NCBI RefSeq assembly: GCF_003815535.1
Contig: NZ_RPFZ01000001.1
Span: 1,798,001 to 1,862,000 of the forward strand
Direction: 5' to 3'
DNA length: 64,000 nucleotides
From: Aurantiacibacter spongiae
Lineage (GTDB): Bacteria > Pseudomonadota > Alphaproteobacteria > Sphingomonadales > Sphingomonadaceae
A program made the translations under genes and the position numbers. How positions within the stretch are numbered: the first letter of the stretch is position 1; the number at the start of each line of letters is the position of its first letter. This document shows, piece by piece, positions 1 through 64,000 of the stretch. The notes under the pieces were generated by a model that had not been told where the DNA came from, did no database searches, and saw nothing but the letters and a program-made list of their open reading frames with translations.

Positions 1-174
1 GATGTCCAGCCCGCCGATCGAGATCGGGAACAGGCACGACCAGCAGATGTCGGTGATCGGGTTGACGAAGCTCCCGGTGCAGCGGCCGGGACCGGCATCG
101 GCCATGGCAGGCGTTGCGGTGGCGAGACCAAGAATGGCGGCCAGAACGAGCGCCAGCTTTCTTAAGTGCGTCAT
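1..174 (-). CDS. traU: TraU, F-type conjugation protein (3' part outside window)
   Basis: This is the first 58 residues of a TraU-family protein, a periplasmic component of F-type conjugation machines needed for mating-pair assembly. The visible part starts with a hydrophobic signal peptide ending near ATPAMA, followed by GRCTGSFVNPITDICWSC, whose paired cysteines are typical of mature TraU and probably form disulfides. The ATG overlaps the TraW stop as ATGA, so the two are translationally coupled. The gene runs off the left edge of the window. It is the last visible gene of the minus-strand transfer operon. The call rests on the N-terminal match and on its place directly after traW, the usual F-type order. 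Confidence 0.85.
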   Translation of the reverse strand, partial: MTHLRKLALVLAAILGLATATPAMADAGPGRCTGSFVNPITDICWSCLFPISIGGLDI

Positions 175-809
175 TGGGCTGCCCTCCTTTTCGGTGGCAG
201 CGCGATTTCGCTGACCTCGAGCAGGCGGCCCTGCTGGCGCACGCGTGCGGGCACCGACCTGATCCCGAACCTTTCCGTGAGTTTGCCGCCCTGGTCGAAA
301 TAGAAGCGGCGCTGACGGGCCTTCATCAGCTCGAGCGGCGCGCCCTTCACCAGGATCAGCTTGGCATTGGCGTCCTGCTTGAGCGCCCAGGAGAGCTGGT
401 CGGGATCGTCGCCGTCGAGGAACAGGAGATCGGCGCGAAGGCCGACGCTGTCGAGCGGATTGACCCTCGTGCCAGCGGCATGGATCAGCTCGCCTTTTGC
501 CCCGCGGATGTCGGCAGCGAGCGTGATCGTCGGATCGAAGTGCCAGCGTCGGGCTTCGCTGGCCCGGACGATCCCGGCGACGGGGTCGGGCCGGCCCACC
601 CGTGCGATCGTGCGGCGCTTCAGGTCTTCATTGAGCCGCGCGGTCTCGCCCGAACGTTCCATCTGCGTCAGGCGGGAATGGATCTGTTCGAGGAGGTCGC
701 GCTCGATCACGGGAAACACCGTGCCGCGCTGGCCATAGTCGCGCGCCAGCGCCTCGGCAGGGCAGAGCAGGACTGCAAGCAGGACCGCAGGGAGGATGAG
801 CTTGCTCAC
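171..809 (-). CDS. traW: TraW, F-type conjugation protein
   Basis: A 212-residue exported protein of the TraW family, which works with TraU and TrbC-type proteins in assembling the conjugative pilus in the periplasm. The sequence starts with a signal peptide (ILPAVLLAVLLCPAEALA) followed by RDYGQRGTVFPVIERDLLEQI, the conserved start of mature TraW; the C-terminal half carries the thioredoxin-like segment with FYFDQGGKLTERFGI. I chose the GTG at 809 because it is preceded by an AGGGCGAT Shine-Dalgarno stretch and overlaps the peptidase stop as GTGA; a longer reading with an upstream ATG would add a charged, non-homologous leader. Confidence is high from sequence plus operon order. Confidence 0.85.
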   Translation of the reverse strand: MSKLILPAVLLAVLLCPAEALARDYGQRGTVFPVIERDLLEQIHSRLTQMERSGETARLNEDLKRRTIARVGRPDPVAGIVRASEARRWHFDPTITLAADIRGAKGELIHAAGTRVNPLDSVGLRADLLFLDGDDPDQLSWALKQDANAKLILVKGAPLELMKARQRRFYFDQGGKLTERFGIRSVPARVRQQGRLLEVSEIALPPKRRAAQ

Positions 810-1327
810 AGGATCGCCCTTCCGCTGCCGAGGATCTGGCCGCGGCAGACGAAGCCGATCTCGGCGTAGCGGCTGTCGAGGCCGCGGGGATGGCTGGTCC
901 CGGTATAGAAGCACCCGTCGGGGATCGGTCCTTCGGGGCCTTCATGAAGCGCAATGCCGAGACGGGTCTCATCGAGCCGCGCCGCGATCTTTTGACCGTT
1001 GATGAAAACCTCGTGGCCACGGTGGCTGACGACATCGCCCGGCACGCCCAGCACCCGCTTGCCGAAGAGCTGCGCGCCTTTCCCGAAATGCGCTTCGACG
1101 AGCTCGCTTGCCGGCGGCTCGAAGAAGATCAGACTGCCGCGCTCGATCCGCGCATGCTTGTCGAGCCAGAACGCCCAGTTGGGCAGGCTCGGGCTGGCAT
1201 TGATGAGCAAGGCATGGTCTTTCGCGAAGGCGTCGACCGCGCCCCATCCGAGGGGCAGCAGCACCAGTCCGGTCAGGACGAGCGGCCGTTTGATCGTGCG
1301 GACAAGACGAGAGGCAAACTGCGTCAC
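806..1327 (-). CDS. traF: S26-family signal peptidase of the conjugation operon (TraF type)
   Basis: A 173-residue membrane-anchored serine peptidase of the S26 family. In conjugation clusters these enzymes process the pilin. One N-terminal membrane segment (about residues 15-33) is followed by INASPSLPNWAFWL, where Ser45 or Ser47 supplies the nucleophile, and by GKRVLGVPGD, where Lys90 is the general base. These are the two catalytic boxes of the family. The C-terminal box DSRYAEIGFV matches the conserved DSRYxG-like region. It overlaps TraW by 4 bases and TrbI by 4 bases. It is likely needed to cleave the TraA-like pilin encoded at the head of this operon. Confidence 0.85.
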   Translation of the reverse strand: MTQFASRLVRTIKRPLVLTGLVLLPLGWGAVDAFAKDHALLINASPSLPNWAFWLDKHARIERGSLIFFEPPASELVEAHFGKGAQLFGKRVLGVPGDVVSHRGHEVFINGQKIAARLDETRLGIALHEGPEGPIPDGCFYTGTSHPRGLDSRYAEIGFVCRGQILGSGRAIL

Positions 1328-1710
1328 TGACCGCCTCCCTGCCCAAGCTGGCGGGCGATCCGTGCGCGCAGTTCATCGGTAGCATCGGGGGCATCGCCCG
1401 CGAGCACCGCTTCGCCGACCAGCACCACGCGGCCATCGGCCCCCATTTCTGCAACGGCACGCTCGGACGCCTGGAGGAAGGCGAGCACGCGCGCCTGACT
1501 GGCTTCGGGATCCTGCTCTGCTCGCGCTTCGGCATCGACGAAAGCCGCGATGGTTTCGGCAAGCCGGACGGTGACGATCTGCTGGCGCGGCTCGGACAGC
1601 TCGCGGCTGACCCAGGCCGTCCAGAGCAGCGCGGCCACGAGCGCGAGCACGCCGAGAATTCTGAGCAAAAGCGGGCGATTGAGGGATGGTAATCTGCGTG
1701 TGTCAGTCAC
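1324..1710 (-). CDS. TrbI-like F-type conjugation protein
   Basis: A 128-residue protein resembling the small F-type TrbI family, inner-membrane proteins linked to pilus retraction and outgrowth. It has one N-terminal membrane segment (about residues 14-33) and then a periplasmic helical domain with QQIVTVRLAETIAAFVDAEA, the recognisable part of the family. It overlaps the peptidase gene by 4 bases and the upstream unknown gene by 8 bases, so the cluster is read as one unit. The assignment rests on size, topology and position between traC and traW, which is the standard F-type position. Confidence 0.7.
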   Translation of the reverse strand: MTDTRRLPSLNRPLLLRILGVLALVAALLWTAWVSRELSEPRQQIVTVRLAETIAAFVDAEARAEQDPEASQARVLAFLQASERAVAEMGADGRVVLVGEAVLAGDAPDATDELRARIARQLGQGGGQ

Positions 1711-2083
1711 GGTTCGCCTCCCGGGCCGGATGGTTGTCGAGATCGGCCGCGAGCCGCTTCAGGAAGCGCGGCATGCGAACCAGCGTCACCGCGCCAGCGA
1801 GGACGAGGAAGCAGCCCTTGAGGTCCTGGCTGAACAGACTGCGACGCAGGCCGTCGGCTTCAAGGTAGCGGTCCGACAGATTGGCGAGCTGGGTGAAGAG
1901 GCCGCCAAGGTCCCAGCCTGCAACGAACAGGAACAGCGCGAGCGGCAATCCCAGCACGATCAGCAGCGAAGTCGCGGCAAAGCGCGCGGTCTCGATGAGG
2001 ACGAAGCAGCTCCCTTGCAGGAACGGCAGCAGGCTGCGGAGGTTTGCCGGTGGGGTCCGGTCGGCGAGATGCGAGACCATCAT
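1703..2083 (-). CDS. unknown small membrane protein in the transfer operon
   Basis: A 126-residue protein that I do not recognise. Two strongly hydrophobic stretches are visible (about residues 33-58, with SLLIVLGLPLALFLFVAG, and about 86-102, with GCFLVLAGAVTLV), so it is probably an inner-membrane protein with two spans and basic ends. The ATG overlaps the traC stop as ATGA and its end overlaps the TrbI-like gene, so it is co-translated with essential transfer genes. Sphingomonad F-type clusters often carry a small membrane protein here; a role in pilus assembly is only an inference from this position. Confidence 0.6.
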   Translation of the reverse strand: MMVSHLADRTPPANLRSLLPFLQGSCFVLIETARFAATSLLIVLGLPLALFLFVAGWDLGGLFTQLANLSDRYLEADGLRRSLFSQDLKGCFLVLAGAVTLVRMPRFLKRLAADLDNHPAREANRD

Positions 2084-4623
2084 TGTCCGCCTCCCGCCAC
2101 GATGCGAATGGCATCGGCGAGGCTGTGCCCACGCCGCTCGCAGTCCTGGATCGCGGCATAGGTGTCCGGATCGGAGGAGTAGATCGTCGCCGAGAAGGGA
2201 TCGAGCACGAGCCGGCCGACCGCCTCGGTCTCGGGGCCCTTGATGAAGACCTCGCTGTACTCGGTACCCGAACGCTTGAGGCTGCGGATCAGCGTCTCGG
2301 TGCGGTCGTCCATGTCGAGCCGAGCGTTCGCCCTGAAATCGGCGATCGTCTCGGCCTTCTGCTGGAGCACCAGCATCCAGTCGCTGTTCTCGAGCGCGGC
2401 GCGCGCGCCATCCGACTTGTAATAATCATTGAGGGACTGGGTCGCGGTGGCGAGCGCGCCGCCATATTTGCGCGCGGTGCGTGCGTAGGTCTCAACGAAC
2501 TCGCCCATCGAACCACCCTTGAGCATGGCCCAGGCCTCGTCGATCAGCAGCAGCTTCTTGGTTGCTCGCGACGAGCGCGTCATCGCCTGGCTGGTCATGA
2601 ACATGATCGCCGAGAGGACGACGCTGCGCAGTTCCTCGCGGCTTGCAAGGTCGCTCATCTCGAAGACGGTGAAATCATCGTCGAGCGCGAAGCTCGCCTT
2701 GCCTGCAAAGAACCCGCCGTAGCTACCACCGCGGCAGAAGGGCGCGATCGCGGTGGCGAGATCGCGGCCCGCCTCGCTCTCCGAGCCATGGAGCGCGTGC
2801 GCGACATCGTCGACCGATGCGCCGCTTCCGAGGGCCTCCCAGGTCGCGGTTACGGCCCGGTCGATCAGTCCGCGTTCGGTGTCGCTCGGCGCGGTACCCG
2901 GACGCGCCATCTGGCCGACAATCGCCTTGATCATGGCAAAGCAGTCGAGGCGGTAATCCTCGTCTTCGTGCGCGCGGGCATCATCGACCATCGAGAAGGG
3001 GTTCAGCGAGAAGCCCGAGGCGAGCGTGAACTCGACGAAGCGTCCGCCCTGCAGTTTGACCGAATGCTCGAAGCTGCGCCCGTCGTCGATCACCACGACC
3101 TTGGCGCCCGCACCGCGCAGGGCGGCGCAGAGCTCCTGCAGCAGCACCGACTTGCCCGAGCCCGACTTGCCGCAGATCGCGATATTGTGATTGCCGGCAG
3201 TGTTTTCGAACGGCGACCACCAGAAGGGCTGGCCGCGCCGGCCAACGAGCAGGAGGTGCGGGATCACGCCGCCGAGATATTCCCCCTGCATCGGCGCGAT
3301 ATGCGCCGCCGTCGTCGAGAGCATGGTCTTGAGGCGCTTCAACCGCGCCATGTCGTCGGCGAGGCCATCGGCGAGGCTCAGGGGAAAGGCAGCGACGAGG
3401 CCCTGCAGCTGGAGGAAGCGCTCGTCGGCCAGATCCCAGCCCGCCGCCTTGTAGATCGCCTTGATGATGCGTTCGTGCGCGTCGCCCTGGCCGAGCGGCG
3501 AGATGCTGGTGAGCCCGTAGAACAGCTTGACGAGCTTCTTGCCAGCCTGGAGTTCGGCCTGGACGTGGCGCCATTCGGCCGACTGTTCGGCGAGTTTGGG
3601 GAGAAAGCGCGCGCTCTTGGTCTGGCTGAGGCTGGTCGTGCGCATGAACTTGAAGCCAGCGCGCGCCGAGGCGGCTTCCTGGTCGGGGTAGACGAGGCAC
3701 AGCATGGTCGCCGTCGGACAGGGGAAGCGCAGCTTGTCGGTGAACATGTCGCCGATGAGCCGCGCGCATTCCCAGGGCGCCCAGCGCTCAGGGGTAGAGC
3801 GCACGGCATAATGCCGCACGTCGAAATGGTCGGGATAGCATTCGCCGACTTCGGGATTGCCCTCCTCGTCTCGGCCGGTCTCGCGAAAGCGCTCGGTCCT
3901 GAGGATCAGGCGATCGTCGCCGACCTCGAGTTCGATGTCGCGGCGGATCGCTTGGGACTGGAGCGTATCGTGCGGGTTCCACGCATGGATGTCGGTCTCG
4001 TGCGCGGTGGTCGGCGAGGTAAGTTCGTCGATCAGCGCCAGCAGCCCGCCTGGACGCAGCTCTTGCGCGAAGAGGCCGAGCGAATGGAGCATGCCCATCA
4101 GCCCTTCGCGGCATTCGGAAAGTTCTGCGTCGGTTACGCTGCCGGGCACCGGCACGCCGAGCGAGACGATCAGCCGGACGTTGCGCGCGTGGAAGGGCGC
4201 ATGCGCCGAGCCCGAAGTCCAGACGAGATCGTAAAGGCGGCTGGTGCGCGCCTTGGCGATGGCCTCGTAGATCCCGCCCTGCTCGTAGCGCGGAGCGAAC
4301 CAGGGGCCGACCACGCTGCCGATCCGCGGCGATGCGAAGTTCAGGACCTGGAGGCAGGCGCCCTGCGGCAGGCCCTCGGAGAAGAACTGGCCGAGGATCT
4401 CGCCGGTCCGTTCGTCGGCCCCGATCAGCGGGGTGACTTCGAGCACAAAGCCCTTGGAGCGGGCGTTGCGGTAGAGCTTCGCCCCCTCGTCATAGACCCG
4501 GTAGGGCAGCCAGTCCGAAAGCATGTCGAGTCCGAAATGTGCTTGCGGATTTTCAGGCCGAGCCGTGTCGGCAAACAGGCCCCGCGAGAGTGCGTCGCGC
4601 GCGGCAGCAAGGGATAGCGTCAC
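2080..4623 (-). CDS. traC: TraC, conjugation ATPase (VirB4 family)
   Basis: An 847-residue cytoplasmic ATPase of the TraC/VirB4 family, which powers pilus assembly in F-type type IV secretion. The Walker A motif CGKSGSGKSVLLQ lies near residue 487 and the Walker B motif LLLIDEAWAML near residue 693, followed by TATQSLNDYY, typical of TraC. The N-terminal third carries the family segment with LSDWLPYRVYDEG. The length is normal for TraC. It starts at a GTG that overlaps the TraV stop (GTGA), so it is translationally coupled. A complete ATPase argues that the transfer system is or was recently functional. Confidence 0.93.
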   Translation of the reverse strand: MTLSLAAARDALSRGLFADTARPENPQAHFGLDMLSDWLPYRVYDEGAKLYRNARSKGFVLEVTPLIGADERTGEILGQFFSEGLPQGACLQVLNFASPRIGSVVGPWFAPRYEQGGIYEAIAKARTSRLYDLVWTSGSAHAPFHARNVRLIVSLGVPVPGSVTDAELSECREGLMGMLHSLGLFAQELRPGGLLALIDELTSPTTAHETDIHAWNPHDTLQSQAIRRDIELEVGDDRLILRTERFRETGRDEEGNPEVGECYPDHFDVRHYAVRSTPERWAPWECARLIGDMFTDKLRFPCPTATMLCLVYPDQEAASARAGFKFMRTTSLSQTKSARFLPKLAEQSAEWRHVQAELQAGKKLVKLFYGLTSISPLGQGDAHERIIKAIYKAAGWDLADERFLQLQGLVAAFPLSLADGLADDMARLKRLKTMLSTTAAHIAPMQGEYLGGVIPHLLLVGRRGQPFWWSPFENTAGNHNIAICGKSGSGKSVLLQELCAALRGAGAKVVVIDDGRSFEHSVKLQGGRFVEFTLASGFSLNPFSMVDDARAHEDEDYRLDCFAMIKAIVGQMARPGTAPSDTERGLIDRAVTATWEALGSGASVDDVAHALHGSESEAGRDLATAIAPFCRGGSYGGFFAGKASFALDDDFTVFEMSDLASREELRSVVLSAIMFMTSQAMTRSSRATKKLLLIDEAWAMLKGGSMGEFVETYARTARKYGGALATATQSLNDYYKSDGARAALENSDWMLVLQQKAETIADFRANARLDMDDRTETLIRSLKRSGTEYSEVFIKGPETEAVGRLVLDPFSATIYSSDPDTYAAIQDCERRGHSLADAIRIVAGGGQ

Positions 4624-5192
4624 TGGCTCTCTCCTTCAGTCATGTCAGGGTGGGGGACCGGCTCGCGGGGAGGGGAAAACGAGCCAGGTCCCCCGGGTTC
4701 CGGCACGTCAGCGCCGGGCATCGCCGGAACGGGCTGCGAGGGGATGAACAGCTGTTCCGGCAATGTGTCTGTTGGTTGGAAATCGGTTGCGGGGTTGCTC
4801 TCGCGCGTCGCGGCAATAGTCGATGCCAGCGAGCGCAGGACTTCGCGGCGGCCCTGCGGGGCGCGCCAGCCTGTCCCTGCCTGTTCGGGCAGCGTCAGGT
4901 GAACGACGCGCGCCTCATGGTCGCGGCCCGCCGCGTCACGGTAGGGCGTCAGCACGACCTGCAGGCGGCGAACCGCTTCGCCGGTCGTGGTCACCGCCCG
5001 CTGCACGTCAGACGTGTTGGCCTTTTCGATGCCGGTCGCCCCGGCATCGATCGCGGAGGTCGGCGCGCAGGTCCCTTCGGGAGCGCGGCAGGCGAAACTG
5101 CCTTTGACGTTTCCGCCAAGGCTGGCGCAGCCACTGGCCAAAAGGAGCGGCGCGGCGAGTACCACGGCGCGAAGGATCGGGAGCCGGTTCAT
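4620..5192 (-). CDS. traV: TraV, outer-membrane lipoprotein of the transfer channel
   Basis: A 190-residue lipoprotein of the TraV family, which together with TraK and TraB forms the core complex spanning the envelope. The signal peptide ends in a lipobox, LLLASGC, with Cys22 as the lipidation site. The conserved TraV cysteines follow in GNVKGSFACRAPEGTCAP. The C-terminal part is proline-rich and probably extended. The start is the ATG at 5192, which overlaps the stop of the dsbC-like gene. A much longer upstream reading in the same frame is antisense noise through the thiol isomerase gene and was ignored. Confidence 0.85.
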   Translation of the reverse strand: MNRLPILRAVVLAAPLLLASGCASLGGNVKGSFACRAPEGTCAPTSAIDAGATGIEKANTSDVQRAVTTTGEAVRRLQVVLTPYRDAAGRDHEARVVHLTLPEQAGTGWRAPQGRREVLRSLASTIAATRESNPATDFQPTDTLPEQLFIPSQPVPAMPGADVPEPGGPGSFSPPREPVPHPDMTEGESQ

Positions 5193-6061
5193 TGCGCCTC
5201 TCCCTTGCCCTCGGCGACGAAGCGGCGGATCGCCGCGGCATCGCGGTAGCCATGAAGCACCGCCCCATCGCGGGCGCGCACGATGACCGGAGTTCCGGCA
5301 AACCCGTTGGCCTTCGCGAAGGCTTCGTTGGCATCGAGTGCCTTGGCGTCCTTGCAGGTCTTGGCACTCGCCGGCGCCTGGCCGGCGTAGGCTGCATGGA
5401 GCGCCTTTGCCGGATCCTTGGCGCATAGCACGGCCTCGGAAATCTTGCGGCTTGCCGCGCCGAAGATCGAGATTGGTCGCTCTTCGACATAGACCTTTGC
5501 CTTGACGAGTTCGGCGGTCAGGCGCTGGCAGTAGCCACACTGGAAATCCGAGAAGACGACCAGGCGTTCGCCCTTGGGGTTGCCCCAGTGGATCGCGCCG
5601 GCAACCGGAAGCGACGAGAGGTCGACATGGCTGGCGGCCGCCTGGACAGGCGCTTCGTCGCGTCCCGCCGGCGCATCGCTGGCTACGCGTGCCGCACCGG
5701 CCGCGAGCAGGTCGGGATTGAGTTCGAGCAGGCGGGCGGCGGTCACGTCGCGCCGCTCTTCCATGTCGTAGAGACGGCCCACGAAGAGATAGCGGGCGGT
5801 CTCGTCGATGTAGAACAGCGTGTCGCCCGAGACGACTTCGCACCAGGGGCCAAGCGTGTCGCAGCTGATCGCATCGATCGGGGTCTTGGGCAGCCGCAGT
5901 TTCAGTGCCTGCGCGACATCACTCGCCATGCCCGCAGCGCTCGCAGGCATCGCAGTGACGGCAGAGACGCCGAGCGTCAGCACGGCGGCGGCGCTCGAGA
6001 GGGCAAGGGCAAGGTGGGCGGCGCGGGCCTTCAGGCTTGGCGGCGAGTCATTGTAGATCAT
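5189..6061 (-). CDS. DsbC-like thiol:disulfide interchange protein
   Basis: A 290-residue exported protein related to DsbC/DsbG. It has an N-terminal signal or anchor segment (ALALSSAAAVLTLGVSAV), a DsbC-type dimerisation domain with WCEVVSGDTLFYIDETARYL, and a thioredoxin domain with VVFSDFQCGYCQRL, whose CGYC active site is near residue 175. The cis-proline loop is GTPVIV. It probably forms or repairs disulfides in cysteine-rich transfer proteins such as TraU and TraV. It lies between traB and traV, overlapping both by 4 bases; F-type clusters commonly carry a DsbC-like gene. Confidence 0.85.
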   Translation of the reverse strand: MIYNDSPPSLKARAAHLALALSSAAAVLTLGVSAVTAMPASAAGMASDVAQALKLRLPKTPIDAISCDTLGPWCEVVSGDTLFYIDETARYLFVGRLYDMEERRDVTAARLLELNPDLLAAGAARVASDAPAGRDEAPVQAAASHVDLSSLPVAGAIHWGNPKGERLVVFSDFQCGYCQRLTAELVKAKVYVEERPISIFGAASRKISEAVLCAKDPAKALHAAYAGQAPASAKTCKDAKALDANEAFAKANGFAGTPVIVRARDGAVLHGYRDAAAIRRFVAEGKGEAQ

Positions 6062-7374
6062 TTGGAGGGGCTCCTGACGTGGACGCCGTCGAGAAAGACG
6101 ATCTCGACCTCGATGCCGGTCGGCATCTCGACGACGGGTTGGTATTGTTCGGCGCGTTCGATGAGGTATCGGCTGACGGTGTCGGCGGCTTCGCCGGCAC
6201 CCTGGCCAAAGCCACCGGCGAGGATGTCGGTCGGCGACAGCGCCTCGCGCTGACCGTTGGCGCCGACCTGGCCGGTGAATATGCCGTTGGCGTTGGCGGA
6301 AAATCCGCGCCCGAAGCCGCCAACGATCCCGGCCAGCAGCGCTTGGCTGACAAGGCTGCCTTCGCGGCTGACCACGCGGCCACGCACACCCGACTTTCCG
6401 GCAAAGGAGATGAACCCCTTGACCTCGCTGACCGCGAAGCGGCCACCGGGCTGCGCGCAGGTCATGCGCACCAGCTTGACGTAGACCTTCTCGGCCGAGA
6501 GATCGCCGCGCGCCGCGCCATTGACGAGGCAGCCGGTAATGTCGGTGGTGAGCAGTTTGTTGCCGCGCATGACCGAGCGGGCCGGTCCGGTGATCCGGAG
6601 CACCACGGGAAGCGGATCGCTCTGGCTGGCAACGCCGGTCGAGGCGTCGACGCCCACGATGACCGTTGCCGGTGCGTAGCTGTTAGGCGGCAGGTAATCG
6701 CGGCTCGCTTCGAGCAGCAAGGCTGGCGCAGTCTCTGCCGCACGCGGCTTGCCGTCCTTGCCCGTCTCCGCGCCGAAACTCATCAGGCTGAGCTGCCCGC
6801 CCTGCGGTTCCGGCGCTCCTTGCGGTGGCTGGACAGCCCCGCCGGTGCCGACGCCGGGACCATAGGCCGGTGGTGGCGGCAGCGGCGGCGCGGCGGCCGG
6901 CACCTTCGCAGCGTCGCTAAGCTGTGACCGCAGATTGGCATTCTCGGCCGAGATCGCGTCGATCGCTGCCTGGCCGTCGGAGCGCATCTGCGCGTTCTCG
7001 TTGCGCAGCGCTTCGAGCTCTTGCTCGATCTCGGGGCGCGGCAGCTGGGCTTGCTGCAGATCCTTGATCGCGCGGCCCTGTGCATCGAGCCGGTTGCCGT
7101 AACTCGCAACGAATTCGCGCTGCGAGAGGTTGCGATTGACGAGGCCGCCGGTGTCGATTGTCGCCGCACCATTGACATCACTGCCGCCCTCGTCGCCATC
7201 GCCGCCGAAGATGAACATCCCGCCGCCGATAAGCGCGATGGCCCCGATCCCGGCGAGCAGCATCTTCTGGCGCTGCGCGATCTGCGAATTGAGGTTGCGC
7301 CGTCCGCTTTCTCGCGCTTCCGGCGAGCCCGGCAGAGGCCTCTTCTCGGCGTCCTTCTGTGTTGCCTCGGCCAT
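6058..7374 (-). CDS. traB: TraB, transfer channel protein (VirB10 type)
   Basis: A 438-residue TraB/VirB10-like protein that links inner and outer membranes in the transfer core complex. It has a basic cytoplasmic start, one membrane segment (LLAGIGAIALIGGGMFIF, about residues 39-56), a coiled-coil-like stretch rich in Glu/Asn/Gln, a proline-rich linker (AAAPPLPPPPAYGPG), and the conserved beta-barrel domain with GPARSVMRGNKLLTTDITGC and a C-terminal antenna region. The start overlaps the TraK stop by one base. Length and order are standard for F-type systems. Confidence 0.88.
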   Translation of the reverse strand: MAEATQKDAEKRPLPGSPEARESGRRNLNSQIAQRQKMLLAGIGAIALIGGGMFIFGGDGDEGGSDVNGAATIDTGGLVNRNLSQREFVASYGNRLDAQGRAIKDLQQAQLPRPEIEQELEALRNENAQMRSDGQAAIDAISAENANLRSQLSDAAKVPAAAPPLPPPPAYGPGVGTGGAVQPPQGAPEPQGGQLSLMSFGAETGKDGKPRAAETAPALLLEASRDYLPPNSYAPATVIVGVDASTGVASQSDPLPVVLRITGPARSVMRGNKLLTTDITGCLVNGAARGDLSAEKVYVKLVRMTCAQPGGRFAVSEVKGFISFAGKSGVRGRVVSREGSLVSQALLAGIVGGFGRGFSANANGIFTGQVGANGQREALSPTDILAGGFGQGAGEAADTVSRYLIERAEQYQPVVEMPTGIEVEIVFLDGVHVRSPSK

Positions 7375-8189
7375 CAGTCGAGCCCTCCCTTGGCGAAGAC
7401 AAGGAAGGCACTGGTCGCTTCACCGGGAGCGAGTGCATCGCGGCCATAGGCGAAGGCGAGCGCGCCTGCGGGACCTTCGCGCTCGGAGCCAAGCGCAAGG
7501 CTCTCCTGGCCGAGGTTGCGTACGAGGAAGCGCTGTCCGGTGAGTTCATCGCCCTGGTATTCGGCGACGAGCTGGACCTCGATCCCGCCGGTACGGCGCG
7601 GAGCAGACAGTTCAGCGCGAGCAGTGAACCCGGGCAGGACTGCATCGCTCGCCATCGCCTCGATCAGGCGGATCGCAGCGTCCTCGGGTCCGGTCTCGGC
7701 CTCCCATTCGGTAGCCGCGGCTTTAGCGAGCGCGGGATTGGTGATGAAGAGCTGGGTCGCTTCCTCGCCGCCAAGGCGGCAGGCGAACTTGTAGACGTAG
7801 CCCGCCTTGCTGGTCGCAAAGAAGCTGACCCGACCTGCGGCAAATTGCGGGGGCACGGAGATATAGATGTCTCCACGCACCGGCTCGTGCGTCACCTGGA
7901 AGTCGTTGTAGGGAAAGCCGCTCGCGATCTTCGAGACATTGGCGAAGCCGTCATCGATGAGCGCGATCCGCGTGAGTTCGCCGCGAGCGAGCTCGCAGTC
8001 GATGGTCGCATTGTCAGCGGCTTCGACGAACTGATCGGCATGTGCCGGGACCGGCGCGAGCGCGAAGGCGAGTACGGCGAGGCCGGTCAGCTTGAGCCCT
8101 GAATCGGGGCGCCTTGTCGCGCCGATCGCGAAACAGGCAAGGCCGGTTCCGGCAAGCGCAGCAGCGAGGGGAGATGGGAGAAGGCTCAT
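7374..8189 (-). CDS. traK: TraK, secretin-like transfer protein
   Basis: A 271-residue exported protein of the TraK family (VirB9-like), the outer-membrane ring component of the F-type channel, held by TraV and bound by TraB. A hydrophobic export segment (TGLAVLAFALAPVPAHA, about residues 35-51) precedes DQFVEAADN, the mature start. The core shows repeated beta-strand blocks with DIYISVPPQFAAGRVSFFAT. I use the ATG at 8189, which overlaps the TraE stop as ATGA; the region upstream in the same frame is antisense to traE. The unusually long N-region before the hydrophobic segment suggests the true start could be somewhat later. Confidence 0.82.
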   Translation of the reverse strand: MSLLPSPLAAALAGTGLACFAIGATRRPDSGLKLTGLAVLAFALAPVPAHADQFVEAADNATIDCELARGELTRIALIDDGFANVSKIASGFPYNDFQVTHEPVRGDIYISVPPQFAAGRVSFFATSKAGYVYKFACRLGGEEATQLFITNPALAKAAATEWEAETGPEDAAIRLIEAMASDAVLPGFTARAELSAPRRTGGIEVQLVAEYQGDELTGQRFLVRNLGQESLALGSEREGPAGALAFAYGRDALAPGEATSAFLVFAKGGLD

Positions 8190-8755
8190 TGGCCGGGTTC
8201 CTCCTTGTCGGTGGGAAGTTGCTCGAAGCCGGCGAGCGCGACGCTGAGACCACGCTTCGACCAGCGGAAACGGAAGGAGCGGCGCTGGCTCGCGATCACC
8301 TGCGCGCCGACGAAGGTCTTGAGCGTGCCGGTGACGGTCGAGGTCAGGGCCTTGGGATCGACATGCATTTCCGCGATCACGAAGGCCTGGCTGATGTCCG
8401 AGCCGCGCTGTTCCTCGACGATTCTGACGAGCTCGGCCTTGAGGCGGCCGTGCGCGGCGGGATCGGCGAGCTTCAGGATGCTCGCCATCCAGTAGTCGAG
8501 GCTTTCCGGTGCCCGGTTGAGGAGCATCAGCGCCGTGTCGCGGGTGACGAGCTCGAGATAGGGCGCGTCGATCCCGCCGCTCGAGACGGTGATCCGCTCG
8601 GCGGTAATCGGCACCAGCACCACCTGCTCGTCGCGGGTTACCGCGGCGCCGAGGCTGACCAGCGTGGTGAGGCCCAGGACACCTGCCAGCACGGCAAAGC
8701 GGTTGCGTTGCCGAAGGTAGGTCTGCGCCTGTTCGTGCGCGAATTCTGCTCGCAT
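8186..8755 (-). CDS. traE: TraE, conjugation pilus assembly protein
   Basis: A 189-residue TraE-family protein (VirB5/VirB8-like group), anchored in the inner membrane and needed for pilus assembly. The N-terminus RQRNRFAVLAGVLGLTTLVS contains the single membrane span. The periplasmic domain contains PYLELVTRDTALMLLNRAPE and QVIASQRRSFRFRW, both recognisable in TraE. It lies 12 bases after traL and overlaps traK. Size and order are typical. Confidence 0.87.
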   Translation of the reverse strand: MRAEFAHEQAQTYLRQRNRFAVLAGVLGLTTLVSLGAAVTRDEQVVLVPITAERITVSSGGIDAPYLELVTRDTALMLLNRAPESLDYWMASILKLADPAAHGRLKAELVRIVEEQRGSDISQAFVIAEMHVDPKALTSTVTGTLKTFVGAQVIASQRRSFRFRWSKRGLSVALAGFEQLPTDKEEPGQ

Positions 8756-8767
8756 GGGTCGTCTCCC

Positions 8768-9055
8768 TCAGCCCGCCAACAGGCGGCAGTGGGAGGGCGG
8801 CGTGGCTTTCAGCCCGAGAAAGCTCCCGGGCAGGTACCAGTACGCAGCATGCACGAGTGCCGAACCGGCGCCGCGTGCCTTTGCCTTCCGCAAGGCAAGC
8901 CAAGCTCCGGCGGCCAGGCCGATACCGATGAAGATATGCTGCGAGAGAATGCCCCAGGCGAAGGGAATGAGGATCCCTGCAAACTCGTCGATGGTCCAGA
9001 AGCCGATGAGCTCCGGGTCGTCGAGCCGCCGTGGAACGAGGTACCTGTCAGCCAT
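8768..9055 (-). CDS. traL: TraL, conjugation pilus assembly protein
   Basis: A 95-residue TraL-family protein (VirB3-like), a small inner-membrane protein next to the pilin in F-type operons. It begins YLVPRRLDDPELIGFWTIDE, the usual TraL start, and then has two adjacent hydrophobic segments, one with GILIPFAWGIL and one with FIGIGLAAGAWLAL. A basic tail follows. It lies 34 bases downstream of traA and 12 bases upstream of traE, so it is second in the operon. Confidence 0.87.
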   Translation of the reverse strand: MADRYLVPRRLDDPELIGFWTIDEFAGILIPFAWGILSQHIFIGIGLAAGAWLALRKAKARGAGSALVHAAYWYLPGSFLGLKATPPSHCRLLAG

Positions 9056-9089
9056 GATGCCGCCCTCCTGTCGTGACCGGATCCGCTGA

Positions 9090-9422
9090 TCAGATGACCG
9101 CGGTCACGACCGAGGTGACGATCGGCACGCCGGTGCCGACACCGATCCCGACGCCGACCGGCACAGCGACCTGGCCGAGCGAGAAGCGCCCGGAGGCGAG
9201 ACCGATCAGACCGCCCGCGAGGCTGAGCACGGTGATGATCTTGCCGCCCGAGCCTTCGAGAAAGTCGGTGAACTTGGTCAGCGCGGGATCGAAGGTAGTG
9301 TCGGCGCCGGCAAAGGCGGCGCCGGCGCAGGCCAGCGCCACGCAGGCGGGAAGAATGTAGTCGCGGCCACGAACGCGGTTGAGCGTGCGCTGCTGGACCG
9401 GAAGGGCAGTCTTGGTGGTCAT
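9090..9422 (-). CDS. traA: TraA-like conjugative pilin
   Basis: A 110-residue prepilin candidate at the head of the transfer operon. It has a long leader (about residues 1-41) with ILPACVALACAGAAFAGA, cleaved after FAGA, leaving a mature protein of about 69 residues with two hydrophobic stretches (KIITVLSLAGGLIGLA and AVPVGVGIGVGTGVPI), which is the layout of TraA pilins. The ATG at 9422 has a CTCGGAG ribosome site 8-12 bases upstream; an ATG 30 bases further upstream is possible but less well placed. The S26 peptidase of the operon is the likely processing enzyme. Confidence 0.8.
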   Translation of the reverse strand: MTTKTALPVQQRTLNRVRGRDYILPACVALACAGAAFAGADTTFDPALTKFTDFLEGSGGKIITVLSLAGGLIGLASGRFSLGQVAVPVGVGIGVGTGVPIVTSVVTAVI

Positions 9423-9789
9423 GGATGGAAACTCCGAGGGATTGAACATCAGCCAGCGATGCGTTCGCTGTATGTTCTTTCCTCTCCCCGGAGCCGGGCT
9501 GTAGGAAATCGGGAACTGGATTTTGGGGCTGCCGACCAAGCGAAAATCGACATCGGGTGGTGCGATGGACGGGATTCGCGCAGGCTGATGGCACAGCAGC
9601 GCCGACTGTGCCGACTTCTGCGCGAAGGGAGCCGCGATCTGCGCGAACACGACCGGAATTCGCGCGAATCACCGAAGGAAGCTGATTCGTCCCTTCCTCC
9701 ATGTTCTCCAAGTGTTCTTTTCGTTTTCCTACAGGCTTCCTTCGCGGGTAGCCGGTGAGTCGATCACCTCTAGAGATAAGGATTCGTCG
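9423..9789. promoter_or_regulatory. control region between traA and the divergent regulator
   Basis: A 367-base gene-free stretch between the minus-strand transfer operon and the plus-strand regulator. It contains a perfect 12-base palindrome ATTCGCGCGAAT (9658-9669) and further GCGCGAA copies in both orientations just upstream. It also has an inverted pair CTGTAGGAAA (9499-9508) and TTTCCTACAG (9725-9734), each lying near a TGTTCTTT copy. These look like operator sites for the adjacent helix-turn-helix protein, but no promoter hexamers are clear enough to place with confidence. Confidence 0.5.
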
Positions 9790-10281
9790 ATGACCAACAT
9801 GGCGCTCTTTGCCGAACAACAGGTTCGCGCCGACCTCGCCCGGCTGCTTCTGGCCGCTGTCGAAGCCAGCGGCCGTGCCCGCTGCGACATCGCGCGCGAC
9901 GCGCAGATCCATAAAGATGCTCTGCGCCGCGTCCTTGCCGGCGAACGCTCGGCCAGCCTCGGTGAAGCCTTGCGCATTCTTGCTGCGAGCGGCGTCGCGC
10001 CGCACGCACACCTGCTTCTGTTCCTCGTCAGCAGCGGCGATCATGCGATCGCGTGGCTGCAGTCTGACCTCGCGCAATTCTTCGAGGACTTTTCCGGCGA
10101 ACTGCCCTCGGCGCTCGAGCGTGTCCTGGGCAACCAGCTTCACGATGTGAAGCCGCGCTGGGCTAAGGGCACGGCGCACCGTGTTGCACGGCTCCTCTCC
10201 GACCACATCGATGAACTTGAACGCAAGGACGTCCTGCTTGGCGATGTCTTCGCCGGTGCCGAAGGAGGCCATCGTGGGTGA
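9790..10281 (+). CDS. helix-turn-helix regulator, divergent from the tra operon
   Basis: A 163-residue cytoplasmic protein with a Cro/XRE-like helix-turn-helix near residues 25-60 (RCDIARDAQIHKDALRRVLA, then SASLGEALRILAASG). The C-terminal two thirds is helical and not recognised. The ATG at 9790 follows an AAGGA ribosome site at good distance; an earlier in-frame ATG lacks one. It is divergent from traA and overlaps the AlpA-like gene by 8 bases. The location suggests control of conjugation gene expression or of element maintenance; this is inference. Confidence 0.7.
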   Translation: MTNMALFAEQQVRADLARLLLAAVEASGRARCDIARDAQIHKDALRRVLAGERSASLGEALRILAASGVAPHAHLLLFLVSSGDHAIAWLQSDLAQFFEDFSGELPSALERVLGNQLHDVKPRWAKGTAHRVARLLSDHIDELERKDVLLGDVFAGAEGGHRG

Positions 10282-10498
10282 AGAGATCGACAAGGGAGCG
10301 ACCGAAACCCGCCGGGTGACGCGGCTTATTCGCTTGCCCGAAGTGCAGCACCGCGTCGGGCTTGGCCGTTCGACGATTTATCGCTGGATGAGCGAGGGCA
10401 AGTTTCCGAGGCCTGTGCAGCTCGGAGGATACTCGGTTGCGTGGGCGGAAAGCGAGATCGACGGGTGGGTGGCCGATCGAATTACGCACTCGACATAG
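10274..10498 (+). CDS. AlpA-family DNA-binding protein
   Basis: A 74-residue AlpA/excisionase-like protein. The motif RLIRLPEVQHRVGLGRSTIY followed by RWMSEGKFPRPVQLG and WAESEIDGWV is the complete AlpA winged-helix signature. The GTG at 10274 is chosen because AAGGAGG ends 5 bases upstream, an excellent ribosome site located inside the end of the preceding gene. AlpA proteins act as transcriptional activators or excision factors in prophages, integrative elements and plasmids, which fits a mobile origin for this end of the window. No integrase is visible here. Confidence 0.8.
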   Translation: MGEEIDKGATETRRVTRLIRLPEVQHRVGLGRSTIYRWMSEGKFPRPVQLGGYSVAWAESEIDGWVADRITHST

Positions 10499-10539
10499 CC
10501 ACCTCGACGTATCCCCTGTGACCAATAGAAAGCGCTTAG

Positions 10540-10911
10540 CTACCGTGCAGTAGATTGATCAGCTGGGGAGGGTGCCTCGCGAAGCCGGCGGGCGCGCTCG
10601 ACGAAGTGTTCCATCTGCGTGGCAGCGTGCAAGGTAAGCGGATGCGGCTTCGCATCGGCACGCGGGGATATGAATTCCGCGATTTCTTCGATTGCTGCCA
10701 GCTGATTGGCGCTGGCCTTCGACAGAAGGCCGAGCACCATGTTCTCAAGGGCGATCACCCTGATGCGCAACTGGATCATTTCGGCATCGGAAAGTGGCGG
10801 AATATCCCATTTCTCACAATCGGCAGCGAGCGCTTCCTGCGGCCCGCAGGGCAATGCCCCGCCTTCGTCTTCCCAGCGCGACAGCGCACCGGCTTTTCCC
10901 GTTTCCGACAT
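10540..10911 (-). CDS. hypothetical protein near the transfer region
   Basis: A 123-residue soluble protein that I cannot assign. It starts MSETGKAGALSRWEDEGGAL, and its middle contains a helical stretch with a hydrophobic heptad-like pattern (LRIRVIALENMVLGLLSKAS). There is no signal peptide or membrane span. It is convergent with the AlpA gene and is followed upstream by the hairpin-rich region. Its position between a transfer operon and possible cis sites suggests a mobilisation or regulatory accessory protein; this is a guess from context. Confidence 0.6.
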   Translation of the reverse strand: MSETGKAGALSRWEDEGGALPCGPQEALAADCEKWDIPPLSDAEMIQLRIRVIALENMVLGLLSKASANQLAAIEEIAEFISPRADAKPHPLTLHAATQMEHFVERARRLREAPSPADQSTAR

Positions 10912-11196
10912 ATGCGGTTCCTTTCATAAGCACCGAGGCGATTGTCTGCGCGCTGCTCACATAGCACAAAGCCATGCCGGGACGCGCCTGGCACGGCGAC
11001 AGCGAAGCCGGGCAAACGGAACCCCGCGCGTCGGGTTGGTTTGCACGCGGGGTTCCTGAACGGCCCCTTGGGGGCACCTGCGACCCGCAGGGCGTCGGGG
11101 GGAGGCGGGGCCGTCCTTTCCTGATCTTGCGATGTTCGTTTGTGTTTTTGCCGAGGGTATCTCCTGGATAGCCGTGTCACCGGGAAACGCGTCCGA
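10912..11196. other. GC-rich hairpin cluster, possible oriT or element end
   Basis: A gene-free 285-base stretch with several inverted repeats. The best is GAACCCCGCG (11019-11028) pairing perfectly with CGCGGGGTTC (11046-11055) across a 17-base loop. Nearby are GCCCC/GGGGC around 11062-11075 and CCTGCG/CGCAGG around 11077-11090. Further right is TATC-TCCTG-GATA (11159-11171), which loosely resembles nick regions of transfer origins. It separates the conjugation block from the copper block. The oriT idea is inference only; no relaxase is in the window. Confidence 0.35.
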
Positions 11197-11604
11197 TCAC
11201 ATACCTTCCATGTCGTGATCGGCCATCGAGGACATGTCATGACCCGCATGGGGATCGGCCGGCTGGGTCGCCTCGCTCGCGGGTTGCGTGCGTGTTGCTG
11301 GAGGTGCGGGTGTGGCGGTTGCGCGTGATGCGGGCGGGACAGCGCGCCGTGACGCAGGCGTGGCGGCGCCAATTGTCGAAAGAGCGTCCTCCCGAGCGGT
11401 CGCTGCCTCATCTTTGGAGGGAGAGGCTGCCGGATCGGCAAGACCCGCCTCGGGTGCCGTGCCAGCCACCACCGCAGCTTCGCCCATAGGCGAAACCTCA
11501 GCAGCCGGTGTGCTCTCCTGCGCTTGGTCACAAGCGGCGAGAGCGAACGTCAATGGCGCGGTCGCGAGAAATGCTATCGCGGTGTTCGATTTCAGAATTC
11601 GCAT
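11197..11604 (-). CDS. Met/His-tailed lipoprotein, probable metal-binding protein
   Basis: A 135-residue exported protein. The signal peptide ends FALAAC, giving a plausible lipobox (Cys28 region). The middle is low-complexity Ala/Pro/Thr-rich and likely disordered. The C-terminus HAGHDMSSMADHDMEGM is a compact Met/His/Asp cluster of the kind seen in periplasmic copper binders. The start at 11604 follows GAAGGAG. It lies 14 bases after the DUF2231 gene and is probably co-transcribed with it from the ECF-type promoter at 12341-12365. No enzymatic domain is seen; copper binding is inferred from composition and neighbours. Confidence 0.65.
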   Translation of the reverse strand: MRILKSNTAIAFLATAPLTFALAACDQAQESTPAAEVSPMGEAAVVAGTAPEAGLADPAASPSKDEAATAREDALSTIGAATPASRRAVPPASRATATPAPPATRTQPASEATQPADPHAGHDMSSMADHDMEGM

Positions 11605-11618
11605 GTTATTCAACTCCT

Positions 11619-12290
11619 TCAGAGCCACGAAACGCCAAGATGGTCCGGTCCGTGCGCGAGCTCGCCGCCAAGGAACCCCTGGATGAGAACGAGTGCCGCC
11701 ATGGAGAAGATCGACGCGCGCAACCATGCGCGGCTCTGGCTCGGCCTGCTCGCGAGGTATGCCATCGCAATACCGAGAACCGCGATCAGCATACCGGTCC
11801 ATCGATGGACTTGCATGACAGTATCGCCGCCGAACCACAGACCGGTGTGAATCCATCCGAACAGAACTGCGACGACTGCGCCGATTGCTCCGCCGTAGAC
11901 GAGTACGCGCACCGCACTTTCCAGGCCCGCTCCTTTCCGGCGCATCACGAACAATTCGGTGGCCGCAGCCATGAAAAACAAGGCGATCGGGAAGTGGATC
12001 GTTGCCGGATGCAGCTTTTTCAGTACGGCCATGACGCCGGTTTCGCTCTCATCCGCATGGCCACCGGCCTCGTCATGGGCTGCGCCCGCTTCATCGTGCG
12101 CGCCGGAGGACTCGCCAGCATCCGCAGTCTCGCCCATCTGCGCCATGGCCGCCTGGTCGTGCACATCGCCATTGGTGGCAGCAGGCGCGGCGCTCGCCTC
12201 TTCGCCGTGCTTTTCGTCGCCATGAGCCTGAACGGGTCCGACGAAGAGCAGGCTTGCGGCGAGCAGCGCCAGAAATGAGGGGGCTTTCAT
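11619..12290 (-). CDS. DUF2231-type membrane protein with His-rich N-terminus
   Basis: A 223-residue membrane protein. A signal peptide (LLAASLLFVGPVQA) is followed by an exposed His/Glu/Asp-rich segment (HGDEKHGEEAS and HDEAGAAHDEAGGHADES). Then comes a four-span domain beginning LKKLHPATIHFPIALFFMA, the DUF2231 hallmark, where the His in HPATIHFP is conserved. DUF2231 proteins are found with c-type electron carriers and in metal-resistance loci, but their activity is not known. The acidic/His region would sit in the periplasm and could bind metal. The start at 12290 excludes an antisense-like leader. It is preceded by a good ECF-type promoter. Confidence 0.75.
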   Translation of the reverse strand: MKAPSFLALLAASLLFVGPVQAHGDEKHGEEASAAPAATNGDVHDQAAMAQMGETADAGESSGAHDEAGAAHDEAGGHADESETGVMAVLKKLHPATIHFPIALFFMAAATELFVMRRKGAGLESAVRVLVYGGAIGAVVAVLFGWIHTGLWFGGDTVMQVHRWTGMLIAVLGIAMAYLASRPSQSRAWLRASIFSMAALVLIQGFLGGELAHGPDHLGVSWL

Positions 12291-12340
12291 GTCTCGTATG
12301 TCTCCCGACCCTGCAGTTAAAGTGCGACCTATGTGCCTGA

Positions 12341-12365
12341 TACGCACGGCAGCCGCGTGCCCCTC
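12341..12365 (-). promoter_or_regulatory. ECF-type promoter for the DUF2231/lipoprotein unit
   Basis: Read on the minus strand, GAGGG (12365-12361) and CGTA (12344-12341) are separated by exactly 16 bases, the same layout found ahead of four other units around the ECF sigma gene. The A/T-rich stretch AAATTAATGC precedes the -35-like block. Its downstream end is about 50 bases from the DUF2231 ATG. Confidence 0.65.
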
Positions 12366-12520
12366 GCATTAATTTGATAGTTCAGCGCGACTGAAGTGCG
12401 CCCGGGTGGTCACGCTTGCTGGCGGCATCATCGCGATCGTCGAACGCATTCGGCTCCTGGCCGCGTTCGGCCTGGCGAACGAGGGTAAGGCGTTCGCCCA
12501 CGCGAATAAGCCCCATGGGC

Positions 12521-13252
12521 TCAGGCGAGCTTGCTCTTCTTTGCGCGGCGGCGCAGCCTCGGCATCCGGTTCGCCAGCAGGACGAAACCCGACAGGGCTA
12601 TGATCGTGCCGCCAATGCCGAACAGCAGCAGCCACCAACTGTTGATGCGGTCGCGCTCGGTCCAGTCCATGATGTGGAGGCCCCAGATGAAATCGAACAG
12701 GCGCCATGTATCGCTGCGCGCCGCCCCGAGCGTGCCGCTGGCGGCATCGATGTAGATGCGCGTCGAAGCCTCGTCAGCATAGGTGACCTGCCAGGCCGGA
12801 AAAGGGCCGCGAAACTCGGTTCCGATGGGGTCATCGACGATCCGTGCGGCCTCGATGGTCGTGCGCGGCCCGGTCCATGCGCGCAAGGCGATGGATTTTG
12901 CCGTTGCCGCCGAGATGGGGGAGAGTTTACGCCCAGTCACCGGATCGTGGAGGCTCACGCTACCGTCAACCTTGCGGACCTCGGTCACGGCATCGCCGTC
13001 GAGCGAACGTGTCGTTACCGCTGCAAGAGTACCGTCGTTTGCGACCCAGGCCGGGAGCGGGGCATCGGCGGGCAGCGCCTCTTGTTCACGCGAAACGACA
13101 TGTTCGGAGCGAACTTCTTCCAGGTCGAGAAACGACATGAGGGCGCCGGTTCCCATCCACAAGAGAACCTGGACACCGACGAAAATCGCCAGCCATTTGT
13201 GGATCTTGCTGCCGAGCACATGCAGGCGCAGCTTCAGCGACGGCGTTGCCAA
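12521..13252 (-). CDS. PepSY-domain membrane protein
   Basis: A 243-residue protein with an N-terminal span (WLAIFVGVQVLLWMGTGALM), a periplasmic PepSY-like region (WQVTYADEASTRIYIDAASG) and a C-terminal span (WWLLLFGIGGTIIALSGFVL) ending in a basic tail. This topology matches the PepSY-associated membrane proteins found with metal or iron uptake and reductase systems. It is the last gene of the copA-copB-SnoaL-PepSY series. A role in metal reduction or in electron transfer to the periplasm is possible but not shown; no heme His pairs are clear. Confidence 0.72.
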   Translation of the reverse strand: MATPSLKLRLHVLGSKIHKWLAIFVGVQVLLWMGTGALMSFLDLEEVRSEHVVSREQEALPADAPLPAWVANDGTLAAVTTRSLDGDAVTEVRKVDGSVSLHDPVTGRKLSPISAATAKSIALRAWTGPRTTIEAARIVDDPIGTEFRGPFPAWQVTYADEASTRIYIDAASGTLGAARSDTWRLFDFIWGLHIMDWTERDRINSWWLLLFGIGGTIIALSGFVLLANRMPRLRRRAKKSKLA

Positions 13253-13279
13253 CCGGTGCTACCTCTTCGAAAGCCGTAA

Positions 13280-13798
13280 TCAGTTGCGCGGCGCGCGCGA
13301 CGAGGAATGGTACTGGACGATTCTCCACCCGTCCGCATCGTGAGCAAGCACCGATGTCGCCACGCCGTCGCGCTCGATCACCCGGCCATCGCTAAGTTCG
13401 ATGCGATAGCCATACGTCTCATAGGCATGGGCCATGTGCCCCATCCGGGTGACGGTCAGCGTGGGGTCGGTAAAGGTGAAGCTCACAATCGCGCCGAGCT
13501 CGGGGCCCAAATGGTGCTCCATGTAATTGGCAAAGCTTCCTTCGGCCTTGCCATTCTCGAAGATCGCCGAGTCCTCGGCGAAGAGCGCGCGCATTGCCTG
13601 CGCGTCGCGCGCTTCAAGAGCGGTGCGATAGGCCTTGAGGGTTTCTTCAGCGCCCGCGACATCGTCCGCCGAAGCGTCCATCGCGTGCATCTGATGGTTC
13701 GCATGGGAAGAGTGGCCCATCTGCTGCGCGAAGGCTGGCAGCGGTATCAGCGTGGCAACAAGCGCAGTCGCCGCGATGCGTGTCAAAGTCTTGGTCAT
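13280..13798 (-). CDS. exported NTF2/SnoaL-like protein
   Basis: A 172-residue periplasmic protein with a signal peptide ending PLPAFA and a His/Met-rich mature start (QQMGHSSHANHQMHAMDAS). An NTF2-like fold follows, with AYRTALEARDAQAMRALFAE and the ending DADGWRIVQYHSSSRAPRN, as in DUF4440/SnoaL proteins. Such proteins occur beside copA/copB in many sphingomonads, but no reaction is established. The N-terminal His/Met cluster suggests metal binding on a small scaffold. It lies 24 bases after copB. Confidence 0.72.
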   Translation of the reverse strand: MTKTLTRIAATALVATLIPLPAFAQQMGHSSHANHQMHAMDASADDVAGAEETLKAYRTALEARDAQAMRALFAEDSAIFENGKAEGSFANYMEHHLGPELGAIVSFTFTDPTLTVTRMGHMAHAYETYGYRIELSDGRVIERDGVATSVLAHDADGWRIVQYHSSSRAPRN

Positions 13799-13822
13799 GG
13801 TAGTTCTATCCTTTTTGAGATT

Positions 13823-15136
13823 TCAGAACCAGAATCGCACACCGACGACATAATTGGTGACGCTCGGATCCTCTCCGGCGGCCCGCGCAAAATCCGCGCT
13901 GTCGCCGATGCGCCATTCCTGGGAAACGCCGACATAGGGCGCGAATTCGCGTGCGAACTCGTAGCGAAGACGCAGACCTGCCTCGATCCGGTCGAGGCCA
14001 GCGCCAATGCCGAGTTCGGGAATATCCTGAGCGGAAAGTGCGATTTCGGCACGCGGTTGAAGGATCAGCCGCTGCGTGATGCGCTGATCAAGTTCGCCCT
14101 CAAAACGCGCCGTCACATCGCCCTTGGTGGAGACGAAGGCCGCGGCATCGACCTCGAACTGGTAAGGCGCGATCCCTTGGATACCGATAACCGCGTGCGT
14201 GCGTTCCGGACCGGTCAGGTCCTGGCGAACACCCGCCTGGAAATCGAAGAAGGGCGCAATGGCGCGGCTCCAGAGCGCCTGGACCTCGGCGCCTTCTATG
14301 GGTTCGCCGAAGCTGCCCTCACCCTCGGACTTGAACCAGAATTTGTCGATGTCGCCGCCATAATATCCCTGGATGTCCCACAGATATCCATCCTTCCCCT
14401 CGCGGGCGCGGTACTCGAGCCGGTCGCCCTGAAACCAGAAGCGCATTCCTCCGTCGGTCTCGCGGACAAGCTCGCGGCGCGCTTCGTTCATGGCTTCCTC
14501 GCCCCAGATGGCGACCGCCGCGCGCGCTGGGCCGCTCCCTGCTTCTGGAGGAGGCGGCAGCAGCGGGATATCATCGTCCGAGCCCATCTGCATCGCCGAA
14601 TGGTCCATGCCCTGCCTGTCCTGCGAAGGCGTCTCCCCATGGTTCATCTGGCTGTGATCCATCTGCCCATGGTCCATCGACGAACTGGCCTCCGCCTGAC
14701 CCATCTCGCCGTGATTCATCTGCGAATGATCCATCGCGCCTTCGGCGGGCTTGCCCTGCGGCATCGAGCCGTGATCCATTCCTTCATGACTTTCGGGCGA
14801 TGCCTGTGGACGGGCAGCGTCCACAGGCATTGTCATGCCAGAATGGCCATCCTGAGCGGTCATCGCACCATGATCCATGGTTGAGTGATCCATCTGCGAG
14901 CGGTCCATGGCGGCTTCAGGTTGAGCAGCCGGTTCGCATGCTCCATCTGCAACCGGATGCCCCATCGCGCGATGGCGCTCGGCTTCTTCCTCGCACTTCG
15001 TCTTCGCGTCAGCCTGCGCCTCGGCGCTTTGCTGCGGCTCCGCCGGCGAATGACCGGCATGCTGCGCCGCCGCGGGGGAGGCGAGAACTGAGCCGGCTGC
15101 GACCGATGCGAGCAGGCTGACAATACGAATTTTCAT
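13823..15136 (-). CDS. copB: CopB, copper resistance outer-membrane protein
   Basis: A 437-residue CopB-family protein. After the signal peptide and a linker, about 160 residues are dominated by Met/His repeats such as MDHSQMNHGEMGQ and MDHSTMDHGAMT. The C-terminal 240 residues form the CopB barrel domain, starting AIWGEEAMNEARRELVRETD and ending VTNYVVGVRFWF with a terminal Phe, as in outer-membrane barrels. CopB binds or sequesters copper at the outer membrane alongside CopA. The start overlaps the CopA stop (ATGA). The repeat region is unusually long and may vary in copy number between strains. Confidence 0.9.
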   Translation of the reverse strand: MKIRIVSLLASVAAGSVLASPAAAQHAGHSPAEPQQSAEAQADAKTKCEEEAERHRAMGHPVADGACEPAAQPEAAMDRSQMDHSTMDHGAMTAQDGHSGMTMPVDAARPQASPESHEGMDHGSMPQGKPAEGAMDHSQMNHGEMGQAEASSSMDHGQMDHSQMNHGETPSQDRQGMDHSAMQMGSDDDIPLLPPPPEAGSGPARAAVAIWGEEAMNEARRELVRETDGGMRFWFQGDRLEYRAREGKDGYLWDIQGYYGGDIDKFWFKSEGEGSFGEPIEGAEVQALWSRAIAPFFDFQAGVRQDLTGPERTHAVIGIQGIAPYQFEVDAAAFVSTKGDVTARFEGELDQRITQRLILQPRAEIALSAQDIPELGIGAGLDRIEAGLRLRYEFAREFAPYVGVSQEWRIGDSADFARAAGEDPSVTNYVVGVRFWF

Positions 15137-16941
15137 GCTTCGCTCCCGTCGGGATTGGCGACCGTGACGATCTGAAACATCCCGGCATGCATGTGGTAGA
15201 GAAGGTGACAGTGGAAGGCCCAGTCGCCCGGCTCGTCCGCCGTCAGGTCGAACTGCGCGCTGCCACCCGGCTGCAGGATTACCGTGTGCTTGAGCGGTTG
15301 ACGATCGGCCGGCGCGCCATTGACCAGCTCGAAGAAATGACCGTGCAAGTGAATGGGGTGCGCCATCATCGTGTCGTTGACGAGCTTCACGCGCACGCGC
15401 TCGTTATAGGCGAAACGGATCGGCTCGTCTGAGACGGCGGAGAACTTCTTGCCGTCGAACGACCACATGTAGCGCTCCATATTGCCGGTCAGATGAATTT
15501 CCATTCGCCGGGACGGCGTGCGGCCCTCGCGGTGTGGAGTCAGAGCGCGCAGCTTGCGATAGTCGAGCGTACGATGCGGCACATCGGCGAGACCGATGCC
15601 GGGATCGCCCATGCGGTCGACCGGGTTCATCGAGACCATGTCGAGACCGGGCCCGACCTTCACATCGGGCGGCAGAAGCGACGTGTCGCGCATCTGCATC
15701 CCCGACATGCCGGCCATGCCTGCCATCTCGGATTGGCCGGACGAACCATGATCCATCCCCGCCATGTCGCCGCCACTTCCGTGGTCCATGCCCGACATGC
15801 CGGCATCGCCAGACGAGCCGTGGTCCATGCCGCTCATGCCCATGTCGGCCATGGTCAGAAGCGGCGGATCGCGCAGCGGCGGAATGGCGGCGCGAGCGCC
15901 GGGTGCGCTCGCGAGTGTGGCAATACCCATGCCCGAGCGGTCCATCGACTCCGCGACCAGCGTGTAGGCTTGTTGCGCGCCCGGCGTCACGACGACGTCG
16001 TATGTCTCGGCCACACCGATCTGGAACTCGTCGACCTCCACCGGCTCGACGTTCTGCCCGTCCGCCTGAACGATGGTCATCGGCAGGCCGGGAATGCGAA
16101 TATTGAAGAAGGTCATGGCGCCGGCATTGATGAAGCGCAGCCGCACGCGTTCGCCCGGGCGGAAGAGGTATTCCAGATTGTCGAGCGGGCCATGGCCGTT
16201 CAGAAGATAGGTATAAGCCGCGCTCGACACGTCGAGGATGTCCGTCGGCATCATGCGCATTTTCGCCCACATCCGGCGATCCTCGCCCGAAAGCGGGTAA
16301 TCGTCGGTCCAGGTGTTCTGGTTGTAGTTGAAGTAGCCTTCGCCCTTCTTGAGCTTGTCGAAAATCGTGTGGGGCGACATTTCGCTGAATTCGCTCAGCA
16401 CCACGATATATTCGCGGTCGGCCTGGACCGGATCGGGTCCGGCGGGGTCGACCACGATCGCGCCGTAATGCCCGGCCTGCTCCTGCAGGCCGCTATGCGA
16501 GTGCCACCAGTAGGTACCCGACTGGCGAACCGGAAACTCGGCGGTGAAGGTCTCTCCCGGTTTGACGCCGGGGAAGCTCACGCCGGGCACTCCATCGAGC
16601 TGAAACGGCACGAGCAGACCGTGCCAGTGGATCGAGGTATCTTCCTCGAGCTGGTTATGGACATTGAGCCGGACGGTCGTGCCTTCCTGCAATCGCAACA
16701 GCGGACCAGGAATAGTGCCATTGACGGCGATCGCGCCGCCGCGCCTGTTGCCGGTCGCGAAGGCCGATCGGGCAACGGTGAGGTCGATATTGGGGCCGGA
16801 TATCTCGTCCAGCCCCTTGCGGGCGTTACCTGCGAGGATGTCCGCGCCCCGTGCCCAGGCAGGCATCGCCCCGGCAAGGCCGAGCAGACCCATTCCTCCT
16901 GCTCCGGCTCCGAGAAACTTGCGTCGATTGACGGCGATCAT
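15133..16941 (-). CDS. copA: CopA, periplasmic multicopper oxidase of copper resistance
   Basis: A 602-residue CopA-type multicopper oxidase that oxidises and binds copper in the periplasm. It begins with a Tat signal (NRRKFLGAGAGGMGLLGLAG). Copper-ligand motifs are HWHGLL and HSHSG in the first cupredoxin domain, and HPIHLHGHFF and HCHLLYHMHAGM in the last. Between residues about 370 and 420 lies a Met-rich insert with repeats of MSGMDHGS, which probably collects Cu(I). It is the first gene of the copA-copB series; an ECF-type promoter reaches back into the sigma gene's stop codon. Length is normal for CopA. Confidence 0.93.
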   Translation of the reverse strand: MIAVNRRKFLGAGAGGMGLLGLAGAMPAWARGADILAGNARKGLDEISGPNIDLTVARSAFATGNRRGGAIAVNGTIPGPLLRLQEGTTVRLNVHNQLEEDTSIHWHGLLVPFQLDGVPGVSFPGVKPGETFTAEFPVRQSGTYWWHSHSGLQEQAGHYGAIVVDPAGPDPVQADREYIVVLSEFSEMSPHTIFDKLKKGEGYFNYNQNTWTDDYPLSGEDRRMWAKMRMMPTDILDVSSAAYTYLLNGHGPLDNLEYLFRPGERVRLRFINAGAMTFFNIRIPGLPMTIVQADGQNVEPVEVDEFQIGVAETYDVVVTPGAQQAYTLVAESMDRSGMGIATLASAPGARAAIPPLRDPPLLTMADMGMSGMDHGSSGDAGMSGMDHGSGGDMAGMDHGSSGQSEMAGMAGMSGMQMRDTSLLPPDVKVGPGLDMVSMNPVDRMGDPGIGLADVPHRTLDYRKLRALTPHREGRTPSRRMEIHLTGNMERYMWSFDGKKFSAVSDEPIRFAYNERVRVKLVNDTMMAHPIHLHGHFFELVNGAPADRQPLKHTVILQPGGSAQFDLTADEPGDWAFHCHLLYHMHAGMFQIVTVANPDGSEA

Positions 16942-16973
16942 AAAGGGCTCCTGACGTGGCGTTTACCGTTACT

Positions 16974-16998
16974 TACGCGCGCGCCCAGCCAACCCCTC
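16974..16998 (-). promoter_or_regulatory. ECF-type promoter of copA, overlapping the sigma gene stop codon
   Basis: On the minus strand GAGGG (16998-16994) and CGTA (16977-16974) are 16 bases apart, preceded by AAAAACTTT. The stop codon TGA of the sigma factor gene is part of the -35-like block, so the copA promoter starts inside the end of the upstream gene. The copA ATG lies 33 bases downstream of CGTA. Confidence 0.75.
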
Positions 16999-17557
16999 AA
17001 AGTTTTTCGAAGCGCTCCTTCAGCCTGTTGCGCGCGCGGTATACGCGGGTTTCGATCGCCTTTTCGGTCGTTCCGAGAAGATCGGCTGCCTCGGCCTGGC
17101 TACGCCCCTCGATGGTCACGAGCACGAGGGCTTCGCGCAGCCTTACGGGCATTCGTGCGATCTCGGCCTGAACGAGATTGAGCTCTTCCCTGGAAACGGC
17201 CAACGCTTCAGGACCCGGCAAATCGTCGGCGATGGAATGGAGTCCGTCATCACCCGACAGTCCGAAAAAGCCCGCGACCTTGCGCCTGCGCAAACGGTCC
17301 CGGCAGCGGTTGAGAACGACGGTTGTCAGATAGGGTCCGATCGGCTTGTCCGGATCGAGCCGATGGCGCGTCAGCCACACCGAAGCGAGGCTGTCCTGAA
17401 CAACGTCCTCGGCCTGAGAAGGAGAGGAAAGCATGCGTGTCGCAAGCGCGAGAAGCCGACCGGTTTCATGCTCGACGAGCTTGCTGAAAGCCCGCTTGTT
17501 ACCGGCCCTCACCTGCGAGACAAGGGCCTCATCCGGAGTGTCGCCCGCCCCCGACAT
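16997..17557 (-). CDS. ECF sigma factor (CnrH-like)
   Basis: A 186-residue extracytoplasmic-function sigma-70 factor. Region 2 covers about residues 10-85 (HETGRLLALATRMLSSPSQA, then EDVVQDSLASVWLT), and region 4 about 125-180 (MPVRLREALVLVTIEGRSQA, then EAADLLGTTEKAIETRVYRA). It follows a periplasmic sensor and a short membrane protein in the order of cnrY-cnrX-cnrH from Cupriavidus, with similar gene sizes. It should direct RNA polymerase to the GAGGG-N16-CGTA promoters around it, including its own. It lies directly upstream of copA, so copper is the likely signal; that is inference. Confidence 0.9.
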   Translation of the reverse strand: MSGAGDTPDEALVSQVRAGNKRAFSKLVEHETGRLLALATRMLSSPSQAEDVVQDSLASVWLTRHRLDPDKPIGPYLTTVVLNRCRDRLRRRKVAGFFGLSGDDGLHSIADDLPGPEALAVSREELNLVQAEIARMPVRLREALVLVTIEGRSQAEAADLLGTTEKAIETRVYRARNRLKERFEKL

Positions 17558-17563
17558 GGCGCT

Positions 17564-17998
17564 TCAGTCGCGCGGGTCGCGGGTCAGGGCGTCGGAGACC
17601 TTGCGGTCGAACTGGCGTTGCTGCTCGGGTTCGAGAATTTCACGCATGTCGAAGACATGCCGTACCGTTGCTTTCTGCAGATCGCCCATACGCGCATGCA
17701 CCTCGTCGATCGCGGCCGAAACCTCGGGACCGTACTCGTGCTCATTTTCCATCGCCTGGGCGAGCCGGGCATTGGCTGCGCGCGCCGATCCTTCGAGCCG
17801 TGCCCTTTCGACAGCGAAACGGGCCTCGAGCGCATCGAGACGCTGCTCCTGGTCGGCCGTCAGGGTGAGCTCGTCGTGCACGAAATCGTGGAGGCCGGAG
17901 CCGGCCTCGTGATTGGCCCAGCGATCCGCGGCAATCGCGCCGAGGCATCCTGCAAGTGCTGCGAGAAGCACCGCGAGAACGATATGCGTCGTCTTCAA
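17564..17998 (-). CDS. periplasmic metal sensor (CnrX/Metal_resist family)
   Basis: A 144-residue protein with one N-terminal membrane anchor (VLAVLLAALAGCLGAIAADR) and a periplasmic four-helix domain. LTADQEQRLDALEARFAVER and MREILEPEQQRQFDRKVSDA are typical of the CnrX/ZraP-like heavy-metal-sensing fold. HEAGSGLHDFVHDEL near the anchor holds three His residues suited to metal binding. The gene sits 6 bases upstream of the sigma gene and 3 bases after the CnrY-like gene. By analogy with CnrX it would hold the anti-sigma factor inactive or active depending on metal occupancy. Confidence 0.82.
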   Translation of the reverse strand: MKTTHIVLAVLLAALAGCLGAIAADRWANHEAGSGLHDFVHDELTLTADQEQRLDALEARFAVERARLEGSARAANARLAQAMENEHEYGPEVSAAIDEVHARMGDLQKATVRHVFDMREILEPEQQRQFDRKVSDALTRDPRD

Positions 17999-18001
17999 AC
18001 C

Positions 18002-18298
18002 CTATTGCTCCACATGGAGGAGCGCCGATGGGGACAGCTGTTCGCCGAGGATAAGACCCTCGCCAAATGACGCGGAAGACGTGCCATAGCCGCCGGGCCA
18101 ACCGCTCGTTCCGGCGCCAGCTCCAAGCCCGACGACGAACAGACCGACGAACAGAGCCGTCCGGCGGCGTCGGTCGGCGATTTCGCCAAGCTGTCCGGCG
18201 CGCTGCCAAACGCCATCCATGAAGTCGGCGGGGACCTCGCTGGTGCCGGTGGCGGAAAGGGTTCCGAGCACCGCATCAAGAGAGTGATTGTCACGCAT
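18002..18298 (-). CDS. probable anti-sigma factor (CnrY-like)
   Basis: A 98-residue single-span protein. The cytoplasmic N-terminus (about 45 residues, with VPADFMDGVWQRAGQLGEIA) is of the right size to clamp a sigma factor, the span is TALFVGLFVVGLGAGAGT, and the C-terminal part is periplasmic and short. Sequence similarity to known CnrY is not obvious to me; the call rests on size, topology and position as the first gene of a cnrYXH-like operon. It starts at 18298 after AGGAG and is driven by an ECF-type promoter. Confidence 0.68.
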   Translation of the reverse strand: MRDNHSLDAVLGTLSATGTSEVPADFMDGVWQRAGQLGEIADRRRRTALFVGLFVVGLGAGAGTSGWPGGYGTSSASFGEGLILGEQLSPSALLHVEQ

Positions 18299-18330
18299 CC
18301 GAAAAACTCCTGTGGGTTGCACGTGTCCTA

Positions 18331-18355
18331 TACGCGCTCGCCTGCACAATCCCTT
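18331..18355 (-). promoter_or_regulatory. ECF-type promoter of the sigma/sensor operon (autoregulation)
   Basis: On the minus strand AAGGG (18355-18351) and CGTA (18334-18331) are 16 bases apart, preceded by GAAGTTT. It points at the CnrY-like gene, 33 bases away. Its upstream edge is shared with the divergent promoter at 18370-18394, the two -35-like blocks lying 14 bases apart. Confidence 0.7.
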
Positions 18356-18369
18356 AAACTTCTTTTTTT

Positions 18370-18394
18370 GAGGGAATGTCCACCGCCATACGTA
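18370..18394 (+). promoter_or_regulatory. ECF-type promoter of the methyltransferase unit
   Basis: On the plus strand GAGGG (18370-18374) and CGTA (18391-18394) are 16 bases apart, preceded by AAACTTCTTTTTTT. It lies 37 bases before the methyltransferase ATG and back to back with the sigma operon promoter. Confidence 0.75.
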
Positions 18395-18431
18395 ACCGAG
18401 ACGGGTCTGTCAGAATCGGGTCGAACCCGGG

Positions 18432-19136
18432 ATGAATGGGAACCAGCTCGTGAACAATATCACCGCACCTGAAGATCACGGCGAATTTACGCCTCTTCTT
18501 GGCAAGAGCTTTCTGACGCCCCTTTACGACCGGGCGATCGGTCTGTTCACCCGCGAACATCTCTGGCGACAAAGGATTGTCGAAGAACTGCACCTTGTCC
18601 CCGGCGACCGGGTGATCGATGTTGGCAGCGGAACCGGCACTCTTCTCAAGGCCTTGATGACGGATTGTCCGGAAGCGGGTCTGATCGGTGTCGAACCCGA
18701 CCAGGAGGCGCTCGCGCTTGCGCGGCGCAAGTTTGGCGCGGGAGCCGATCTCGTGAAATGGCACAATGGCTTTCTCGAAAGCCTCGAGCTGCCCGCAGGG
18801 TGGCGGCCGAACAAGATCGTCAGCAGCCTCGTCCTGCACCAGGTTCCCTTGCGCAAGAAGCAGGCAATCCTGGAAACCATCGAAAGCTTGCTCGTGCCAG
18901 GCGGAACCGTGTTGATCTCCGATTATATGAAGCAGGATAGCCCACTCATGCGGAGCCTCTTCCGGGCGACCGTCCAGTCGCTTGACGGCGTAAGCGACAC
19001 GCAGCCCAGCGCCGACGGCGAGGTCGAAAAACTATTCGCCGAAATCTTCACCGAGCCATGCCTGCTCCACCGGTTCCCGACGGTGACCGGGACGATCTCG
19101 CTATGGCGCGGATACAAGAAAGGAATTGCACAATGA
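18432..19136 (+). CDS. class I SAM-dependent methyltransferase
   Basis: A 234-residue cytoplasmic methyltransferase. Motif I is VIDVGSGTGTLLKAL (about residues 61-75), followed by LIGVEPDQEALALARRKFG and by KIVSSLVLHQVPLRKKQAIL with VLISDYMKQDSPLMR. This is the UbiE/arsenite-methyltransferase-like fold, but the cysteine set of ArsM is missing, so the substrate is unknown. It starts the unit driven by the ECF promoter at 18370 and overlaps the DUF411 gene by 4 bases. Methyltransferases of this type are seen next to DUF411 genes in copper islands of other proteobacteria, from general knowledge rather than a search. Confidence 0.82.
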   Translation: MNGNQLVNNITAPEDHGEFTPLLGKSFLTPLYDRAIGLFTREHLWRQRIVEELHLVPGDRVIDVGSGTGTLLKALMTDCPEAGLIGVEPDQEALALARRKFGAGADLVKWHNGFLESLELPAGWRPNKIVSSLVLHQVPLRKKQAILETIESLLVPGGTVLISDYMKQDSPLMRSLFRATVQSLDGVSDTQPSADGEVEKLFAEIFTEPCLLHRFPTVTGTISLWRGYKKGIAQ

Positions 19137-19597
19137 TCTGGAAAAAGCCTGCCCTGTTCCGGCGATCGATTAGCGGCGCGGCCTTGCTCGTGCTGGCAGC
19201 CTGTTCGAACGTGGCACAGGCAGCGACCTATACGATGTTCCGGGATCCAGGATGTGGGTGCTGTCTCAGCTGGGCAGGCCATGTCGAAGACGGGATGAAC
19301 ACGAAGGTGGCATCGGTCGACAGCAACGACATGGCGGCGATCAAGACCGCGCGGGGCGTACCCCAAGAGTTATGGTCATGCCATACGATGGAGGTCGATG
19401 GATACATCATCGAAGGTCACGTGCCTGCAGAAGCCGTCGCCAAGCTTTTGCGCGAACGGCCCGCCGGCGTTGCCGGCCTCGCGGTTCCGGGAATGCCGCT
19501 GGGATCTCCCGGCATGGAGGCAGGAGACCGGGTGCAGCCCTTCGAGGTCATCGCCTTTGGTTCAGCCGGACGGAGCGTCTTCGCGTCCTTTCCGTGA
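19133..19597 (+). CDS. DUF411 metal-binding protein
   Basis: A 154-residue exported DUF411 protein. The signal peptide ends near LVLAACSNVAQA and could be lipidated. The motif MFRDPGCGCCLSWAGHVE carries the family's CxCC cluster, followed by ELWSCHTMEVDGYIIEGHVP and PGMPLGSPGMEAG, both conserved. DUF411 proteins bind copper and are induced by it in several bacteria. The ATG at 19133 overlaps the methyltransferase stop. A hairpin follows about 125 bases downstream. Confidence 0.88.
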   Translation: MIWKKPALFRRSISGAALLVLAACSNVAQAATYTMFRDPGCGCCLSWAGHVEDGMNTKVASVDSNDMAAIKTARGVPQELWSCHTMEVDGYIIEGHVPAEAVAKLLRERPAGVAGLAVPGMPLGSPGMEAGDRVQPFEVIAFGSAGRSVFASFP

Positions 19598-19720
19598 GTG
19601 TGTGGAACCACACCATGCGTCACCGTGAAAGGGATGAAGGTGATGAAGATTATTTGCGGGAAGCGACACAGAACCCGGTAAAACCGGGACAGGCTGTAAG
19701 AAGCCTATCGAATTCTCGCA

Positions 19721-19756
19721 GGGTCCGGGGCTGGCTGCCCCCACCGCCCCGGACCC
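19721..19756 (+). terminator. strong GC hairpin between DUF411 and DUF5676 genes
   Basis: GGGTCCGGGGC (19721-19731) pairs perfectly with GCCCCGGACCC (19746-19756) across a 14-base loop. No T-run follows, so classical intrinsic termination is doubtful; it may instead protect the 3' end of the upstream mRNA or attenuate reading into the next gene. Confidence 0.45.
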
Positions 19757-19800
19757 GTCCAATTGCATGATTTCAGCACGCACGAAGTGGGAGAAATGCG

Positions 19801-20082
19801 ATGGTAAAAGGATCAATCAAGAGCTCGATATTCGCATGGGGCTGGACGCTTAGCGTGTTCCTGCTTGTCAGCTATCTCCTTTGCATTGCCTTTGGAGTCC
19901 TCGCGCCCGAGCGTTTTCACATGCATGAAGCCTGGGCTCCGTTGCTGCCATGGTTCGAATGGCTAACGCCGCGCGGGTTCCTCGCCGGAGCGGTGGGGAG
20001 CTTTCTCTATGGCTGGTACATCGCACTCATCGCGGTTCCGCTCTATCGGTATTTCCGGAGACGAACTGGTAATTCGGTCTGA
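19801..20082 (+). CDS. small two-span membrane protein (DUF5676-like)
   Basis: A 93-residue inner-membrane protein with spans near residues 10-34 (WTLSVFLLVSYLLCIAFGVL) and 57-80 (PRGFLAGAVGSFLYGWYIAL). LAPERFHMHEAWAPLLP lies in the loop between them. It matches the short DUF5676 membrane proteins found in copper and silver islands, whose role is unknown. It starts at an ATG preceded by GGGAGAAATGCG. It may be read from the same promoter as the methyltransferase unit if the hairpin upstream is leaky. Confidence 0.72.
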   Translation: MVKGSIKSSIFAWGWTLSVFLLVSYLLCIAFGVLAPERFHMHEAWAPLLPWFEWLTPRGFLAGAVGSFLYGWYIALIAVPLYRYFRRRTGNSV

Positions 20083-20162
20083 TTTCCCGATGCCCTTCGC
20101 GGGACAAGACGTTTTGCACGCGAAGCCATTAGCCCGGTAGCCTGAAAAAACGAAAAAAGGGA

Positions 20163-20331
20163 ATGCGCGATCTACAGGACAAAGCCTTCACAGAGCGCTC
20201 GAACGCTAACCGCCCATGCGGTCCTTGGTGCTGCCCTCGGCATCACGATCCTCCATCCGGTAACCACCCTCGTCTTCTGGTACGAGTTCGGTCCGTCGCA
20301 CGACACCGGCAGCAATACTGCCATTGGGTTC
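20163..20331 (+). other. probable out-of-frame 5' end of the AlbA_2-type gene
   Basis: In the frame of the following gene, the DNA upstream of its first ATG still encodes a credible membrane span (AVLGAALGITILHPVTTL, then VFWYEFG) and has no stop back to 20145, but it offers no ATG, GTG or TTG. A well-placed ATG with AAAAAAGGG just ahead of it sits at 20163 in another frame. A one-base shift near 20200 would join them. Confidence 0.5.
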
Positions 20332-20982
20332 ATGATCGGCCGGCTGGTAAATGCTTTCGCGTTCGAAATGCTTCCCATGAGCGCCATCTACGCGGTGATC
20401 GGCGGCGCCCTTGGTCTGGGATTTGGCATGTATCACATGCGGTTGGCGCGAGCTCAGTCCAAGGTACTTTTTCTCGAACGCGAACTCGACGAGGAGTTGC
20501 CGCTTCTTATCGCACGCGGCGAGGGCGAGCGATTGGAATTCAAATCGTCCTTGCGGTGGGACAGGCGTGAGAACCGGGTCAACCGGTCACTCCAGCAGGT
20601 CGTACTCAAAACGGTTGCCGGCTTTCTCAACCATGAGGGCGGAACACTGCTTATCGGGGTTGGAGACGATGGGAACATCACTGGCATTGAAGCCGATATG
20701 CAGACACTCAAACATGCCAATCGGGATGGGTTCGAGCGCCTTGTGATGGACCTCGTGAAGGATGGTTTCGGCGGTCACGCGTGCGCTTTGGTCCATTGCC
20801 GTTTTCACGAAATGACAGAAAAGACGGTATGCCGGGTCATTGCTGAAAGGAGCGCTGATCCTGTCTACCTCGTAGAGGGAGGTACCGCGCGCCTGATGTT
20901 ACGTATCGGAAACAGCACGCGTGAGCTCGACGTGCGCGAAGCGCAGGCACATTTGCGCAATCGATCCCCCGGTCGAGCTTAA
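20332..20982 (+). CDS. membrane protein with AlbA_2 (Schlafen-type) domain
   Basis: A 216-residue protein as written from the first in-frame ATG. A membrane span near residues 17-34 (MSAIYAVIGGALGLGFGM) is followed by the AlbA_2/DUF4062-like nucleic-acid or nucleotide-binding domain, recognisable in EGERLEFKSSLRW, TVAGFLNHEGGTLLIGVGDD and GNSTRELDVREAQAH. AlbA_2 proteins are often regulators or defence-related; the membrane-anchored form suggests signalling from the membrane. The true gene likely starts further upstream with a second span. It is unclear whether the gene belongs to the ECF regulon. Confidence 0.72.
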   Translation: MIGRLVNAFAFEMLPMSAIYAVIGGALGLGFGMYHMRLARAQSKVLFLERELDEELPLLIARGEGERLEFKSSLRWDRRENRVNRSLQQVVLKTVAGFLNHEGGTLLIGVGDDGNITGIEADMQTLKHANRDGFERLVMDLVKDGFGGHACALVHCRFHEMTEKTVCRVIAERSADPVYLVEGGTARLMLRIGNSTRELDVREAQAHLRNRSPGRA

Positions 20983-21189
20983 TCCGGCTGCTGGGCACGT
21001 CAGATTGATCGAACAGGGCCAGTTACCTCTCGCGAGACCTGCTAGAGAAAATTCACAGTGGGCCACCCTGGCGATACGCGTCGCCTCCTATCGACGCACC
21101 TTGTGCTAAGAGAAGCCTCGCGAAAAGCGGACTCCCTATCTTGCCAAACCGCCCCCTGGGGCAGGCGCGCACCATGTCGAAACTTTTTT

Positions 21190-21214
21190 GAGGGGTGAGG
21201 CACTACCTAACGTA
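21190..21214 (+). promoter_or_regulatory. ECF-type promoter of the permease/channel unit
   Basis: On the plus strand GAGGG (21190-21194) and CGTA (21211-21214) are 16 bases apart, preceded by GAAACTTTTTT. It is the nearest promoter-like sequence to the APC permease start, 50 bases downstream. Confidence 0.75.
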
Positions 21215-21264
21215 CTGTCTGGCGTGATGTTTCTCGGACGGGAGGACATCGACAGGGGAAAGAC

Positions 21265-22614
21265 TTGCAGACAGATGGCGACGATCAACAAAACGAGAGT
21301 GCGGCCTCGATAACATTGCTGGGCGGTGTCGCGATGGGAACCGGCGTCATGATCGGCGCCGGTATCTTCGCACTGACTGGCCAGATTGCCGAACTGGCTG
21401 GACCGCTATTTCCGCTTTCGTTTATTGCCGGCGCGCTGGTTACTTCGCTCGCCGCCTACAGCTACATCAAGATGTCGAACCGCTGGCCCTCCTCGGGCGG
21501 CATCGCGATGATCCTTCAGAAAGCCTACGGACCAGGCGTCGTGGCAGCCTCGGCATCGCTCCTGATGGCGCTGTCGATGGTCATCAACGAAAGCCTGGTC
21601 GCTCGAACCTTCGCGACCTATGCCTTGCGGCCCTTTGGGCTCGAGAGCAGCGGCATTCTGGTTTCCGTCGCGGCACTGGCGCTCATCGTCTTCGCCTATT
21701 TTGTGAATGCGGCAGGCAACAAATCGGTCAGCGGTTTCTCTCTCGTCATGTCGGCGATCAAGATCGGCGGCATCGCCCTGTTCGCGATTGCGGCGATCTG
21801 GGCCAGCGGATTTTCGGGCGGCGCCTTCTCAGAGCCAGTCGCGCTTTCGGGTCTCGACGCGTTGCTCGCGTCGGTCGCCTTCTCGATCCTCGCGTTCAAG
21901 GGTTTCACCACCATCACCAACAGCGGCGGCGAAATCATCGATCCGCACCGAAATGTTGGCAGAACCATTATCATTTCGATCACAGTATGCGTGGTCGTCT
22001 ACCTTCTGGTCGCGGTGGCGGTCGGAGCCAGCCTCAGCACTTCGGAAATAGCGCAAGCGCGCGATTACTCGCTTGCGGCAGCTGCGCGCCCCGCGCTCGG
22101 AGAGCTTGGGTTCTATTTCACAGTCGCAATCGCGATCGCAGCCACGACCTCGGGTGTCATCGCCAGCGTTTTCGCCGTTTCGCGAATGCTGACGATGCTG
22201 ACCGAAATGAAGATGATCCCGCATAGCCATTTTGGGATGAAGGGACCGATCCGCAGTCACATGCTGGTCTATACCGTCGTGGTCGCCGGCACGCTCGCGG
22301 TCCTGTTCGATCTTTCGCGGATCGCCTCGCTCGGAGCGTTCTTCTATCTCGTAATGGACATGCTCGTGCATTGGGGCGTGCTGCGCGGTTTGCGGGAAGA
22401 AATAGGCGCGCGCGCCTGGATCCTTTGGTCGGCCCTGGTGGCAGACGGCGTAGTCCTGACAGCTTTTGCCCTCGCCAAGCTCGAAACCGACCCTGCGGTC
22501 GTCGCCTATGCGGTCGCAGGTATCGTCGCAGTGTTCGGAGCCGAATGGTTCTATCTCCGTCGAAATCCCGCGCTTCGTGAAATGCCTGCCACTCACGATG
22601 GAGATTATAGATGA
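21265..22614 (+). CDS. APC-superfamily amino acid/amine permease
   Basis: A 449-residue inner-membrane transporter with about 12 predicted spans. The first span carries GTGVMIGAGIFALTGQ, the APC substrate-binding motif, and FKGFTTITNSGGEIIDPHRN lies at the conserved loop after span 6. The protein begins at a TTG with GGGGAAA ahead of it, and no ATG exists in frame before the first span, so TTG is well supported. The substrate is not evident. It heads a unit of overlapping genes driven by an ECF-type promoter. Why a metal-response unit includes such a permease is not clear; export or uptake of a thiol or polyamine is one option. Confidence 0.85.
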   Translation: MQTDGDDQQNESAASITLLGGVAMGTGVMIGAGIFALTGQIAELAGPLFPLSFIAGALVTSLAAYSYIKMSNRWPSSGGIAMILQKAYGPGVVAASASLLMALSMVINESLVARTFATYALRPFGLESSGILVSVAALALIVFAYFVNAAGNKSVSGFSLVMSAIKIGGIALFAIAAIWASGFSGGAFSEPVALSGLDALLASVAFSILAFKGFTTITNSGGEIIDPHRNVGRTIIISITVCVVVYLLVAVAVGASLSTSEIAQARDYSLAAAARPALGELGFYFTVAIAIAATTSGVIASVFAVSRMLTMLTEMKMIPHSHFGMKGPIRSHMLVYTVVVAGTLAVLFDLSRIASLGAFFYLVMDMLVHWGVLRGLREEIGARAWILWSALVADGVVLTAFALAKLETDPAVVAYAVAGIVAVFGAEWFYLRRNPALREMPATHDGDYR

Positions 22615-23024
22615 TCGCCGCACTTGTGCTCGCCATTGCACTTTTTCTGGCTTCGGTCGGCGCGCATCTTTCGATTCTCGGTGTCGGGCATCGCATGCTC
22701 GACGCACGCCGAAATTTCTCTGCCAAGCTTGGGGTCGCGCTTCTCGTCCTGGCATCGCACCTGCTTGTCGCGACGCTCTTCGCTGGCGGTTTCTGGCTGG
22801 GCGCGGAGCTGGGCCTCGGCGGGTTCGACAAGACGCCGGCGATGAGTGCGATGGACTATTTCTATTTCTCGCTGATCAACGTGACCACACTGGGGCTCGG
22901 CGACATCTACCCGACCGAGCACCTGCGCGTCATTGCCGGCGTCGAAGCCTTGACCGGCTTCGCGCTCATCAGCTGCTCGGCACAACTGTTCTGGACCATG
23001 ATGAAGGAAGGAGAAAACGCATGA
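22611..23024 (+). CDS. two-span ion channel with TLGLGD filter
   Basis: A 137-residue membrane protein of the Ion_trans_2 type. The spans are about residues 2-24 and 42-65, then a pore loop, DYFYFSLINVTTLGLGDIYP, and a last span (VEALTGFALISCSAQLFW). The selectivity filter reads TLGLGD in place of the usual TVGYGD of K+ channels. This change keeps the two glycines and the Asp and is found in some bacterial channels. It has no cytoplasmic regulatory domain. It overlaps both the permease and the DUF305 gene by 4 bases, so the three are made together. Confidence 0.82.
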   Translation: MIAALVLAIALFLASVGAHLSILGVGHRMLDARRNFSAKLGVALLVLASHLLVATLFAGGFWLGAELGLGGFDKTPAMSAMDYFYFSLINVTTLGLGDIYPTEHLRVIAGVEALTGFALISCSAQLFWTMMKEGENA

Positions 23025-23548
23025 CTGAAAGTACATCCCACTCGGACAAGGGAGGGGGCGGCAACTACTGGCGGTTTATGGCCATGGTATCCACCTCGAC
23101 CGTGATCATGTTCTTCCTGATGTATGCCAACAGCTTCGACATGGACGACGTGTTCTGGAGCGAAACGCGCTTCTGGATGATGTTCGTCATGGGCGCGATG
23201 ATGATGGTGGTCATGCTGCTCTTCATGTGGGGCATGTACAAGGACCGGACCAAGAATTTCATCATCCTGGGTGTCGGAGCCGTCGTCTTCGCACTCGCGC
23301 TATGGCTCGTACGCAGCCAGACCACGGTCGACGACACCGAATACATGGCCGCAATGATTCCGCACCACTCGATCGCGATCATGACCAGCGAAAGGGCGAG
23401 CCTGAAGGATCCGCGTGTCCGCGAACTTGCTCAGGCCATCATCGTCGCGCAGCGGCGTGAGATCGCCGAGATGAAATACCTCATCCAGGACATCGAGGAG
23501 AACGGCCCGCGCACCGAAGAACGCCTGCCCGAGGAGATGCAGCAATGA
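23021..23548 (+). CDS. DUF305 membrane protein
   Basis: A 175-residue protein with three hydrophobic spans in the first 110 residues, rich in Met (MMFVMGAMMMVVMLLFMW), followed by the DUF305 helical domain with AAMIPHHSIAIMTSERASL, the family's MxxHH motif. The Met-rich spans and the HH pair would suit copper handling. DUF305 proteins are widespread in metal islands but have no settled function. The start at 23021 follows GAAGGAGAAAA and overlaps the channel stop. Confidence 0.8.
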   Translation: MTESTSHSDKGGGGNYWRFMAMVSTSTVIMFFLMYANSFDMDDVFWSETRFWMMFVMGAMMMVVMLLFMWGMYKDRTKNFIILGVGAVVFALALWLVRSQTTVDDTEYMAAMIPHHSIAIMTSERASLKDPRVRELAQAIIVAQRREIAEMKYLIQDIEENGPRTEERLPEEMQQ

Positions 23549-24033
23549 ACAAGATCGCACTTCTGACTCTTGCAGCCCTTCCGCTGGCGGCCTGCAATAC
23601 CAACACCGCGATCGGTAATGACCGCGAAGCACAGCTCGATCCTCCGGCAACGGCAGCTCCGATGGAGAGCACTGCGAGCGCTCTTGCCAATCTCAGCCCC
23701 GGCCTCATGCTGCCCGAGACCATGAGCGACGCGGACCTCGCCGCGCTGGGAGCCGAGAACACGTGCCAGTTCCGCCTGACCGAGGTCGCGTTCCCGTCAT
23801 TCGTCTACGACAACAGCGGTCGCGGGGCGATCAAGATCAATGGCAAACTGATCCCCGTCACGGCAAGCGCCTCGGGTGAGTATGCGAATGGTGAGCTTCG
23901 TATCCGTACGCGCCTTCTCGATGACGAAGGAGACGCGGGCCTGCAAATGCAGGAGCTCATCGTCGCCGGCCCCCGGATGAAGGACGAGTTCGGGTTCTGG
24001 GGGTACACGACCTGCGGCAACAGCGAAGCGTGA
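23545..24033 (+). CDS. predicted lipoprotein of unknown function
   Basis: A 162-residue exported protein. The signal peptide ends LAALPLAAC, a standard lipobox with Cys17. The mature part carries NTCQFRLTEVAFPSFVYDNS and ends WGYTTCGNSEA; two remaining cysteines could form a disulfide. I do not recognise a family. It overlaps the DUF305 gene by 4 bases, so it is part of the same unit. The ending DEFGFWGY is unusual for a disordered lipoprotein and suggests a folded domain. Confidence 0.68.
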   Translation: MNKIALLTLAALPLAACNTNTAIGNDREAQLDPPATAAPMESTASALANLSPGLMLPETMSDADLAALGAENTCQFRLTEVAFPSFVYDNSGRGAIKINGKLIPVTASASGEYANGELRIRTRLLDDEGDAGLQMQELIVAGPRMKDEFGFWGYTTCGNSEA

Positions 24034-24126
24034 ACACGAGCGAGCGGGCGCCGGCTTCCGTCGGTGCCTGCTCCATGATCATGATCGGCCCGGCACGCGC
24101 GGCCGAATTTATAATGAGGTGCTACA

Positions 24127-24846
24127 GTGGAAGCTGAGCCTGTGAGCGATGCAGCCCCCCTTGCGGTCTTCGGTGCCGGAGGAAAGACCGGCACGGAAAT
24201 ATTGCGCCATGCGGTCCGCAAGGGCATCGCGGTACGAGCGTTCGAGCACACCTTGCCCGAACCATCGGACCGGGCCGACAATGTCGAGTACCTCCAGTGC
24301 GATGTACTCAGTGACGACTTCAGCAGCGAGCTCGAAGGTTGCCGTGCTGTTATTTCCGCACTCGGTATAGGGTTTAGTCCATCTACGGCGATCGATCCGC
24401 CTCCGCTTTATACGGAGGGAACCCGCAAGCTGGTGGAAGCGATGTCGACGACCGGCATTTCCCGGATCGTCGTGATATCGGCGGCGTTTGTAGAGCCGCA
24501 GCCCAGCGTTCCTGCATGGTTCGAGCTCACGGCAAGACCAGCCTTGCACAATATTCTCGAACAGATGCGCGCCATGGAAGATCTTCTGGAGCGCGCGAAA
24601 GGCCTGAATTGGACGTCTGCGCGACCGGGCTGGCTCCTCGACGAACCCTATACGGGTGAAGCCGTCATTACCGACGAGCGTCTTGCCGAGGGTTGCTTTC
24701 GTTGCCGGCACGCCGACCTCGCGGCAGCCATGCTCGAATTCGTCTGTGAGAACACCTGGGTCAACGCCAAGCCCGCTATCGCCCGGCCAGAAGCAGACCG
24801 CTTCGAGAATGTCTCGGCACTCAAAGCCGAACTCGGGATCGACTAG
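24127..24846 (+). CDS. NAD(P)-binding protein of the NmrA/SDR type
   Basis: A 239-residue cytoplasmic protein with a Rossmann start LAVFGAGGKTGTEILRHAV (GxGGxTG, residues about 12-30) and RIVVISAAFVEPQPS around residue 118. It lacks the YxxxK catalytic pair of true reductases, so it fits atypical SDR/NmrA-like proteins that sense redox state or act on unknown substrates. The GTG start follows a GAGGTG ribosome site. It is 93 bases after the lipoprotein gene and 43 bases before the MBL-rhodanese gene, in the same direction. Confidence 0.75.
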   Translation: MEAEPVSDAAPLAVFGAGGKTGTEILRHAVRKGIAVRAFEHTLPEPSDRADNVEYLQCDVLSDDFSSELEGCRAVISALGIGFSPSTAIDPPPLYTEGTRKLVEAMSTTGISRIVVISAAFVEPQPSVPAWFELTARPALHNILEQMRAMEDLLERAKGLNWTSARPGWLLDEPYTGEAVITDERLAEGCFRCRHADLAAAMLEFVCENTWVNAKPAIARPEADRFENVSALKAELGID

Positions 24847-24889
24847 ATCGACGCGGTCTCACGGAAACACTCCAACAACGAGGCAAAAC

Positions 24890-26239
24890 ATGCTGCTCGA
24901 GAAGATAAAGACCCCCGGCCTCTCCCACCTTTCCTATCTGATTGGTTCGCAGGGCAAGGCAGCGGTCATCGATCCGCGCCGGGACTGCGAGATTTATGTC
25001 GAGCGTGCCCGCGCCGAAGGGCTGGAGATCACGCATATCTTCGAAACGCACAGGAATGAGGATCTCATCACGGGATCGCCGGTATTGGCCAAAATGACCG
25101 GTGTCCGCGTTCTGCACGGTCCAAACCCTGCGGACGAGATTGTTTTCGCCGACACCGCGCGAGAGGGCGACGTTTTCGAGATCGGGAAGTTGCGGATTTC
25201 GGTGCTCGAAACTCCCGGTCACACCGACGATCATCTCGCCTTCGTCCTCCATGACGACGATTTTCCCGAAGGACCGATCGGCGTGTTCACCGGCGATGCG
25301 CTCTTCGTTGGCGACGTCGGACGCACCGATTTCTATCCCGAGCGCGCGCGGGAGGTCGCGGGCCTCCTGTACGATTCACTGCAGAAGATTTGCGGTCTGG
25401 GTGACCAGACGATCATTTACCCCGCGCATGGAGCAGGCTCGGTCTGCGGTTCGGGAATGGCGGACCGGGAATTCTCGACCATAGGCCACGAACGTCGCAA
25501 CAATCCCCGGCTCCAGATCGCCCATCGCGAGGAATTTATCGAGGCCAAGCTCGCCGAGCATCATTACCAACCGCCCTATTTCAGGCTGATGGAGCGCCTG
25601 AATGTCGAGGGAACATCTCCTGCGCCACGGATTTTGCGACCAAAATGTCTCATGCTCTCGGACATTCGCGAAATCGACCCCGATCATGTCGTCGACGTAC
25701 GGGATCCGCTTGCATACGCAAGCGGGCATCTGCCTGGTTCGATATGCCTTCCGGTCGGCATGATCTCGGCGTTTGCGGGCTGGTTCATCAGGGAGGGTGA
25801 AACAATCGCCCTCGTCGGATCGGCGGAAGACCAGCTGGCTTCGGCCATGACACACCTTGTGAGGATCGGGCTCGACTCGATCGACGGCGGCTATGTCGGT
25901 ATCGTCCCGGCTGCAGCGCAAGGAATGGACATGGCGAACCTTCCGATGATCGGGACGAGCGAGGTTCAGGATCGTCTCGAGCGCAAGCGCGACAACTGGA
26001 CCTTGCTTGACGTGCGTGACCTCGATGAGCGGCGCAGCAGCGCGATCGAGGGATCGGAACACATCTACGTGGGCGAACTCAATTCCCGCTTCGCCGAGCT
26101 CGATCGCGAACGCGCCTATTCCGTCATGTGTGCCAGTGGCATGCGTGCGAGTGTGGCGGCGGGCTGGCTGCAAAGCAAAGGATTCGAAAAGCTCGATATA
26201 TATCTGGGCTCGATGGGTGCCTGGCAGCACGCGTCGTGA
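24890..26239 (+). CDS. MBL-fold hydrolase fused to rhodanese domains
   Basis: A 449-residue protein. Residues 1-240 form a metallo-beta-lactamase fold related to persulfide dioxygenases, with FETHRNEDLITGSPVLAKMT in place of the usual HxHxDH, then VLETPGHTDDHLAF and YPAHGAGSVCG. Two rhodanese-like domains follow (VVDVRDPLAYASGHLPGS near residue 265 and LLDVRDLDERRSSAIEGSEH near 370), the second with SVMCASGMRASVAAGWL, placing Cys in the active loop. It probably handles sulfane sulfur, perhaps linked to thiol stress from copper. The altered metal site suggests a distinct metal or a structural role. Confidence 0.82.
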   Translation: MLLEKIKTPGLSHLSYLIGSQGKAAVIDPRRDCEIYVERARAEGLEITHIFETHRNEDLITGSPVLAKMTGVRVLHGPNPADEIVFADTAREGDVFEIGKLRISVLETPGHTDDHLAFVLHDDDFPEGPIGVFTGDALFVGDVGRTDFYPERAREVAGLLYDSLQKICGLGDQTIIYPAHGAGSVCGSGMADREFSTIGHERRNNPRLQIAHREEFIEAKLAEHHYQPPYFRLMERLNVEGTSPAPRILRPKCLMLSDIREIDPDHVVDVRDPLAYASGHLPGSICLPVGMISAFAGWFIREGETIALVGSAEDQLASAMTHLVRIGLDSIDGGYVGIVPAAAQGMDMANLPMIGTSEVQDRLERKRDNWTLLDVRDLDERRSSAIEGSEHIYVGELNSRFAELDRERAYSVMCASGMRASVAAGWLQSKGFEKLDIYLGSMGAWQHAS

Positions 26240-26301
26240 TGAACCATCGCACCCGATGCGAGGTCCTTGTCTTGCGCTCTTCAAAGCTTTACGCCTTTTT
26301 T

Positions 26302-26658
26302 ATGCGAGTCTTGCGCACCCTTGGACTGCTACTGATCGCCTGCGGGCTGTTCGTCCAGTCGGCAGCGCATGCATCTGCCCTGCCTCAGGCGGTCGATGCA
26401 GGCAAACCGGCCTGCGCCGAGATGGAGATGATGGCGGGCGCAGCTTCCATGGACGATCATGACGGCGTGCCTTGCAAGAACCTTCGGCTGGATTGTCTCG
26501 TGGCATTCGGCTGCATCCCGCCCCTCGTTCCAGGGGGTGATGCGACCCTGGTCGGTGAAATACCGGCGCAGGCTTCTCAGTTCAGCAGATTAGTCTCCAA
26601 TTCGCTCGCAGCCACAGGACTAGGGCCAGAGCCGCCACCTCCGCAACTTCCGGCATGA
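26302..26658 (+). CDS. exported Cys/Met-containing protein upstream of the cus operon
   Basis: A 118-residue periplasmic candidate from the ATG at 26302, which gives a clean signal peptide (LLLIACGLFVQSAAHA). An earlier ATG at 26239, overlapping the previous stop, would add 21 residues and hide the signal inside. The mature part holds CAEMEMMAGAASMDDHDGVP and CKNLRLDCLVAFGC, four cysteines with Met and His in a small space, which suits metal binding. No known family is recognised. It lies 115 bases before cusC. A related small gene precedes efflux operons in other proteobacteria, though I cannot name its family. Confidence 0.6.
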   Translation: MRVLRTLGLLLIACGLFVQSAAHASALPQAVDAGKPACAEMEMMAGAASMDDHDGVPCKNLRLDCLVAFGCIPPLVPGGDATLVGEIPAQASQFSRLVSNSLAATGLGPEPPPPQLPA

Positions 26659-26773
26659 CCCGTGTGCAGGCTCAAGCCTGCGCGCTCCTGCCTCTGGATG
26701 AACGGCCTGCGCTCGACGCGGGCCGGTGATCCGGAACGCGTGTCTGACGCGCTCCTTTTGCGGATGAACGATC

Positions 26774-28009
26774 ATGAAACGAATAAGCTGGACCGCGCTT
26801 CCGGTCCTGCTGGCCCTCGCGCCGGCGAGTAATGCCCAGTCGGTGGGCTATGAGGAAGCTTTGCGAGCAGCAACGAGCGACCAGCCCCAGGTTCGAACAA
26901 GCGAGCTAAGACTGGACGCCCGGCGCGAGATCGCCGACGCTGCCGATGAATTGCCCGATCCGCGGCTTCGCGCGAGCATCCAGAACCTGCCGGTAAGCGG
27001 GCCGGCTGCGTTCGAGCTGAATCGCCAGCTCCCAACGCAGATCCAAGTCGGTATCGAACAGGAGATCCCCAATCTCGCGAAACGTCGGGCCCGGTTCGGA
27101 ATGGCGGAGGCCGACATCGACCTTGCCGCAGCACAGTTGCGTCAAACAAGTTACAGGGTGCGCGTGGGAGCAGGAATGGCATGGATTTCGTTGGCTTATG
27201 CCCAACGGGCTCTGACCGTCGCCGACGATGCACTTGCTGAAATCGAGAGGCTCGTACCACTCGCGCGCAGTTCTGTCGCCGCCGGTTCGGCCAGACCCGC
27301 CGAAAGTCTGGAAGTACGCCGTGCCGTGCTCGAAGTCGAAGACATGCGGACCAGGATCGAAGCCGACCGAGAGACCGCTCAGGCCATGCTGTCGCGCTAT
27401 ACGGCTCTGCCGAACGCTACCGCGACCGGAACCATCCCTTCGGCCGATCTCGATCCCGAAGGTTTGCGGGCCATGCTCCAAAGCAATCCGGAGCTTGTCG
27501 TGGCGCTTGCGCAGGTTCGTCAAGCGGAAGCGCGAAGTGATCTTGCCCGATCGGAAAGGCGTCCGGATTTCGGCGTCAATGTGAGCTATGGAAGGCGCGA
27601 TCCCGACTTTGGCGATGTCGTCTCGGTGATGGGTTCGATCACGCTCCCGATTTTCGCCGACCGGCGCCAAAACCCGCGTGTAGCCGCCGCCGACGCCGAG
27701 GCGGCGGCGGCGCAGTCGGCCAGAGCAGACCGGCTCCGTGAACTCGAAGCCCAGTTCGAGACCGATCTCGCCGCATGGCGCAGCGCTTATCGACAATGGC
27801 AGCGCGCGACGGACGAACTGCTCCCTCTTGCCGAAAGCCGCGTGGACCTCGAACGCGCGAGCTTTGCCGCAGGCCGCGCGGATCTGCTCGACATCATCGA
27901 CGCCATCAAAACGCTCGCCATGCTGCGGGTGGAAATTCTGCAACGCGAAGAGGCGTCCGTCGAGGCCGCCGCGAACCTGCGACTGACTTATGGGGAGTAT
28001 GGCCGATGA
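26774..28009 (+). CDS. cusC: CusC-like outer-membrane efflux protein
   Basis: A 411-residue TolC-family protein that forms the outer-membrane duct of a CusCBA pump. It has a signal peptide (LPVLLALAPASNA) and two repeats of helical hairpins, visible in ELPDPRLRASIQNLPVSGP and in the C-terminal copy ADRLRELEAQFETDLAAW. There is no lipobox Cys, unlike E. coli CusC. It starts a plus-strand series of six overlapping or adjacent copper genes. The stop overlaps the ATG of cusB. Confidence 0.85.
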   Translation: MKRISWTALPVLLALAPASNAQSVGYEEALRAATSDQPQVRTSELRLDARREIADAADELPDPRLRASIQNLPVSGPAAFELNRQLPTQIQVGIEQEIPNLAKRRARFGMAEADIDLAAAQLRQTSYRVRVGAGMAWISLAYAQRALTVADDALAEIERLVPLARSSVAAGSARPAESLEVRRAVLEVEDMRTRIEADRETAQAMLSRYTALPNATATGTIPSADLDPEGLRAMLQSNPELVVALAQVRQAEARSDLARSERRPDFGVNVSYGRRDPDFGDVVSVMGSITLPIFADRRQNPRVAAADAEAAAAQSARADRLRELEAQFETDLAAWRSAYRQWQRATDELLPLAESRVDLERASFAAGRADLLDIIDAIKTLAMLRVEILQREEASVEAAANLRLTYGEYGR

Positions 28010-29514
28010 GACCCGCAATGGGAGCCGCGTGGGACAGGCTGTCGCCGCGCCAGAAATCCTGGATGATGGCAGGCACGGTCGCGCTCATCAGTCTTGCCGC
28101 CGGCTATGGTCTCTCGCAGCTCGGCGAAGGCCAGGGTGGTGCAAGCGACGCGGGCGGCAGTGCGACCGAATGCGAGGAGGTCCTTTACTGGTACGACCCG
28201 ATGGTGCCGGGGCAGCACTTCGACGAGCCGGGCAAGTCGCCCTTCATGGATATGCAGCTGGTGCCCAAGTGCGCGGGCGAGGAGGCCACTGCAGGCGTCA
28301 GGATAGATCCCGGCCTGGTGCAGAATTTCGGCATCCGCACCACTGAAGCCGAGTACGGCGTCCTCGAGCCGGAAATAACCGTCACAGGCGTTCTGGCCTA
28401 CAATGAACGCGACGTCGCGATCGTCCAGCCACGTGCCGGAGGCTATGTACAAAGAACCTACGGCCGCGCGCCCGACGATGTCGTTGGACGGGGCGCGCCG
28501 CTCGCGGATATCCTGGTTCCCGAATGGGGCGGAGCGCAGCAGGAGTATCTGGCCGTCCTGAACAGCGGTGATGAAGAACTTGCGCAGGCCATGCGCGAAC
28601 GCATGCGCCTTTTGGGCATGCCTCCAGGCCTGATCTCATCGGTAGGGCGCAATGGACGTCCGCAGTCCACGATCACCGTTACCGCGCCGATTGGAGGTGC
28701 CATCACATCGCTCGGCGTGCGTCCGGGAATGACAGTCATGGCCGGACAGACGCTCGCCGAGATAACCGGTTTCTCACCGATCTGGCTCGAAGCCGCGGTG
28801 CCTGAAAGGCAGGCGGCGACTGTCCGCGTCGGGCAACCTGTCAGCGCGACGCTGACCGCATTCCCCGAGGAACGCTTCTCCGGGCCCATCATCGCTATCC
28901 TGCCGAGCGCGCAGGATGCAAGCCGTACGATCACCGTTCGTGCGCAACTGCCCAATGCATCCGGGCGCCTCAAGCCGGGCATGTTCGCACAGGTCTCGCT
29001 GACCCCGGACACACGCCGCGCGCTGCTGGTCCCCTCCGAAGCGGTTATCAGGACCGGACGTCGAACCATCGTGATGGTGAAGCAGGACGAGGGCGGTTTC
29101 ATGCCCGCCGAGGTCCGGATCGGCCGCGAAGCGGGTGGAAGGAGCGAAGTGTTGGCCGGTCTGTCGGCAGGCGAGCAGGTCGTAACATCGGGTCAGTTCC
29201 TGCTCGATTCCGAAGCAAGCCTCACCGGACTGGACGTCCGTCCGGTCGATCAGGCAGATGACGCTTCCACCGGCGGCGAGGACGAACCAGCGACCTTCGG
29301 TGCCACCGGCACGATCCAGTCGATCGCCAATGGTTCGGTGACGCTGCGGCATGGTCCTGTGCCCCGGCTCGATTGGCCCGCGATGACCATGACCTTCCGC
29401 ACGAAGAGCGCGGCGCAAATGCGCGGGCTCGAGACGGGAGACAGGGTGCGCTTCACCTTCACCCAGGAGGATGCCGGCCCCCGGATCGAGTCTATCACGA
29501 GGGCCGGACAATGA
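28006..29514 (+). CDS. cusB: CusB-like adaptor fused to a C-terminal CusF domain
   Basis: A 502-residue periplasmic adaptor of the Cus pump. An N-terminal span (about residues 20-38) is followed by a heavy-metal-binding domain ([20 protein letters not shown], then MDMQLVPKC). HlyD barrel-sandwich and hairpin regions follow, for example [19 protein letters not shown] and [20 protein letters not shown]. After a short acidic linker, the last 70 residues form a CusF domain ([20 protein letters not shown] with [10 protein letters not shown]), including the Trp and Met ligands for Cu(I)/Ag(I). So the adaptor carries its own chaperone in addition to the separate cusF downstream. Confidence 0.9.
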
Positions 29515-32500
29515 TTGCTCGGATAATCGATGCCTCGATCGCCAACCGCCTGTTTATCGTTCTCGCCGCCGTCGCGGTAACGCTGGCCGGTTTCTGGGCG
29601 GTGCGCACGACGCCGGTCGACGCGTTGCCCGATCTGTCCGATGTGCAGGTTGTGGTCCGGTCAAACTATCCGGGTCAGGCCCCCCGGATCGTCGAGGACC
29701 AGGTCACCTATCCCCTGGCAACGACCATGCTCTCGGTGCCGGGGGCGAAAACCGTCCGTGGCTATTCGATGTTCGGTGACAGCTATGTCTATATCATCTT
29801 CGAGGACGGAACCGACCTCTACTGGGCGCGCTCGCGCGTGCTCGAATATCTCAACCAAGTGCAGAACCGCCTGCCCGATGGCGTCACGAGCACGCTTGGC
29901 CCCGATGCAACCGGTGTGGGGTGGATCTACGAATATGCGCTGGTCGATCGCAGCGGCGGGCACGACCTTGCAGGACTGCGCAGCCTGCAGGACTGGTTCC
30001 TGCGCTATGAGCTCAAGACGATCCCCGGCATTGCCGAGGTCGCCAGCGTCGGCGGCATGGTCAAGCAATACCAAGTCGTTCTCGAGCCTTACCGGATGGC
30101 ATCGCTCGGCGTGACTCACGCCGAGATCGTGAGCGCAATCCAGTCCGCCAACCAGGAAGCGGGCGGCTCGATCGTCGAGATGGGCGAAGCCGAATATATG
30201 GTCCGCGCTTCTGGCTATCTCGGCGACCTCGATGATTTTCGGCAAATTCCACTACGCACTGCGAGTGGCGGTGTCCCGGTCACGCTGGGCGACGTAGCGA
30301 CGATCCAGGTCGGACCCGAACTGCGCCGAGGCATCGCCGAGCTCAATGGCGAAGGCGAGGTTGCCGGCGGCATCATCGTTCTGCGTCAGGGTGCGGATGC
30401 AAGAAGCGCCATACAGGCCGTCGAACAGAAACTCGACGACTTGCAGGCAAGCCTTCCCGAAGGCGTCGAGATCGTCACGACCTACGATCGCTCTCAGCTC
30501 ATTGATGCGTCTATAGAAAACCTCACCACGAAGCTCATCGAAGAGTTTATCGTCGTGGCGCTCGTATGCGCGCTGTTCCTCTGGCACGCGCGTTCGGCAC
30601 TTGTCGCCATCATCTCCCTGCCTTTGGGCGTGCTCGCGGCCTTCATCGTGATGCGCTTTCAGGGCGTCAATGCCAACATCATGTCGCTGGGTGGAATAGC
30701 CATTGCGGTCGGTGCGATGGTCGATGCCGCCGTCGTCATGATTGAGAACGCGCACAAGCATCTCGAGCGATGGGAACACGAGAATCCCGATACCGTGCTC
30801 GCGGTGAAGGAACGCTGGCGGATCATCGCCGATGCATCGAAGGAAGTGGGACCGGCGCTGTTCTTCAGCCTGCTGATCATTACGCTGTCGTTCCTACCGG
30901 TGTTTACCCTGCAGGCGCAGGAAGGGCGGTTATTTGCACCGCTTGCTTTCACCAAGACCTATGCGATGGCTGCCGCGGCCATTCTTTCGGTAACGCTGGT
31001 GCCGGTGATGATGGGTTGGCTGATCCGTGGGAAGATCCCTTCGGAAGATTCCAATTTTCTAAACCGCTGGCTGACGAAAATCTATCGTCCGGGGCTCGAC
31101 TGGGTCATGCGGCGCCCCAAGGCAACGCTGGCGATCGCGGCGCTGATCTTTCTGACCACCGCGATCCCCTTCACCCGGCTTGGCGGCGAGTTCCTCCCGC
31201 CGCTCGATGAAGGCGATTTGCTTTATATGCCGAGTGCATTGCCCGGCCTTTCCCCCGGCGAGGCGTCGGCGCTGCTGCAGCGCACCGATCGCCTGATCAA
31301 GTCGGTCCCGGAAGTGGAAACGGTGTTCGGTAAAGCGGGGCGCGCCGATACGGCGACGGATCCGGCTCCCCTGACGATGTTCGAAACGACGATCCGCTTC
31401 AAGCCCCGCGAAGAATGGCGCGAGGGAATGACGCCCGATCTGCTGGTCGAGGAACTCGACCGGGTCGTCCAGGTGCCGGGCCTCGCCAATGTCTGGGTGC
31501 CGCCGATCCGCAACCGGATCGACATGCTCGCGACCGGAATCAAGAGCCCGATCGGGGTCAAGGTGTCAGGCGACGATCTCGATCAACTGGAACGCGTTGC
31601 ACTCGATGTGGAGCGTATCGCCAAGACCGTGCCTGGCGTGAGTTCCGCGCTGGCCGAGCGGCTGTCGGGCGGTCGCTATGTCGATGTCGATATCGACCGG
31701 ATGGCGGCCGCGCGATACGGACTCAACATTGCCGACATCCAGCAGATCGTCTCTGGTGCAATAGGCGGCGCCAATGTCGCACGGACCGTCGAGGGGCTGG
31801 CGCGCTATCCGATCAATGTGCGCTATCCCCGCGAAATCAGGGACAGCGTCGATGAACTCAGGGCCCTGCCGGTTCTGACGCCGTCCGGCCAACAGATTAC
31901 GCTCGGCACTGTCGCCCGTATCGCCGTCAGCGACGGTCCGCCGATGCTCAAGAGCGAGCAGGGTCGTCTGACCAGCTACATCTATGTCGATGTCCGTGGC
32001 CGCGATCTTACCTCGGTGGTCGCCGATCTGCAGGAGGCCGTCGCCACGGGCGTCGATCTGCCTCCCGGCGTCAGCCTGTCCTATGCGGGCCAGTTCGAAT
32101 ATCTGACGCGCGCCTATGAGCGACTGAAGATCGTGGTTCCCGCGACGCTCGCGATCATCTTCCTGCTGCTCTATCTCATTTTCCGGCGCTGGGACGAAGC
32201 CTTGCTGATCATGGGCACGCTGCCCTTCGCGCTGACGGGCGGATACTGGTTGCTCTATCTGATGGGCTACAACCAGTCGGTGGCGACTGCGGTCGGCTTC
32301 ATCGCGCTTGCCGGTGTCTCCGCCGAATTCGGCGTGGTGATGCTGATTTACCTGAAAGCCGCACTGGAGCGACGGCAAGCTGACCTGGGCGCCGAAGAAG
32401 TGGACGAGGCCATCCGGGAAGGCGCGCTCCTGCGCGTGCGGCCCAAGGCGATGACCGTCGCAGTCATCCTTGCGGGTCTCTTTCCGATCCTGATCGGCAC

Positions 32501-32678
32501 CGGCGCGGGCTCGGAAGTCATGAGCCGCATCGCCGCGCCGATGGTCGGCGGCATGATCACCGCCCCGCTCCTGTCCATGTTCCTGCTTCCCGCCGCTTAT
32601 CTGTTGTTGCGGCGTCCCCGTCCGGAAAAACCGGCGAACCCTCAAGGAGAAGAAGAATGCGTACCCCAACCTACATGA
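29511..32678 (+). CDS. cusA: CusA-like RND metal efflux pump
   Basis: A 1055-residue inner-membrane RND transporter, the proton-driven motor of CusCBA for Cu(I)/Ag(I). The intramembrane motif is [20 protein letters not shown], the HME type for monovalent cations. [19 protein letters not shown] and [12 protein letters not shown] are conserved near the N-terminus, and METs for copper relay are spread through the periplasmic part. The ATG at 29511 overlaps the CusB stop. It differs clearly from the divalent-cation CzcA encoded at 45460-48771. Confidence 0.93.
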
Positions 32679-33043
32679 TCCTGCTCGCGGCACCGCTGGC
32701 GCTTGCAGCTTGCGACGCTGCAGACGACAGCACCGGGACCATGATGTCTGACGAGATGGCGAACTCGGACAGTATGCCCATGTCAGGCGAAATGCCGATG
32801 GCGGAGGAGACCGGCGGCGAGCAGAGCGCCAGCGCGGAGGGAACGGTAACAGACATCGATCCCGGGGCGGGCACCGTGACCATCGAGCACGGTCCGGTCG
32901 AAAGTATCGGATGGCCCGCGATGACCATGACCTTCGAAGCCGACGCGCAAATCCTCGAACAGGTCAGTGTCGGTGAGGGAATAGCCTTTGAATTTCGTAC
33001 TGGAACCGAAGGCAGCGTCGTTACCTCGGTAACGCCGCGATAG
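32657..33043 (+). CDS. cusF: CusF-like periplasmic Cu/Ag chaperone
   Basis: A 128-residue exported protein. The signal peptide ends LALAAC, a lipobox (Cys19), so it is probably a lipoprotein. A Met-rich linker ([12 protein letters not shown]) leads to the CusF fold, with [20 protein letters not shown] and [16 protein letters not shown], which holds the Trp and two Met ligands. It delivers Cu(I) to CusB/CusA. The gene begins inside the last 22 bases of cusA, suggesting translational coupling. The same domain is also fused to CusB. Confidence 0.9.
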
Positions 33044-33101
33044 CATGATGGGTGGGAGGCGCGCGGTTGCGCCGGTGCCTCCCACGCAAAAACAGGTGAA
33101 T

Positions 33102-34643
33102 ATGCCCGGTATCGACAGGCCCGACTTTAAGGATCGCCGCGACTTCATGAAAAGCGCCGGCCTCGCGGCGACGGGTTTCGCGGCGCTGCCGCTGGTGGGT
33201 TGCGACACGCAAAGCAGGGTGTCGCTCGATCAGCGAGGAGCAAGCAATCCTCTTGCCATACCTCGGCTACAGGCCGGAACGATCGAACGGGGCGAGCGTG
33301 TCTTTCGCCTGTCCCTGACACTGGGCGAGAAAGAATTCGTGCCCGGCACGCCGTCACCGACGATCGGTATCGACGCATCCTATCTCGGTCCGACCCTCGA
33401 AATGCGCCGCGGCGAACAGGTTCGCTTTCATATCGACAACAAGCTTGCCGAGGATGCGACCGTCCACTGGCATGGTTTCGAACTTCCCGCCACCGCGGAT
33501 GGCGGACCGCACCAACTCGTGCGGCCCGGCGAACGCTGGAGCCCGTCCTTCGAAATACGCCAGCGCGCTTCGCTATACTGGTATCATTCTCATACGCATC
33601 GCCGGGCCGGACCACAGGTCTATGCCGGACTTGCTGCCCCGATCTACGTGCGCGACGAGGAAGAGGATCGCCTCGATCTGCCGAGCCGGTACGGTGTAGA
33701 TGATATCCCGCTCGTCGTGCAGGATCGCGTGATCGACAGCTCAGGCCGCCTCGTTTACCCGCTCAACATGCACTCGCGGATGATGGGGGTGATAGGTGAG
33801 CGCATCTATGTGAACGGAACGGCCAATGCCGTTTTCGACGCCACCGCCGGTCCGCTGCGCCTGCGGCTTCTCAATGGATCGAATGCGCGGTTCTACACCT
33901 TCTTGCTCGAAGGTGATCGTCCGATGCAACTCATCGCAAGCGATGGCGGCCTGCTTGCCGCGCCAAGCGAGGTTCGCAGTCTTACCCTTGCCCCAGGCGA
34001 ACGCGCCCAAGTGATCGTCGATCTTTCCGAAGGGCGCCCGCTCCGGCTGATTGCCAGCAGCCCTGCTAACGCCATGGGCATGATGGGCGGGCAAGGCGGG
34101 GGTATGATGGGCGGCGGAATGATGGGAAACCGGGCCGATCGCGAGAGGCAGGGGCGCACGTTTTCGATCCTCGATATGCGCCCCTCAGGCGCGTCAACTC
34201 CAGTAATGCTCCCGCCCACTCTGGCCGCGCTTGCTGCGCCAGACCCCTCACTCGCCGTTCGCAGCCGCCGTTTCGTGCTCGATATGGGCATGATGGGCCG
34301 GGGCATGTCGATCAACGGCGAAACCATGGACATGGACGTCATCAATCAGCGCGTACCGGTGGGTCAGTGGGAAATATGGGAAATCGCCAACGCATCGATG
34401 ATGGCCCATCCCTTTCATATTCATAACGTGCAGTTCCGCTTGCTCGACCGGGACGGTCGGCCTCCGCGGGCGGAAGAGGCGGGCTTCAAGGACACCGTAA
34501 TCGTCAACCCGCGTGAACAGGTCAGGCTGCTGTTGCGGTTCGAAGAAAATACCGATCCCGACACTCCCTACATGTATCACTGCCATATCCTCGAGCACGA
34601 GGACGCAGGCATGATGGGGCAGTTCGTGGTGATGGCCAATTAG
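33102..34643 (+). CDS. periplasmic multicopper oxidase (CueO-like)
   Basis: A 513-residue multicopper oxidase that would oxidise toxic Cu(I). The start at 33102 follows AGGTGAAT; a Tat-like signal ([20 protein letters not shown]) ends in VGC, so it may be a lipoprotein. Copper ligands are [28 protein letters not shown] and [14 protein letters not shown], covering all three sites. A Met-rich loop with [14 protein letters not shown] near residue 325 resembles the Met-rich copper shutter of CueO. It lies between cusF and the P-type ATPase, in one operon. Confidence 0.9.
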
Positions 34644-34656
34644 GGGAGAACGACAG

Positions 34657-36996
34657 ATGAGCGATGGGCACAATGCAATCGAGGGTATGGCGACCGACCC
34701 CGTTTGCGGAATGAGCGTGAAGATGGACGGCGCCCGCTTCGTCGATCGACACGAGGGTGGCGACCATTACTTCTGCTCCTCGCGCTGCCTCGACAAGTTC
34801 CGCGCGGATCCGGAGATGTATCTTTCGAAGGCGCACCTCGATGCTGTCGAGGATGTCCCGGAAGGTACGATATACACCTGTCCGATGCATCCGGAGATCC
34901 GGCAGCCGGGGCCGGGCTCTTGCCCGATATGCGGGATGGCCCTCGAACCCGAAACGGTCACTCTGAACGAGGGCCCCGATCCCGAACTCGTCGACATGCG
35001 GCGAAGGTTCTGGTGGAGCGCGCTCTTCACGCTGCCGCTCTTCGCCTATGCGATGGGCGACATGATCCCGTCGCGACCGTTCGATCAGGTCATCGAACCC
35101 GCTATCGCGCAGTGGCTGCAGCTCCTGCTGGCAACTCCGGTGGTGCTTTGGGGCGGCTGGCCCTTCTTCACCCGCGCGCTGCAATCGGTCCGGACCATGA
35201 ACCTCAACATGTTCACCCTGATCGGCTTCGGCGTCGCCATCGCCTATCTGTTCAGCCTTGTGGCAACCCTCGCCCCGGACATCTTTCCCGAGGCATTCCG
35301 CGATCATGCGGGCCGGGTCGGCGTCTATTACGAGGCCGCAGCGGTTATCACGACCCTCGTGCTGCTCGGGCAGGTGCTCGAGCTCAAGGCGCGCGGATCG
35401 ACATCGAGCGCCTTGCGAGCGCTTCTCGAACTCGCACCCCCGACCGCGATGAAGATCTTCGGTCGCGGGGACGAGCGCGAAGTACCGCTCGATGAATTGA
35501 CGTCGGGGGACCTGCTGCGCGTGCGTCCGGGCGACAAGGTCCCCGTCGATGGCACGCTCGAGGATGGAAGCAGTGCCATCGACGAATCCATGATCAGTGG
35601 CGAACCCATTCCCGTCAAGAAAAGCGCGGGCGATCCCGTGATCGGGGGCACCGTAAACCAGACCGGCAGCTTCACCATGCGCGCGACGCAGGTCGGCGCG
35701 GACACCATGCTCTCGAAGATCGTGCAGATGGTCGCGGAGGCCCAGCGCAGCCGGGCACCGATCCAGCGGCTCGCCGACCAGGTCACCGGATGGTTCGTAC
35801 CCATCGTCGTCCTTGTCGCTATCGTGAGTTTTGTCGTCTGGGCCATCTGGGGACCGGCACCGGCCCTTGCCTACGCGCTCGTCAACGCGGTCGCCGTTCT
35901 GATCATCGCGTGTCCCTGCGCGCTCGGACTGGCGACGCCGATGTCGATCATGACCGGTACCGGCAAGGGCGCGCAGCACGGGATCCTGATCAAGAACGCC
36001 GAAGCGCTCGAAACGCTGGAAAAGATCGATACGCTGGTCGTCGACAAGACCGGAACGCTGACCCGGGGCAAGCCTGATCTTGTCGACGTAAAACCGCAGC
36101 CAAATTTCGACGAGCAGGAATTGCTGAGCCTTGTCGCTGCCGTTGAGAGAGGAAGCGAGCATCCGCTCGCCCACGCGATCGTGGAAGGGGCTCAAAACAG
36201 GGGCGCTGCCATTCTCGACGCTTCCGATATCGAATCCGTGACCGGCGAAGGTATCCAGGCAAATGTCGACAAGCGCCTGGTCGCGATCGGGAATGAAAAG
36301 ATGATGGAGCGTATAGGGGCGCTCGAAGAAGGCTGGCGGTCAACGGCGGACGAAGGCCGAAGCCTCGGACAGACGGTGATGTTCGTGGCCGTGGACGGGG
36401 CACCGGCAGGCCTTATCGCGGTCGCCGATCCGATCAAGGCAACCAGCCGCACCGCTATTGCCGCGTTGCATGAGCGCGGCATCAAGATCGTGATGCTTAC
36501 CGGCGACAGCGAAGCCACCGCGCGTGCGGTAGCAAGCCAGGTCGGTATCGACGAAGTCGAAGCAAACGTCTCGCCCGAGGACAAACATCGCAAGATCGAG
36601 CAGTTGAAGAGCGATGGTCGCCGGGTCGCTATGGCCGGCGACGGCATAAACGACGCACCCGCGCTTGCCGCTTCGCATGTCGGCATCGCGATGGGAACGG
36701 GTACCGATGTCGCTATCGAAAGCGCGGGCGTGACATTGGTGCGCGGCGACCTCGTCGGCGTTGTTCAGGCGCTCGTCCTGTCTCGGGCCACTATGCGCAA
36801 CATCAGGCAGAACCTGTTCTTTGCCTTTGCGTATAATGCGCTCGGAATTCCGGTCGCTGCAGGTGTCCTCTATCCATGGACCGGGTTGCTTTTGAACCCG
36901 ATGATCGCGGCCGCAGCGATGAGCCTGTCTTCGGTATCGGTGATCGGCAACGCCCTGCGCCTGCGCGGCCTCGCTCTTCCCAAATTCGATACCTGA
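34657..36996 (+). CDS. Cu(I)-exporting P1B-type ATPase with YHS and HMBD domains
   Basis: A 779-residue inner-membrane copper pump. In place of N-terminal HMA domains it has a YHS domain ([20 protein letters not shown] and [16 protein letters not shown]) and a heavy-metal-binding domain ([20 protein letters not shown], then GMALEP). The core has [23 protein letters not shown] with the CPC transport site, [11 protein letters not shown] with the phosphorylated Asp, and [16 protein letters not shown]. Length and motifs place it with CopA/CopF-like exporters. It is 13 bases after the oxidase gene, the last large gene of this copper series. Confidence 0.95.
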
Positions 36997-37025
36997 GCGA
37001 TGGGGACGGGACGGAGATCGCAGGA

Positions 37026-37517
37026 GTGACGAATCAGACGATGCAGGATCAGGACCAAATCTCTGAGGAATCGCGCGAATGGCGCGGTGCTCATCCAGCC
37101 CTCTGGATCGCGATATTCGGAATTCTCATCGCTTTCGCCTGGGAGATGCTCCAGCTTCCTTTCTACCAGTCGGGAGGTCTGTCGCCTGCCGAGGCAGCAC
37201 GTCGCTGCGGCCTGGCCTCGTTCGGCGATGCCGGGATCATGGTGGCCGCTTATCTCGGCGCCTCTGTCGGCAGTGGTAAAACGCCGTGGCTCGTAGACTG
37301 GCCGATCTCGCGTTTTGTCGTGTTCCTGGGAATCGGCCTGGCCATTACTGCCATGGTCGAAGTGCTGGCTGTCGGTGCCGACTGGGGGTGGTCCTATAGT
37401 GCAATCATGCCGCTTGTGCCCGGAACCAAAATCGGTCTCATACCGATCGCGATGTGGGTCGCGGTTCCCACAGCCTCCTTGTGGCTCGCGCGCCGTCTCG
37501 GCACCGGACCCCGCTGA
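37026..37517 (+). CDS. unknown four-span membrane protein
   Basis: A 163-residue membrane protein of unknown family. Four hydrophobic stretches are visible, for example WIAIFGILIAFAWEMLQLPF and FVVFLGIGLAITAMVEVLAV. GGLSPAEAARRCGLASFGDA is in the first loop. I use the GTG at 37026, which has GGAG 9 bases upstream; an ATG at 37041 is the alternative. The coding frame overlaps nothing upstream, but a longer reading inside the ATPase gene is not credible. It ends 17 bases before the convergent FTR1 gene. It is probably read with the ATPase. Confidence 0.6.
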   Translation: MTNQTMQDQDQISEESREWRGAHPALWIAIFGILIAFAWEMLQLPFYQSGGLSPAEAARRCGLASFGDAGIMVAAYLGASVGSGKTPWLVDWPISRFVVFLGIGLAITAMVEVLAVGADWGWSYSAIMPLVPGTKIGLIPIAMWVAVPTASLWLARRLGTGPR

Positions 37518-37534
37518 TCGCAAACCGGGATCAC

Positions 37535-39487
37535 CTATCCCTCGACAGCTGCCGGCTGCGGTCCCGATGGTGATCGACTTATCCGAAATCCGGCAATCAG
37601 AGCGAGCAGCGTGAGCAATTGCGCGCCGATCGTCTCGACAGTCGGGAAGAAGCCGAGTTCGGCGAGGCGCGGCAAGCCGGCAATGAAAGTGGCGGAAAGA
37701 ACTCCGGCCTCCTGGAAAGCGCCCACGCCCTTGCCCGCGAGAATGACCGCAAGGATCGCAATCAGGATAGCACTATAGCGGAAGAACTGGGTGATCGGCA
37801 GTTTGCGGCTGTAGCGCAGCATAACCCATGCGATGAACGCTAGCAGCGCGACTGCGGACAAGGCACCTGCCAATATGATGCCGCTGCTCTGCGGGTTCCA
37901 CAGGGCAGCGTAGAACAGAATAGTCTCGAACGCTTCCCGGTAGACGACCACGAATGCAAGACCAAAGAGAAACCATGCCGATCCGCGCGAAAGCGCCTTG
38001 CCCATTTTTTCCTGGATATAGCGCCGCCACTCCTCGGCCTGGGATTTGCCGTGCATCCAGATCCCGACCGATACGAGAATGACAGCCGCAAGCAGCGCGC
38101 CGATCCCTTCGGTCATCTCGCGGCTCGCCCCGCTGATGCTTACGAAGTAGGTTGCTACGACCCAGGTGGCGACACCTGCGAAAAGAGCAGCGATCCACCC
38201 ACCATGGATATAGGGCAATACCTCGGAGCGCTGCGACTTTTTCACAAAGGCGATCATGGCGATCACAACCAGAATTGCTTCGATCCCCTCGCGCAGGAGA
38301 ATGGTGAACGCCCCGAGAAAGGTCGAGATTTCGCTGGCCGCCTCAGGAGCCAACGCTTCCTCGGCTCTTGCCAACAGACTATCGATGCGAGCCCTTAGTT
38401 GCTGTAGTTCGGATGGATTCGCACCGGACTCTATTCCGGCCCGGAATTGCCCGAGCGCCTGTTCTACCTCCCGCATCAAACCGCCATCGCGCGTTGCCAG
38501 GAGGGCCTCCAGGGGTTCAAACCCGTCGAGATAGGCAGACAGGGCAAGCTGCCGCGCTTCCTCTCGGTTGCCAGCCCGATAAGCTGACAGGCTGCGATCG
38601 AGCGTATCGCGAACGAAGGCGAGCGAACCTGCGTCATTTGCCTGTCCCACCGCATCGGGATTGGCGCGAAGATAGGCCATGACGGCGAGCGCACGGTCCT
38701 CGCCGATCTGCTCGGCCAGACTTTCCGGAGTGAGCGCGGCGAGCGTCTCGAGATCGGGGACAAGCTGGCGTATGCCATCATCTTCCCGCCAAATACGCTC
38801 GCCCTTGGCCACATCTTCAAAAGCAATGCTGCCGGCATGGAATGCAAGCGCCCAGCGATCCTCGTCGGACAGCGATGCGAAGCTGGCCATGGACGTTCCT
38901 TCCAGCCCTTGCGTGATGACCTGGTAAAGCCCGAACGCACTGCGCTGCCGCGCCCGGTCGATATCGGTGAAGTCGATCGGCGGCGGATCAAGTGCCTGCA
39001 TTGCGGCCGGTGGCGCACTTCCGGCGGCGCCGTGACACGAGGCGCAGTTCTGCGCGAAGAGAGTGCGGGCGCGGTCAAGGTCGGGCGCTTGCGAAGGGGC
39101 AAGCGGAACCGGGTAGGCTGTCAGCAACGAGGCTGCCAGCGCGCGCGCTAAGCGCCCAACTCGCTCGGCGGGTTCCTTATTGGCGATCAGAGCTCGCAGC
39201 TGGTCCGATCGGCGGATGAGTGCTTGATTGTCTTTAGTATCCGGCAATGCAGCGATCTGCCGCGCCACGACATCGGAAAACTCCACCATTTCGCGATATT
39301 CGAATTCGTCGGCAACACGTCCCTCGGAAACGGCGGAGGCGTAGTCGACCGCGATATAATCGAGCAGACGCCAGGTGGTTCGCACGTCGGGTTCTTCCGC
39401 GTTCGCGGTGACGGACAGACACAGCGCAAGCGCCAGCAGAATGAGCCGCAGTGCCGGATGGACGGTGGCGGAGACGATGCGATGCAT
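37535..39487 (-). CDS. FTR1-family iron permease with cytochrome c domain
   Basis: A 650-residue protein that joins periplasmic and membrane parts. A signal peptide (ILLALALCLSVTANA) precedes a helical region and a c-type cytochrome domain with NCASCHGAAGSAPPAAMQAL near residue 150. Then come about 100 residues of helical linker and seven spans of FTR1 type with TILLREGIEAILVVIAMIAF near residue 398 and VVVYREAFETILFYAALW near 517, the two RExxE iron sites. FTR1 permeases take up Fe(III) produced by a ferroxidase; the attached cytochrome may accept those electrons. A palindromic iron-box candidate precedes it. Confidence 0.88.
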   Translation of the reverse strand: MHRIVSATVHPALRLILLALALCLSVTANAEEPDVRTTWRLLDYIAVDYASAVSEGRVADEFEYREMVEFSDVVARQIAALPDTKDNQALIRRSDQLRALIANKEPAERVGRLARALAASLLTAYPVPLAPSQAPDLDRARTLFAQNCASCHGAAGSAPPAAMQALDPPPIDFTDIDRARQRSAFGLYQVITQGLEGTSMASFASLSDEDRWALAFHAGSIAFEDVAKGERIWREDDGIRQLVPDLETLAALTPESLAEQIGEDRALAVMAYLRANPDAVGQANDAGSLAFVRDTLDRSLSAYRAGNREEARQLALSAYLDGFEPLEALLATRDGGLMREVEQALGQFRAGIESGANPSELQQLRARIDSLLARAEEALAPEAASEISTFLGAFTILLREGIEAILVVIAMIAFVKKSQRSEVLPYIHGGWIAALFAGVATWVVATYFVSISGASREMTEGIGALLAAVILVSVGIWMHGKSQAEEWRRYIQEKMGKALSRGSAWFLFGLAFVVVYREAFETILFYAALWNPQSSGIILAGALSAVALLAFIAWVMLRYSRKLPITQFFRYSAILIAILAVILAGKGVGAFQEAGVLSATFIAGLPRLAELGFFPTVETIGAQLLTLLALIAGFRISRSPSGPQPAAVEG

Positions 39488-39505
39488 GAGGGGTCTCTAT
39501 ATCTG

Positions 39506-39522
39506 TTGCAATTAATTCGCAA
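39506..39522 (-). promoter_or_regulatory. candidate Fur-type operator upstream of the FTR1 gene
   Basis: TTGCAATTAATTCGCAA is a near-palindrome with an A/T core, 19 bases ahead of the FTR1 ATG. The central TGCAATTAATTCGCA agrees with the 15-base Fur pattern at about 10 positions. The site would overlap the promoter or ribosome-binding region, as expected for iron repression. Sequence pattern only. Confidence 0.45.
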
Positions 39523-39583
39523 TAGCAGGGTGTAGACGGAAATGTATTTCCTCCAACCCCCGATCGCGGGGATATTCTGGAGT

Positions 39584-40201
39584 TTAGGTAGAGCGCAGTT
39601 CGCCGCGTGCCTGATTGAAGACTTCGGCACTTCCCCACACCGCCAGTCCTGCCATGATGCTCGCCACAACCAGATCGGGCCACGCACGGCCGGTGCCGAA
39701 AACGCCAATCGCTGCCGCCAGCACGGCGATATTACCGATCGCGTCGTTGCGCGAACAGATCCACACCGAGCGCATGTTCGCATCGCCCGAGCGATACCGG
39801 AACAGCATCGCGGCGACGGCGAGATTTACCGCCAGAGCAAGAGAACCGATGGCGCCCATCGTTCCCGGGTCGGGCGACGCCCCGACAAAGAAACCCCAGA
39901 TGGCCGAGCCGAGCACCCACAGGCCGAAAGCCAGCATGGTCGCCGCCTTTACGAGAGCCGCACGTGCGCGCCAGACGAGCGCCATCCCCGCTACGCCAAG
40001 ACTGATAGCATAGTTTGCCGCATCACCGAGAAAGTCGAGCGCGTCGGCCTGCAAGGCGCGCGAATCCGCAGCAATGCCTGCCACGATCTCCACACCGAAC
40101 ATGATTGCATTAAGGCCCAGCGCGATCCACAGAATGCGCCGCCATGTCGGATCGTTGTTGTTTGCACCGGCCTCATCGGGGCCGCAGCAGGTCTTTCCCA
40201 T
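39584..40201 (-). CDS. short CDF-type cation transporter
   Basis: A 205-residue inner-membrane protein of the cation diffusion facilitator type without the usual C-terminal cytoplasmic domain. It starts with a CCGPDE cluster that could bind metal. Six spans are visible; metal-site residues are ADALDFLGDAANY (D-x3-D, where Zn pumps have H-x3-D) and SRNDAIGN in the fifth span. It is divergent from a MerR regulator, and its promoter region carries the regulator's palindrome. The likely substrate is a divalent metal, perhaps Cd/Zn/Pb by analogy with CadR-type control. Confidence 0.82.
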   Translation of the reverse strand: MGKTCCGPDEAGANNNDPTWRRILWIALGLNAIMFGVEIVAGIAADSRALQADALDFLGDAANYAISLGVAGMALVWRARAALVKAATMLAFGLWVLGSAIWGFFVGASPDPGTMGAIGSLALAVNLAVAAMLFRYRSGDANMRSVWICSRNDAIGNIAVLAAAIGVFGTGRAWPDLVVASIMAGLAVWGSAEVFNQARGELRST

Positions 40202-40234
40202 TTACTCGACTCCTTGCGTCGATCCGCCCTATGC

Positions 40235-40255
40235 ACCTTGTAGTAACTACAAGGT
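40235..40255. promoter_or_regulatory. MerR-type operator/promoter between the CDF and regulator genes
   Basis: ACCTTGTAGT-A-ACTACAAGGT is a perfect 10+1+10 inverted repeat. On the minus strand it sits inside a TTGACC to CATAGG promoter with a 19-base spacer, the lengthened spacing expected for MerR-family activation by DNA distortion. It would control the CDF gene, and probably the regulator as well. Confidence 0.85.
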
Positions 40256-40276
40256 CAAGCGGCAGGAGCCTTTGTC

Positions 40277-40675
40277 ATGAGAATTGGTCAACTTGCCCGG
40301 ATAACCGGCGTCAAATCCGAAACAATCCGCTTCTACGAGCGCGAAGGTATCCTCGCTGCCCCTCCGCGCACGAAGGCCAATTATCGCGACTATGGACCTG
40401 CAGAGGAAGCGCGCCTTAACTTCATACGGCGCGCGCGTGATCTCGGCTTCTCGATGGCACGCATCAGGGAATTGCTCGATCTCTCCGATGATGCCGACCG
40501 GTCCTGCGCGGGCATTGACGCTCTGGCCAGAAGCCATCTCGGCGAAGTCGAGCGCAAGATCGCCAGCCTGGAGGCGTTGCGGACGGAGCTTGGGCGCATG
40601 ATCGCTGCCTGCGAGCAAGACACGGTAGGCGATTGTCGCATCATCGATGTACTTGCCGGTACCACCGAGCCTTGA
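40277..40675 (+). CDS. MerR-family metal regulator (CadR/ZntR-like)
   Basis: A 132-residue MerR-family regulator. The winged helix is MRIGQLARITGVKSETIRFY, with NYRDYGPAEEARLNFIRRAR completing the DNA-binding domain. The metal-binding end has Cys77, Cys112 and Cys120 (RSCAGI, AACEQDTVGDC), the arrangement of CadR and PbrR proteins. It sits 22 bases downstream of a perfect palindrome and is divergent from the short CDF pump, its obvious target. Metal choice between Cd, Pb and Zn cannot be read from sequence alone. Confidence 0.88.
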   Translation: MRIGQLARITGVKSETIRFYEREGILAAPPRTKANYRDYGPAEEARLNFIRRARDLGFSMARIRELLDLSDDADRSCAGIDALARSHLGEVERKIASLEALRTELGRMIAACEQDTVGDCRIIDVLAGTTEP

Positions 40676-40812
40676 TGCCCGCGCCTCGTGCGCCAGTTCG
40701 GTCAGGCTCGCCGATGCACGGCTTTTGTCCGCCGCCCCTAAGAGACTTAACTTCGGGAAAGGCCGACGGGTGCGAAGCTGCCCGTGTCGCCATCCCGGGT
40801 CTGTCGAACGGG

Positions 40813-42207
40813 TTATGATGCTGCTGTCGGCCAGTTCCAGACGGCCATTTTTTCAATGCTCATATCCGCCATAGTGTAGGGGATCCCGCCGACGCCAAGC
40901 CCGGAGCGGCGCAGCCCTGCAAAAGGCATCCAGTCGACGCGGAATGCCGTATGGTCGTTCACCATCACAGCCGATCCCGCCAGAGACTGTATGCAATGAT
41001 TGGCGATTGACAGGCGATCCGTGAATACAGCGGCCTGAAAGGCGTAAGGCAGGGCATTGGCCTGCTTGATAGCCAGGTCGATATCGTCATAGCCATACAC
41101 GCAGATCACGGGGCCGAAGATTTCTTCCTGGGATACCTTGGAACTTTCGGGAGGATCGACAATGACGGTCGGGGAGAAAAGAGTATCACTCAGACGGCTT
41201 CCCCCGCACACCAGGGTGCCGCCTGCTGCGATGGCTTCATCGACCCAGCGTTCGACGCGGTCAACTTCCTCCGTTCGGATCAGGGGTCCGCATTGGGTCT
41301 GAGCATCGGCGGGATCGCCCACGACCAGCTTTTCGGCAGCTCGCCCTAGGTCATTGGCGAAGTCTTTCAATTCTGCAGCAGGGACGAATACGCGCTGTAC
41401 GGAAACGCAGACCTGACCCGAATGATAGAACCCGCCTTTAAGCAACGAGGCGATCACTGCTGCGCGCTCCACGCCGTTGTCCACGATTACCGGCGCCGCG
41501 CCGCCGTGCTCGAGAGCAATGCGGGTCCCCGGCGCCAGCTTCGAGCGAAGCATCCAGCCGATTTTCGCAGAACCGATGAATGAGAAGAACGCCGTGCGCG
41601 GATCGGTTACCATTCTTTCGGCGATATCGTTGCCGCAAGGTGCGAACCGGCACCAGGCCTCGGGCAGGCCGGCTTCATGGAGAATGCTCACGAAGCTCTG
41701 GCATGACAGAGGCGTTTCCAGCGCAGGCTTGATGAGAACGGGGCACCCGGCTGCTACCGCCGGTGCAACCTGATGGACGATCAGGTTGAGGGGGTGATTG
41801 AATGCCGAGATCGCCACGACAGGACCGATCGGCTCGCGGAAGGTATATGCCGTCCTTCCCGCACCCGCTTCTGTCAGGTCCATGGGGATCTCGTGGCCGC
41901 CGCCATCGCTGAGCGCCTGAACGCACAAGTCGACGCTGCTGATCGCGCGACCGGCTTCCACGCGCGCATCGATCAGGGGTTTGCCGCCCTCCCTGACGAT
42001 CTGGAGAGCCAGATCCTGGGCTCGTTCGCGCATGATATCCGCAGCCCGCCGGAGGATGGCGATACGCTCGTGCACGGCAAGCCAGCCATGGCGGTCGCGG
42101 TGGAGCAACTGCGCTTCACTCAGCCATTCATCGATTTGAGGCCAGTCGATTAGCGGCACTTCTGCAACCGGCTCGCGGTCGAACGGATTGTGAACGATCG
42201 TCTTCAT
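40813..42207 (-). CDS. NAD(P)-dependent aldehyde dehydrogenase
   Basis: A 464-residue soluble aldehyde dehydrogenase. FREPIGPVVAISAFNHPLNL carries the cofactor-binding Asn region, LEHGGAAPVIV the general-base Glu, and FYHSGQVCVSVQRVFV the catalytic Cys. EEIFGPVICVY is the conserved C-terminal block. It resembles the group that includes phosphonoacetaldehyde and glyceraldehyde-type dehydrogenases; the substrate is unknown. It overlaps the upstream TPP-enzyme gene by 4 bases, so the two probably act in sequence: the TPP enzyme yields an aldehyde or acyloin and the dehydrogenase oxidises it. Neither has an obvious link to metals. Confidence 0.88.
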   Translation of the reverse strand: MKTIVHNPFDREPVAEVPLIDWPQIDEWLSEAQLLHRDRHGWLAVHERIAILRRAADIMRERAQDLALQIVREGGKPLIDARVEAGRAISSVDLCVQALSDGGGHEIPMDLTEAGAGRTAYTFREPIGPVVAISAFNHPLNLIVHQVAPAVAAGCPVLIKPALETPLSCQSFVSILHEAGLPEAWCRFAPCGNDIAERMVTDPRTAFFSFIGSAKIGWMLRSKLAPGTRIALEHGGAAPVIVDNGVERAAVIASLLKGGFYHSGQVCVSVQRVFVPAAELKDFANDLGRAAEKLVVGDPADAQTQCGPLIRTEEVDRVERWVDEAIAAGGTLVCGGSRLSDTLFSPTVIVDPPESSKVSQEEIFGPVICVYGYDDIDLAIKQANALPYAFQAAVFTDRLSIANHCIQSLAGSAVMVNDHTAFRVDWMPFAGLRRSGLGVGGIPYTMADMSIEKMAVWNWPTAAS

Positions 42208-43844
42208 AGCTCACACACCTTTGCGCCGAGTTCATCAATCAGCACCTTCTTGTTTTCGGAATAGTCGACGGGCAGATCGACGAGATGCACGCCGCCAGCC
42301 TCGAATGCGTCGTTCAGGACCGCCACAAGATCTGCGCTCCGTTCGACCCGGTGACCGGTCGCTCCATAGCTTTGTGCGTAGGTGACGAAGTCGGGATTGG
42401 AAAAGGTCAGGCCGTAGTCCGGAAAGCCGAGCTGGTCCTGCTTCCAGCGGATCATGCCGTATGCTGCATCGTTCAGAACGAGAACGACAAGGTTCAGTCC
42501 AAGCCTGACGGCCGTTTCCAGTTCCTGCGAGTTCATCATGAACCCGCCATCGCCGCATACCGCGAGCACTCTGCGCCCCGGCGCCAGCATCGCAGCCATC
42601 ATGGCGGATGGAAGGCCAGCACCCATCGTCGCCAATGCATTGTCGAGCAGGATGGTGCCAGGCTCGTGGGCGATGTAGTTTCTGGCGAACCAGATCTTGT
42701 AGATGCCGTTGTCGAGCGCAACGATATCATCGCGCGCCATTACGCTGCGTACGTCGGCAACCACGCGCTGGGGGACCATTGGAAAACGTTCGTCGTCGCT
42801 GGTCTCGGAGATGTGCGATGCAATCTCGTGATGCAGGGCGGTATAATAGCTGCGGTCGCACTGCAGCTTGCCATCCAGGCGGTTTCCCAGCCGCTCGACC
42901 GATCCGGCGATGTCGCCGATGACCTCGAGCTGCGGGAAGTAGACCTGATCGACTTCGGCTGCCTTGTAATTGATATGGATGACGGTCTGCCCGCCCGGCT
43001 CCATGAAGAAGGGCGGCTTCTCCACCACGTCGTGACCGATATTGACGATCAGATCGGCCTTTTCGATTGCGCAGTGAACATAATCGCCCGACGATAGCGC
43101 CGCGGTGCCCAGATAGAGCTCGCTATCTTCATCGACCACGCCCTTGCCCATCTGGGTGTCGAAGAATGGAAAGCCGGTATCAGACACGAATTTGCGCAAC
43201 GCTTTCGAAGCGCGGCGGCGGTTCGCTCCGGCACCGATCAGGAGCAATGGCCGCTCAGCCGCGATGATGCGCTCGGCCGCTTCGTCGAGCGCAGCATCTC
43301 CGGCGACCGCATAACGCCTGTAATGCGGAGGTATGACCGGTTCGATCGTTTCCTCTTCAGCGATATCTTCCGGCAGCTCGAGCAGTACAGCGCCCGGCCT
43401 TTCTTCCTGCGCCAGACGGAAACCTTCGCGAACGAGCGAGGGAATGCGATTGCCGTTCACGATCTGGGTCGAAGCCTTGCAGAGCGGCGTAAACAGGGAA
43501 ACGACGTCGACAATCTGGAACTGGGCCTGTTTCGATGTCTTGATCGGTTTCTGCCCAGTAATAATGACGAGCGGAAAGGCCCCGAGCGCGGCATAGGCCG
43601 CCGGTGCGGTCAGGTTCGTGGCACCAGGCCCGAGCGTTGCCAGGCACACACCTGCCTTGCCGGTCAGGCGGCCATAGGTCGCCGCCATGAAGCCAGCGCC
43701 CTGTTCGTGACGGGCCAGAACCAGCGTGATGGCGGAAGTTCGCAGCGATTCCAGGAGATCCAGGTTCTCTTCGCCTGGAACGGCGAAAACATATTCGACG
43801 CCCTCGGCCTCGAGCGCGGCGACCATAAGATCGGAAGCTTTCAT
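42204..43844 (-). CDS. thiamine-diphosphate enzyme, acetolactate synthase type
   Basis: A 546-residue TPP-dependent enzyme. The N-terminal domain has YVFAVPGEENLDLLESL with the catalytic Glu in LARHEQGAGFMA; the C-terminal domain has VCGDGGFMMNSQELETAVRL followed by NLVVLVLNDAAYGMIRWKQ, the GDG-x-N thiamine diphosphate motif. The sequence is close to catabolic acetolactate synthase (AlsS/IlvB-like) without a regulatory subunit nearby. The adjacent aldehyde dehydrogenase suggests another carboligase or decarboxylase function. The pair seems inserted among metal genes. Confidence 0.85.
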   Translation of the reverse strand: MKASDLMVAALEAEGVEYVFAVPGEENLDLLESLRTSAITLVLARHEQGAGFMAATYGRLTGKAGVCLATLGPGATNLTAPAAYAALGAFPLVIITGQKPIKTSKQAQFQIVDVVSLFTPLCKASTQIVNGNRIPSLVREGFRLAQEERPGAVLLELPEDIAEEETIEPVIPPHYRRYAVAGDAALDEAAERIIAAERPLLLIGAGANRRRASKALRKFVSDTGFPFFDTQMGKGVVDEDSELYLGTAALSSGDYVHCAIEKADLIVNIGHDVVEKPPFFMEPGGQTVIHINYKAAEVDQVYFPQLEVIGDIAGSVERLGNRLDGKLQCDRSYYTALHHEIASHISETSDDERFPMVPQRVVADVRSVMARDDIVALDNGIYKIWFARNYIAHEPGTILLDNALATMGAGLPSAMMAAMLAPGRRVLAVCGDGGFMMNSQELETAVRLGLNLVVLVLNDAAYGMIRWKQDQLGFPDYGLTFSNPDFVTYAQSYGATGHRVERSADLVAVLNDAFEAGGVHLVDLPVDYSENKKVLIDELGAKVCEL

Positions 43845-43935
43845 TCGTCGGTCCTCTTTTACGAGTTGCAGGGCGGTTCATGCCGTGCGCTACCAAACTG
43901 CTTGCTTGCAGCGGCCGACCTGATCGCCGCGCTTG

Positions 43936-44415
43936 TCAATGGTCGTGATCATGGTCTTGGCATTGGTTCTTTTCGACCTGATGGCCCGGGACCATAACCG
44001 GATCACAGTTGGCAGCGAGGCAGGCTTCGAACGTTGCATGGGTGATGGCGTGCCGCGTCTCGAGCATACCGCGAGCCCACGCCTTCACATCCTCGAAAGC
44101 CTGCAACGAAGATTCGGCAGGAACGACATGCGCCTCAAGCGCGCGATAATGCTCGCTGATGCTCCAGACTTGGACGTGATGGACGTCGGCCACGCCTTCT
44201 GCGTCACGCAGGTCGCTCACAATGCGATCGAACTCGCTTTCGTCCGGCACCGCGCCCATCAAGAGACGCACCGTGCGAGGCAACAAAGTAACGCCCTGCC
44301 AGATCACAAAGTCACCAATGACCACCGTGATGGTCAGATCGGCGATATAAAGTTCGTATCGCAGAATGAGCACGCCAGCCACGATCACACCGGCCGAAGC
44401 CAGCGCATCGGACAC
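43936..44415 (-). pseudogene. C-terminal fragment of a Zn-type CDF transporter
   Basis: This 159-residue open stretch begins at what would be the fifth span of a CzcD/ZitB-type pump: IFLHNVSDALASAGVIVAG has the H-x3-D metal site. It then runs through span six, the cytoplasmic domain (VADVHHVQVWSISEHYRALE) and a His-rich end, DHDHDH. The first half of the transporter is missing. The codons just before the GTG start are still in the transporter frame and lead directly to the TGA of the upstream intact CDF gene, so a deletion joined the two. It is unlikely to make a working pump, though a fragment could be produced. Confidence 0.8.
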
Positions 44416-44439
44416 ATTGTGCAGGAAGATCGAATAGGG

Positions 44440-45069
44440 TCAATTCCTCTTCTCGCCGTGTTTGGTTCCCGCATCGTCGTGGCTATCCATGTGAGCGTCG
44501 CGCAGAATCTCGATGCCGCCATAGAGAGCGATGCAAGCTACCGCGATGCCCACAACGAGGTCGGGCCAGTTGGTTCCGGTCAGCATCACAATGATGCCGG
44601 CGATAATGATCCCGCCATTAGAGATAAAGTCGTTGAAGCTGAAGGTGGTCGCCGCCCGCATATTGACGTCCTTGTTCTCCATCTTCTGCAGCAGGCGCAG
44701 GCAATAGAGATTGACCATCCCCGCGATGAACGCCATCGCCATCATCAATATCCCGCCCGGATCGGACCCTTCCACAAACCGTCGGTAAGCATCGAAGATA
44801 ACCCCAGCAGAGAAGATCAGCAGCATGATGCCGGAGAAACGTGCGGCCCCGCGTTTCCAGGTCCGTGAGCGGGTCAGCGCGAGCAGGCTGAGCGCATAAA
44901 CGATGGCATCGGATGAATTATCGAGGCCGTTCGCCAACAGCGCATTAGAATCGGCAAAATACCCGACCGCGAAAAAGCCGATCGCGATGGCCACGTTAAG
45001 CCACAGGACAACCCACAGGGTCTTGCGCTTTTCAGGCGACCCGACATCGACCTCATGTCCGCCACTCAT
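44440..45069 (-). CDS. short CDF-type cation transporter
   Basis: A 209-residue six-span CDF-type protein lacking the cytoplasmic C-terminal domain, like its relative at 39584-40201. Metal-site residues are LANGLDNSSDAIVYALSLLA (D-x3-D) and FSFNDFISNGGIIIAG in span five, both Asp/Asn-based and not His-based. The sequence ends in a His/Lys-rich tail (DSHDDAGTKHGEKRN). It overlaps the SpoIIAA-like gene by 4 bases. Its stop codon is immediately followed in frame by the remains of a second CDF gene. Confidence 0.82.
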   Translation of the reverse strand: MSGGHEVDVGSPEKRKTLWVVLWLNVAIAIGFFAVGYFADSNALLANGLDNSSDAIVYALSLLALTRSRTWKRGAARFSGIMLLIFSAGVIFDAYRRFVEGSDPGGILMMAMAFIAGMVNLYCLRLLQKMENKDVNMRAATTFSFNDFISNGGIIIAGIIVMLTGTNWPDLVVGIAVACIALYGGIEILRDAHMDSHDDAGTKHGEKRN

Positions 45070-45437
45070 GCTGCGTCCTCCTCGGTTTGTACCCAGCTTT
45101 CCGCATGACTACGCTGTGATGGCCGGAAAAACTTCATTTCGGCGCGGAAGAGTGAGGATGACAATTTCGTGCCCCACTCTTCCCATTCGCTGTCGCCGAT
45201 TATGGCGATCCGGCCGAAACAATCCTTATGCCGGATGTCGAACTTAAGATCGCGCCAGAGACCTCCGAAGTTCCAACCCGAAAAGTCAGGCGCGAGCTCG
45301 ATCACCATCGGGACGGTACCGGCCTCGCGCTCTGCGATATGTTCGAATTGGGGAACAAAGCGGTCATAAGCTTCATCCCCCTGCCTGCCTCCGGCACGTA
45401 TCCAGAGCAGTCCGTTCTTTTCCTTCAGTGCCAGCAC
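45066..45437 (-). CDS. SpoIIAA/STAS-like protein
   Basis: A 123-residue cytoplasmic protein of the SpoIIAA-like (STAS-fold) type: GLLWIRAGGRQGDEAYDRFV, MVIELAPDFSGWNFGGLWRD and FGRIAIIGDSEWEEWGTKL are recognisable blocks. These proteins bind lipids or act as small regulators; the metal-island versions are uncharacterised. It starts at a GTG with AAAGGAG at ideal spacing and lies 22 bases after czcA, overlapping the CDF gene. The order czcA, SpoIIAA-like, CDF suggests one transcript extending from czc. Confidence 0.78.
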   Translation of the reverse strand: MLALKEKNGLLWIRAGGRQGDEAYDRFVPQFEHIAEREAGTVPMVIELAPDFSGWNFGGLWRDLKFDIRHKDCFGRIAIIGDSEWEEWGTKLSSSLFRAEMKFFRPSQRSHAESWVQTEEDAA

Positions 45438-45459
45438 CGTATTCTCCTTTCCCGATCGG

Positions 45460-48400
45460 TCATGTGATGTCCTTCAGCTCGCGCTGCTCATCGCTTGTCA
45501 CATTGCGCCGCAGCCTGTCCCACCAACGCTGTCGCCAGGTCCGGTCATCTTCTCTGGTCCCGAAAACCAGCTTCAAGATTGCGGGCAAGACGAAAAGGGT
45601 CAGCGCGGTGGCGGTGATCAACCCTCCAATGACGACTGTCGCCAAGGGACGTTGCACTTCCGCGCCGGTCCCGGTCGCAATGGCCATCGGCACGAAGCCG
45701 AGCGATGCAACGAGCGCGGTCATGAGAACCGGCCTTAGGCGCGCCAATCCACCATCGACGATGGCGTCATCGAGCGCCATGCCCCTGTCGAGCCGCTGAC
45801 GGATCGCAGTCACCATCACGAGGCCATTCAAGGTCGCCACACCCGACAGGGCGATAAAGCCTACCGCCGCAGATACCGAGAATGGCATCCCGCGTAGAGC
45901 CAAGGAGAAAATCCCGCCTGCCAGGGCCAACGGGATCGCGCTGAATACGGCGAGCGCCGGCACCCAGCCCCCAACCGCCATGTAAAGCAGCAAGAGAATG
46001 ACCGCGAAAGCGATAGGAATGACTATCTGAAGTCTTTCCTGAGCAGCCTGGAGGTTCTGGTATTGACCGCCCCACTCGATAAACGCGGCAGCGGGCAGTT
46101 CGACCTGCGCCGCAACCCTTTCCTGGGCCTCTTCTACAAAAGACCCGAGGTCGCGTTCTCGCACGTTGGACGAGACGATCACCAGTCTGCGTCCCTGTTC
46201 CCGGCGAACCTCCGCGAGACCATCCACCACACGGAACTCGGCAACCGAGCGTAGCGGTATGGTTGCCCCGTTCGGGAGCAGCACCGGCAAAGCACCCAAC
46301 TGGTCGAAATCGTCGCGGGTCGCGTCCGACAACCGCACAACCACATCGAAGCGGCGATCGCCTTCGAAAACGAGGCCCGCAGGCCGACCGCCCAGTGCGA
46401 TCGCCACCGATTGCGCAACGTCTTCGACCTTCAGCCCGTAACGGGCAATCGCTGGCCGATCGAAGGCAATATCGAGGGTGGGGAACCCGGTCACTTGCTG
46501 GACCTTGACGTCCGCGGCGCCGTCGACATTGCGCAGCACGCCCGCAACCTCGTTTGCCGCTGAGGTCATGGCGCTGAGATCGTCTCCGTAGATCTTGACG
46601 GCAACATCTCCGCGAACGCCTGCGATCAATTCGTTGAACCGCAATTCGATCGGTTGGCTGAACTCGTAAAGGTTGCCGACGAGACTGCTGAGGGCGCTCT
46701 CCATTTGCGCGACCAACTCGTCCTTGGCGAGGTCGGGATCGGGCCATTCCTCACGGGGTTTGAGGATCACGTACGCATCGGAAGCGTTCGGCGGCATCGG
46801 GTCACTGGCCACTTCCGCCGTGCCCGTCCGCGAAAAGACAAGCTCGACTTGCGGAAATTGCTCGAGCCGGTCCTCTACCCGCCTTTGCATCGCGAGCGAA
46901 CGTTCGAGCGATGTCGAAGGAATACGCAGCGATTGCACGGCGATGTCGCGCTCGTCCAATTGCGGTGTGAACTCGCTCCCGAGGAAGCTGAACACGAAGG
47001 CCGCAAAGGCGAAGATGCCGACGCCGACGCCGATGACCGGCCAGGGGCGGGTGATCGCCCTGCGGACCAGCGGTCCGTATCGCTCCTTGGCGATCCGGAT
47101 CGGCTTGACCTCCTTTTCGGTCAGCTTTTTGTTGAGCAGGATGGCGATCATTGCCGGGACGAAGGTCAGCGACAACACGAACGCCGAGGCGAGCGCGAGC
47201 ATGACCGTGATCGCCATGGGTGAAAAGGTTTTGCCTTCGACGCCGGTAAAGGTGAGAAGCGGTGCGAAGACGAGAAGAATGATCGCCTGGCCGTACACGG
47301 TTGGCTTGATCATTTCCTGCGCGGCAAGCCGCGTTTCCGTCAACCTCTCACCAAGTGTAAGAAGTCGGCCCTCGTGTTCCTGTCGAGCCGCGAGCCTCGC
47401 GACGCTGTTCTCGACGATGATGACGGCACCATCGACGATCAGGCCGAAGTCCAGCGCACCCAGGCTCATGAGATTGCCCGAAACGCCGAGCCGGTTCATT
47501 CCGATCGATGCCATCAGCATGGAAAAGGGGATGACCAGCGCCGCGATGATCGCTGCCCGGATGTTGCCCAGCAGCAAGAACAGGATCGCAATGACCAGAA
47601 GCGCGCCCTCGACAAGGTTCTTCTCGACGGTCGCGATCGTCGCATCGACCAGGGAAGACCGGTTGTAGACGATCTCCGCGACAATTCCTTCCGGCAGGGA
47701 GCTGCGGACTTCCTCAAGCCGTTCGGCCGCCTGGGCCGAAACGGTGCGGCTATTCTCGCCCGCGCGCATGAGCACGGTGCCCACGACCGCTTCATCGCCC
47801 TTCAGCGACGCCGCGCCAGTTCGAAGGTCACCGCCGATGCTGACCGTGGCGATGTCCCCTACGCGAATAGGCACTCCCTCGCGGGTGGAAACGACCGCCT
47901 GCTCGATATCCTCGACGCTGCCGAGGCGCGCATCGACCCGGGCGAGGAGGGCTTCACCGGCCCGTTCGACGAAATTGGCCCCTTCGGCGAGATTGGCCGC
48001 TTCCAGCGCGTCGATCACCTCGTCGAACGACAAACCGTAACCGGTCAATCGTGCGGGATCGGGTTGGACGAGATATTGCTTTTCGAAGCCGCCGATGGAG
48101 TCGACACCTGCCACACCGTCGACCGACCGCATGAGCGGTGCAACCACCCAGTCCTGAATGGTTCGCAGATAGGCAGCCTTGGCAACATCGCTGTCGAGCC
48201 GGTCGCCACGTTCGGTCACGAAGCTCCCGTCGGACTGCCATCCGACCGCTCCGCCCCGCGGCGCTTCCTTGCCGTCAGGATATTCGTACTCGATGGTATA
48301 CATGAGCACTTCGCCCAAGCCGGTCGAGATGGGTCCCATCACCGGTTCGGCACCCTCGGGCAGCGAAGCGCTTATGGGCGTCAGCCGTTCGTTGACCTGC

Positions 48401-48771
48401 TGACGCGCGAAATAGATGTCGGTCCCTTCCTCGAAAATCGCGGTCACCTGGCTGAACCCGTTGCGCGATATCGAGCGTGTCATTTCCAGACCCTCGATGC
48501 CAGCAAGCCCGGTTTCGACAGGATAGGTGACCTGCGTCTCGACTTGCGAGGGCGAAAGGGCTGGTGCCTCGGTGTTGATCTGCACCTGTACGTTGGTGAT
48601 ATCGGGCACAGCATCGATGGGCAGGCGGAGCAAATTCACCACGCCAAAGATTGCCACACCGAGGGTCAGCACGACCATCGCCCAGCGAAAGCGCACGGCG
48701 ACGTCGAGGATCATGCCGATCAGGCCATGGCGGTGGGGGCGATCCGCGTCCTGCATGTGATCAGTGTCCAT
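45460..48771 (-). CDS. czcA: CzcA-like RND heavy-metal efflux pump
   Basis: A 1103-residue inner-membrane RND transporter for divalent cations. The diagnostic motif in span four reads LGALDFGLIVDGAVIIVEN, the D-F-G...D pattern of HME1 pumps for Zn/Co/Cd, distinct from the monovalent-type CusA in this window. LRLPIDAVPDITNVQVQINT marks the N-terminus. A His-containing start (MDTDHMQDADRPHRHG) may bind metal in the cytoplasm. It overlaps czcB by 11 bases. Length is normal. Confidence 0.92.
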   Translation of the reverse strand: MDTDHMQDADRPHRHGLIGMILDVAVRFRWAMVVLTLGVAIFGVVNLLRLPIDAVPDITNVQVQINTEAPALSPSQVETQVTYPVETGLAGIEGLEMTRSISRNGFSQVTAIFEEGTDIYFARQQVNERLTPISASLPEGAEPVMGPISTGLGEVLMYTIEYEYPDGKEAPRGGAVGWQSDGSFVTERGDRLDSDVAKAAYLRTIQDWVVAPLMRSVDGVAGVDSIGGFEKQYLVQPDPARLTGYGLSFDEVIDALEAANLAEGANFVERAGEALLARVDARLGSVEDIEQAVVSTREGVPIRVGDIATVSIGGDLRTGAASLKGDEAVVGTVLMRAGENSRTVSAQAAERLEEVRSSLPEGIVAEIVYNRSSLVDATIATVEKNLVEGALLVIAILFLLLGNIRAAIIAALVIPFSMLMASIGMNRLGVSGNLMSLGALDFGLIVDGAVIIVENSVARLAARQEHEGRLLTLGERLTETRLAAQEMIKPTVYGQAIILLVFAPLLTFTGVEGKTFSPMAITVMLALASAFVLSLTFVPAMIAILLNKKLTEKEVKPIRIAKERYGPLVRRAITRPWPVIGVGVGIFAFAAFVFSFLGSEFTPQLDERDIAVQSLRIPSTSLERSLAMQRRVEDRLEQFPQVELVFSRTGTAEVASDPMPPNASDAYVILKPREEWPDPDLAKDELVAQMESALSSLVGNLYEFSQPIELRFNELIAGVRGDVAVKIYGDDLSAMTSAANEVAGVLRNVDGAADVKVQQVTGFPTLDIAFDRPAIARYGLKVEDVAQSVAIALGGRPAGLVFEGDRRFDVVVRLSDATRDDFDQLGALPVLLPNGATIPLRSVAEFRVVDGLAEVRREQGRRLVIVSSNVRERDLGSFVEEAQERVAAQVELPAAAFIEWGGQYQNLQAAQERLQIVIPIAFAVILLLLYMAVGGWVPALAVFSAIPLALAGGIFSLALRGMPFSVSAAVGFIALSGVATLNGLVMVTAIRQRLDRGMALDDAIVDGGLARLRPVLMTALVASLGFVPMAIATGTGAEVQRPLATVVIGGLITATALTLFVLPAILKLVFGTREDDRTWRQRWWDRLRRNVTSDEQRELKDIT

Positions 48772-49924
48772 GCTCGGCCTCCTCCTTCTCGAGTTCAGCC
48801 TTCAGCAAGAAGGCGTTGGCGGTGGCTATCCGCCAATTTGCTTCGAGACCGGACTCGATGACCACCCGTCCTCCCGAACGCGCACCGGTGACCACTCGAC
48901 GGGTTTGAAACCCGCGGCGCGTGCGAACGAAGACCACCTCTGCGCCATCGATTGTCTGGACGGCACTTTCCGGCACCGACATGCGGCCTGTATCGACCTC
49001 ACCCGAGGGGCGGATACGTGCCTGCAAGAAGGCACCGGGTTGCAGGCCGGGGATCGGCCTTGCCAGCGACAGGACCGCCGTAGCGCTGCGGCTTTCGGGA
49101 TCGAGCGAGGGAGTGACGGATCGCACGCGCGCACCCACTTCCCGGTTGTCCGCGATTTCCAGCGTGGCCTCGTCGCCAGGCTGGATGCGGCTTGCTTCAG
49201 CCGACGGGAGGGCAACCTCGACCTGCATGCCGCTCGGGTTCACGACCTGGTAGAGTTCTTCTCCGGCCTCGACGAAGGACCCGAGAACGATAGGCGCCGA
49301 GGTCACTCGGCCCGCGAGCGGGCTCGTAACCGCGAGGGAGCGCCCGTCGCCGCTAACACCCGCCGCCGAGACTGCCGCTTGGGCACGCGCAAGTTCCGAT
49401 TGAGCAACCTGCAGATTGGCTCGGGCGGCCTCGAGATCCTGCCGCGCGGTGACATTGGCTTCGAAAAGGCGGCGCTCTCGATCGTAGGCAGCAGACAATT
49501 CGTTGACCCGCGCGCCCGCTGCGCTGAGTTGCGCCGCAAGAGCAGCGGCGTCGGCGCTCTCGATGCGGGCAATCGTCTCTCCCTGCCTCACGTAATCACC
49601 CAGCGTTTTGCCGACACTGCGGACTACGCCCGCTGCGCGGGCATCGATGCGGGCACTTGCCGTCGGGCTTGCCGCGACGGTGGCCGGAAAGACCAGCTCG
49701 ACCGCCGATCCCTGACCGACGGTTTCGACCTCTATCTGGGACGCTTCGATTTGTTCGGCGCCAAGCAGGACAAGCCCTTCGGGAAGCTCGGCCTCCTCGC
49801 TCGTTTCCTCAATGTGCTGGTCGGCACTGCCACTTGGCCACAGCATAAACACTGCAGCGGCGATTGAAACGATCACGCCGATAAAAACGGCCAGACGTCT
49901 ACGGTTCATTTGGAAATACCTCAT
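48761..49924 (-). CDS. czcB: CzcB-like membrane fusion protein
   Basis: A 387-residue periplasmic adaptor. One N-terminal anchor (RLAVFIGVIVSIAAAVFMLW) precedes barrel-sandwich halves ARIDARAAGVVRSVGKTLGD and LAVTSPLAGRVTSAPIVLGS, flanking a helical hairpin (LSAAYDRERRLFEANVTARQ). It ends with a His pair, EEAEHGH. It would connect CzcA to CzcC. It overlaps czcC by 4 bases and czcA by 11. No HMBD or CusF domain is present, unlike the CusB fusion. Confidence 0.88.
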   Translation of the reverse strand: MRYFQMNRRRLAVFIGVIVSIAAAVFMLWPSGSADQHIEETSEEAELPEGLVLLGAEQIEASQIEVETVGQGSAVELVFPATVAASPTASARIDARAAGVVRSVGKTLGDYVRQGETIARIESADAAALAAQLSAAGARVNELSAAYDRERRLFEANVTARQDLEAARANLQVAQSELARAQAAVSAAGVSGDGRSLAVTSPLAGRVTSAPIVLGSFVEAGEELYQVVNPSGMQVEVALPSAEASRIQPGDEATLEIADNREVGARVRSVTPSLDPESRSATAVLSLARPIPGLQPGAFLQARIRPSGEVDTGRMSVPESAVQTIDGAEVVFVRTRRGFQTRRVVTGARSGGRVVIESGLEANWRIATANAFLLKAELEKEEAEHGH

Positions 49925-51174
49925 TGTGCGCCGAGCCAGATCAGCGTCGCCGCCAGGCGGCCACGATCTTCCTGGGCTTGAATCAATGCTTCACGGATGG
50001 TGTCGCGCGCTTCGGCCGCAGCCAGAACTTCGATCAGCGGAAATCTGCCGTTGCGGTAGCCAATCCGAACGAGGCGCAAGGCTTCCTCGGCTTGGGGCAA
50101 GGACGTCTCCGCGAGGGTCTCGACCCGCGCTTCGGCTGCCAGAAATTGTCCGCGAGCCTGCGTGACTTCGAGTTCGAAATCGGTGCGGGCAATCGCCTCC
50201 CGTGCCGTCGCGGCGCGAAGCCGCGCCTCGGCAGCAGCGATGTTTCCTTGGTTGCGATTACTGAACGGAAACGGGATCGAAACGCCTACGAGGAACGCCT
50301 GGTCTCTGCTTTCCTCGAACCGTCGGACACCGGCGGATATCGCCGGATCCGGAATGCCTAAAGAGCGTTCCCGGGCGATCGCGGCATCTGCAGCCTCGCG
50401 TTCGGCACGGGCGACCTGAAGACGTAAGGCCGAAGGCGAGGCGAGCAGCGTCGCCGGAGGTTCGATCTCGGGGAACACCGAAGGCACGTCCGTAGCAGGT
50501 GTTGCCTCGCCCCAAAGCGCGGCGAGCGCAGTCCTCGCCGCACTGTCGGCGGCCAGGGCCGCTTCAAGCTCCGCGAGCGCCTCCGCAAGTGCCGCTTCGG
50601 CACGAAGCGAGCGCAGGGGAGGCTCCCGTCCGACATCGACCAGTACGCCTGCGATCCTGGCAAGCTCGCGATTGCGCTCGACTATGTCCCGCGCGAGTTC
50701 CAATCGGGCTGCCGCGGAGACGGCTTCGACATAGCGTTCGCGTACCGATCGCCCTAGCTGAGCAACCGAGAGCGCTCCTGAAAGGGCCGCGACGCGCGCT
50801 TCCGCCTGGGCGGCGCGGACGCGCGCTCTCCGTTTGCCGCCCAATTCGAGCCGCTGGCTCAGGGACAAAGTGTACTCGGTGGCCTGCAATCCCGAAAATG
50901 CGCCGCTTCCGGCAATGTTTTCGGCTTCGAAAGCAATTTCGGGGTTGGGCCGCAGCCGCGCCTGGTCGACCAGGGCCCGCGCCGCGTCGGCTTCGGCCCG
51001 CGGTCCGATCAGGCGCGGATTTTCTGGGGGCTCATCTGCGCTGTCGACGATGCCCGCACGAGCGAGCGCAGCTTCGAGCGTCAGAAGCTCACGCTCCTGC
51101 GCCGCCACGGTCGTGGCTTGAGCGGCGAGGAACAGCCCTCCAAGGAGGACCCCTCGCCAATGAATGGCTGACAT
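49921..51174 (-). CDS. czcC: CzcC-like outer-membrane efflux protein
   Basis: A 417-residue TolC-family outer-membrane factor of the CzcCBA pump. The signal peptide is LLGGLFLAAQATTVAA; helical repeats include ALVDQARLRPNPEIAFEAEN and LSLSQRLELGGKRRARVRAA (TolC family signature GGKRR), with the second copy IPFPFSNRNQGNIAAAEARL. The ATG at 51174 has AGAGGAA upstream; an earlier ATG at 51219 would hide the signal peptide behind 15 charged residues. Overlaps czcB by 4 bases. Confidence 0.88.
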   Translation of the reverse strand: MSAIHWRGVLLGGLFLAAQATTVAAQERELLTLEAALARAGIVDSADEPPENPRLIGPRAEADAARALVDQARLRPNPEIAFEAENIAGSGAFSGLQATEYTLSLSQRLELGGKRRARVRAAQAEARVAALSGALSVAQLGRSVRERYVEAVSAAARLELARDIVERNRELARIAGVLVDVGREPPLRSLRAEAALAEALAELEAALAADSAARTALAALWGEATPATDVPSVFPEIEPPATLLASPSALRLQVARAEREAADAAIARERSLGIPDPAISAGVRRFEESRDQAFLVGVSIPFPFSNRNQGNIAAAEARLRAATAREAIARTDFELEVTQARGQFLAAEARVETLAETSLPQAEEALRLVRIGYRNGRFPLIEVLAAAEARDTIREALIQAQEDRGRLAATLIWLGAQ

Positions 51175-51237
51175 TTTTCGAAAATTCCTCTGCTGACGAT
51201 CCGAACTGCGCTGCGGCATGCAGCGCGGTGACGGTCG

Positions 51238-51612
51238 TCAGGCGCGAGGGGGGCGCTTCAGTCGGTCGGCAATTTCGGAAGCGAGCGCTTCGGCGGGAGG
51301 CGCATCGGGAACCACGACCAAGTGAGGGACCGAATTCTTCTGCACGGTGCCGGCAAAGCTCGCCCCGTGATGGCAATGGCCGTGTCCACACACGCCGTGT
51401 TGCTCGGCCGGCGCATCCGGATCGCCCGGCACTTCATCGGCGGCTGCGGATGACGCAGACGCGCTATCGAGCGAAGCCAGAACGGGCGTGCTTCCGGGCG
51501 CCACTTCGGCACCGCAAGCAGCAGCATCCGCCGCCGTCACGAACACCATCGCGACCAGCATGAGCAGGACGACGAAAGGGTGCAGCACAAGGCGACGATA
51601 GCTTGTAGTCAT
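51238..51612 (-). CDS. CzcI-like periplasmic Cys/His-rich protein
   Basis: A 124-residue exported protein at the head of the czc operon. The signal peptide is VVLLMLVAMVFVTAADA. The centre has EQHGVCGHGHCHHGASF, a compact Cys/His cluster suited to zinc or cobalt. It ends with a helical part, AEALASEIADRLKRPPRA. CzcI of Cupriavidus, a small periplasmic regulator ahead of czcC, has a similar size and cluster, so I call it CzcI-like. It lies 64 bases before czcC. A short palindrome is found upstream. Confidence 0.65.
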   Translation of the reverse strand: MTTSYRRLVLHPFVVLLMLVAMVFVTAADAAACGAEVAPGSTPVLASLDSASASSAAADEVPGDPDAPAEQHGVCGHGHCHHGASFAGTVQKNSVPHLVVVPDAPPAEALASEIADRLKRPPRA

Positions 51613-51682
51613 GGATTCCAACGGCTCCTAGCAAACCGCATCAAGATTGCAAGTTCCGTAACACGATGAAGTATAAGTCTTT

Positions 51683-51697
51683 TGTTACAGTATAACA
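51683..51697. promoter_or_regulatory. candidate operator upstream of the czc operon
   Basis: TGTTA-CAGTA-TAACA is a perfect 5+5+5 inverted repeat in an A/T-rich stretch between czcI and dmeF. A GTAACA copy at 51658-51663 lies 20 bases away in inverse orientation to the site's TGTTAC. It is likely part of the metal-responsive control of czc; no dedicated regulator gene lies nearby. Confidence 0.4.
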
Positions 51698-51735
51698 GTC
51701 CTCGAATACTGTTTCGGTCTTTTAGAACGGCGCGA

Positions 51736-52689
51736 TCAGGCCGCGCGAAGCTCGGGATGCGGATGCTCGCAGCGATGAACTTCGATCGTGACGTGCACAT
51801 ATTCTGCATGCTCTGAAAGTCGGCTGGCATAATTGTCGGGCGCGAGCGGATCATCGGCGATGAGCGAGGCGATGACTGCATACTTGCCAGGACCGATCCG
51901 CCAGATGTGCAGATCGCCGATCGCGGCGTCCCGGTCCTCGAGCGCCTCGCGCACCTCTGTGTACCGTTCAGAGGCCGCTTCGGCGTCGACAAGCACGGCA
52001 GCGGTATCGCGCAGCAGTGACCATGACCAGCGCCCGATCACGAAAGCACCCACCAGCCCCATTGCCGCGTCCATCCATGCCCAGCCGAGGTACATGCCGG
52101 CGAGAAGGGCCACGATAGCCAGGACGGAGGTCAGGGCATCGGCAAGCACGTGGAAATAGGCGGAGCGCAGATTGTTATCGGCATGCGCATGGTCGTGGTG
52201 ATGATGATGGTCGTGATCATGCCCATGGTGATGATCGGCACCAAGCAGCCAGGCACTCGCGAGGTTCACCACGAGGCCGAGCACGGCGATCCAGATAGCC
52301 TCGGTATAGGCAATCGTGAGCGGACTGACGAACCTTTGAGCCGATTCAACCGCGATCCCGATTGCGAAGATGGCGAGGACAAGCGCGCTCGCGAAGCCGG
52401 CGAGGTCGCCCACCTTGCCGGTACCGAATGTGAAACGCGGGTTGTTCGCATGGCGCTTGGCAAACCAGTAGACGAAGGCCGCGACGCCCAAGGCACCTGC
52501 ATGGGTCGCCATGTGGATACCATCGGCGAGAAGCGCCATCGATCCAGTCCACAGCCCCGCAACAATTTCGATCACCATCATCGCGGCGGTCAACGCGACA
52601 ACATAGCGCGTGCGCTGCTCATGCGCGTCGTGCGAAGCGCTCAGAAAGTTGTGATCATGGGCGAGCGGTTTAGAGACGGCGTGGTGCAT
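51736..52689 (-). CDS. dmeF: DmeF-like CDF efflux transporter for Co/Ni
   Basis: A 317-residue CDF transporter of the DmeF group. The second span has ALLADGIHMATHAGALG and the fifth SAYFHVLADALTSVLA with H-x3-D. A long His-rich cytoplasmic loop, HHHGHDHDHHHHHDHAHADN, lies between spans four and five. The C-terminal domain contains IGDLHIWRIGPGKYAVIASL. Length and loop match Co(II)/Ni(II) exporters such as DmeF. The RcnR/CsoR-type repressor often next to dmeF is not seen here. It is upstream of the czc operon in the same direction. Confidence 0.87.
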   Translation of the reverse strand: MHHAVSKPLAHDHNFLSASHDAHEQRTRYVVALTAAMMVIEIVAGLWTGSMALLADGIHMATHAGALGVAAFVYWFAKRHANNPRFTFGTGKVGDLAGFASALVLAIFAIGIAVESAQRFVSPLTIAYTEAIWIAVLGLVVNLASAWLLGADHHHGHDHDHHHHHDHAHADNNLRSAYFHVLADALTSVLAIVALLAGMYLGWAWMDAAMGLVGAFVIGRWSWSLLRDTAAVLVDAEAASERYTEVREALEDRDAAIGDLHIWRIGPGKYAVIASLIADDPLAPDNYASRLSEHAEYVHVTIEVHRCEHPHPELRAA

Positions 52690-52961
52690 GCGAGGCTGAT
52701 AATCGGTATTACGGAAGGGCGAAACCTGAATGGAGCGTTCGACTCCGAGACCGAGGTGAATTTCGGACCTAGTAATTCCTTCCCGTCAGTCAGACCGAGA
52801 ATCTGGTATTGCGAAAAGTAGGACCTCACTTCTCGCGATATCCGCTGCATTTACTCTCAATCCTACCTGTGCGATGAGCGTCAGCGTTTGAAAATCAACA
52901 AGATACGACAGGTATCCTATCGGTCCGATTCTGTTCATCCCGGGAAGGTCACAAGCTGGCC

Positions 52962-53426
52962 ATGAATGCAAAAATCATCACGAATTTCCAGCTTGGCAGC
53001 CGCGAATCCTCCTCGGCGCCGGATGTCTTGCCCTTGGCTACAGAGCATGCGCTGCAATCCGCCGGAGCTGCTTTCCATGCGCTCGCCGACACCATGCCGC
53101 AGATGGTTTGGTCGACTCTTCCCGACGGCTCCCACGATTATTACAATGCGCGCTGGTATGAATTCTCGGGTGTCCCTGTCGGATCAACCGACGGCGAAGG
53201 ATGGGCCGGGATGTTTCATGAGGATGACCAGGCCGATGCATGGAATAAATGGAACCACAGCCTCGCTACCGGCGAACCGTACGAGGTTGAATATCGCCTG
53301 AGGCATCACAGCGGTGATTATCGCTGGATGATCGGTCGTGCGCTGCCGATCCTCAACGAGCAGGGTGAGATACAGCGCTGGATCGGCACTTGTACGGATA
53401 TCGACGAGCAGAAGCGCACCGCCCTC
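52962..53426 (+). pseudogene. N-terminal remnant of a PAS-domain sensor protein
   Basis: About 155 residues remain: a short leader, then a PAS domain (FHALADTMPQMVWSTLPDGS, YYNARWYEFSGVPVGS, YEVEYRLRHHSGDYRWMIGR) that ends GTCTDIDEQKRTAL, the usual end of a PAS/PAC unit ahead of a histidine-kinase domain. The kinase part is missing: at about 53424 the sequence changes to the middle of a TonB-receptor gene in a different frame, and the frame stops after about 17 meaningless residues. It is a deletion product. No strong ribosome site precedes the ATG. Confidence 0.75.
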
Positions 53427-55150
53427 CAAAACTGTTTGAAAGCGTCCAGGTCCTCAACGGCGCCAGCGCCTTCCTGAACGGTGCAGCACCGGGCGGATCG
53501 GGACTTGGCGGAAGCGTCAATCTGCAGCTCAAGAGGGCCGGAGACACCGACCTCAATCGCGTAACCGTTTCAGCCAGCGAGAATGCCCACTTCGGCGGCA
53601 GCTTCGATGTCGCTCGCCGCTTTGGCCAGAACGGCGAATGGGGCGTTCGCCTGAATGCAGCCTATCGTGACGGCGAAACGTCGATCGACCGTGAAGATCG
53701 CCGCACTCAGGTCGTGGGCGGTGCGATCGATTATGACAGTGGCCCGCTACGGGCAGCTCTCGACCTGGCGTTCCAGAATGTCCGGATCGACGCCTTGCGG
53801 CCGAAGGTCACCGTCGGAAGCGCAACGATCCCCGCCGTTCCCGATGGCGATGCGAACTATGCGCAGGATTTCACCTACACCGAACTGCGCGATGTTTTCG
53901 GCGCGCTGGCCGTGGAATACGATCTTGCCGACAATGCATTGGCATACTTCAGGGCCGGTGCGCGCGACGGGCGCGAGGAAGGCATTTACGGCGGCATTAC
54001 CGTTCTCGATGCCGGTAGCGGTGCTGCCAGCGGCACGGCGCTGTTCGTCCCGCGGACCGACAATAACGAAGCGGTCGAAGCTGGCATCCGCGTGAAGTTG
54101 GGCGAAGCGATCACCCACGAGTTCAATTTCGGCGGCAATGCCAGCTGGCAGGTGAACCGCAACGCCTATGATTTCCGTTACGGGCCTGGTTTTGCCGGCT
54201 ACGCCACCAATATCTACGACGCCCCGCAGGTCGAACTGCCGTCTTCGGCCCTCGTCGGCGGCGACCTTGAGGATCCCTTCCCGATTTCGCGGACGCGGCT
54301 CTGGAGTGCTTTCGCATCGGACACGATCGGGATGATCGAAGACCGTTTGCAGGTCACGGCGGGCCTGCGCCTGCAATCCATCAATGTGAAGAGCTACAGC
54401 TATTTCGGCGGCGACCTGGCGACCGAATACGATGAAAGCGCAGTCACGCCCGTAATCGGCGTGGTCCTCAAGCCCTTCGATGGCCTGTCGCTATATGGCA
54501 ACCGGATCGAGGCGCTCCAGCAAGGTCCGACAGCGCCCCTCGATCCGGCGCTCGTCAGCAATCCGGGAGAGGTGCTCGCGCCCCGCAAGTCGCTGCAGTA
54601 CGAGGTTGGAGGCAAGCTGGCACTGGGCGATGTCTTCGTCGGTCTCGGCGCCTACCGCCTTGAGCGACCGGGAGAGGGTGTGCTTGCCGACGGCAGCTTC
54701 GGATACCTCGGGGATCAGACGCACCAAGGCATCGAGTTCACGGTCAACGGCGATCTGACACCCAGCCTGAGGCTGATCGGCGGCGCAGCTCTGACCGATG
54801 CGAAGCTCGTCAGCGGCAACGAGGTACCTGGCGTTTCCGAATACACCGCCAATGCAGACTTGGAGTGGGACTTGGGCTTTGTGCCTGGCGCGACGATCAC
54901 AGCGCGTGCAGTGCACACGGGTCCGCAGTGGGTCGATGCCGCCAACACGCTCGAACTCGATAGCTGGACGCGTATCGATCTCGGTGCGCGCTACGTCTTC
55001 GCGGCGGACGACACGCCGGTCACGCTCCGCCTTTCGGCCGATAATATCACGAACGAAAAGTACTGGGCCAGCGCGTTCGACGTCTTTTCTGCCGCACTGC
55101 TGCAAGGAACCCCGCGCACAATCAAAGCCAGCATCTCTGCCGACTTCTAA
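53427..55150 (+). pseudogene. TonB-dependent siderophore receptor lacking its N-terminus
   Basis: The frame encodes about 573 residues of a FhuE/FpvA-type receptor, starting inside the plug domain at LFESVQVLNGASAFLNG and running through the complete barrel (SVNLQLKRAGDTDLNRVTVS to LQGTPRTIKASISADF, with the terminal Phe). The signal peptide, TonB box and first half of the plug are missing; they were lost where the sequence joins the PAS remnant. Without them the protein could not be exported or energised. An isolated ATG a few codons upstream of the homology start has no ribosome site. Confidence 0.82.
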
Positions 55151-55316
55151 GTTGGGCTGCGATGGGGCCGCTAGTGGTCAGTCCGGTCCTGGTCGACAAG
55201 GCGCAGATAGCGGACATTCGGCTTGCGACCCGTGAGCGGACATTGGTCGCATTACACCGCTGTGTGAAAGCAGTCGTTGGGTTGGAATGGAGAGAACTCC
55301 GGCGATCGGGTGCTGC

Positions 55317-56648
55317 TCAACCCAACATAGATCCGGCGTCGGAGGCAGCTGTAGGGTAAGCAAACATAGTCGATTTAATATCGTCCGCATTAAGCCCATG
55401 TCGGATGGCTAAGCCGAAGATATTGATCAGTTCGTCAGCGTCAGGGCCGACCAGGTGAGCCCCAAGGATGCGTCCTGTTCCAGTTTCGACCAGCACCTTG
55501 TGGCCGTAGATCTCTTCGTTCAGCCGCCTTGCCGAAAACCAACCTGGGTGCGATCCAGCATTCACCGTGAAATCCAAACCTGCCTCGTGCGCCTCGCTTT
55601 CCAGCATTCCGACCCGCGCCGCCGGCGGCTCCGTGAAAAGTGCACTAGGAACCCCACAATAGTTCGGAGCTCGGCCGCTATCTTCGAGTATGTTCTCAAG
55701 AACCACTTTGGCATCATGACTGGAGACCGGAGTCAGTGGCGGACCATTTGCAGCAGCGTCACCCGCCGCGAAGACTTTGGGGTTGCTTTGGCTTCGTAGT
55801 TGAGCGGTAAGCACCAAGCGACCCTCGTCACAGGCGACGTCTCCCGCCCCCAGATCGAGCGAACCGATCGCAGGGACTCTTCCGGCAGCGTGCACCACCA
55901 AGTCCCCTTCGATCCTGCGGTCGCCAGCATGGACGGTCAGAACGCCGCCTCTCTTCGCTACGCTGTTCACCTCGGCGTCCACGATTTCAATGCCGAGATC
56001 GTCGAAACTCGGCATGAGCCAATCGACCGTGTCAGGGTCGAAGGCTTTCAGAATGCGGCCTCGTTGGATGATGGTCACCTTTGCACCTGCCCGCGCCGCG
56101 AGGTGGGCAAATTCCGCAGCTATGTATCCACCGCCGACGAATACGATCCGATCTGGAAGGGATTCGAGTTCTAGGAATGCATCGCTGTGGGTCAGCAACG
56201 GCTCGCCTTCGATGCCAAGTGATCGAGGCTCCGCCCCCGTCGCGATAAGAGCGTGGGAAAAACACAGTTCGGTCTCGCCTATCACGATCCGGCCGGGGCC
56301 AGCGAAGCGAGCCGTGCCGTGGAAGGTCGCGACGCCCTTTCGCTCGTAGCGAGCTTCCTGCTTTTCAGGGACGGGGTCGGTGAAGCTGCGCTTGAATGCC
56401 TGGAGGTCACCCCAGTCAATCGAAACAGAACCTTCGATACCCTTCCCCTTCAATCGCCTGTGTGCAGCGAGCGCTTCCTCTCCACTCACCATCATCTTTT
56501 TCGGATCGCACCCTCGGAGCGCGCATGTGCCACCGTAGGGCCTGTAATCGATAACCGCGCAACGCTTCCCGGCGTCGGCCATCTGGTGGACCGCGACCTG
56601 CGCAGCCGTTCCCGATCCGATCGCAATGAAATCGAAAGCCTCAGCCAT
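55317..56648 (-). CDS. flavoprotein disulfide reductase of the mercury-type module
   Basis: A 443-residue class I pyridine nucleotide-disulfide oxidoreductase. FDFIAIGSGTAAQVAVHQMA binds FAD, GGTCALRGCDPKKMMV holds the redox cysteine pair, IVFVGGGYIAAEFAHLAARA binds NAD(P)H, and KVFAAGDAAANGPPLTPVSS is the second FAD block. It lacks the N-terminal HMA domain and the C-terminal Cys pair of mercuric reductase MerA. As the last gene after merT and a GDCCVxC gene it may reduce Hg(II) or a related thiol-bound metal; this is inference. It overlaps the GDCCVxC gene by 8 bases. Confidence 0.85.
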   Translation of the reverse strand: MAEAFDFIAIGSGTAAQVAVHQMADAGKRCAVIDYRPYGGTCALRGCDPKKMMVSGEEALAAHRRLKGKGIEGSVSIDWGDLQAFKRSFTDPVPEKQEARYERKGVATFHGTARFAGPGRIVIGETELCFSHALIATGAEPRSLGIEGEPLLTHSDAFLELESLPDRIVFVGGGYIAAEFAHLAARAGAKVTIIQRGRILKAFDPDTVDWLMPSFDDLGIEIVDAEVNSVAKRGGVLTVHAGDRRIEGDLVVHAAGRVPAIGSLDLGAGDVACDEGRLVLTAQLRSQSNPKVFAAGDAAANGPPLTPVSSHDAKVVLENILEDSGRAPNYCGVPSALFTEPPAARVGMLESEAHEAGLDFTVNAGSHPGWFSARRLNEEIYGHKVLVETGTGRILGAHLVGPDADELINIFGLAIRHGLNADDIKSTMFAYPTAASDAGSMLG

Positions 56649-56853
56649 TGCAGCAGTCCCCTTCCTGTATCGGAGGACAGCGAACTGTGCCGTAGGAGCA
56701 GAACACGCAGCAATCGCCGTGGAGCGGCTTGAGACGCACGCCGCAGCCCGTGCAAGTGTAGAAGAACATGCAGGCGTTGGTCGGCATTTCCATGTCTTCT
56801 TCATGACCGCATTCGGGGCAGCGCAAGCGCGAGATCAGGATCGGATCAGCCAT
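56641..56853 (-). CDS. GDCCVxC-domain small protein
   Basis: A 70-residue cytoplasmic protein packed with cysteines: RCPECGHEEDMEMPTNACMF, YTCTGCGVRLKPLHGDC and CVFCSYGTVRCPPIQEGDCC. It contains two zinc-ribbon-like CxxC knuckles and the GDCCVFC motif that names a family found with mer genes, including selenoprotein members elsewhere. The function is unknown; Hg(II) binding or transfer from MerT to the reductase is plausible. The ATG at 56853 has AGGTG 9 bases ahead; a GTG 12 bases upstream is the alternative. It overlaps merT and the reductase gene by 8 bases each. Confidence 0.8.
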   Translation of the reverse strand: MADPILISRLRCPECGHEEDMEMPTNACMFFYTCTGCGVRLKPLHGDCCVFCSYGTVRCPPIQEGDCCNG

Positions 56854-57193
56854 AGAGGAAGGCACCTGTCAGCAGCGCAGCACCGATGGCAATCCCTATG
56901 GCGGTCAGCGCTTGATAGGTCGGTGATCCGCATGCACTGTCCGCCGGGCATGTTTGTGCCTGCCTAAACTGCCAGAGCAAACGGAGGGTCGCAGCGAGGA
57001 GAAGAGCCGACGCGAGGGTCAGCAGGGGGAGGCGATAGGGGGCTACGACAGGCGAGATGCTGCCAAGCCACGCGGAACCCACACCAACTGACGTAAGCGT
57101 CAATGGGAGTGCACAGCAAGCAGCTGCTCCGAAGGCAGCAAAGACACCGCTGCCCGCCGCTAATCCGTTCCACCATGTGCTGAAGCTGCGCAC
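56846..57193 (-). CDS. merT: MerT-like mercuric transport protein
   Basis: A 115-residue inner-membrane protein with three spans. The first span carries FAAFGAAACCALPLTLTS with the vicinal Cys pair that accepts Hg(II) in MerT; a loop has QTCPADSACGSPTYQ with the second cysteine pair facing the cytoplasm. The GTG at 57193 follows GGAAAGGG at proper spacing; a TTG 33 bases upstream is the alternative start. No merP gene follows, unlike classical mer operons. Driven from the palindromic MerR site just upstream. Confidence 0.82.
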   Translation of the reverse strand: MRSFSTWWNGLAAGSGVFAAFGAAACCALPLTLTSVGVGSAWLGSISPVVAPYRLPLLTLASALLLAATLRLLWQFRQAQTCPADSACGSPTYQALTAIGIAIGAALLTGAFLYG

Positions 57194-57234
57194 CAGTCGT
57201 CCCTTTCCAAAACCCGATTCCCGCAATTATTTAC

Positions 57235-57255
57235 AGTCTGTAGCAACTACAGACT
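57235..57255. promoter_or_regulatory. MerR-type operator/promoter of the mercury module
   Basis: AGTCTGTAG-CAA-CTACAGACT is a perfect 9+3+9 inverted repeat. On the minus strand it lies within a TTGAGT to TAAATA promoter with a 19-base spacer, the MerR-type arrangement. It sits between merT and merR, which diverge. Confidence 0.85.
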
Positions 57256-57268
57256 CAAGGGGTTTCGT

Positions 57269-57658
57269 GTGAAAATCGGTGATGTATCGAAACAGACCGG
57301 ATGCAAAATCGAGACAATCCGATATTATGAGCGGATAGGAGTCATCGACCCGCCTCCACGAAGGGGCGCTTACCGCGACTACGGTCCTCGGGACATCGAG
57401 CGGCTGCGTTTCGTTCGGCGTGCGCGCGAACTCGGCTTCTCCCTTGAAGAGGTGCGGGCGCTGCTCGACCTCACACCGGGGCCCGATGTGCATTGCGATC
57501 AAGTGCAATCAATCGCGGAACAGCATCTCGGGAACGTCCGCGCCAAGCTGGCGGACCTCGCGCGCATGGAAACTGCTCTGACAAAATTGATCAGGCAGTG
57601 TGGCACTACCAGTGATGATCGGTGCCCGGTATTGGAAAGCTTAGCCGGCGAAGGCTAA
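57269..57658 (+). CDS. merR: MerR-family regulator, mercury type
   Basis: A 129-residue MerR-family protein. The DNA-binding part is KIGDVSKQTGCKIETIRYYE followed by AYRDYGPRDIERLRFVRRAR. The metal site has Cys76, Cys111 and Cys119 (DVHCDQV, IRQCGTTSDDRCP), matching the spacing of the three Hg(II)-binding cysteines of MerR, and the intervening helix QHLGNVRAKLADLARMETAL is close to Tn501 MerR. It starts at a GTG. Divergent from merT over a perfect operator. Confidence 0.87.
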   Translation: MKIGDVSKQTGCKIETIRYYERIGVIDPPPRRGAYRDYGPRDIERLRFVRRARELGFSLEEVRALLDLTPGPDVHCDQVQSIAEQHLGNVRAKLADLARMETALTKLIRQCGTTSDDRCPVLESLAGEG

Positions 57659-58335
57659 TCCAGCAGATCCAAGCTACGGACCAACGTTCCATCCAACACT
57701 CACAATTGACTCAGCCTGCCAGAGCAGAAAAGCAAGCGGTCCGCTTTCGGGCACCTTGCTATGCGCGGGCTACGTCCAGAATCCGGGCGTATTGTGTTGA
57801 AAAACTCTGCCACCCGTTTTGGTCGGTAACACTAGAACTTTGGCACGCCTCGTAGTGTAACAATGATTCAAGCGGCAAGCTCACTCTGAATTTTTGTTGC
57901 CCGAAATTAACCTCCGGCGCGGCGGGGCCGACTTTTTCAACACAATACGGGCGTAAAGCTGACATTGATATCGCCCAACTCGCATAGGGAGAAATTGAAT
58001 TTGGAGTCCCGAAAAAGGCATCGAACCAATGCATTAGACGGCTTTTGAGGGCCTTTTGAGGGCTTTTTGGAGACGACCGAATTCCTAGCTATCTGATAAG
58101 ACGTAAAAAATTATTTCGAATGTGATGCCTCTTCTGGCACCACTTCTTTCCATCCCCATCATATTGCGCGCGAAGGCTCGGACCGATTGCGCGCGGATGA
58201 TCCGTGCCTGGCCGGAAAGCAGCGTATCTTCCGGCTCGGTTCTCACCATCTGAACAGGGTATCGTGGGCCCTCTGCCCTTTCCGTAAAGCCGGTCTTGTG
58301 CTTTGTTCGGTTCGTCTCGCTGGAGTGAACGCCAC
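57659..58335. other. gene-free boundary between metal island and photosynthesis genes
   Basis: A 677-base stretch without a credible gene. It has a lower GC share than its surroundings in parts. It holds the MITE-like element (57784-57953), a short tandem of TTTTGAGGGC-like units near 58045-58070, and the putative promoter zone of tspO. I see no tRNA and no integrase. Confidence 0.6.
57784..57953. mobile_element. 170-base MITE-like element with 24-base inverted ends
   Basis: The left end CGGGCGTATTGTGTTGAAAA continues ACTC (57784-57807) and is matched in inverse orientation by the right end (57930-57953), which read from outside is CGCCCGTATTGTGTTGAAAA then AGTC. Only three of 24 positions differ. 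The 122 bases inside code for nothing recognisable. The ends look like those of an insertion sequence family whose transposase is absent, so this is either a MITE or an IS collapsed by deletion. Target duplications are not clear. Confidence 0.65.
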
Positions 58336-58815
58336 ATGGAAGTTGCCATCGCGGTTGGATGGGCGCTGGCCCTTGGGCTGGTCGGCGGTCTGCTGACCGA
58401 CGTGGGTGACTGGTATGCGGGTCTGCGCAAGCCGTCCTGGCAGCCGCCGGACTGGCTGTTCGGTCCCGCATGGACCGTCATTCTCGGGCTTGCGGCGTGG
58501 GCCTTCGTCCTTGCCTGGCGCGGGACTGACGAGAGCGGGAAAGGCCTGCTGCTGGGTCTCTATGCGATAAACGGCGTCTTTCACCTGCTGTGGTCGCCGC
58601 TCTTCTTCAAATGGAAACGACCGGACTGGGCGCTGGTCGAGGTGGCGTTTCTGTGGGCTTCGGTACTCGCGCTCGCCATCGCGCTTCGTCCCATGTCCGT
58701 CCTCGCGAGCTGGCTGATCGTCCCCTATCTCGTCTGGGTCAGCTTCGCTGCCATCCTCAACCTCGCCATCGTACGTCGCAACGGCCCGTTCGCCCCGCGC
58801 CGGGCCAGCCTGTAG
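58336..58815 (+). CDS. tspO: TspO/MBR-family tryptophan-rich sensory protein
   Basis: A 159-residue inner- or outer-membrane protein with five spans. LRKPSWQPPDWLFGPAWTVI is the conserved TspO block, and WSPLFFKWKRPDWALVEV, SWLIVPYLVWVSFAAILN follow. In phototrophic alphaproteobacteria TspO binds tetrapyrrole intermediates and modulates photosynthesis gene expression, which fits its place next to the bch genes. The ATG at 58336 has GGAGTG upstream. It is the first gene of the photosynthesis block and lies 75 bases before bchI. Confidence 0.9.
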   Translation: MEVAIAVGWALALGLVGGLLTDVGDWYAGLRKPSWQPPDWLFGPAWTVILGLAAWAFVLAWRGTDESGKGLLLGLYAINGVFHLLWSPLFFKWKRPDWALVEVAFLWASVLALAIALRPMSVLASWLIVPYLVWVSFAAILNLAIVRRNGPFAPRRASL

Positions 58816-58890
58816 AGCGAAGGGGAGGCTTGCCTTTCGCCACGTGCATGTGAGAATTGCGCACCTTCCCCTCTCGCAGGAGCCGCATTC

Positions 58891-59898
58891 TTGCCCTTTC
58901 CCTTTTCCGCGATCGTAGGCCAGGAAAGACTGAAGCAGGCGTTGCTGTGCGTGGCGGTCGACCCGAGCATCGGCGGGGTACTGGTGATGGGCGACCGCGG
59001 AGCCGGCAAATCCACCGCCATCCGCGGTCTGGCCGCCCTGTTGCCGGAAATCTCCGTCATTGCGGGTTGCGCCTACGGTTGCCGACAGGACGACGGCGCC
59101 AGCCAGTGCGAGCGGTGCGCCGCCATGTCCGATCCCGAGACGATCCGGCGGACGGTACCGATGGTCGATCTGCCGCTTGGCGCGGGAGAGGAGCGCGTGA
59201 CCGGTGCGCTGGATCTCGAGCGGGCGCTCGGCAAGGGGGAAAAGGCGTTCGAACCCGGCCTGCTGGCACGCGCCAACGGGGGCTTTCTCTACATCGACGA
59301 AGTCAACCTGCTCGAGGACCATCTGGTCGATCTCCTGCTCGATGTGGCGGCATCGGGTACCAACGTCGTCGAGAGGGACGGACTGTCCGTCCGCCATCCG
59401 GCGCGGTTCGTCCTTGTCGGCAGCGGCAACCCCGAGGAAGGCGAGCTCCGCCCGCAATTTCTCGACCGGTTCGGACTGTCGGTGGATGTGTCGACTCCGG
59501 AGGATCTGCCGCAGCGCATCGAGATCGTGCGGCGCCGCGATTCCTACGACCGCGATCCGCAGGGCTTCGCAAAGGCCTGGCGGCGGCGCGACCTCGCCGT
59601 ACGACGCAAGGTCGTGGCAGCGCGCGACAGGATCGGGGAGGTCGAGGTCGGCGATGCGATGCTGGAACGCGTTGCCAGGCTGTGCCTTTCGCTCGGGACT
59701 GACGGGCTGCGCGGCGAACTCGTACTCATGCGGACCGCACGCGCGATCGCCGCCCTCGCCGGACGCGACGAGGTCGACACGAACGACCTGCGCGAAGCCG
59801 CTCCCATGGCGCTCGGCCATCGCCTCCGGCGCGATCCGCTGGAGAGTGGGCAGGAGGGTGCGCGCGTCGAAAGGGCGGTCGCCGAAATCCTCGCATGA
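58891..59898 (+). CDS. bchI: BchI, magnesium chelatase ATPase subunit I
   Basis: A 335-residue AAA+ ATPase that drives insertion of Mg into protoporphyrin IX, with BchD and BchH. It has LVMGDRGAGKSTAIRGL (Walker A, residues 32-48), GGFLYIDEVNLLEDHLVDLL (Walker B) and LVGSGNPEEGELRPQFLDRF with the sensor Asn and Arg finger. The start is a TTG with GCAGGAG at proper spacing, and PFPFSAIVGQERLKQAL right after it is the normal BchI beginning, so TTG is real. Overlaps bchD by 4 bases. Confidence 0.95.
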   Translation: MPFPFSAIVGQERLKQALLCVAVDPSIGGVLVMGDRGAGKSTAIRGLAALLPEISVIAGCAYGCRQDDGASQCERCAAMSDPETIRRTVPMVDLPLGAGEERVTGALDLERALGKGEKAFEPGLLARANGGFLYIDEVNLLEDHLVDLLLDVAASGTNVVERDGLSVRHPARFVLVGSGNPEEGELRPQFLDRFGLSVDVSTPEDLPQRIEIVRRRDSYDRDPQGFAKAWRRRDLAVRRKVVAARDRIGEVEVGDAMLERVARLCLSLGTDGLRGELVLMRTARAIAALAGRDEVDTNDLREAAPMALGHRLRRDPLESGQEGARVERAVAEILA

Positions 59899-61496
59899 AT
59901 GCGCCTGATTGCGTTGCCTGGGAGGATGCCGAACTGGCGCTCGCCTGTCTGGCCCGGGCCCCGACGGGGATCGTCGTTCGGGCGCGGCATGGTCCGGTGC
60001 TGGAACGGTTCCTCGGCCAGCTCGCCAATGCGGCGCGTCCGATCTACCGGCTTTCTCCCGAAAGCGAGGCGGCCCCGCTACGCGGTTCGCGCGACCTGCT
60101 CGCCTCGCTGGCCAGGCAACGCGTCGTTCACCATGCAGAGCTGCGAGAACGGTGTGCGGGACGGGTACTGCTCGTACCCGGTGCGGAACGGATCGGAGCC
60201 GAACTGGGCGCGATCATCGCGGACCTGATCGAAAATCCGCCCGAAAACTCCGCGATCGTCCTGGTCGACGAAAGCGAGGAAGGTCGCGGCATCCCATCCG
60301 CCCTCGACCATCGACTGCCACTGGTGCTGGACCTCGACGGCCTGACGCTCGCGTCTTGCCGCGGGATGCATTTCGATCGGATCGAAACCGATAATCTTGC
60401 AGATGGTGACCTGCCGACCCTCGTCGAGGCCGCCGCGCATCTTGGCATCGCCGATCCCCGCATCGCCCTTGGCGCGTTGAGGACTGCCAGGGTCGCGGCT
60501 GGTCTGCTCGGCCGCGAGGAAGCTCTGGCTTTCGTCGCGCGCCGGGTGCTGGCACCGCGCGCCGTGCAGTTGCCGGATCCCGGCGATAGTCCTCCCGAAC
60601 CCGAACACAATTCCCCGGAAAGTCCGGCATCGGAAGAAACCCGGCCCGGGGATACGGAAATCGTGATCAAGGCCGCCCGCGCGTTCATCGATCCGGCCCT
60701 GTTGCGCCAGGACCGCGCGAGGGGCGGGAAGGGCGGTGGGGGGAGCGCGCGGGCGAAGAACGGTTCGGGCCAGCGCGGCCGCAAGTTGCGGACGCGGCGG
60801 GGCAGGCCGGGCGGCGGGATGCGGCTCGACCTTGTCGCCACGCTGATCGCCGCCGCACCGGATCAGCAGTCTGGCGGTGGACCGCCCCTGCGTATCGCCG
60901 CGCGCCACCTTCGCGTCGCCGCGCGCGAGCCGCGCCGGCGGCAGGCGACGATCTTCGCCATCGACGCTTCCGGCTCGGCCGCCCTGGCGCGGCTCGCGGA
61001 GGTCAAGGGCGCGGTCGAGAGCCTGCTTGCGGAAAGCTATGTCCGTCGCGACGAAGCGGCGCTCATCGCCTTTCGCAATGCCGGCGCCGAACTGGTCTTG
61101 CCACGCACCCGATCGCTGGCACGTGCCAGCCGATTGCTGTCCGGACTTGTCGGCGGAGGCGGGACTCCGCTGGCCGAAGGGATCGGCCGTGCGACCAGGG
61201 AGGCTTTGCTCGCCCGCGCCGCCGGCCGCTCTCCCCTGCTGGTCGTGGTCACGGACGGCGATGCGAACCAGACCACTTCCGGGACCACCGACCGCACTGA
61301 GGCCAAGCGTGAAGCGCTCGTCGCCGCGCGGGAAATCGCCAGCCTGTCCCTGTCTGCCATCGTCGTCGACTGTGCTGCGCGTCCGCGCGGGTTCACGCGT
61401 GAACTGGCAACGGCGATGAACGCCCGTCACTTCGCCTTGCCGCGCATGGATCGCGGCTCGCTTTCGCAGGCTGCCAGGGCGGCAAGAACGCCATGA
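59895..61496 (+). CDS. bchD: BchD, magnesium chelatase subunit D
   Basis: A 533-residue partner of BchI. The N-terminal 260 residues are an AAA+-like domain without an intact Walker A, as usual for BchD. A Pro/Glu-rich linker follows (residues about 220-260), then a basic stretch, and a C-terminal von Willebrand A domain with TIFAIDASGSAALARLAEVK, the DxSxS MIDAS site for Mg. ALVAAREIASLSLSAIVVDC follows in the same domain. Length is typical. It overlaps bchI and bchO by 4 bases, so bchIDO is one translationally coupled unit. Confidence 0.93.
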   Translation: MNAPDCVAWEDAELALACLARAPTGIVVRARHGPVLERFLGQLANAARPIYRLSPESEAAPLRGSRDLLASLARQRVVHHAELRERCAGRVLLVPGAERIGAELGAIIADLIENPPENSAIVLVDESEEGRGIPSALDHRLPLVLDLDGLTLASCRGMHFDRIETDNLADGDLPTLVEAAAHLGIADPRIALGALRTARVAAGLLGREEALAFVARRVLAPRAVQLPDPGDSPPEPEHNSPESPASEETRPGDTEIVIKAARAFIDPALLRQDRARGGKGGGGSARAKNGSGQRGRKLRTRRGRPGGGMRLDLVATLIAAAPDQQSGGGPPLRIAARHLRVAAREPRRRQATIFAIDASGSAALARLAEVKGAVESLLAESYVRRDEAALIAFRNAGAELVLPRTRSLARASRLLSGLVGGGGTPLAEGIGRATREALLARAAGRSPLLVVVTDGDANQTTSGTTDRTEAKREALVAAREIASLSLSAIVVDCAARPRGFTRELATAMNARHFALPRMDRGSLSQAARAARTP

Positions 61497-62380
61497 CCCG
61501 GCCGCGCTGGGAAGTCGACGGACGCGACTGGCCGGCGCGCGAGAGCAGCCGGTTCGTGCGCGCGGGCGGTATCGAATGGCACCTCCAGATAGACGGGGGC
61601 GGGCCGGTAATGCTGCTGCTTCACGGGACGGGCGCCTCAACGCACAGCTGGGCACCCCTCCGGCCCTTCCTCGCCCCGGACTGGACCCTCGTAGCACCCG
61701 ACCTGCCCGGGCACGGTTTTTCCTCGCAAAGGGCCGGGGGACGGGCAACGCTGCCGTTCGTCGCCCGCGCGGTCGGGGCATTGCTGGAGACCTGCGACAT
61801 GCGCCCGGCGGTGATCGTCGGACATTCCGCCGGGGCCGCCATCGCTGTGCGGATGGCGCTCGACGGGATCGCGGTGCCGGAGCGGATCGTATCTCTGGCA
61901 GGCGCCTTGCTACCTTTCGGTGGAGCGGCGAACCGCCTGTTTCCCGCCGCGGCGAAACTTCTCTTTCTGAACCCGTTCGTGCCATCGCTCCTGGCCTGGG
62001 GCGCCCGGGGAGAGGGCATGGTGGAAAGGATGCTCGAGCAGACGGGATCGACCCTTCCGGTCGCCCAGCGCGAGATCTACGCCCGGTTGTTTCGCCACTC
62101 CTCCCATGTCGACGCGTCGCTCGCCCTGATGGCGAACTGGGATCTGGATACGCTGGCGGCGGACCTGCCGGACCTGCCGGTGCCGCTCGATCTGGTGTTT
62201 GCCGACAAGGATGCGATGGTGGCACCAGACGTCGCGCGCCGCGTCGCTGCGTTGGTTCACGGCAGCAGCATTACCAGGCTCGAAGGCGTGGGTCATCTGG
62301 CGCACGAGGAAGCGCCGGAGCGAGTCGCCCGGGTGATCCGCCACCTCGCCGGTATCAGCGATCCCAGCCAGGGCGATTGA
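61493..62380 (+). CDS. bchO: BchO, alpha/beta hydrolase of bacteriochlorophyll synthesis
   Basis: A 295-residue alpha/beta hydrolase that in purple phototrophs is always linked to bchI/bchD and is thought to assist Mg chelation. MLLLHGTGASTHSWAPLRPF forms the oxyanion region, VIVGHSAGAAIAVRMAL holds the nucleophile Ser in GHSAG, LVFADKDAMVAPDVARRV the Asp, and LEGVGHLAHEEAPERVARVI the His. The start overlaps the bchD stop. The 3' end overlaps the convergent crtC gene by 26 bases. Confidence 0.92.
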   Translation: MTRPRWEVDGRDWPARESSRFVRAGGIEWHLQIDGGGPVMLLLHGTGASTHSWAPLRPFLAPDWTLVAPDLPGHGFSSQRAGGRATLPFVARAVGALLETCDMRPAVIVGHSAGAAIAVRMALDGIAVPERIVSLAGALLPFGGAANRLFPAAAKLLFLNPFVPSLLAWGARGEGMVERMLEQTGSTLPVAQREIYARLFRHSSHVDASLALMANWDLDTLAADLPDLPVPLDLVFADKDAMVAPDVARRVAALVHGSSITRLEGVGHLAHEEAPERVARVIRHLAGISDPSQGD

Positions 62381-63470
62381 CGATCGGCCAGGGCACTCGC
62401 GGTCTCGTGCGCCGCTGCGCGACGCGCGGCATGCGGTAGGGCAGCATGAACTGCACCGCGGAGGAGCGCAGTCGGTCGAGCGAGAGGCTTTCGTGCATGG
62501 CTTCAACTTCCTCTCCGAACAGGCGCGTGGCGAGCTGTGTACGAGCGTAGAATGGGGTGTCTTCCAGCGTACGCACCACGCGCGGGCGGGCCCCGGAATC
62601 GGCACGCGTGCGACGCGGCATCTGCCACAGAGTGCGGGGCAGGTCGGCGGCGGAGGGCAGTTCGATCTCGCTGACCTCGGCATCGGGATCGAATTGCACG
62701 GCTAGGCTGGTCGGCGCGCCGTCGCGCGGATAAAGGTCGTAAAGCACGACCGTCCGCCCGTCGGCCAGCGTCGCCCGGCTCCAGTCCCATTCGGAAAAAC
62801 CATTCTCGATCGGTTCGGCTCCGACATTCATGTCGCAGTAGCCGCTGCCCGACCATGATGTGAAAGGCTCCTTCAGTTCCACTTCCACCCGGGCGCAGGG
62901 GGCCAGGGGCCACCAGAAGTGTCGTTCGCTGCGCCCGAGCGCAAGCGGCCGGTCGACGAGGGCCTCCGGCCACACCCGCACCGTGCCCGAGACGCGGCGC
63001 CGCAGCCAGGGCGTGCTCTCCGCGATGTCGATGACGAAATGATCCCCGGCCCAGCACATCGCGCTCGGCCCGATGGATAGCGATCGTTCGTCGCGCTCGA
63101 CGCATTCCTCCCCGCGTTCGGTCATGGTCCAGCGCGCTCCCGGCCCGTAGAGCGCGACGTTGAGCGCCGCGTGATCACACGGTTCCGCCCGGTATCCGCT
63201 AGCGTAGTAGGGCGAGAAAACGCTTCCCAGGAAGCAAATGATGGTCAGCCCGTGGCGCTTGTCCTGACTGAACGCGTCGACATACCACCAGGCATAGCCA
63301 CCCTGCGGAAGCGCGATGTCGAAGCGCGGTCCTGCAGAACCGCACGCGCCGCCGTCTGGCCGGACAGCGCCGCCATGGGCAGGCCCGCCCCGGGGTGGAC
63401 GCTGCCACCCGCGCAGTAGAGGCCCGGTATCCGTGTGCGGGCGCCGGGCCTCAGGAACGAAGCCATCCAC
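62355..63470 (-). CDS. crtC: CrtC, carotenoid 1,2-hydratase
   Basis: CrtC adds water to the 1,2 double bond of acyclic carotenoids on the spheroidene/spirilloxanthin path. The homology begins at about 63323 with FDIALPQGGYAWWYVDAFSQ and continues with CFLGSVFSPYYASGYRAEPC, ALNVALYGPGARWTMTERG and SEWDWSRATLADGRTVVLYD to the C-terminal region. The coordinate given for the start is the nearest in-frame canonical start, a GTG inside crtD, because no ATG, GTG or TTG lies at the beginning of the homology. The real start may be a rare codon near 63330, coupled to crtD translation. The 3' end overlaps bchO. Confidence 0.8.
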   Translation of the reverse strand: MDGFVPEARRPHTDTGPLLRGWQRPPRGGPAHGGAVRPDGGACGSAGPRFDIALPQGGYAWWYVDAFSQDKRHGLTIICFLGSVFSPYYASGYRAEPCDHAALNVALYGPGARWTMTERGEECVERDERSLSIGPSAMCWAGDHFVIDIAESTPWLRRRVSGTVRVWPEALVDRPLALGRSERHFWWPLAPCARVEVELKEPFTSWSGSGYCDMNVGAEPIENGFSEWDWSRATLADGRTVVLYDLYPRDGAPTSLAVQFDPDAEVSEIELPSAADLPRTLWQMPRRTRADSGARPRVVRTLEDTPFYARTQLATRLFGEEVEAMHESLSLDRLRSSAVQFMLPYRMPRVAQRRTRPRVPWPIVNRPGWDR

Positions 63471-64000
63471 CCATGCGAAGCCCGGCCGTAGAGCGCCCCG
63501 CCGGTCGCAGGAAAACGGCGTGCGAAATCCGAAGGTGTCGATATCGAATGGGGCGCATTCGACGGGATGCTGAGGCCCGCCCGTTCCAGCGTGCGACAGG
63601 CTTTCGTCAGGCACCATTCGATCTCCTCTTGCGTCATGGGATGGGTGTCGCCGCGCGCGGGCGCATTGCAGACCAGCAGCGCACGCTCCGCCCCGTTCGG
63701 CGCGTCGCCGCCCGCCGCCCGATCCTGCAGACAGGCATAGACAGTGGGATCATCGGGCATCTCACCGCGCGCCAGGGCGGCGAACTCCGCCGCCTCATCG
63801 TTGGAGAAGAATACGTTGTGATGTCCGGCAGCGGCGAAGGAAAGCGGTGCGTCGAAGGCGATGGTGAAAGCCGAAAAGCTTCGCGCTCCCCCATAAAGGC
63901 GGCGGGTGCGCCGTGCGGTCGGCGCCCCGAGCCACCCGGCTTCGAGTGCCGCGTGATCGCCGTTGAAGACGCATTGACCTGTTCGAATTACGTCACCGTC
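63245..64000 (-). CDS. crtD: CrtD, carotenoid 3,4-desaturase (5' part outside window)
   Basis: The C-terminal 250 or so residues of a CrtI/CrtD-type FAD-dependent desaturase that acts on hydroxylated acyclic carotenoids after CrtC. Visible blocks are HHNVFFSNDEAAEFAAL, PDDPTVYACLQDRAAGGD, LLVCNAPARGDTHPMTQEEI and the FAD-binding end IPGLYCAGGSVHPGAGLPMA with ALSGQTAARAVLQDRA. The frame then runs about 25 residues past the normal end of the family, into the beginning of crtC. The gene starts beyond base 64000. crtD-crtC order matches the photosynthesis clusters of Erythrobacter-type bacteria. Confidence 0.9.
   Translation of the reverse strand, partial: DGDVIRTGQCVFNGDHAALEAGWLGAPTARRTRRLYGGARSFSAFTIAFDAPLSFAAAGHHNVFFSNDEAAEFAALARGEMPDDPTVYACLQDRAAGGDAPNGAERALLVCNAPARGDTHPMTQEEIEWCLTKACRTLERAGLSIPSNAPHSISTPSDFARRFPATGGALYGRASHGWMASFLRPGARTRIPGLYCAGGSVHPGAGLPMAALSGQTAARAVLQDRASTSRFRRVAMPGGMSTRSVRTSATG

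Follow-up and report, generated by a model that had tools for sequence, protein, structure and literature searches.

A CnrYXH-type sigma circuit predicted to control a local copper-resistance regulon in Aurantiacibacter spongiae

We propose that a transmembrane sigma circuit of the CnrYXH type controls a local copper-resistance regulon in Aurantiacibacter spongiae through five promoters, a reading to which we give a probability of about 0.9. By analogy with CnrYXH, a small membrane anti-sigma would hold the sigma factor at the membrane, periplasmic metal binding by a CnrX-like sensor would relieve this hold, and the freed sigma factor, together with RNA polymerase, would start transcription at promoters made of RAGGG (-35), 16 bases and CGTA (-10). 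The units switched on would be the sigma operon itself, copA-copB, and the methyltransferase/DUF411, permease/channel/DUF305 and DUF2231 units (Table 1); their gene content points to copper as the main inducing metal.

Table 1. Predicted promoters and genes of the locus, numbered along the window (the whole 64-kb stretch of DNA that was analysed)
Feature	Position	Strand	Basis or remark
Promoter of sigma operon, AAGGG-N16-CGTA	18331..18355	-	exact motif, matrix, conserved in relatives
Promoter of copA-copB	16974..16998	-	exact motif, matrix, conserved in relatives
Divergent promoter, methyltransferase/DUF411 unit	18370..18394	+	exact motif, matrix, conserved in relatives
Promoter of permease/channel/DUF305/DUF6692 unit	21190..21214	+	exact motif, matrix
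Promoter of DUF2231/small lipoprotein unit	12341..12365	-	exact motif, matrix
Sixth exact motif copy, doubtful	32975..32999	+	end of CusF-like gene, ahead of second multicopper oxidase
CnrY-position small anti-sigma candidate, 98 aa	18002..18298	-	position, size, conservation
CnrX-like periplasmic metal sensor, 144 aa, TTG start	17564..17998	-	Pfam Metal_resist
ECF sigma factor, CnrH-like, 186 aa	16997..17557	-	Pfam Sigma70_r2 + r4_2
copA, copper-resistance multicopper oxidase	15133..16941	-	TIGR01480 776.8 bits, cut-off 478.95
copB	13823..15136	-	Pfam CopB E 2.8e-87
SnoaL/DUF4440-like, 3' of copB	13280..13798	-	Pfam
PepSY/PepSY_TM membrane protein, 3' of copB	12521..13252	-	Pfam
DUF2231 membrane protein	11619..12290	-	Pfam
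SAM methyltransferase	18432..19136	+	Pfam
DUF411 protein	19133..19597	+	
APC-family permease, TTG start	21265..22614	+	
Ion-channel-like membrane protein	22611..23024	+	
DUF305 protein	23021..23548	+	
DUF6692 protein	23545..24033	+	

Judged by its sequence, the module is a relative of CnrYXH, as an earlier first-pass annotation of this DNA had put it. Among solved structures the sigma factor is nearest to CnrH (4cxf, E 9.5e-28; SigW comes next, 5.5e-16), with which it shares 40.3% identity (tblastn). The sensor, whose N-terminal helix (residues 2–30) is taken as a membrane anchor, has CnrX/NccX as its best PDB match by sequence (E 4.1e-22), and a fold search puts CnrX/NccX at all ranks from 1 to 15. 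Its residues H37, H41, E58, H114 and M118 are invariant in 32 of 32 aligned rows, CnrX included, and run at a constant offset of 5 from the metal ligands H42, H46, E63, H119 and M123 of CnrX. Both the homology of the sensor to CnrX and an intact metal site are clear at this level. The anti-sigma candidate, first gene of the sigma operon and bearing one hydrophobic stretch (by eye), is not recognisable as CnrY: BLASTP found no match between the two, and their profile-profile alignment by hhalign has a probability of 0.1.

With the nickel-cobalt resistance loci cnr and ncc of Cupriavidus, the locus has in common the gene order Y-X-H, the fold and the five metal ligands of the sensor, and the RAGGG ... 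CGTA boxes before the Y gene and directly after the H gene. It differs in that copA-copB and further copper genes, not the cnrCBA pump, are its output, by a spacer of 16 instead of 17, by a close back-to-back divergent promoter pair, and by a conserved E-H tip of the sensor, shared by most copper-linked sensors and absent from CnrX. The system belongs to the CnrYXH kind, as a variant linked to copper. On pMOL28 of Cupriavidus metallidurans the boxes can be read as RAGGG-N17-CGTA before cnrY and cnrC. The CnrH-controlled starts reported for these two genes lie 24 and 25 bases ahead of them, which places CGTA at -12 to -9; counted likewise, the anti-sigma gene and copA would here have leaders of 24 bases. 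Two published statements count against the main reading: a start tabulated in PMC11647585, 23 bases ahead of cnrY, is assigned there to RpoD, and a strong RpoD promoter before cnrY is also reported in PMC9045368. The first-pass annotation had spoken of a new ECF sigma regulon; the promoter set linked to the sigma gene stands, but the promoter type is not new, because the cnrY and cnrC regions of pMOL28 carry the same boxes at the reported CnrH starts. A rule assigning spacer 16 to copper and 17 to nickel was considered and rejected: the diverged locus L176 combines pump genes with a spacer of 16, and a spacer of 17 occurs before the anti-sigma (Y) gene in 4 of the 80 related loci described below. 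With two nickel-type loci compared (pMOL28 and Cupriavidus sp. USMAA2-4), this is a tendency, no rule.

The same circuit might instead respond to nickel or cobalt, or to several divalent metals, the copper genes then being activated within a broader response to metal in the periplasm. The five sensor ligands equal those of CnrX, reported as a Ni/Co sensor, so that copper is not readable from the site itself, and in Sphingobium sp. ba1 nickel is reported to raise the transcripts of CopA, CopB and CopC. We nevertheless regard this alternative as unlikely, given that copper genes are the outputs in 74 of the 80 loci (copA at 40% identity or more; it was not found in the fetched stretch of the other six, some of which end at a contig end), that directly behind the sigma gene lies here copA-copB and no cnrCBA-type efflux pump, that CnrX does not possess the E-H tip, and that a structure of copper-bound CnrX exists (3epv, by its title).

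The pattern RAGGG-N16-CGTA has six exact copies on the two strands of the window, five of them in promoter position. These five had been listed by the first-pass annotation; all are where it had placed them, on the right strand, with a spacer of exactly 16, and each points at the unit it had named. Its estimate of less than about one chance occurrence per window agrees with 100 shuffled windows (mean 0.52, maximum 3, against the 6 observed), and spacers of 13, 14, 15, 17, 18 and 19 give only 1, 0, 1, 0, 0 and 0 matches. An A/T tract directly precedes the box at four of the five sites, as it had noticed; the fifth (12365) has a weaker one, AAATTAATGC. The GAGGG box of the copA-copB promoter is overlapped by the stop codon TGA of the sigma gene, and the divergent promoter stands back to back with that of the sigma operon, 14 bp apart. 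A scan of the complete genome, also suggested by the annotation, gives 20 exact copies, i.e. 14 outside the window, all of which fall within open frames on one or both strands (frames of at least 100 aa, mechanically called) and none of which is immediately preceded by a T run. Scored with a weight matrix built from diverged relatives, exactly the five sites come out on top (22.8–32.4 bits; next best 12.8). Motif, matrix and relatives thus support the targets proposed—the sigma operon, copA-copB, and the divergent, permease and DUF2231 units—and the linkage of these putative promoters to the sigma gene is evident. Genome-wide, TGAGGG-N16-CGTA with at most one mismatch occurs 74 times and its reversed control 104 times, and the spacer-17 motif with a preceding T occurs twice, against 8 times in the control; as controls outnumber the relaxed matches, a wider regulon is not readable from them. 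An inverted-repeat search (weak repeats only) and a tRNA scan of the DNA gave nothing of use.

The sixth exact copy, absent from the list of the first-pass annotation, lies inside a CusF-like open frame (32657–33043), in the right orientation and 45 bases upstream of the ATG (33045) of the second multicopper oxidase frame. It is without A/T tract, scores below 9 bits in the matrix scan, and is missing from L062, L064 and L067, the three diverged loci where a CusF relative (43–51% identity) was found. Six near copies of this island retain it, which is uninformative because the DNA there is 90–100% identical. That this copy acts as a promoter is unlikely, and it illustrates that an exact match to the motif is by itself no proof.

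The same promoter layout recurs in many related bacteria; among the carriers of the locus are the marine species Croceicoccus pelagius and Qipengyuania citrea, both culturable. In a first set of 40 loci from 35 genomes, spacer 16 gives 143 matches, against 1 to 16 for every other spacer from 10 to 23, and a site is found before the anti-sigma gene in 36 loci, before copA in 37 and on the divergent side in 37. In a second set of 80 loci, whose strains are partly shared with the first, the corresponding figures for the spacer-16 motif are 73 before the anti-sigma gene, 72 after the sigma gene and 70 on the divergent side; they are 28, 30 and 26 among the 32 loci whose sigma factor has 46% identity or less. 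Compared column by column, the 30 diverged loci keep the boxes but not the 16 bases between them. Among sigma-negative relatives, 17 of 20 carry copA, and none of these 17 has the motif near it. Sigma factors are 96–100% identical in 10 of the 40 loci and 17.7 kb of the region is 98.6% identical to the genome of another genus, so that those loci are not independent. In plasmid relatives the divergent unit opens, under the same promoter, with different annotated genes: DUF2231 in L072, CopC in L073, L075 and L077. In a tree of the sigma factors, which supports no claim, the copA-linked rows are intermixed with six rows without copA.

The boxes could also be the operator of a different regulator, perhaps a dimer. 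The divergent sites look palindromic, reading as an inverted repeat CCCTCA...TGAGGG, and lie 9–16 bp apart in 60 of the 64 loci having both. We consider this very improbable: the copA, DUF2231 and permease sites are single-armed, with CGTA following 16 bases later, the distance between the divergent sites varies whereas the 16-base spacer does not, and the same boxes occur at the reported CnrH starts. That the motif is fortuitous or kept by recent descent only, as the near-identical loci might suggest, is already refuted by the shuffle expectation and by the diverged loci, which retain it in 26–30 of 32 cases; the spacers are scrambled in the 30 diverged loci compared by column.

Beyond the circuit proposed here, one might read the locus as a CnrYXH circuit converted from nickel/cobalt to copper, which would serve Sphingomonadales as a main sensor of envelope copper in place of CopRS. 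The sensor would combine the CnrX site with a second conserved site, E-H-x-(Y)-G-P, giving copper selectivity; this motif lies at the tip of the helical hairpin, 27–28 residues from the first site. The back-to-back promoters, sharing one A/T tract, would act as a single two-way ECF promoter tying the sigma output to the resistance genes. Taken jointly, these proposals are tentative and somewhat doubtful. If the circuit proposed above is right, many Sphingomonadales would drive copAB by an ECF sigma factor with an external metal sensor, and CnrX and these sensors, having the same five ligands, would form a natural pair for testing what sets the metal choice. The promoter boxes make the regulon readable in many genomes.

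The best-known control of copAB copper-resistance operons is by two-component systems. In 41 genomes, sigma-positive and sigma-negative, that of A. spongiae included, no CopS/CusS-type kinase (TIGR01386) exceeds the curated cut-off; A. spongiae has 14 kinase matches below it, and in one sigma-negative genome (G008) a kinase likewise below the cut-off stands about 0.6 kb ahead of copA. With no curated CopS in either group, the comparison does not discriminate as to a replacement of CopRS. CueR has matches in all 41 genomes, above the cut-off in four, A. spongiae not among them. In the full-text literature no title among the matches listed announces a copper-linked CnrYXH system, though an earlier description is possible. 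In a 2023 comparison of copper signalling across marine bacteria, CorE is treated as the copper ECF sigma factor. CorE of Myxococcus xanthus is likewise copper-linked and is reported to control a multicopper oxidase and a copper ATPase, but to sense the metal through a Cys-rich extension at its own C terminus, with no anti-sigma; the sigma factor here ends after region 4 (match to residues 128–179 of 186), with no extension of the CorE type, and is accompanied by two genes for membrane partners. SigAb of Acinetobacter baumannii is a copper-induced ECF sigma factor with adjacent anti-sigma genes, but its reported boxes are GTCAAC/CGTT, its direct targets itself, relA and an sRNA, and the portion of the report consulted describes no CnrX-like sensor. 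Finally SigF of Caulobacter crescentus, an alphaproteobacterial ECF sigma factor induced by copper, is reported with GTAACC-N16-CGAA boxes, the partner NrsF and targets other than those proposed here.

The first-pass annotation had described five sites as promoters of an ECF sigma factor, RAGGG and CGTA held apart by exactly 16 bases; a pattern search of the window finds all five at the positions and strands it had given, together with a sixth copy. Its estimate was less than about one chance occurrence per window; 100 shuffled windows average 0.52 copies (at most 3).

Exact copies of RAGGG-N16-CGTA in the window
Feature	Position	Strand	Source
Motif copy, DUF2231 side	12365-12341	-	exact pattern search
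Motif copy, copA promoter	16998-16974	-	exact pattern search
Motif copy, sigma-operon promoter	18355-18331	-	exact pattern search
Motif copy, divergent promoter	18370-18394	+	exact pattern search
Motif copy, permease unit	21190-21214	+	exact pattern search
Sixth motif copy	32975-32999	+	exact pattern search

The genome scan proposed with the five sites (2,855,855 bases, two contigs) yields 20 exact copies, 6 of them inside the window; the other 14 all fall in mechanically called open frames 100 aa long or longer, and none of the 14 has a T run ahead of the box. With a weight matrix built on 75 distinct sites from loci of at most 74% sigma identity, own clade excluded, the five sites score 22.8-32.4 and the next best in the window 12.8, while ten simulated windows reach at most 11.4. 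The sixth copy is doubtful as a promoter: it falls in the last part of a CusF-like gene, with a second multicopper oxidase frame starting 45 bases downstream, lacks the A/T tract and scores below 9 bits. Six near copies of the island retain it; three diverged loci that have a CusF relative do not.

Leftward from 18298 come a 98-aa protein with a single hydrophobic stretch, a CnrX-like sensor, the sigma factor—whose stop codon overlaps the GAGGG box of the copA promoter—copA and copB, then SnoaL, PepSY and DUF2231. Rightward of the sigma operon are the methyltransferase and DUF411, and farther off permease, channel, DUF305 and DUF6692. Assuming +1 to be 12 bases past the C of CGTA, as at CnrH promoters, coordinate arithmetic predicts leaders of 24 bases for the anti-sigma gene and copA, 29 for the methyltransferase, and 42 for DUF2231 and the permease (TTG start). 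At 18331-18394 the divergent -35 boxes stand 14 bp apart, forming CCCTT...TGAGGG; of the 64 loci with both promoters (among the best 80 of 559), 60 space these boxes 9-16 bp apart. Since the boxes are so close, two polymerases could hardly bind at once.

Of 298 family genomes, 115 (own one included) carry a sigma homologue matching at E 1e-25 or better; many of these matches are below 45% identity, and not all are of this type. From 56 other matches of at least 44% identity we sampled 40 loci in 35 genomes, omitting mostly near copies and matches close to contig ends; ten of the 40 are near copies of the window's locus. In their 791,797 bases the spacer of 16 occurs 143 times; the count for every other spacer from 10 to 23 is between 1 and 16, and for the reversed control pattern it is 3-20 at each spacer. 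The motif precedes the anti-sigma gene in 36/40 loci and copA in 37/40, and is present on the divergent side in 37/40. A second sample, the best 80 of 559 loci from named genomes (strains partly shared with the first), behaves alike: spacer 16 accounts for 309 occurrences, any other single spacer for 3-19 and the reversed control for 4-37. Sites lie ahead of the anti-sigma gene in 73 loci, after the sigma gene in 72 and on the divergent side in 70. Where sigma identity is at most 46%, these three sites are found in 28, 30 and 26 of 32 loci. Counted column by column over 30 diverged loci, the boxes and preceding A/T tract are conserved, the spacer bases not. One related locus, L039, was scored as missing its divergent site because about 960 extra bases separate the two divergent promoters, both sets of boxes being intact, as if by an insertion. 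Novosphingobium subterraneum carries the locus twice on one contig (L171, L172), with identical sigma proteins and equal motif pattern. L177, in a record under the title Arthrobacter sp. TPD3018, shares an identical sigma factor with two Sphingomonas records; the assembly is perhaps mislabelled or contaminated.

Of 183 genomes lacking a sigma match at E 1e-25, the first 20 listed were searched for copA, which 17 have (22 stretches counting pieces). None of the 22 stretches, reaching about 1.5 kb either side of the copA match, contains the motif, whether the spacer is 15, 16 or 17.

On pMOL28 the motif is AAGGG-N17-CGTA ahead of cnrY and GAGGG-N17-CGTA ahead of cnrC. PMC9045368 places transcription starts 24 and 25 bases ahead of these genes, with CGTA thus at -12 to -9, and assigns both promoters to control by CnrH, not RpoD. 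A strong RpoD promoter ahead of cnrY is reported there too, and a table in PMC11647585 labels as RpoD a start 23 bases ahead of cnrY. As the pMOL28 motif sits at the reported CnrH starts, we read the window's boxes as CnrH boxes with a spacer shorter by one base, 16 against 17.

Among the proteins, CnrH is the nearest solved structure to the sigma factor, and CnrX and NccX are the nearest to the sensor, both by sequence and by fold of its AlphaFold2 model (mean pLDDT 87.9). Across an alignment of 32 sensors that includes CnrX, residues H37, H41, E58, H114 and M118 never vary, and they correspond at an offset of 5 to H42, H46, E63, H119 and M123, which we take to be the CnrX metal ligands. Most copper-linked sensors further share E86-H87-x-(Y)-G-P, whereas CnrX and the USMAA2-4 sensor lack it. 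In 25 genome sequences E, H, G and P never change and Y hardly does; of six copA-adjacent plasmid sensors (L072-L077) five have these four residues, the Asticcacaulis one (L076) not, and four have Y. In the model this putative tip is the turn joining helices 48-86 and 91-121; 27-28 residues separate it from E58 and H114, which places it outside the five-ligand site. What the sequence shows is a promoter set that is conserved and linked to the sigma gene, together with the sensor's family and metal site.

The output differs: copper genes here, a nickel/cobalt pump in cnr. CopA of at least 40% identity is present in 74 of the best 80 of 559 loci, and in named plasmid relatives the divergent unit opens with DUF2231 (L072) or CopC (L073, L075, L077) behind the same promoter. 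The system is a CnrYXH module with copper output; among the best 80 of 559 loci it is common in Sphingomonadales and occurs in some Caulobacterales. The regulon had been announced as new; its boxes read as those of CnrH, and the copper output, the shorter spacer and the close divergent pair set the module apart. No title among the literature matches listed announces such a module, the main ECF classification paper and review lying outside that scope.

By analogy with CnrYXH, metal binding by the sensor would loosen the anti-sigma hold and free the sigma factor (PMC7689651). The 98-aa protein is a candidate anti-sigma by its place and size; similarity to CnrY was not found. That copper is the signal rests on the genes controlled. 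The signal may instead be nickel, which is reported to have raised CopA, CopB and CopC transcripts in a Sphingobium (PMC5557971).

The 17.7 kb at 9499-27225, copper cluster included, are 98.6% identical to L031, a locus of another genus, while a sigma match is absent from five of the six genomes sampled in the window's own genus, the sixth having a 50% match only; recent horizontal transfer is therefore likely. Left of the cluster, 2080-7374 holds the conjugation genes TraC_F_IV, TrbI and DsbC-like, and an AlpA-type regulator lies at 10181-10498; the cluster may belong to an integrative conjugative element. On the other side, 26774-36996 carries CusCBA/CusF-like pump genes, the second multicopper oxidase and a P-type ATPase. 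Besides the doubtful sixth copy this stretch has no exact motif, so that its genes may be controlled differently. Farther right, at 40277 and 57272, are CueR-like matches that fall below the curated cut-off.
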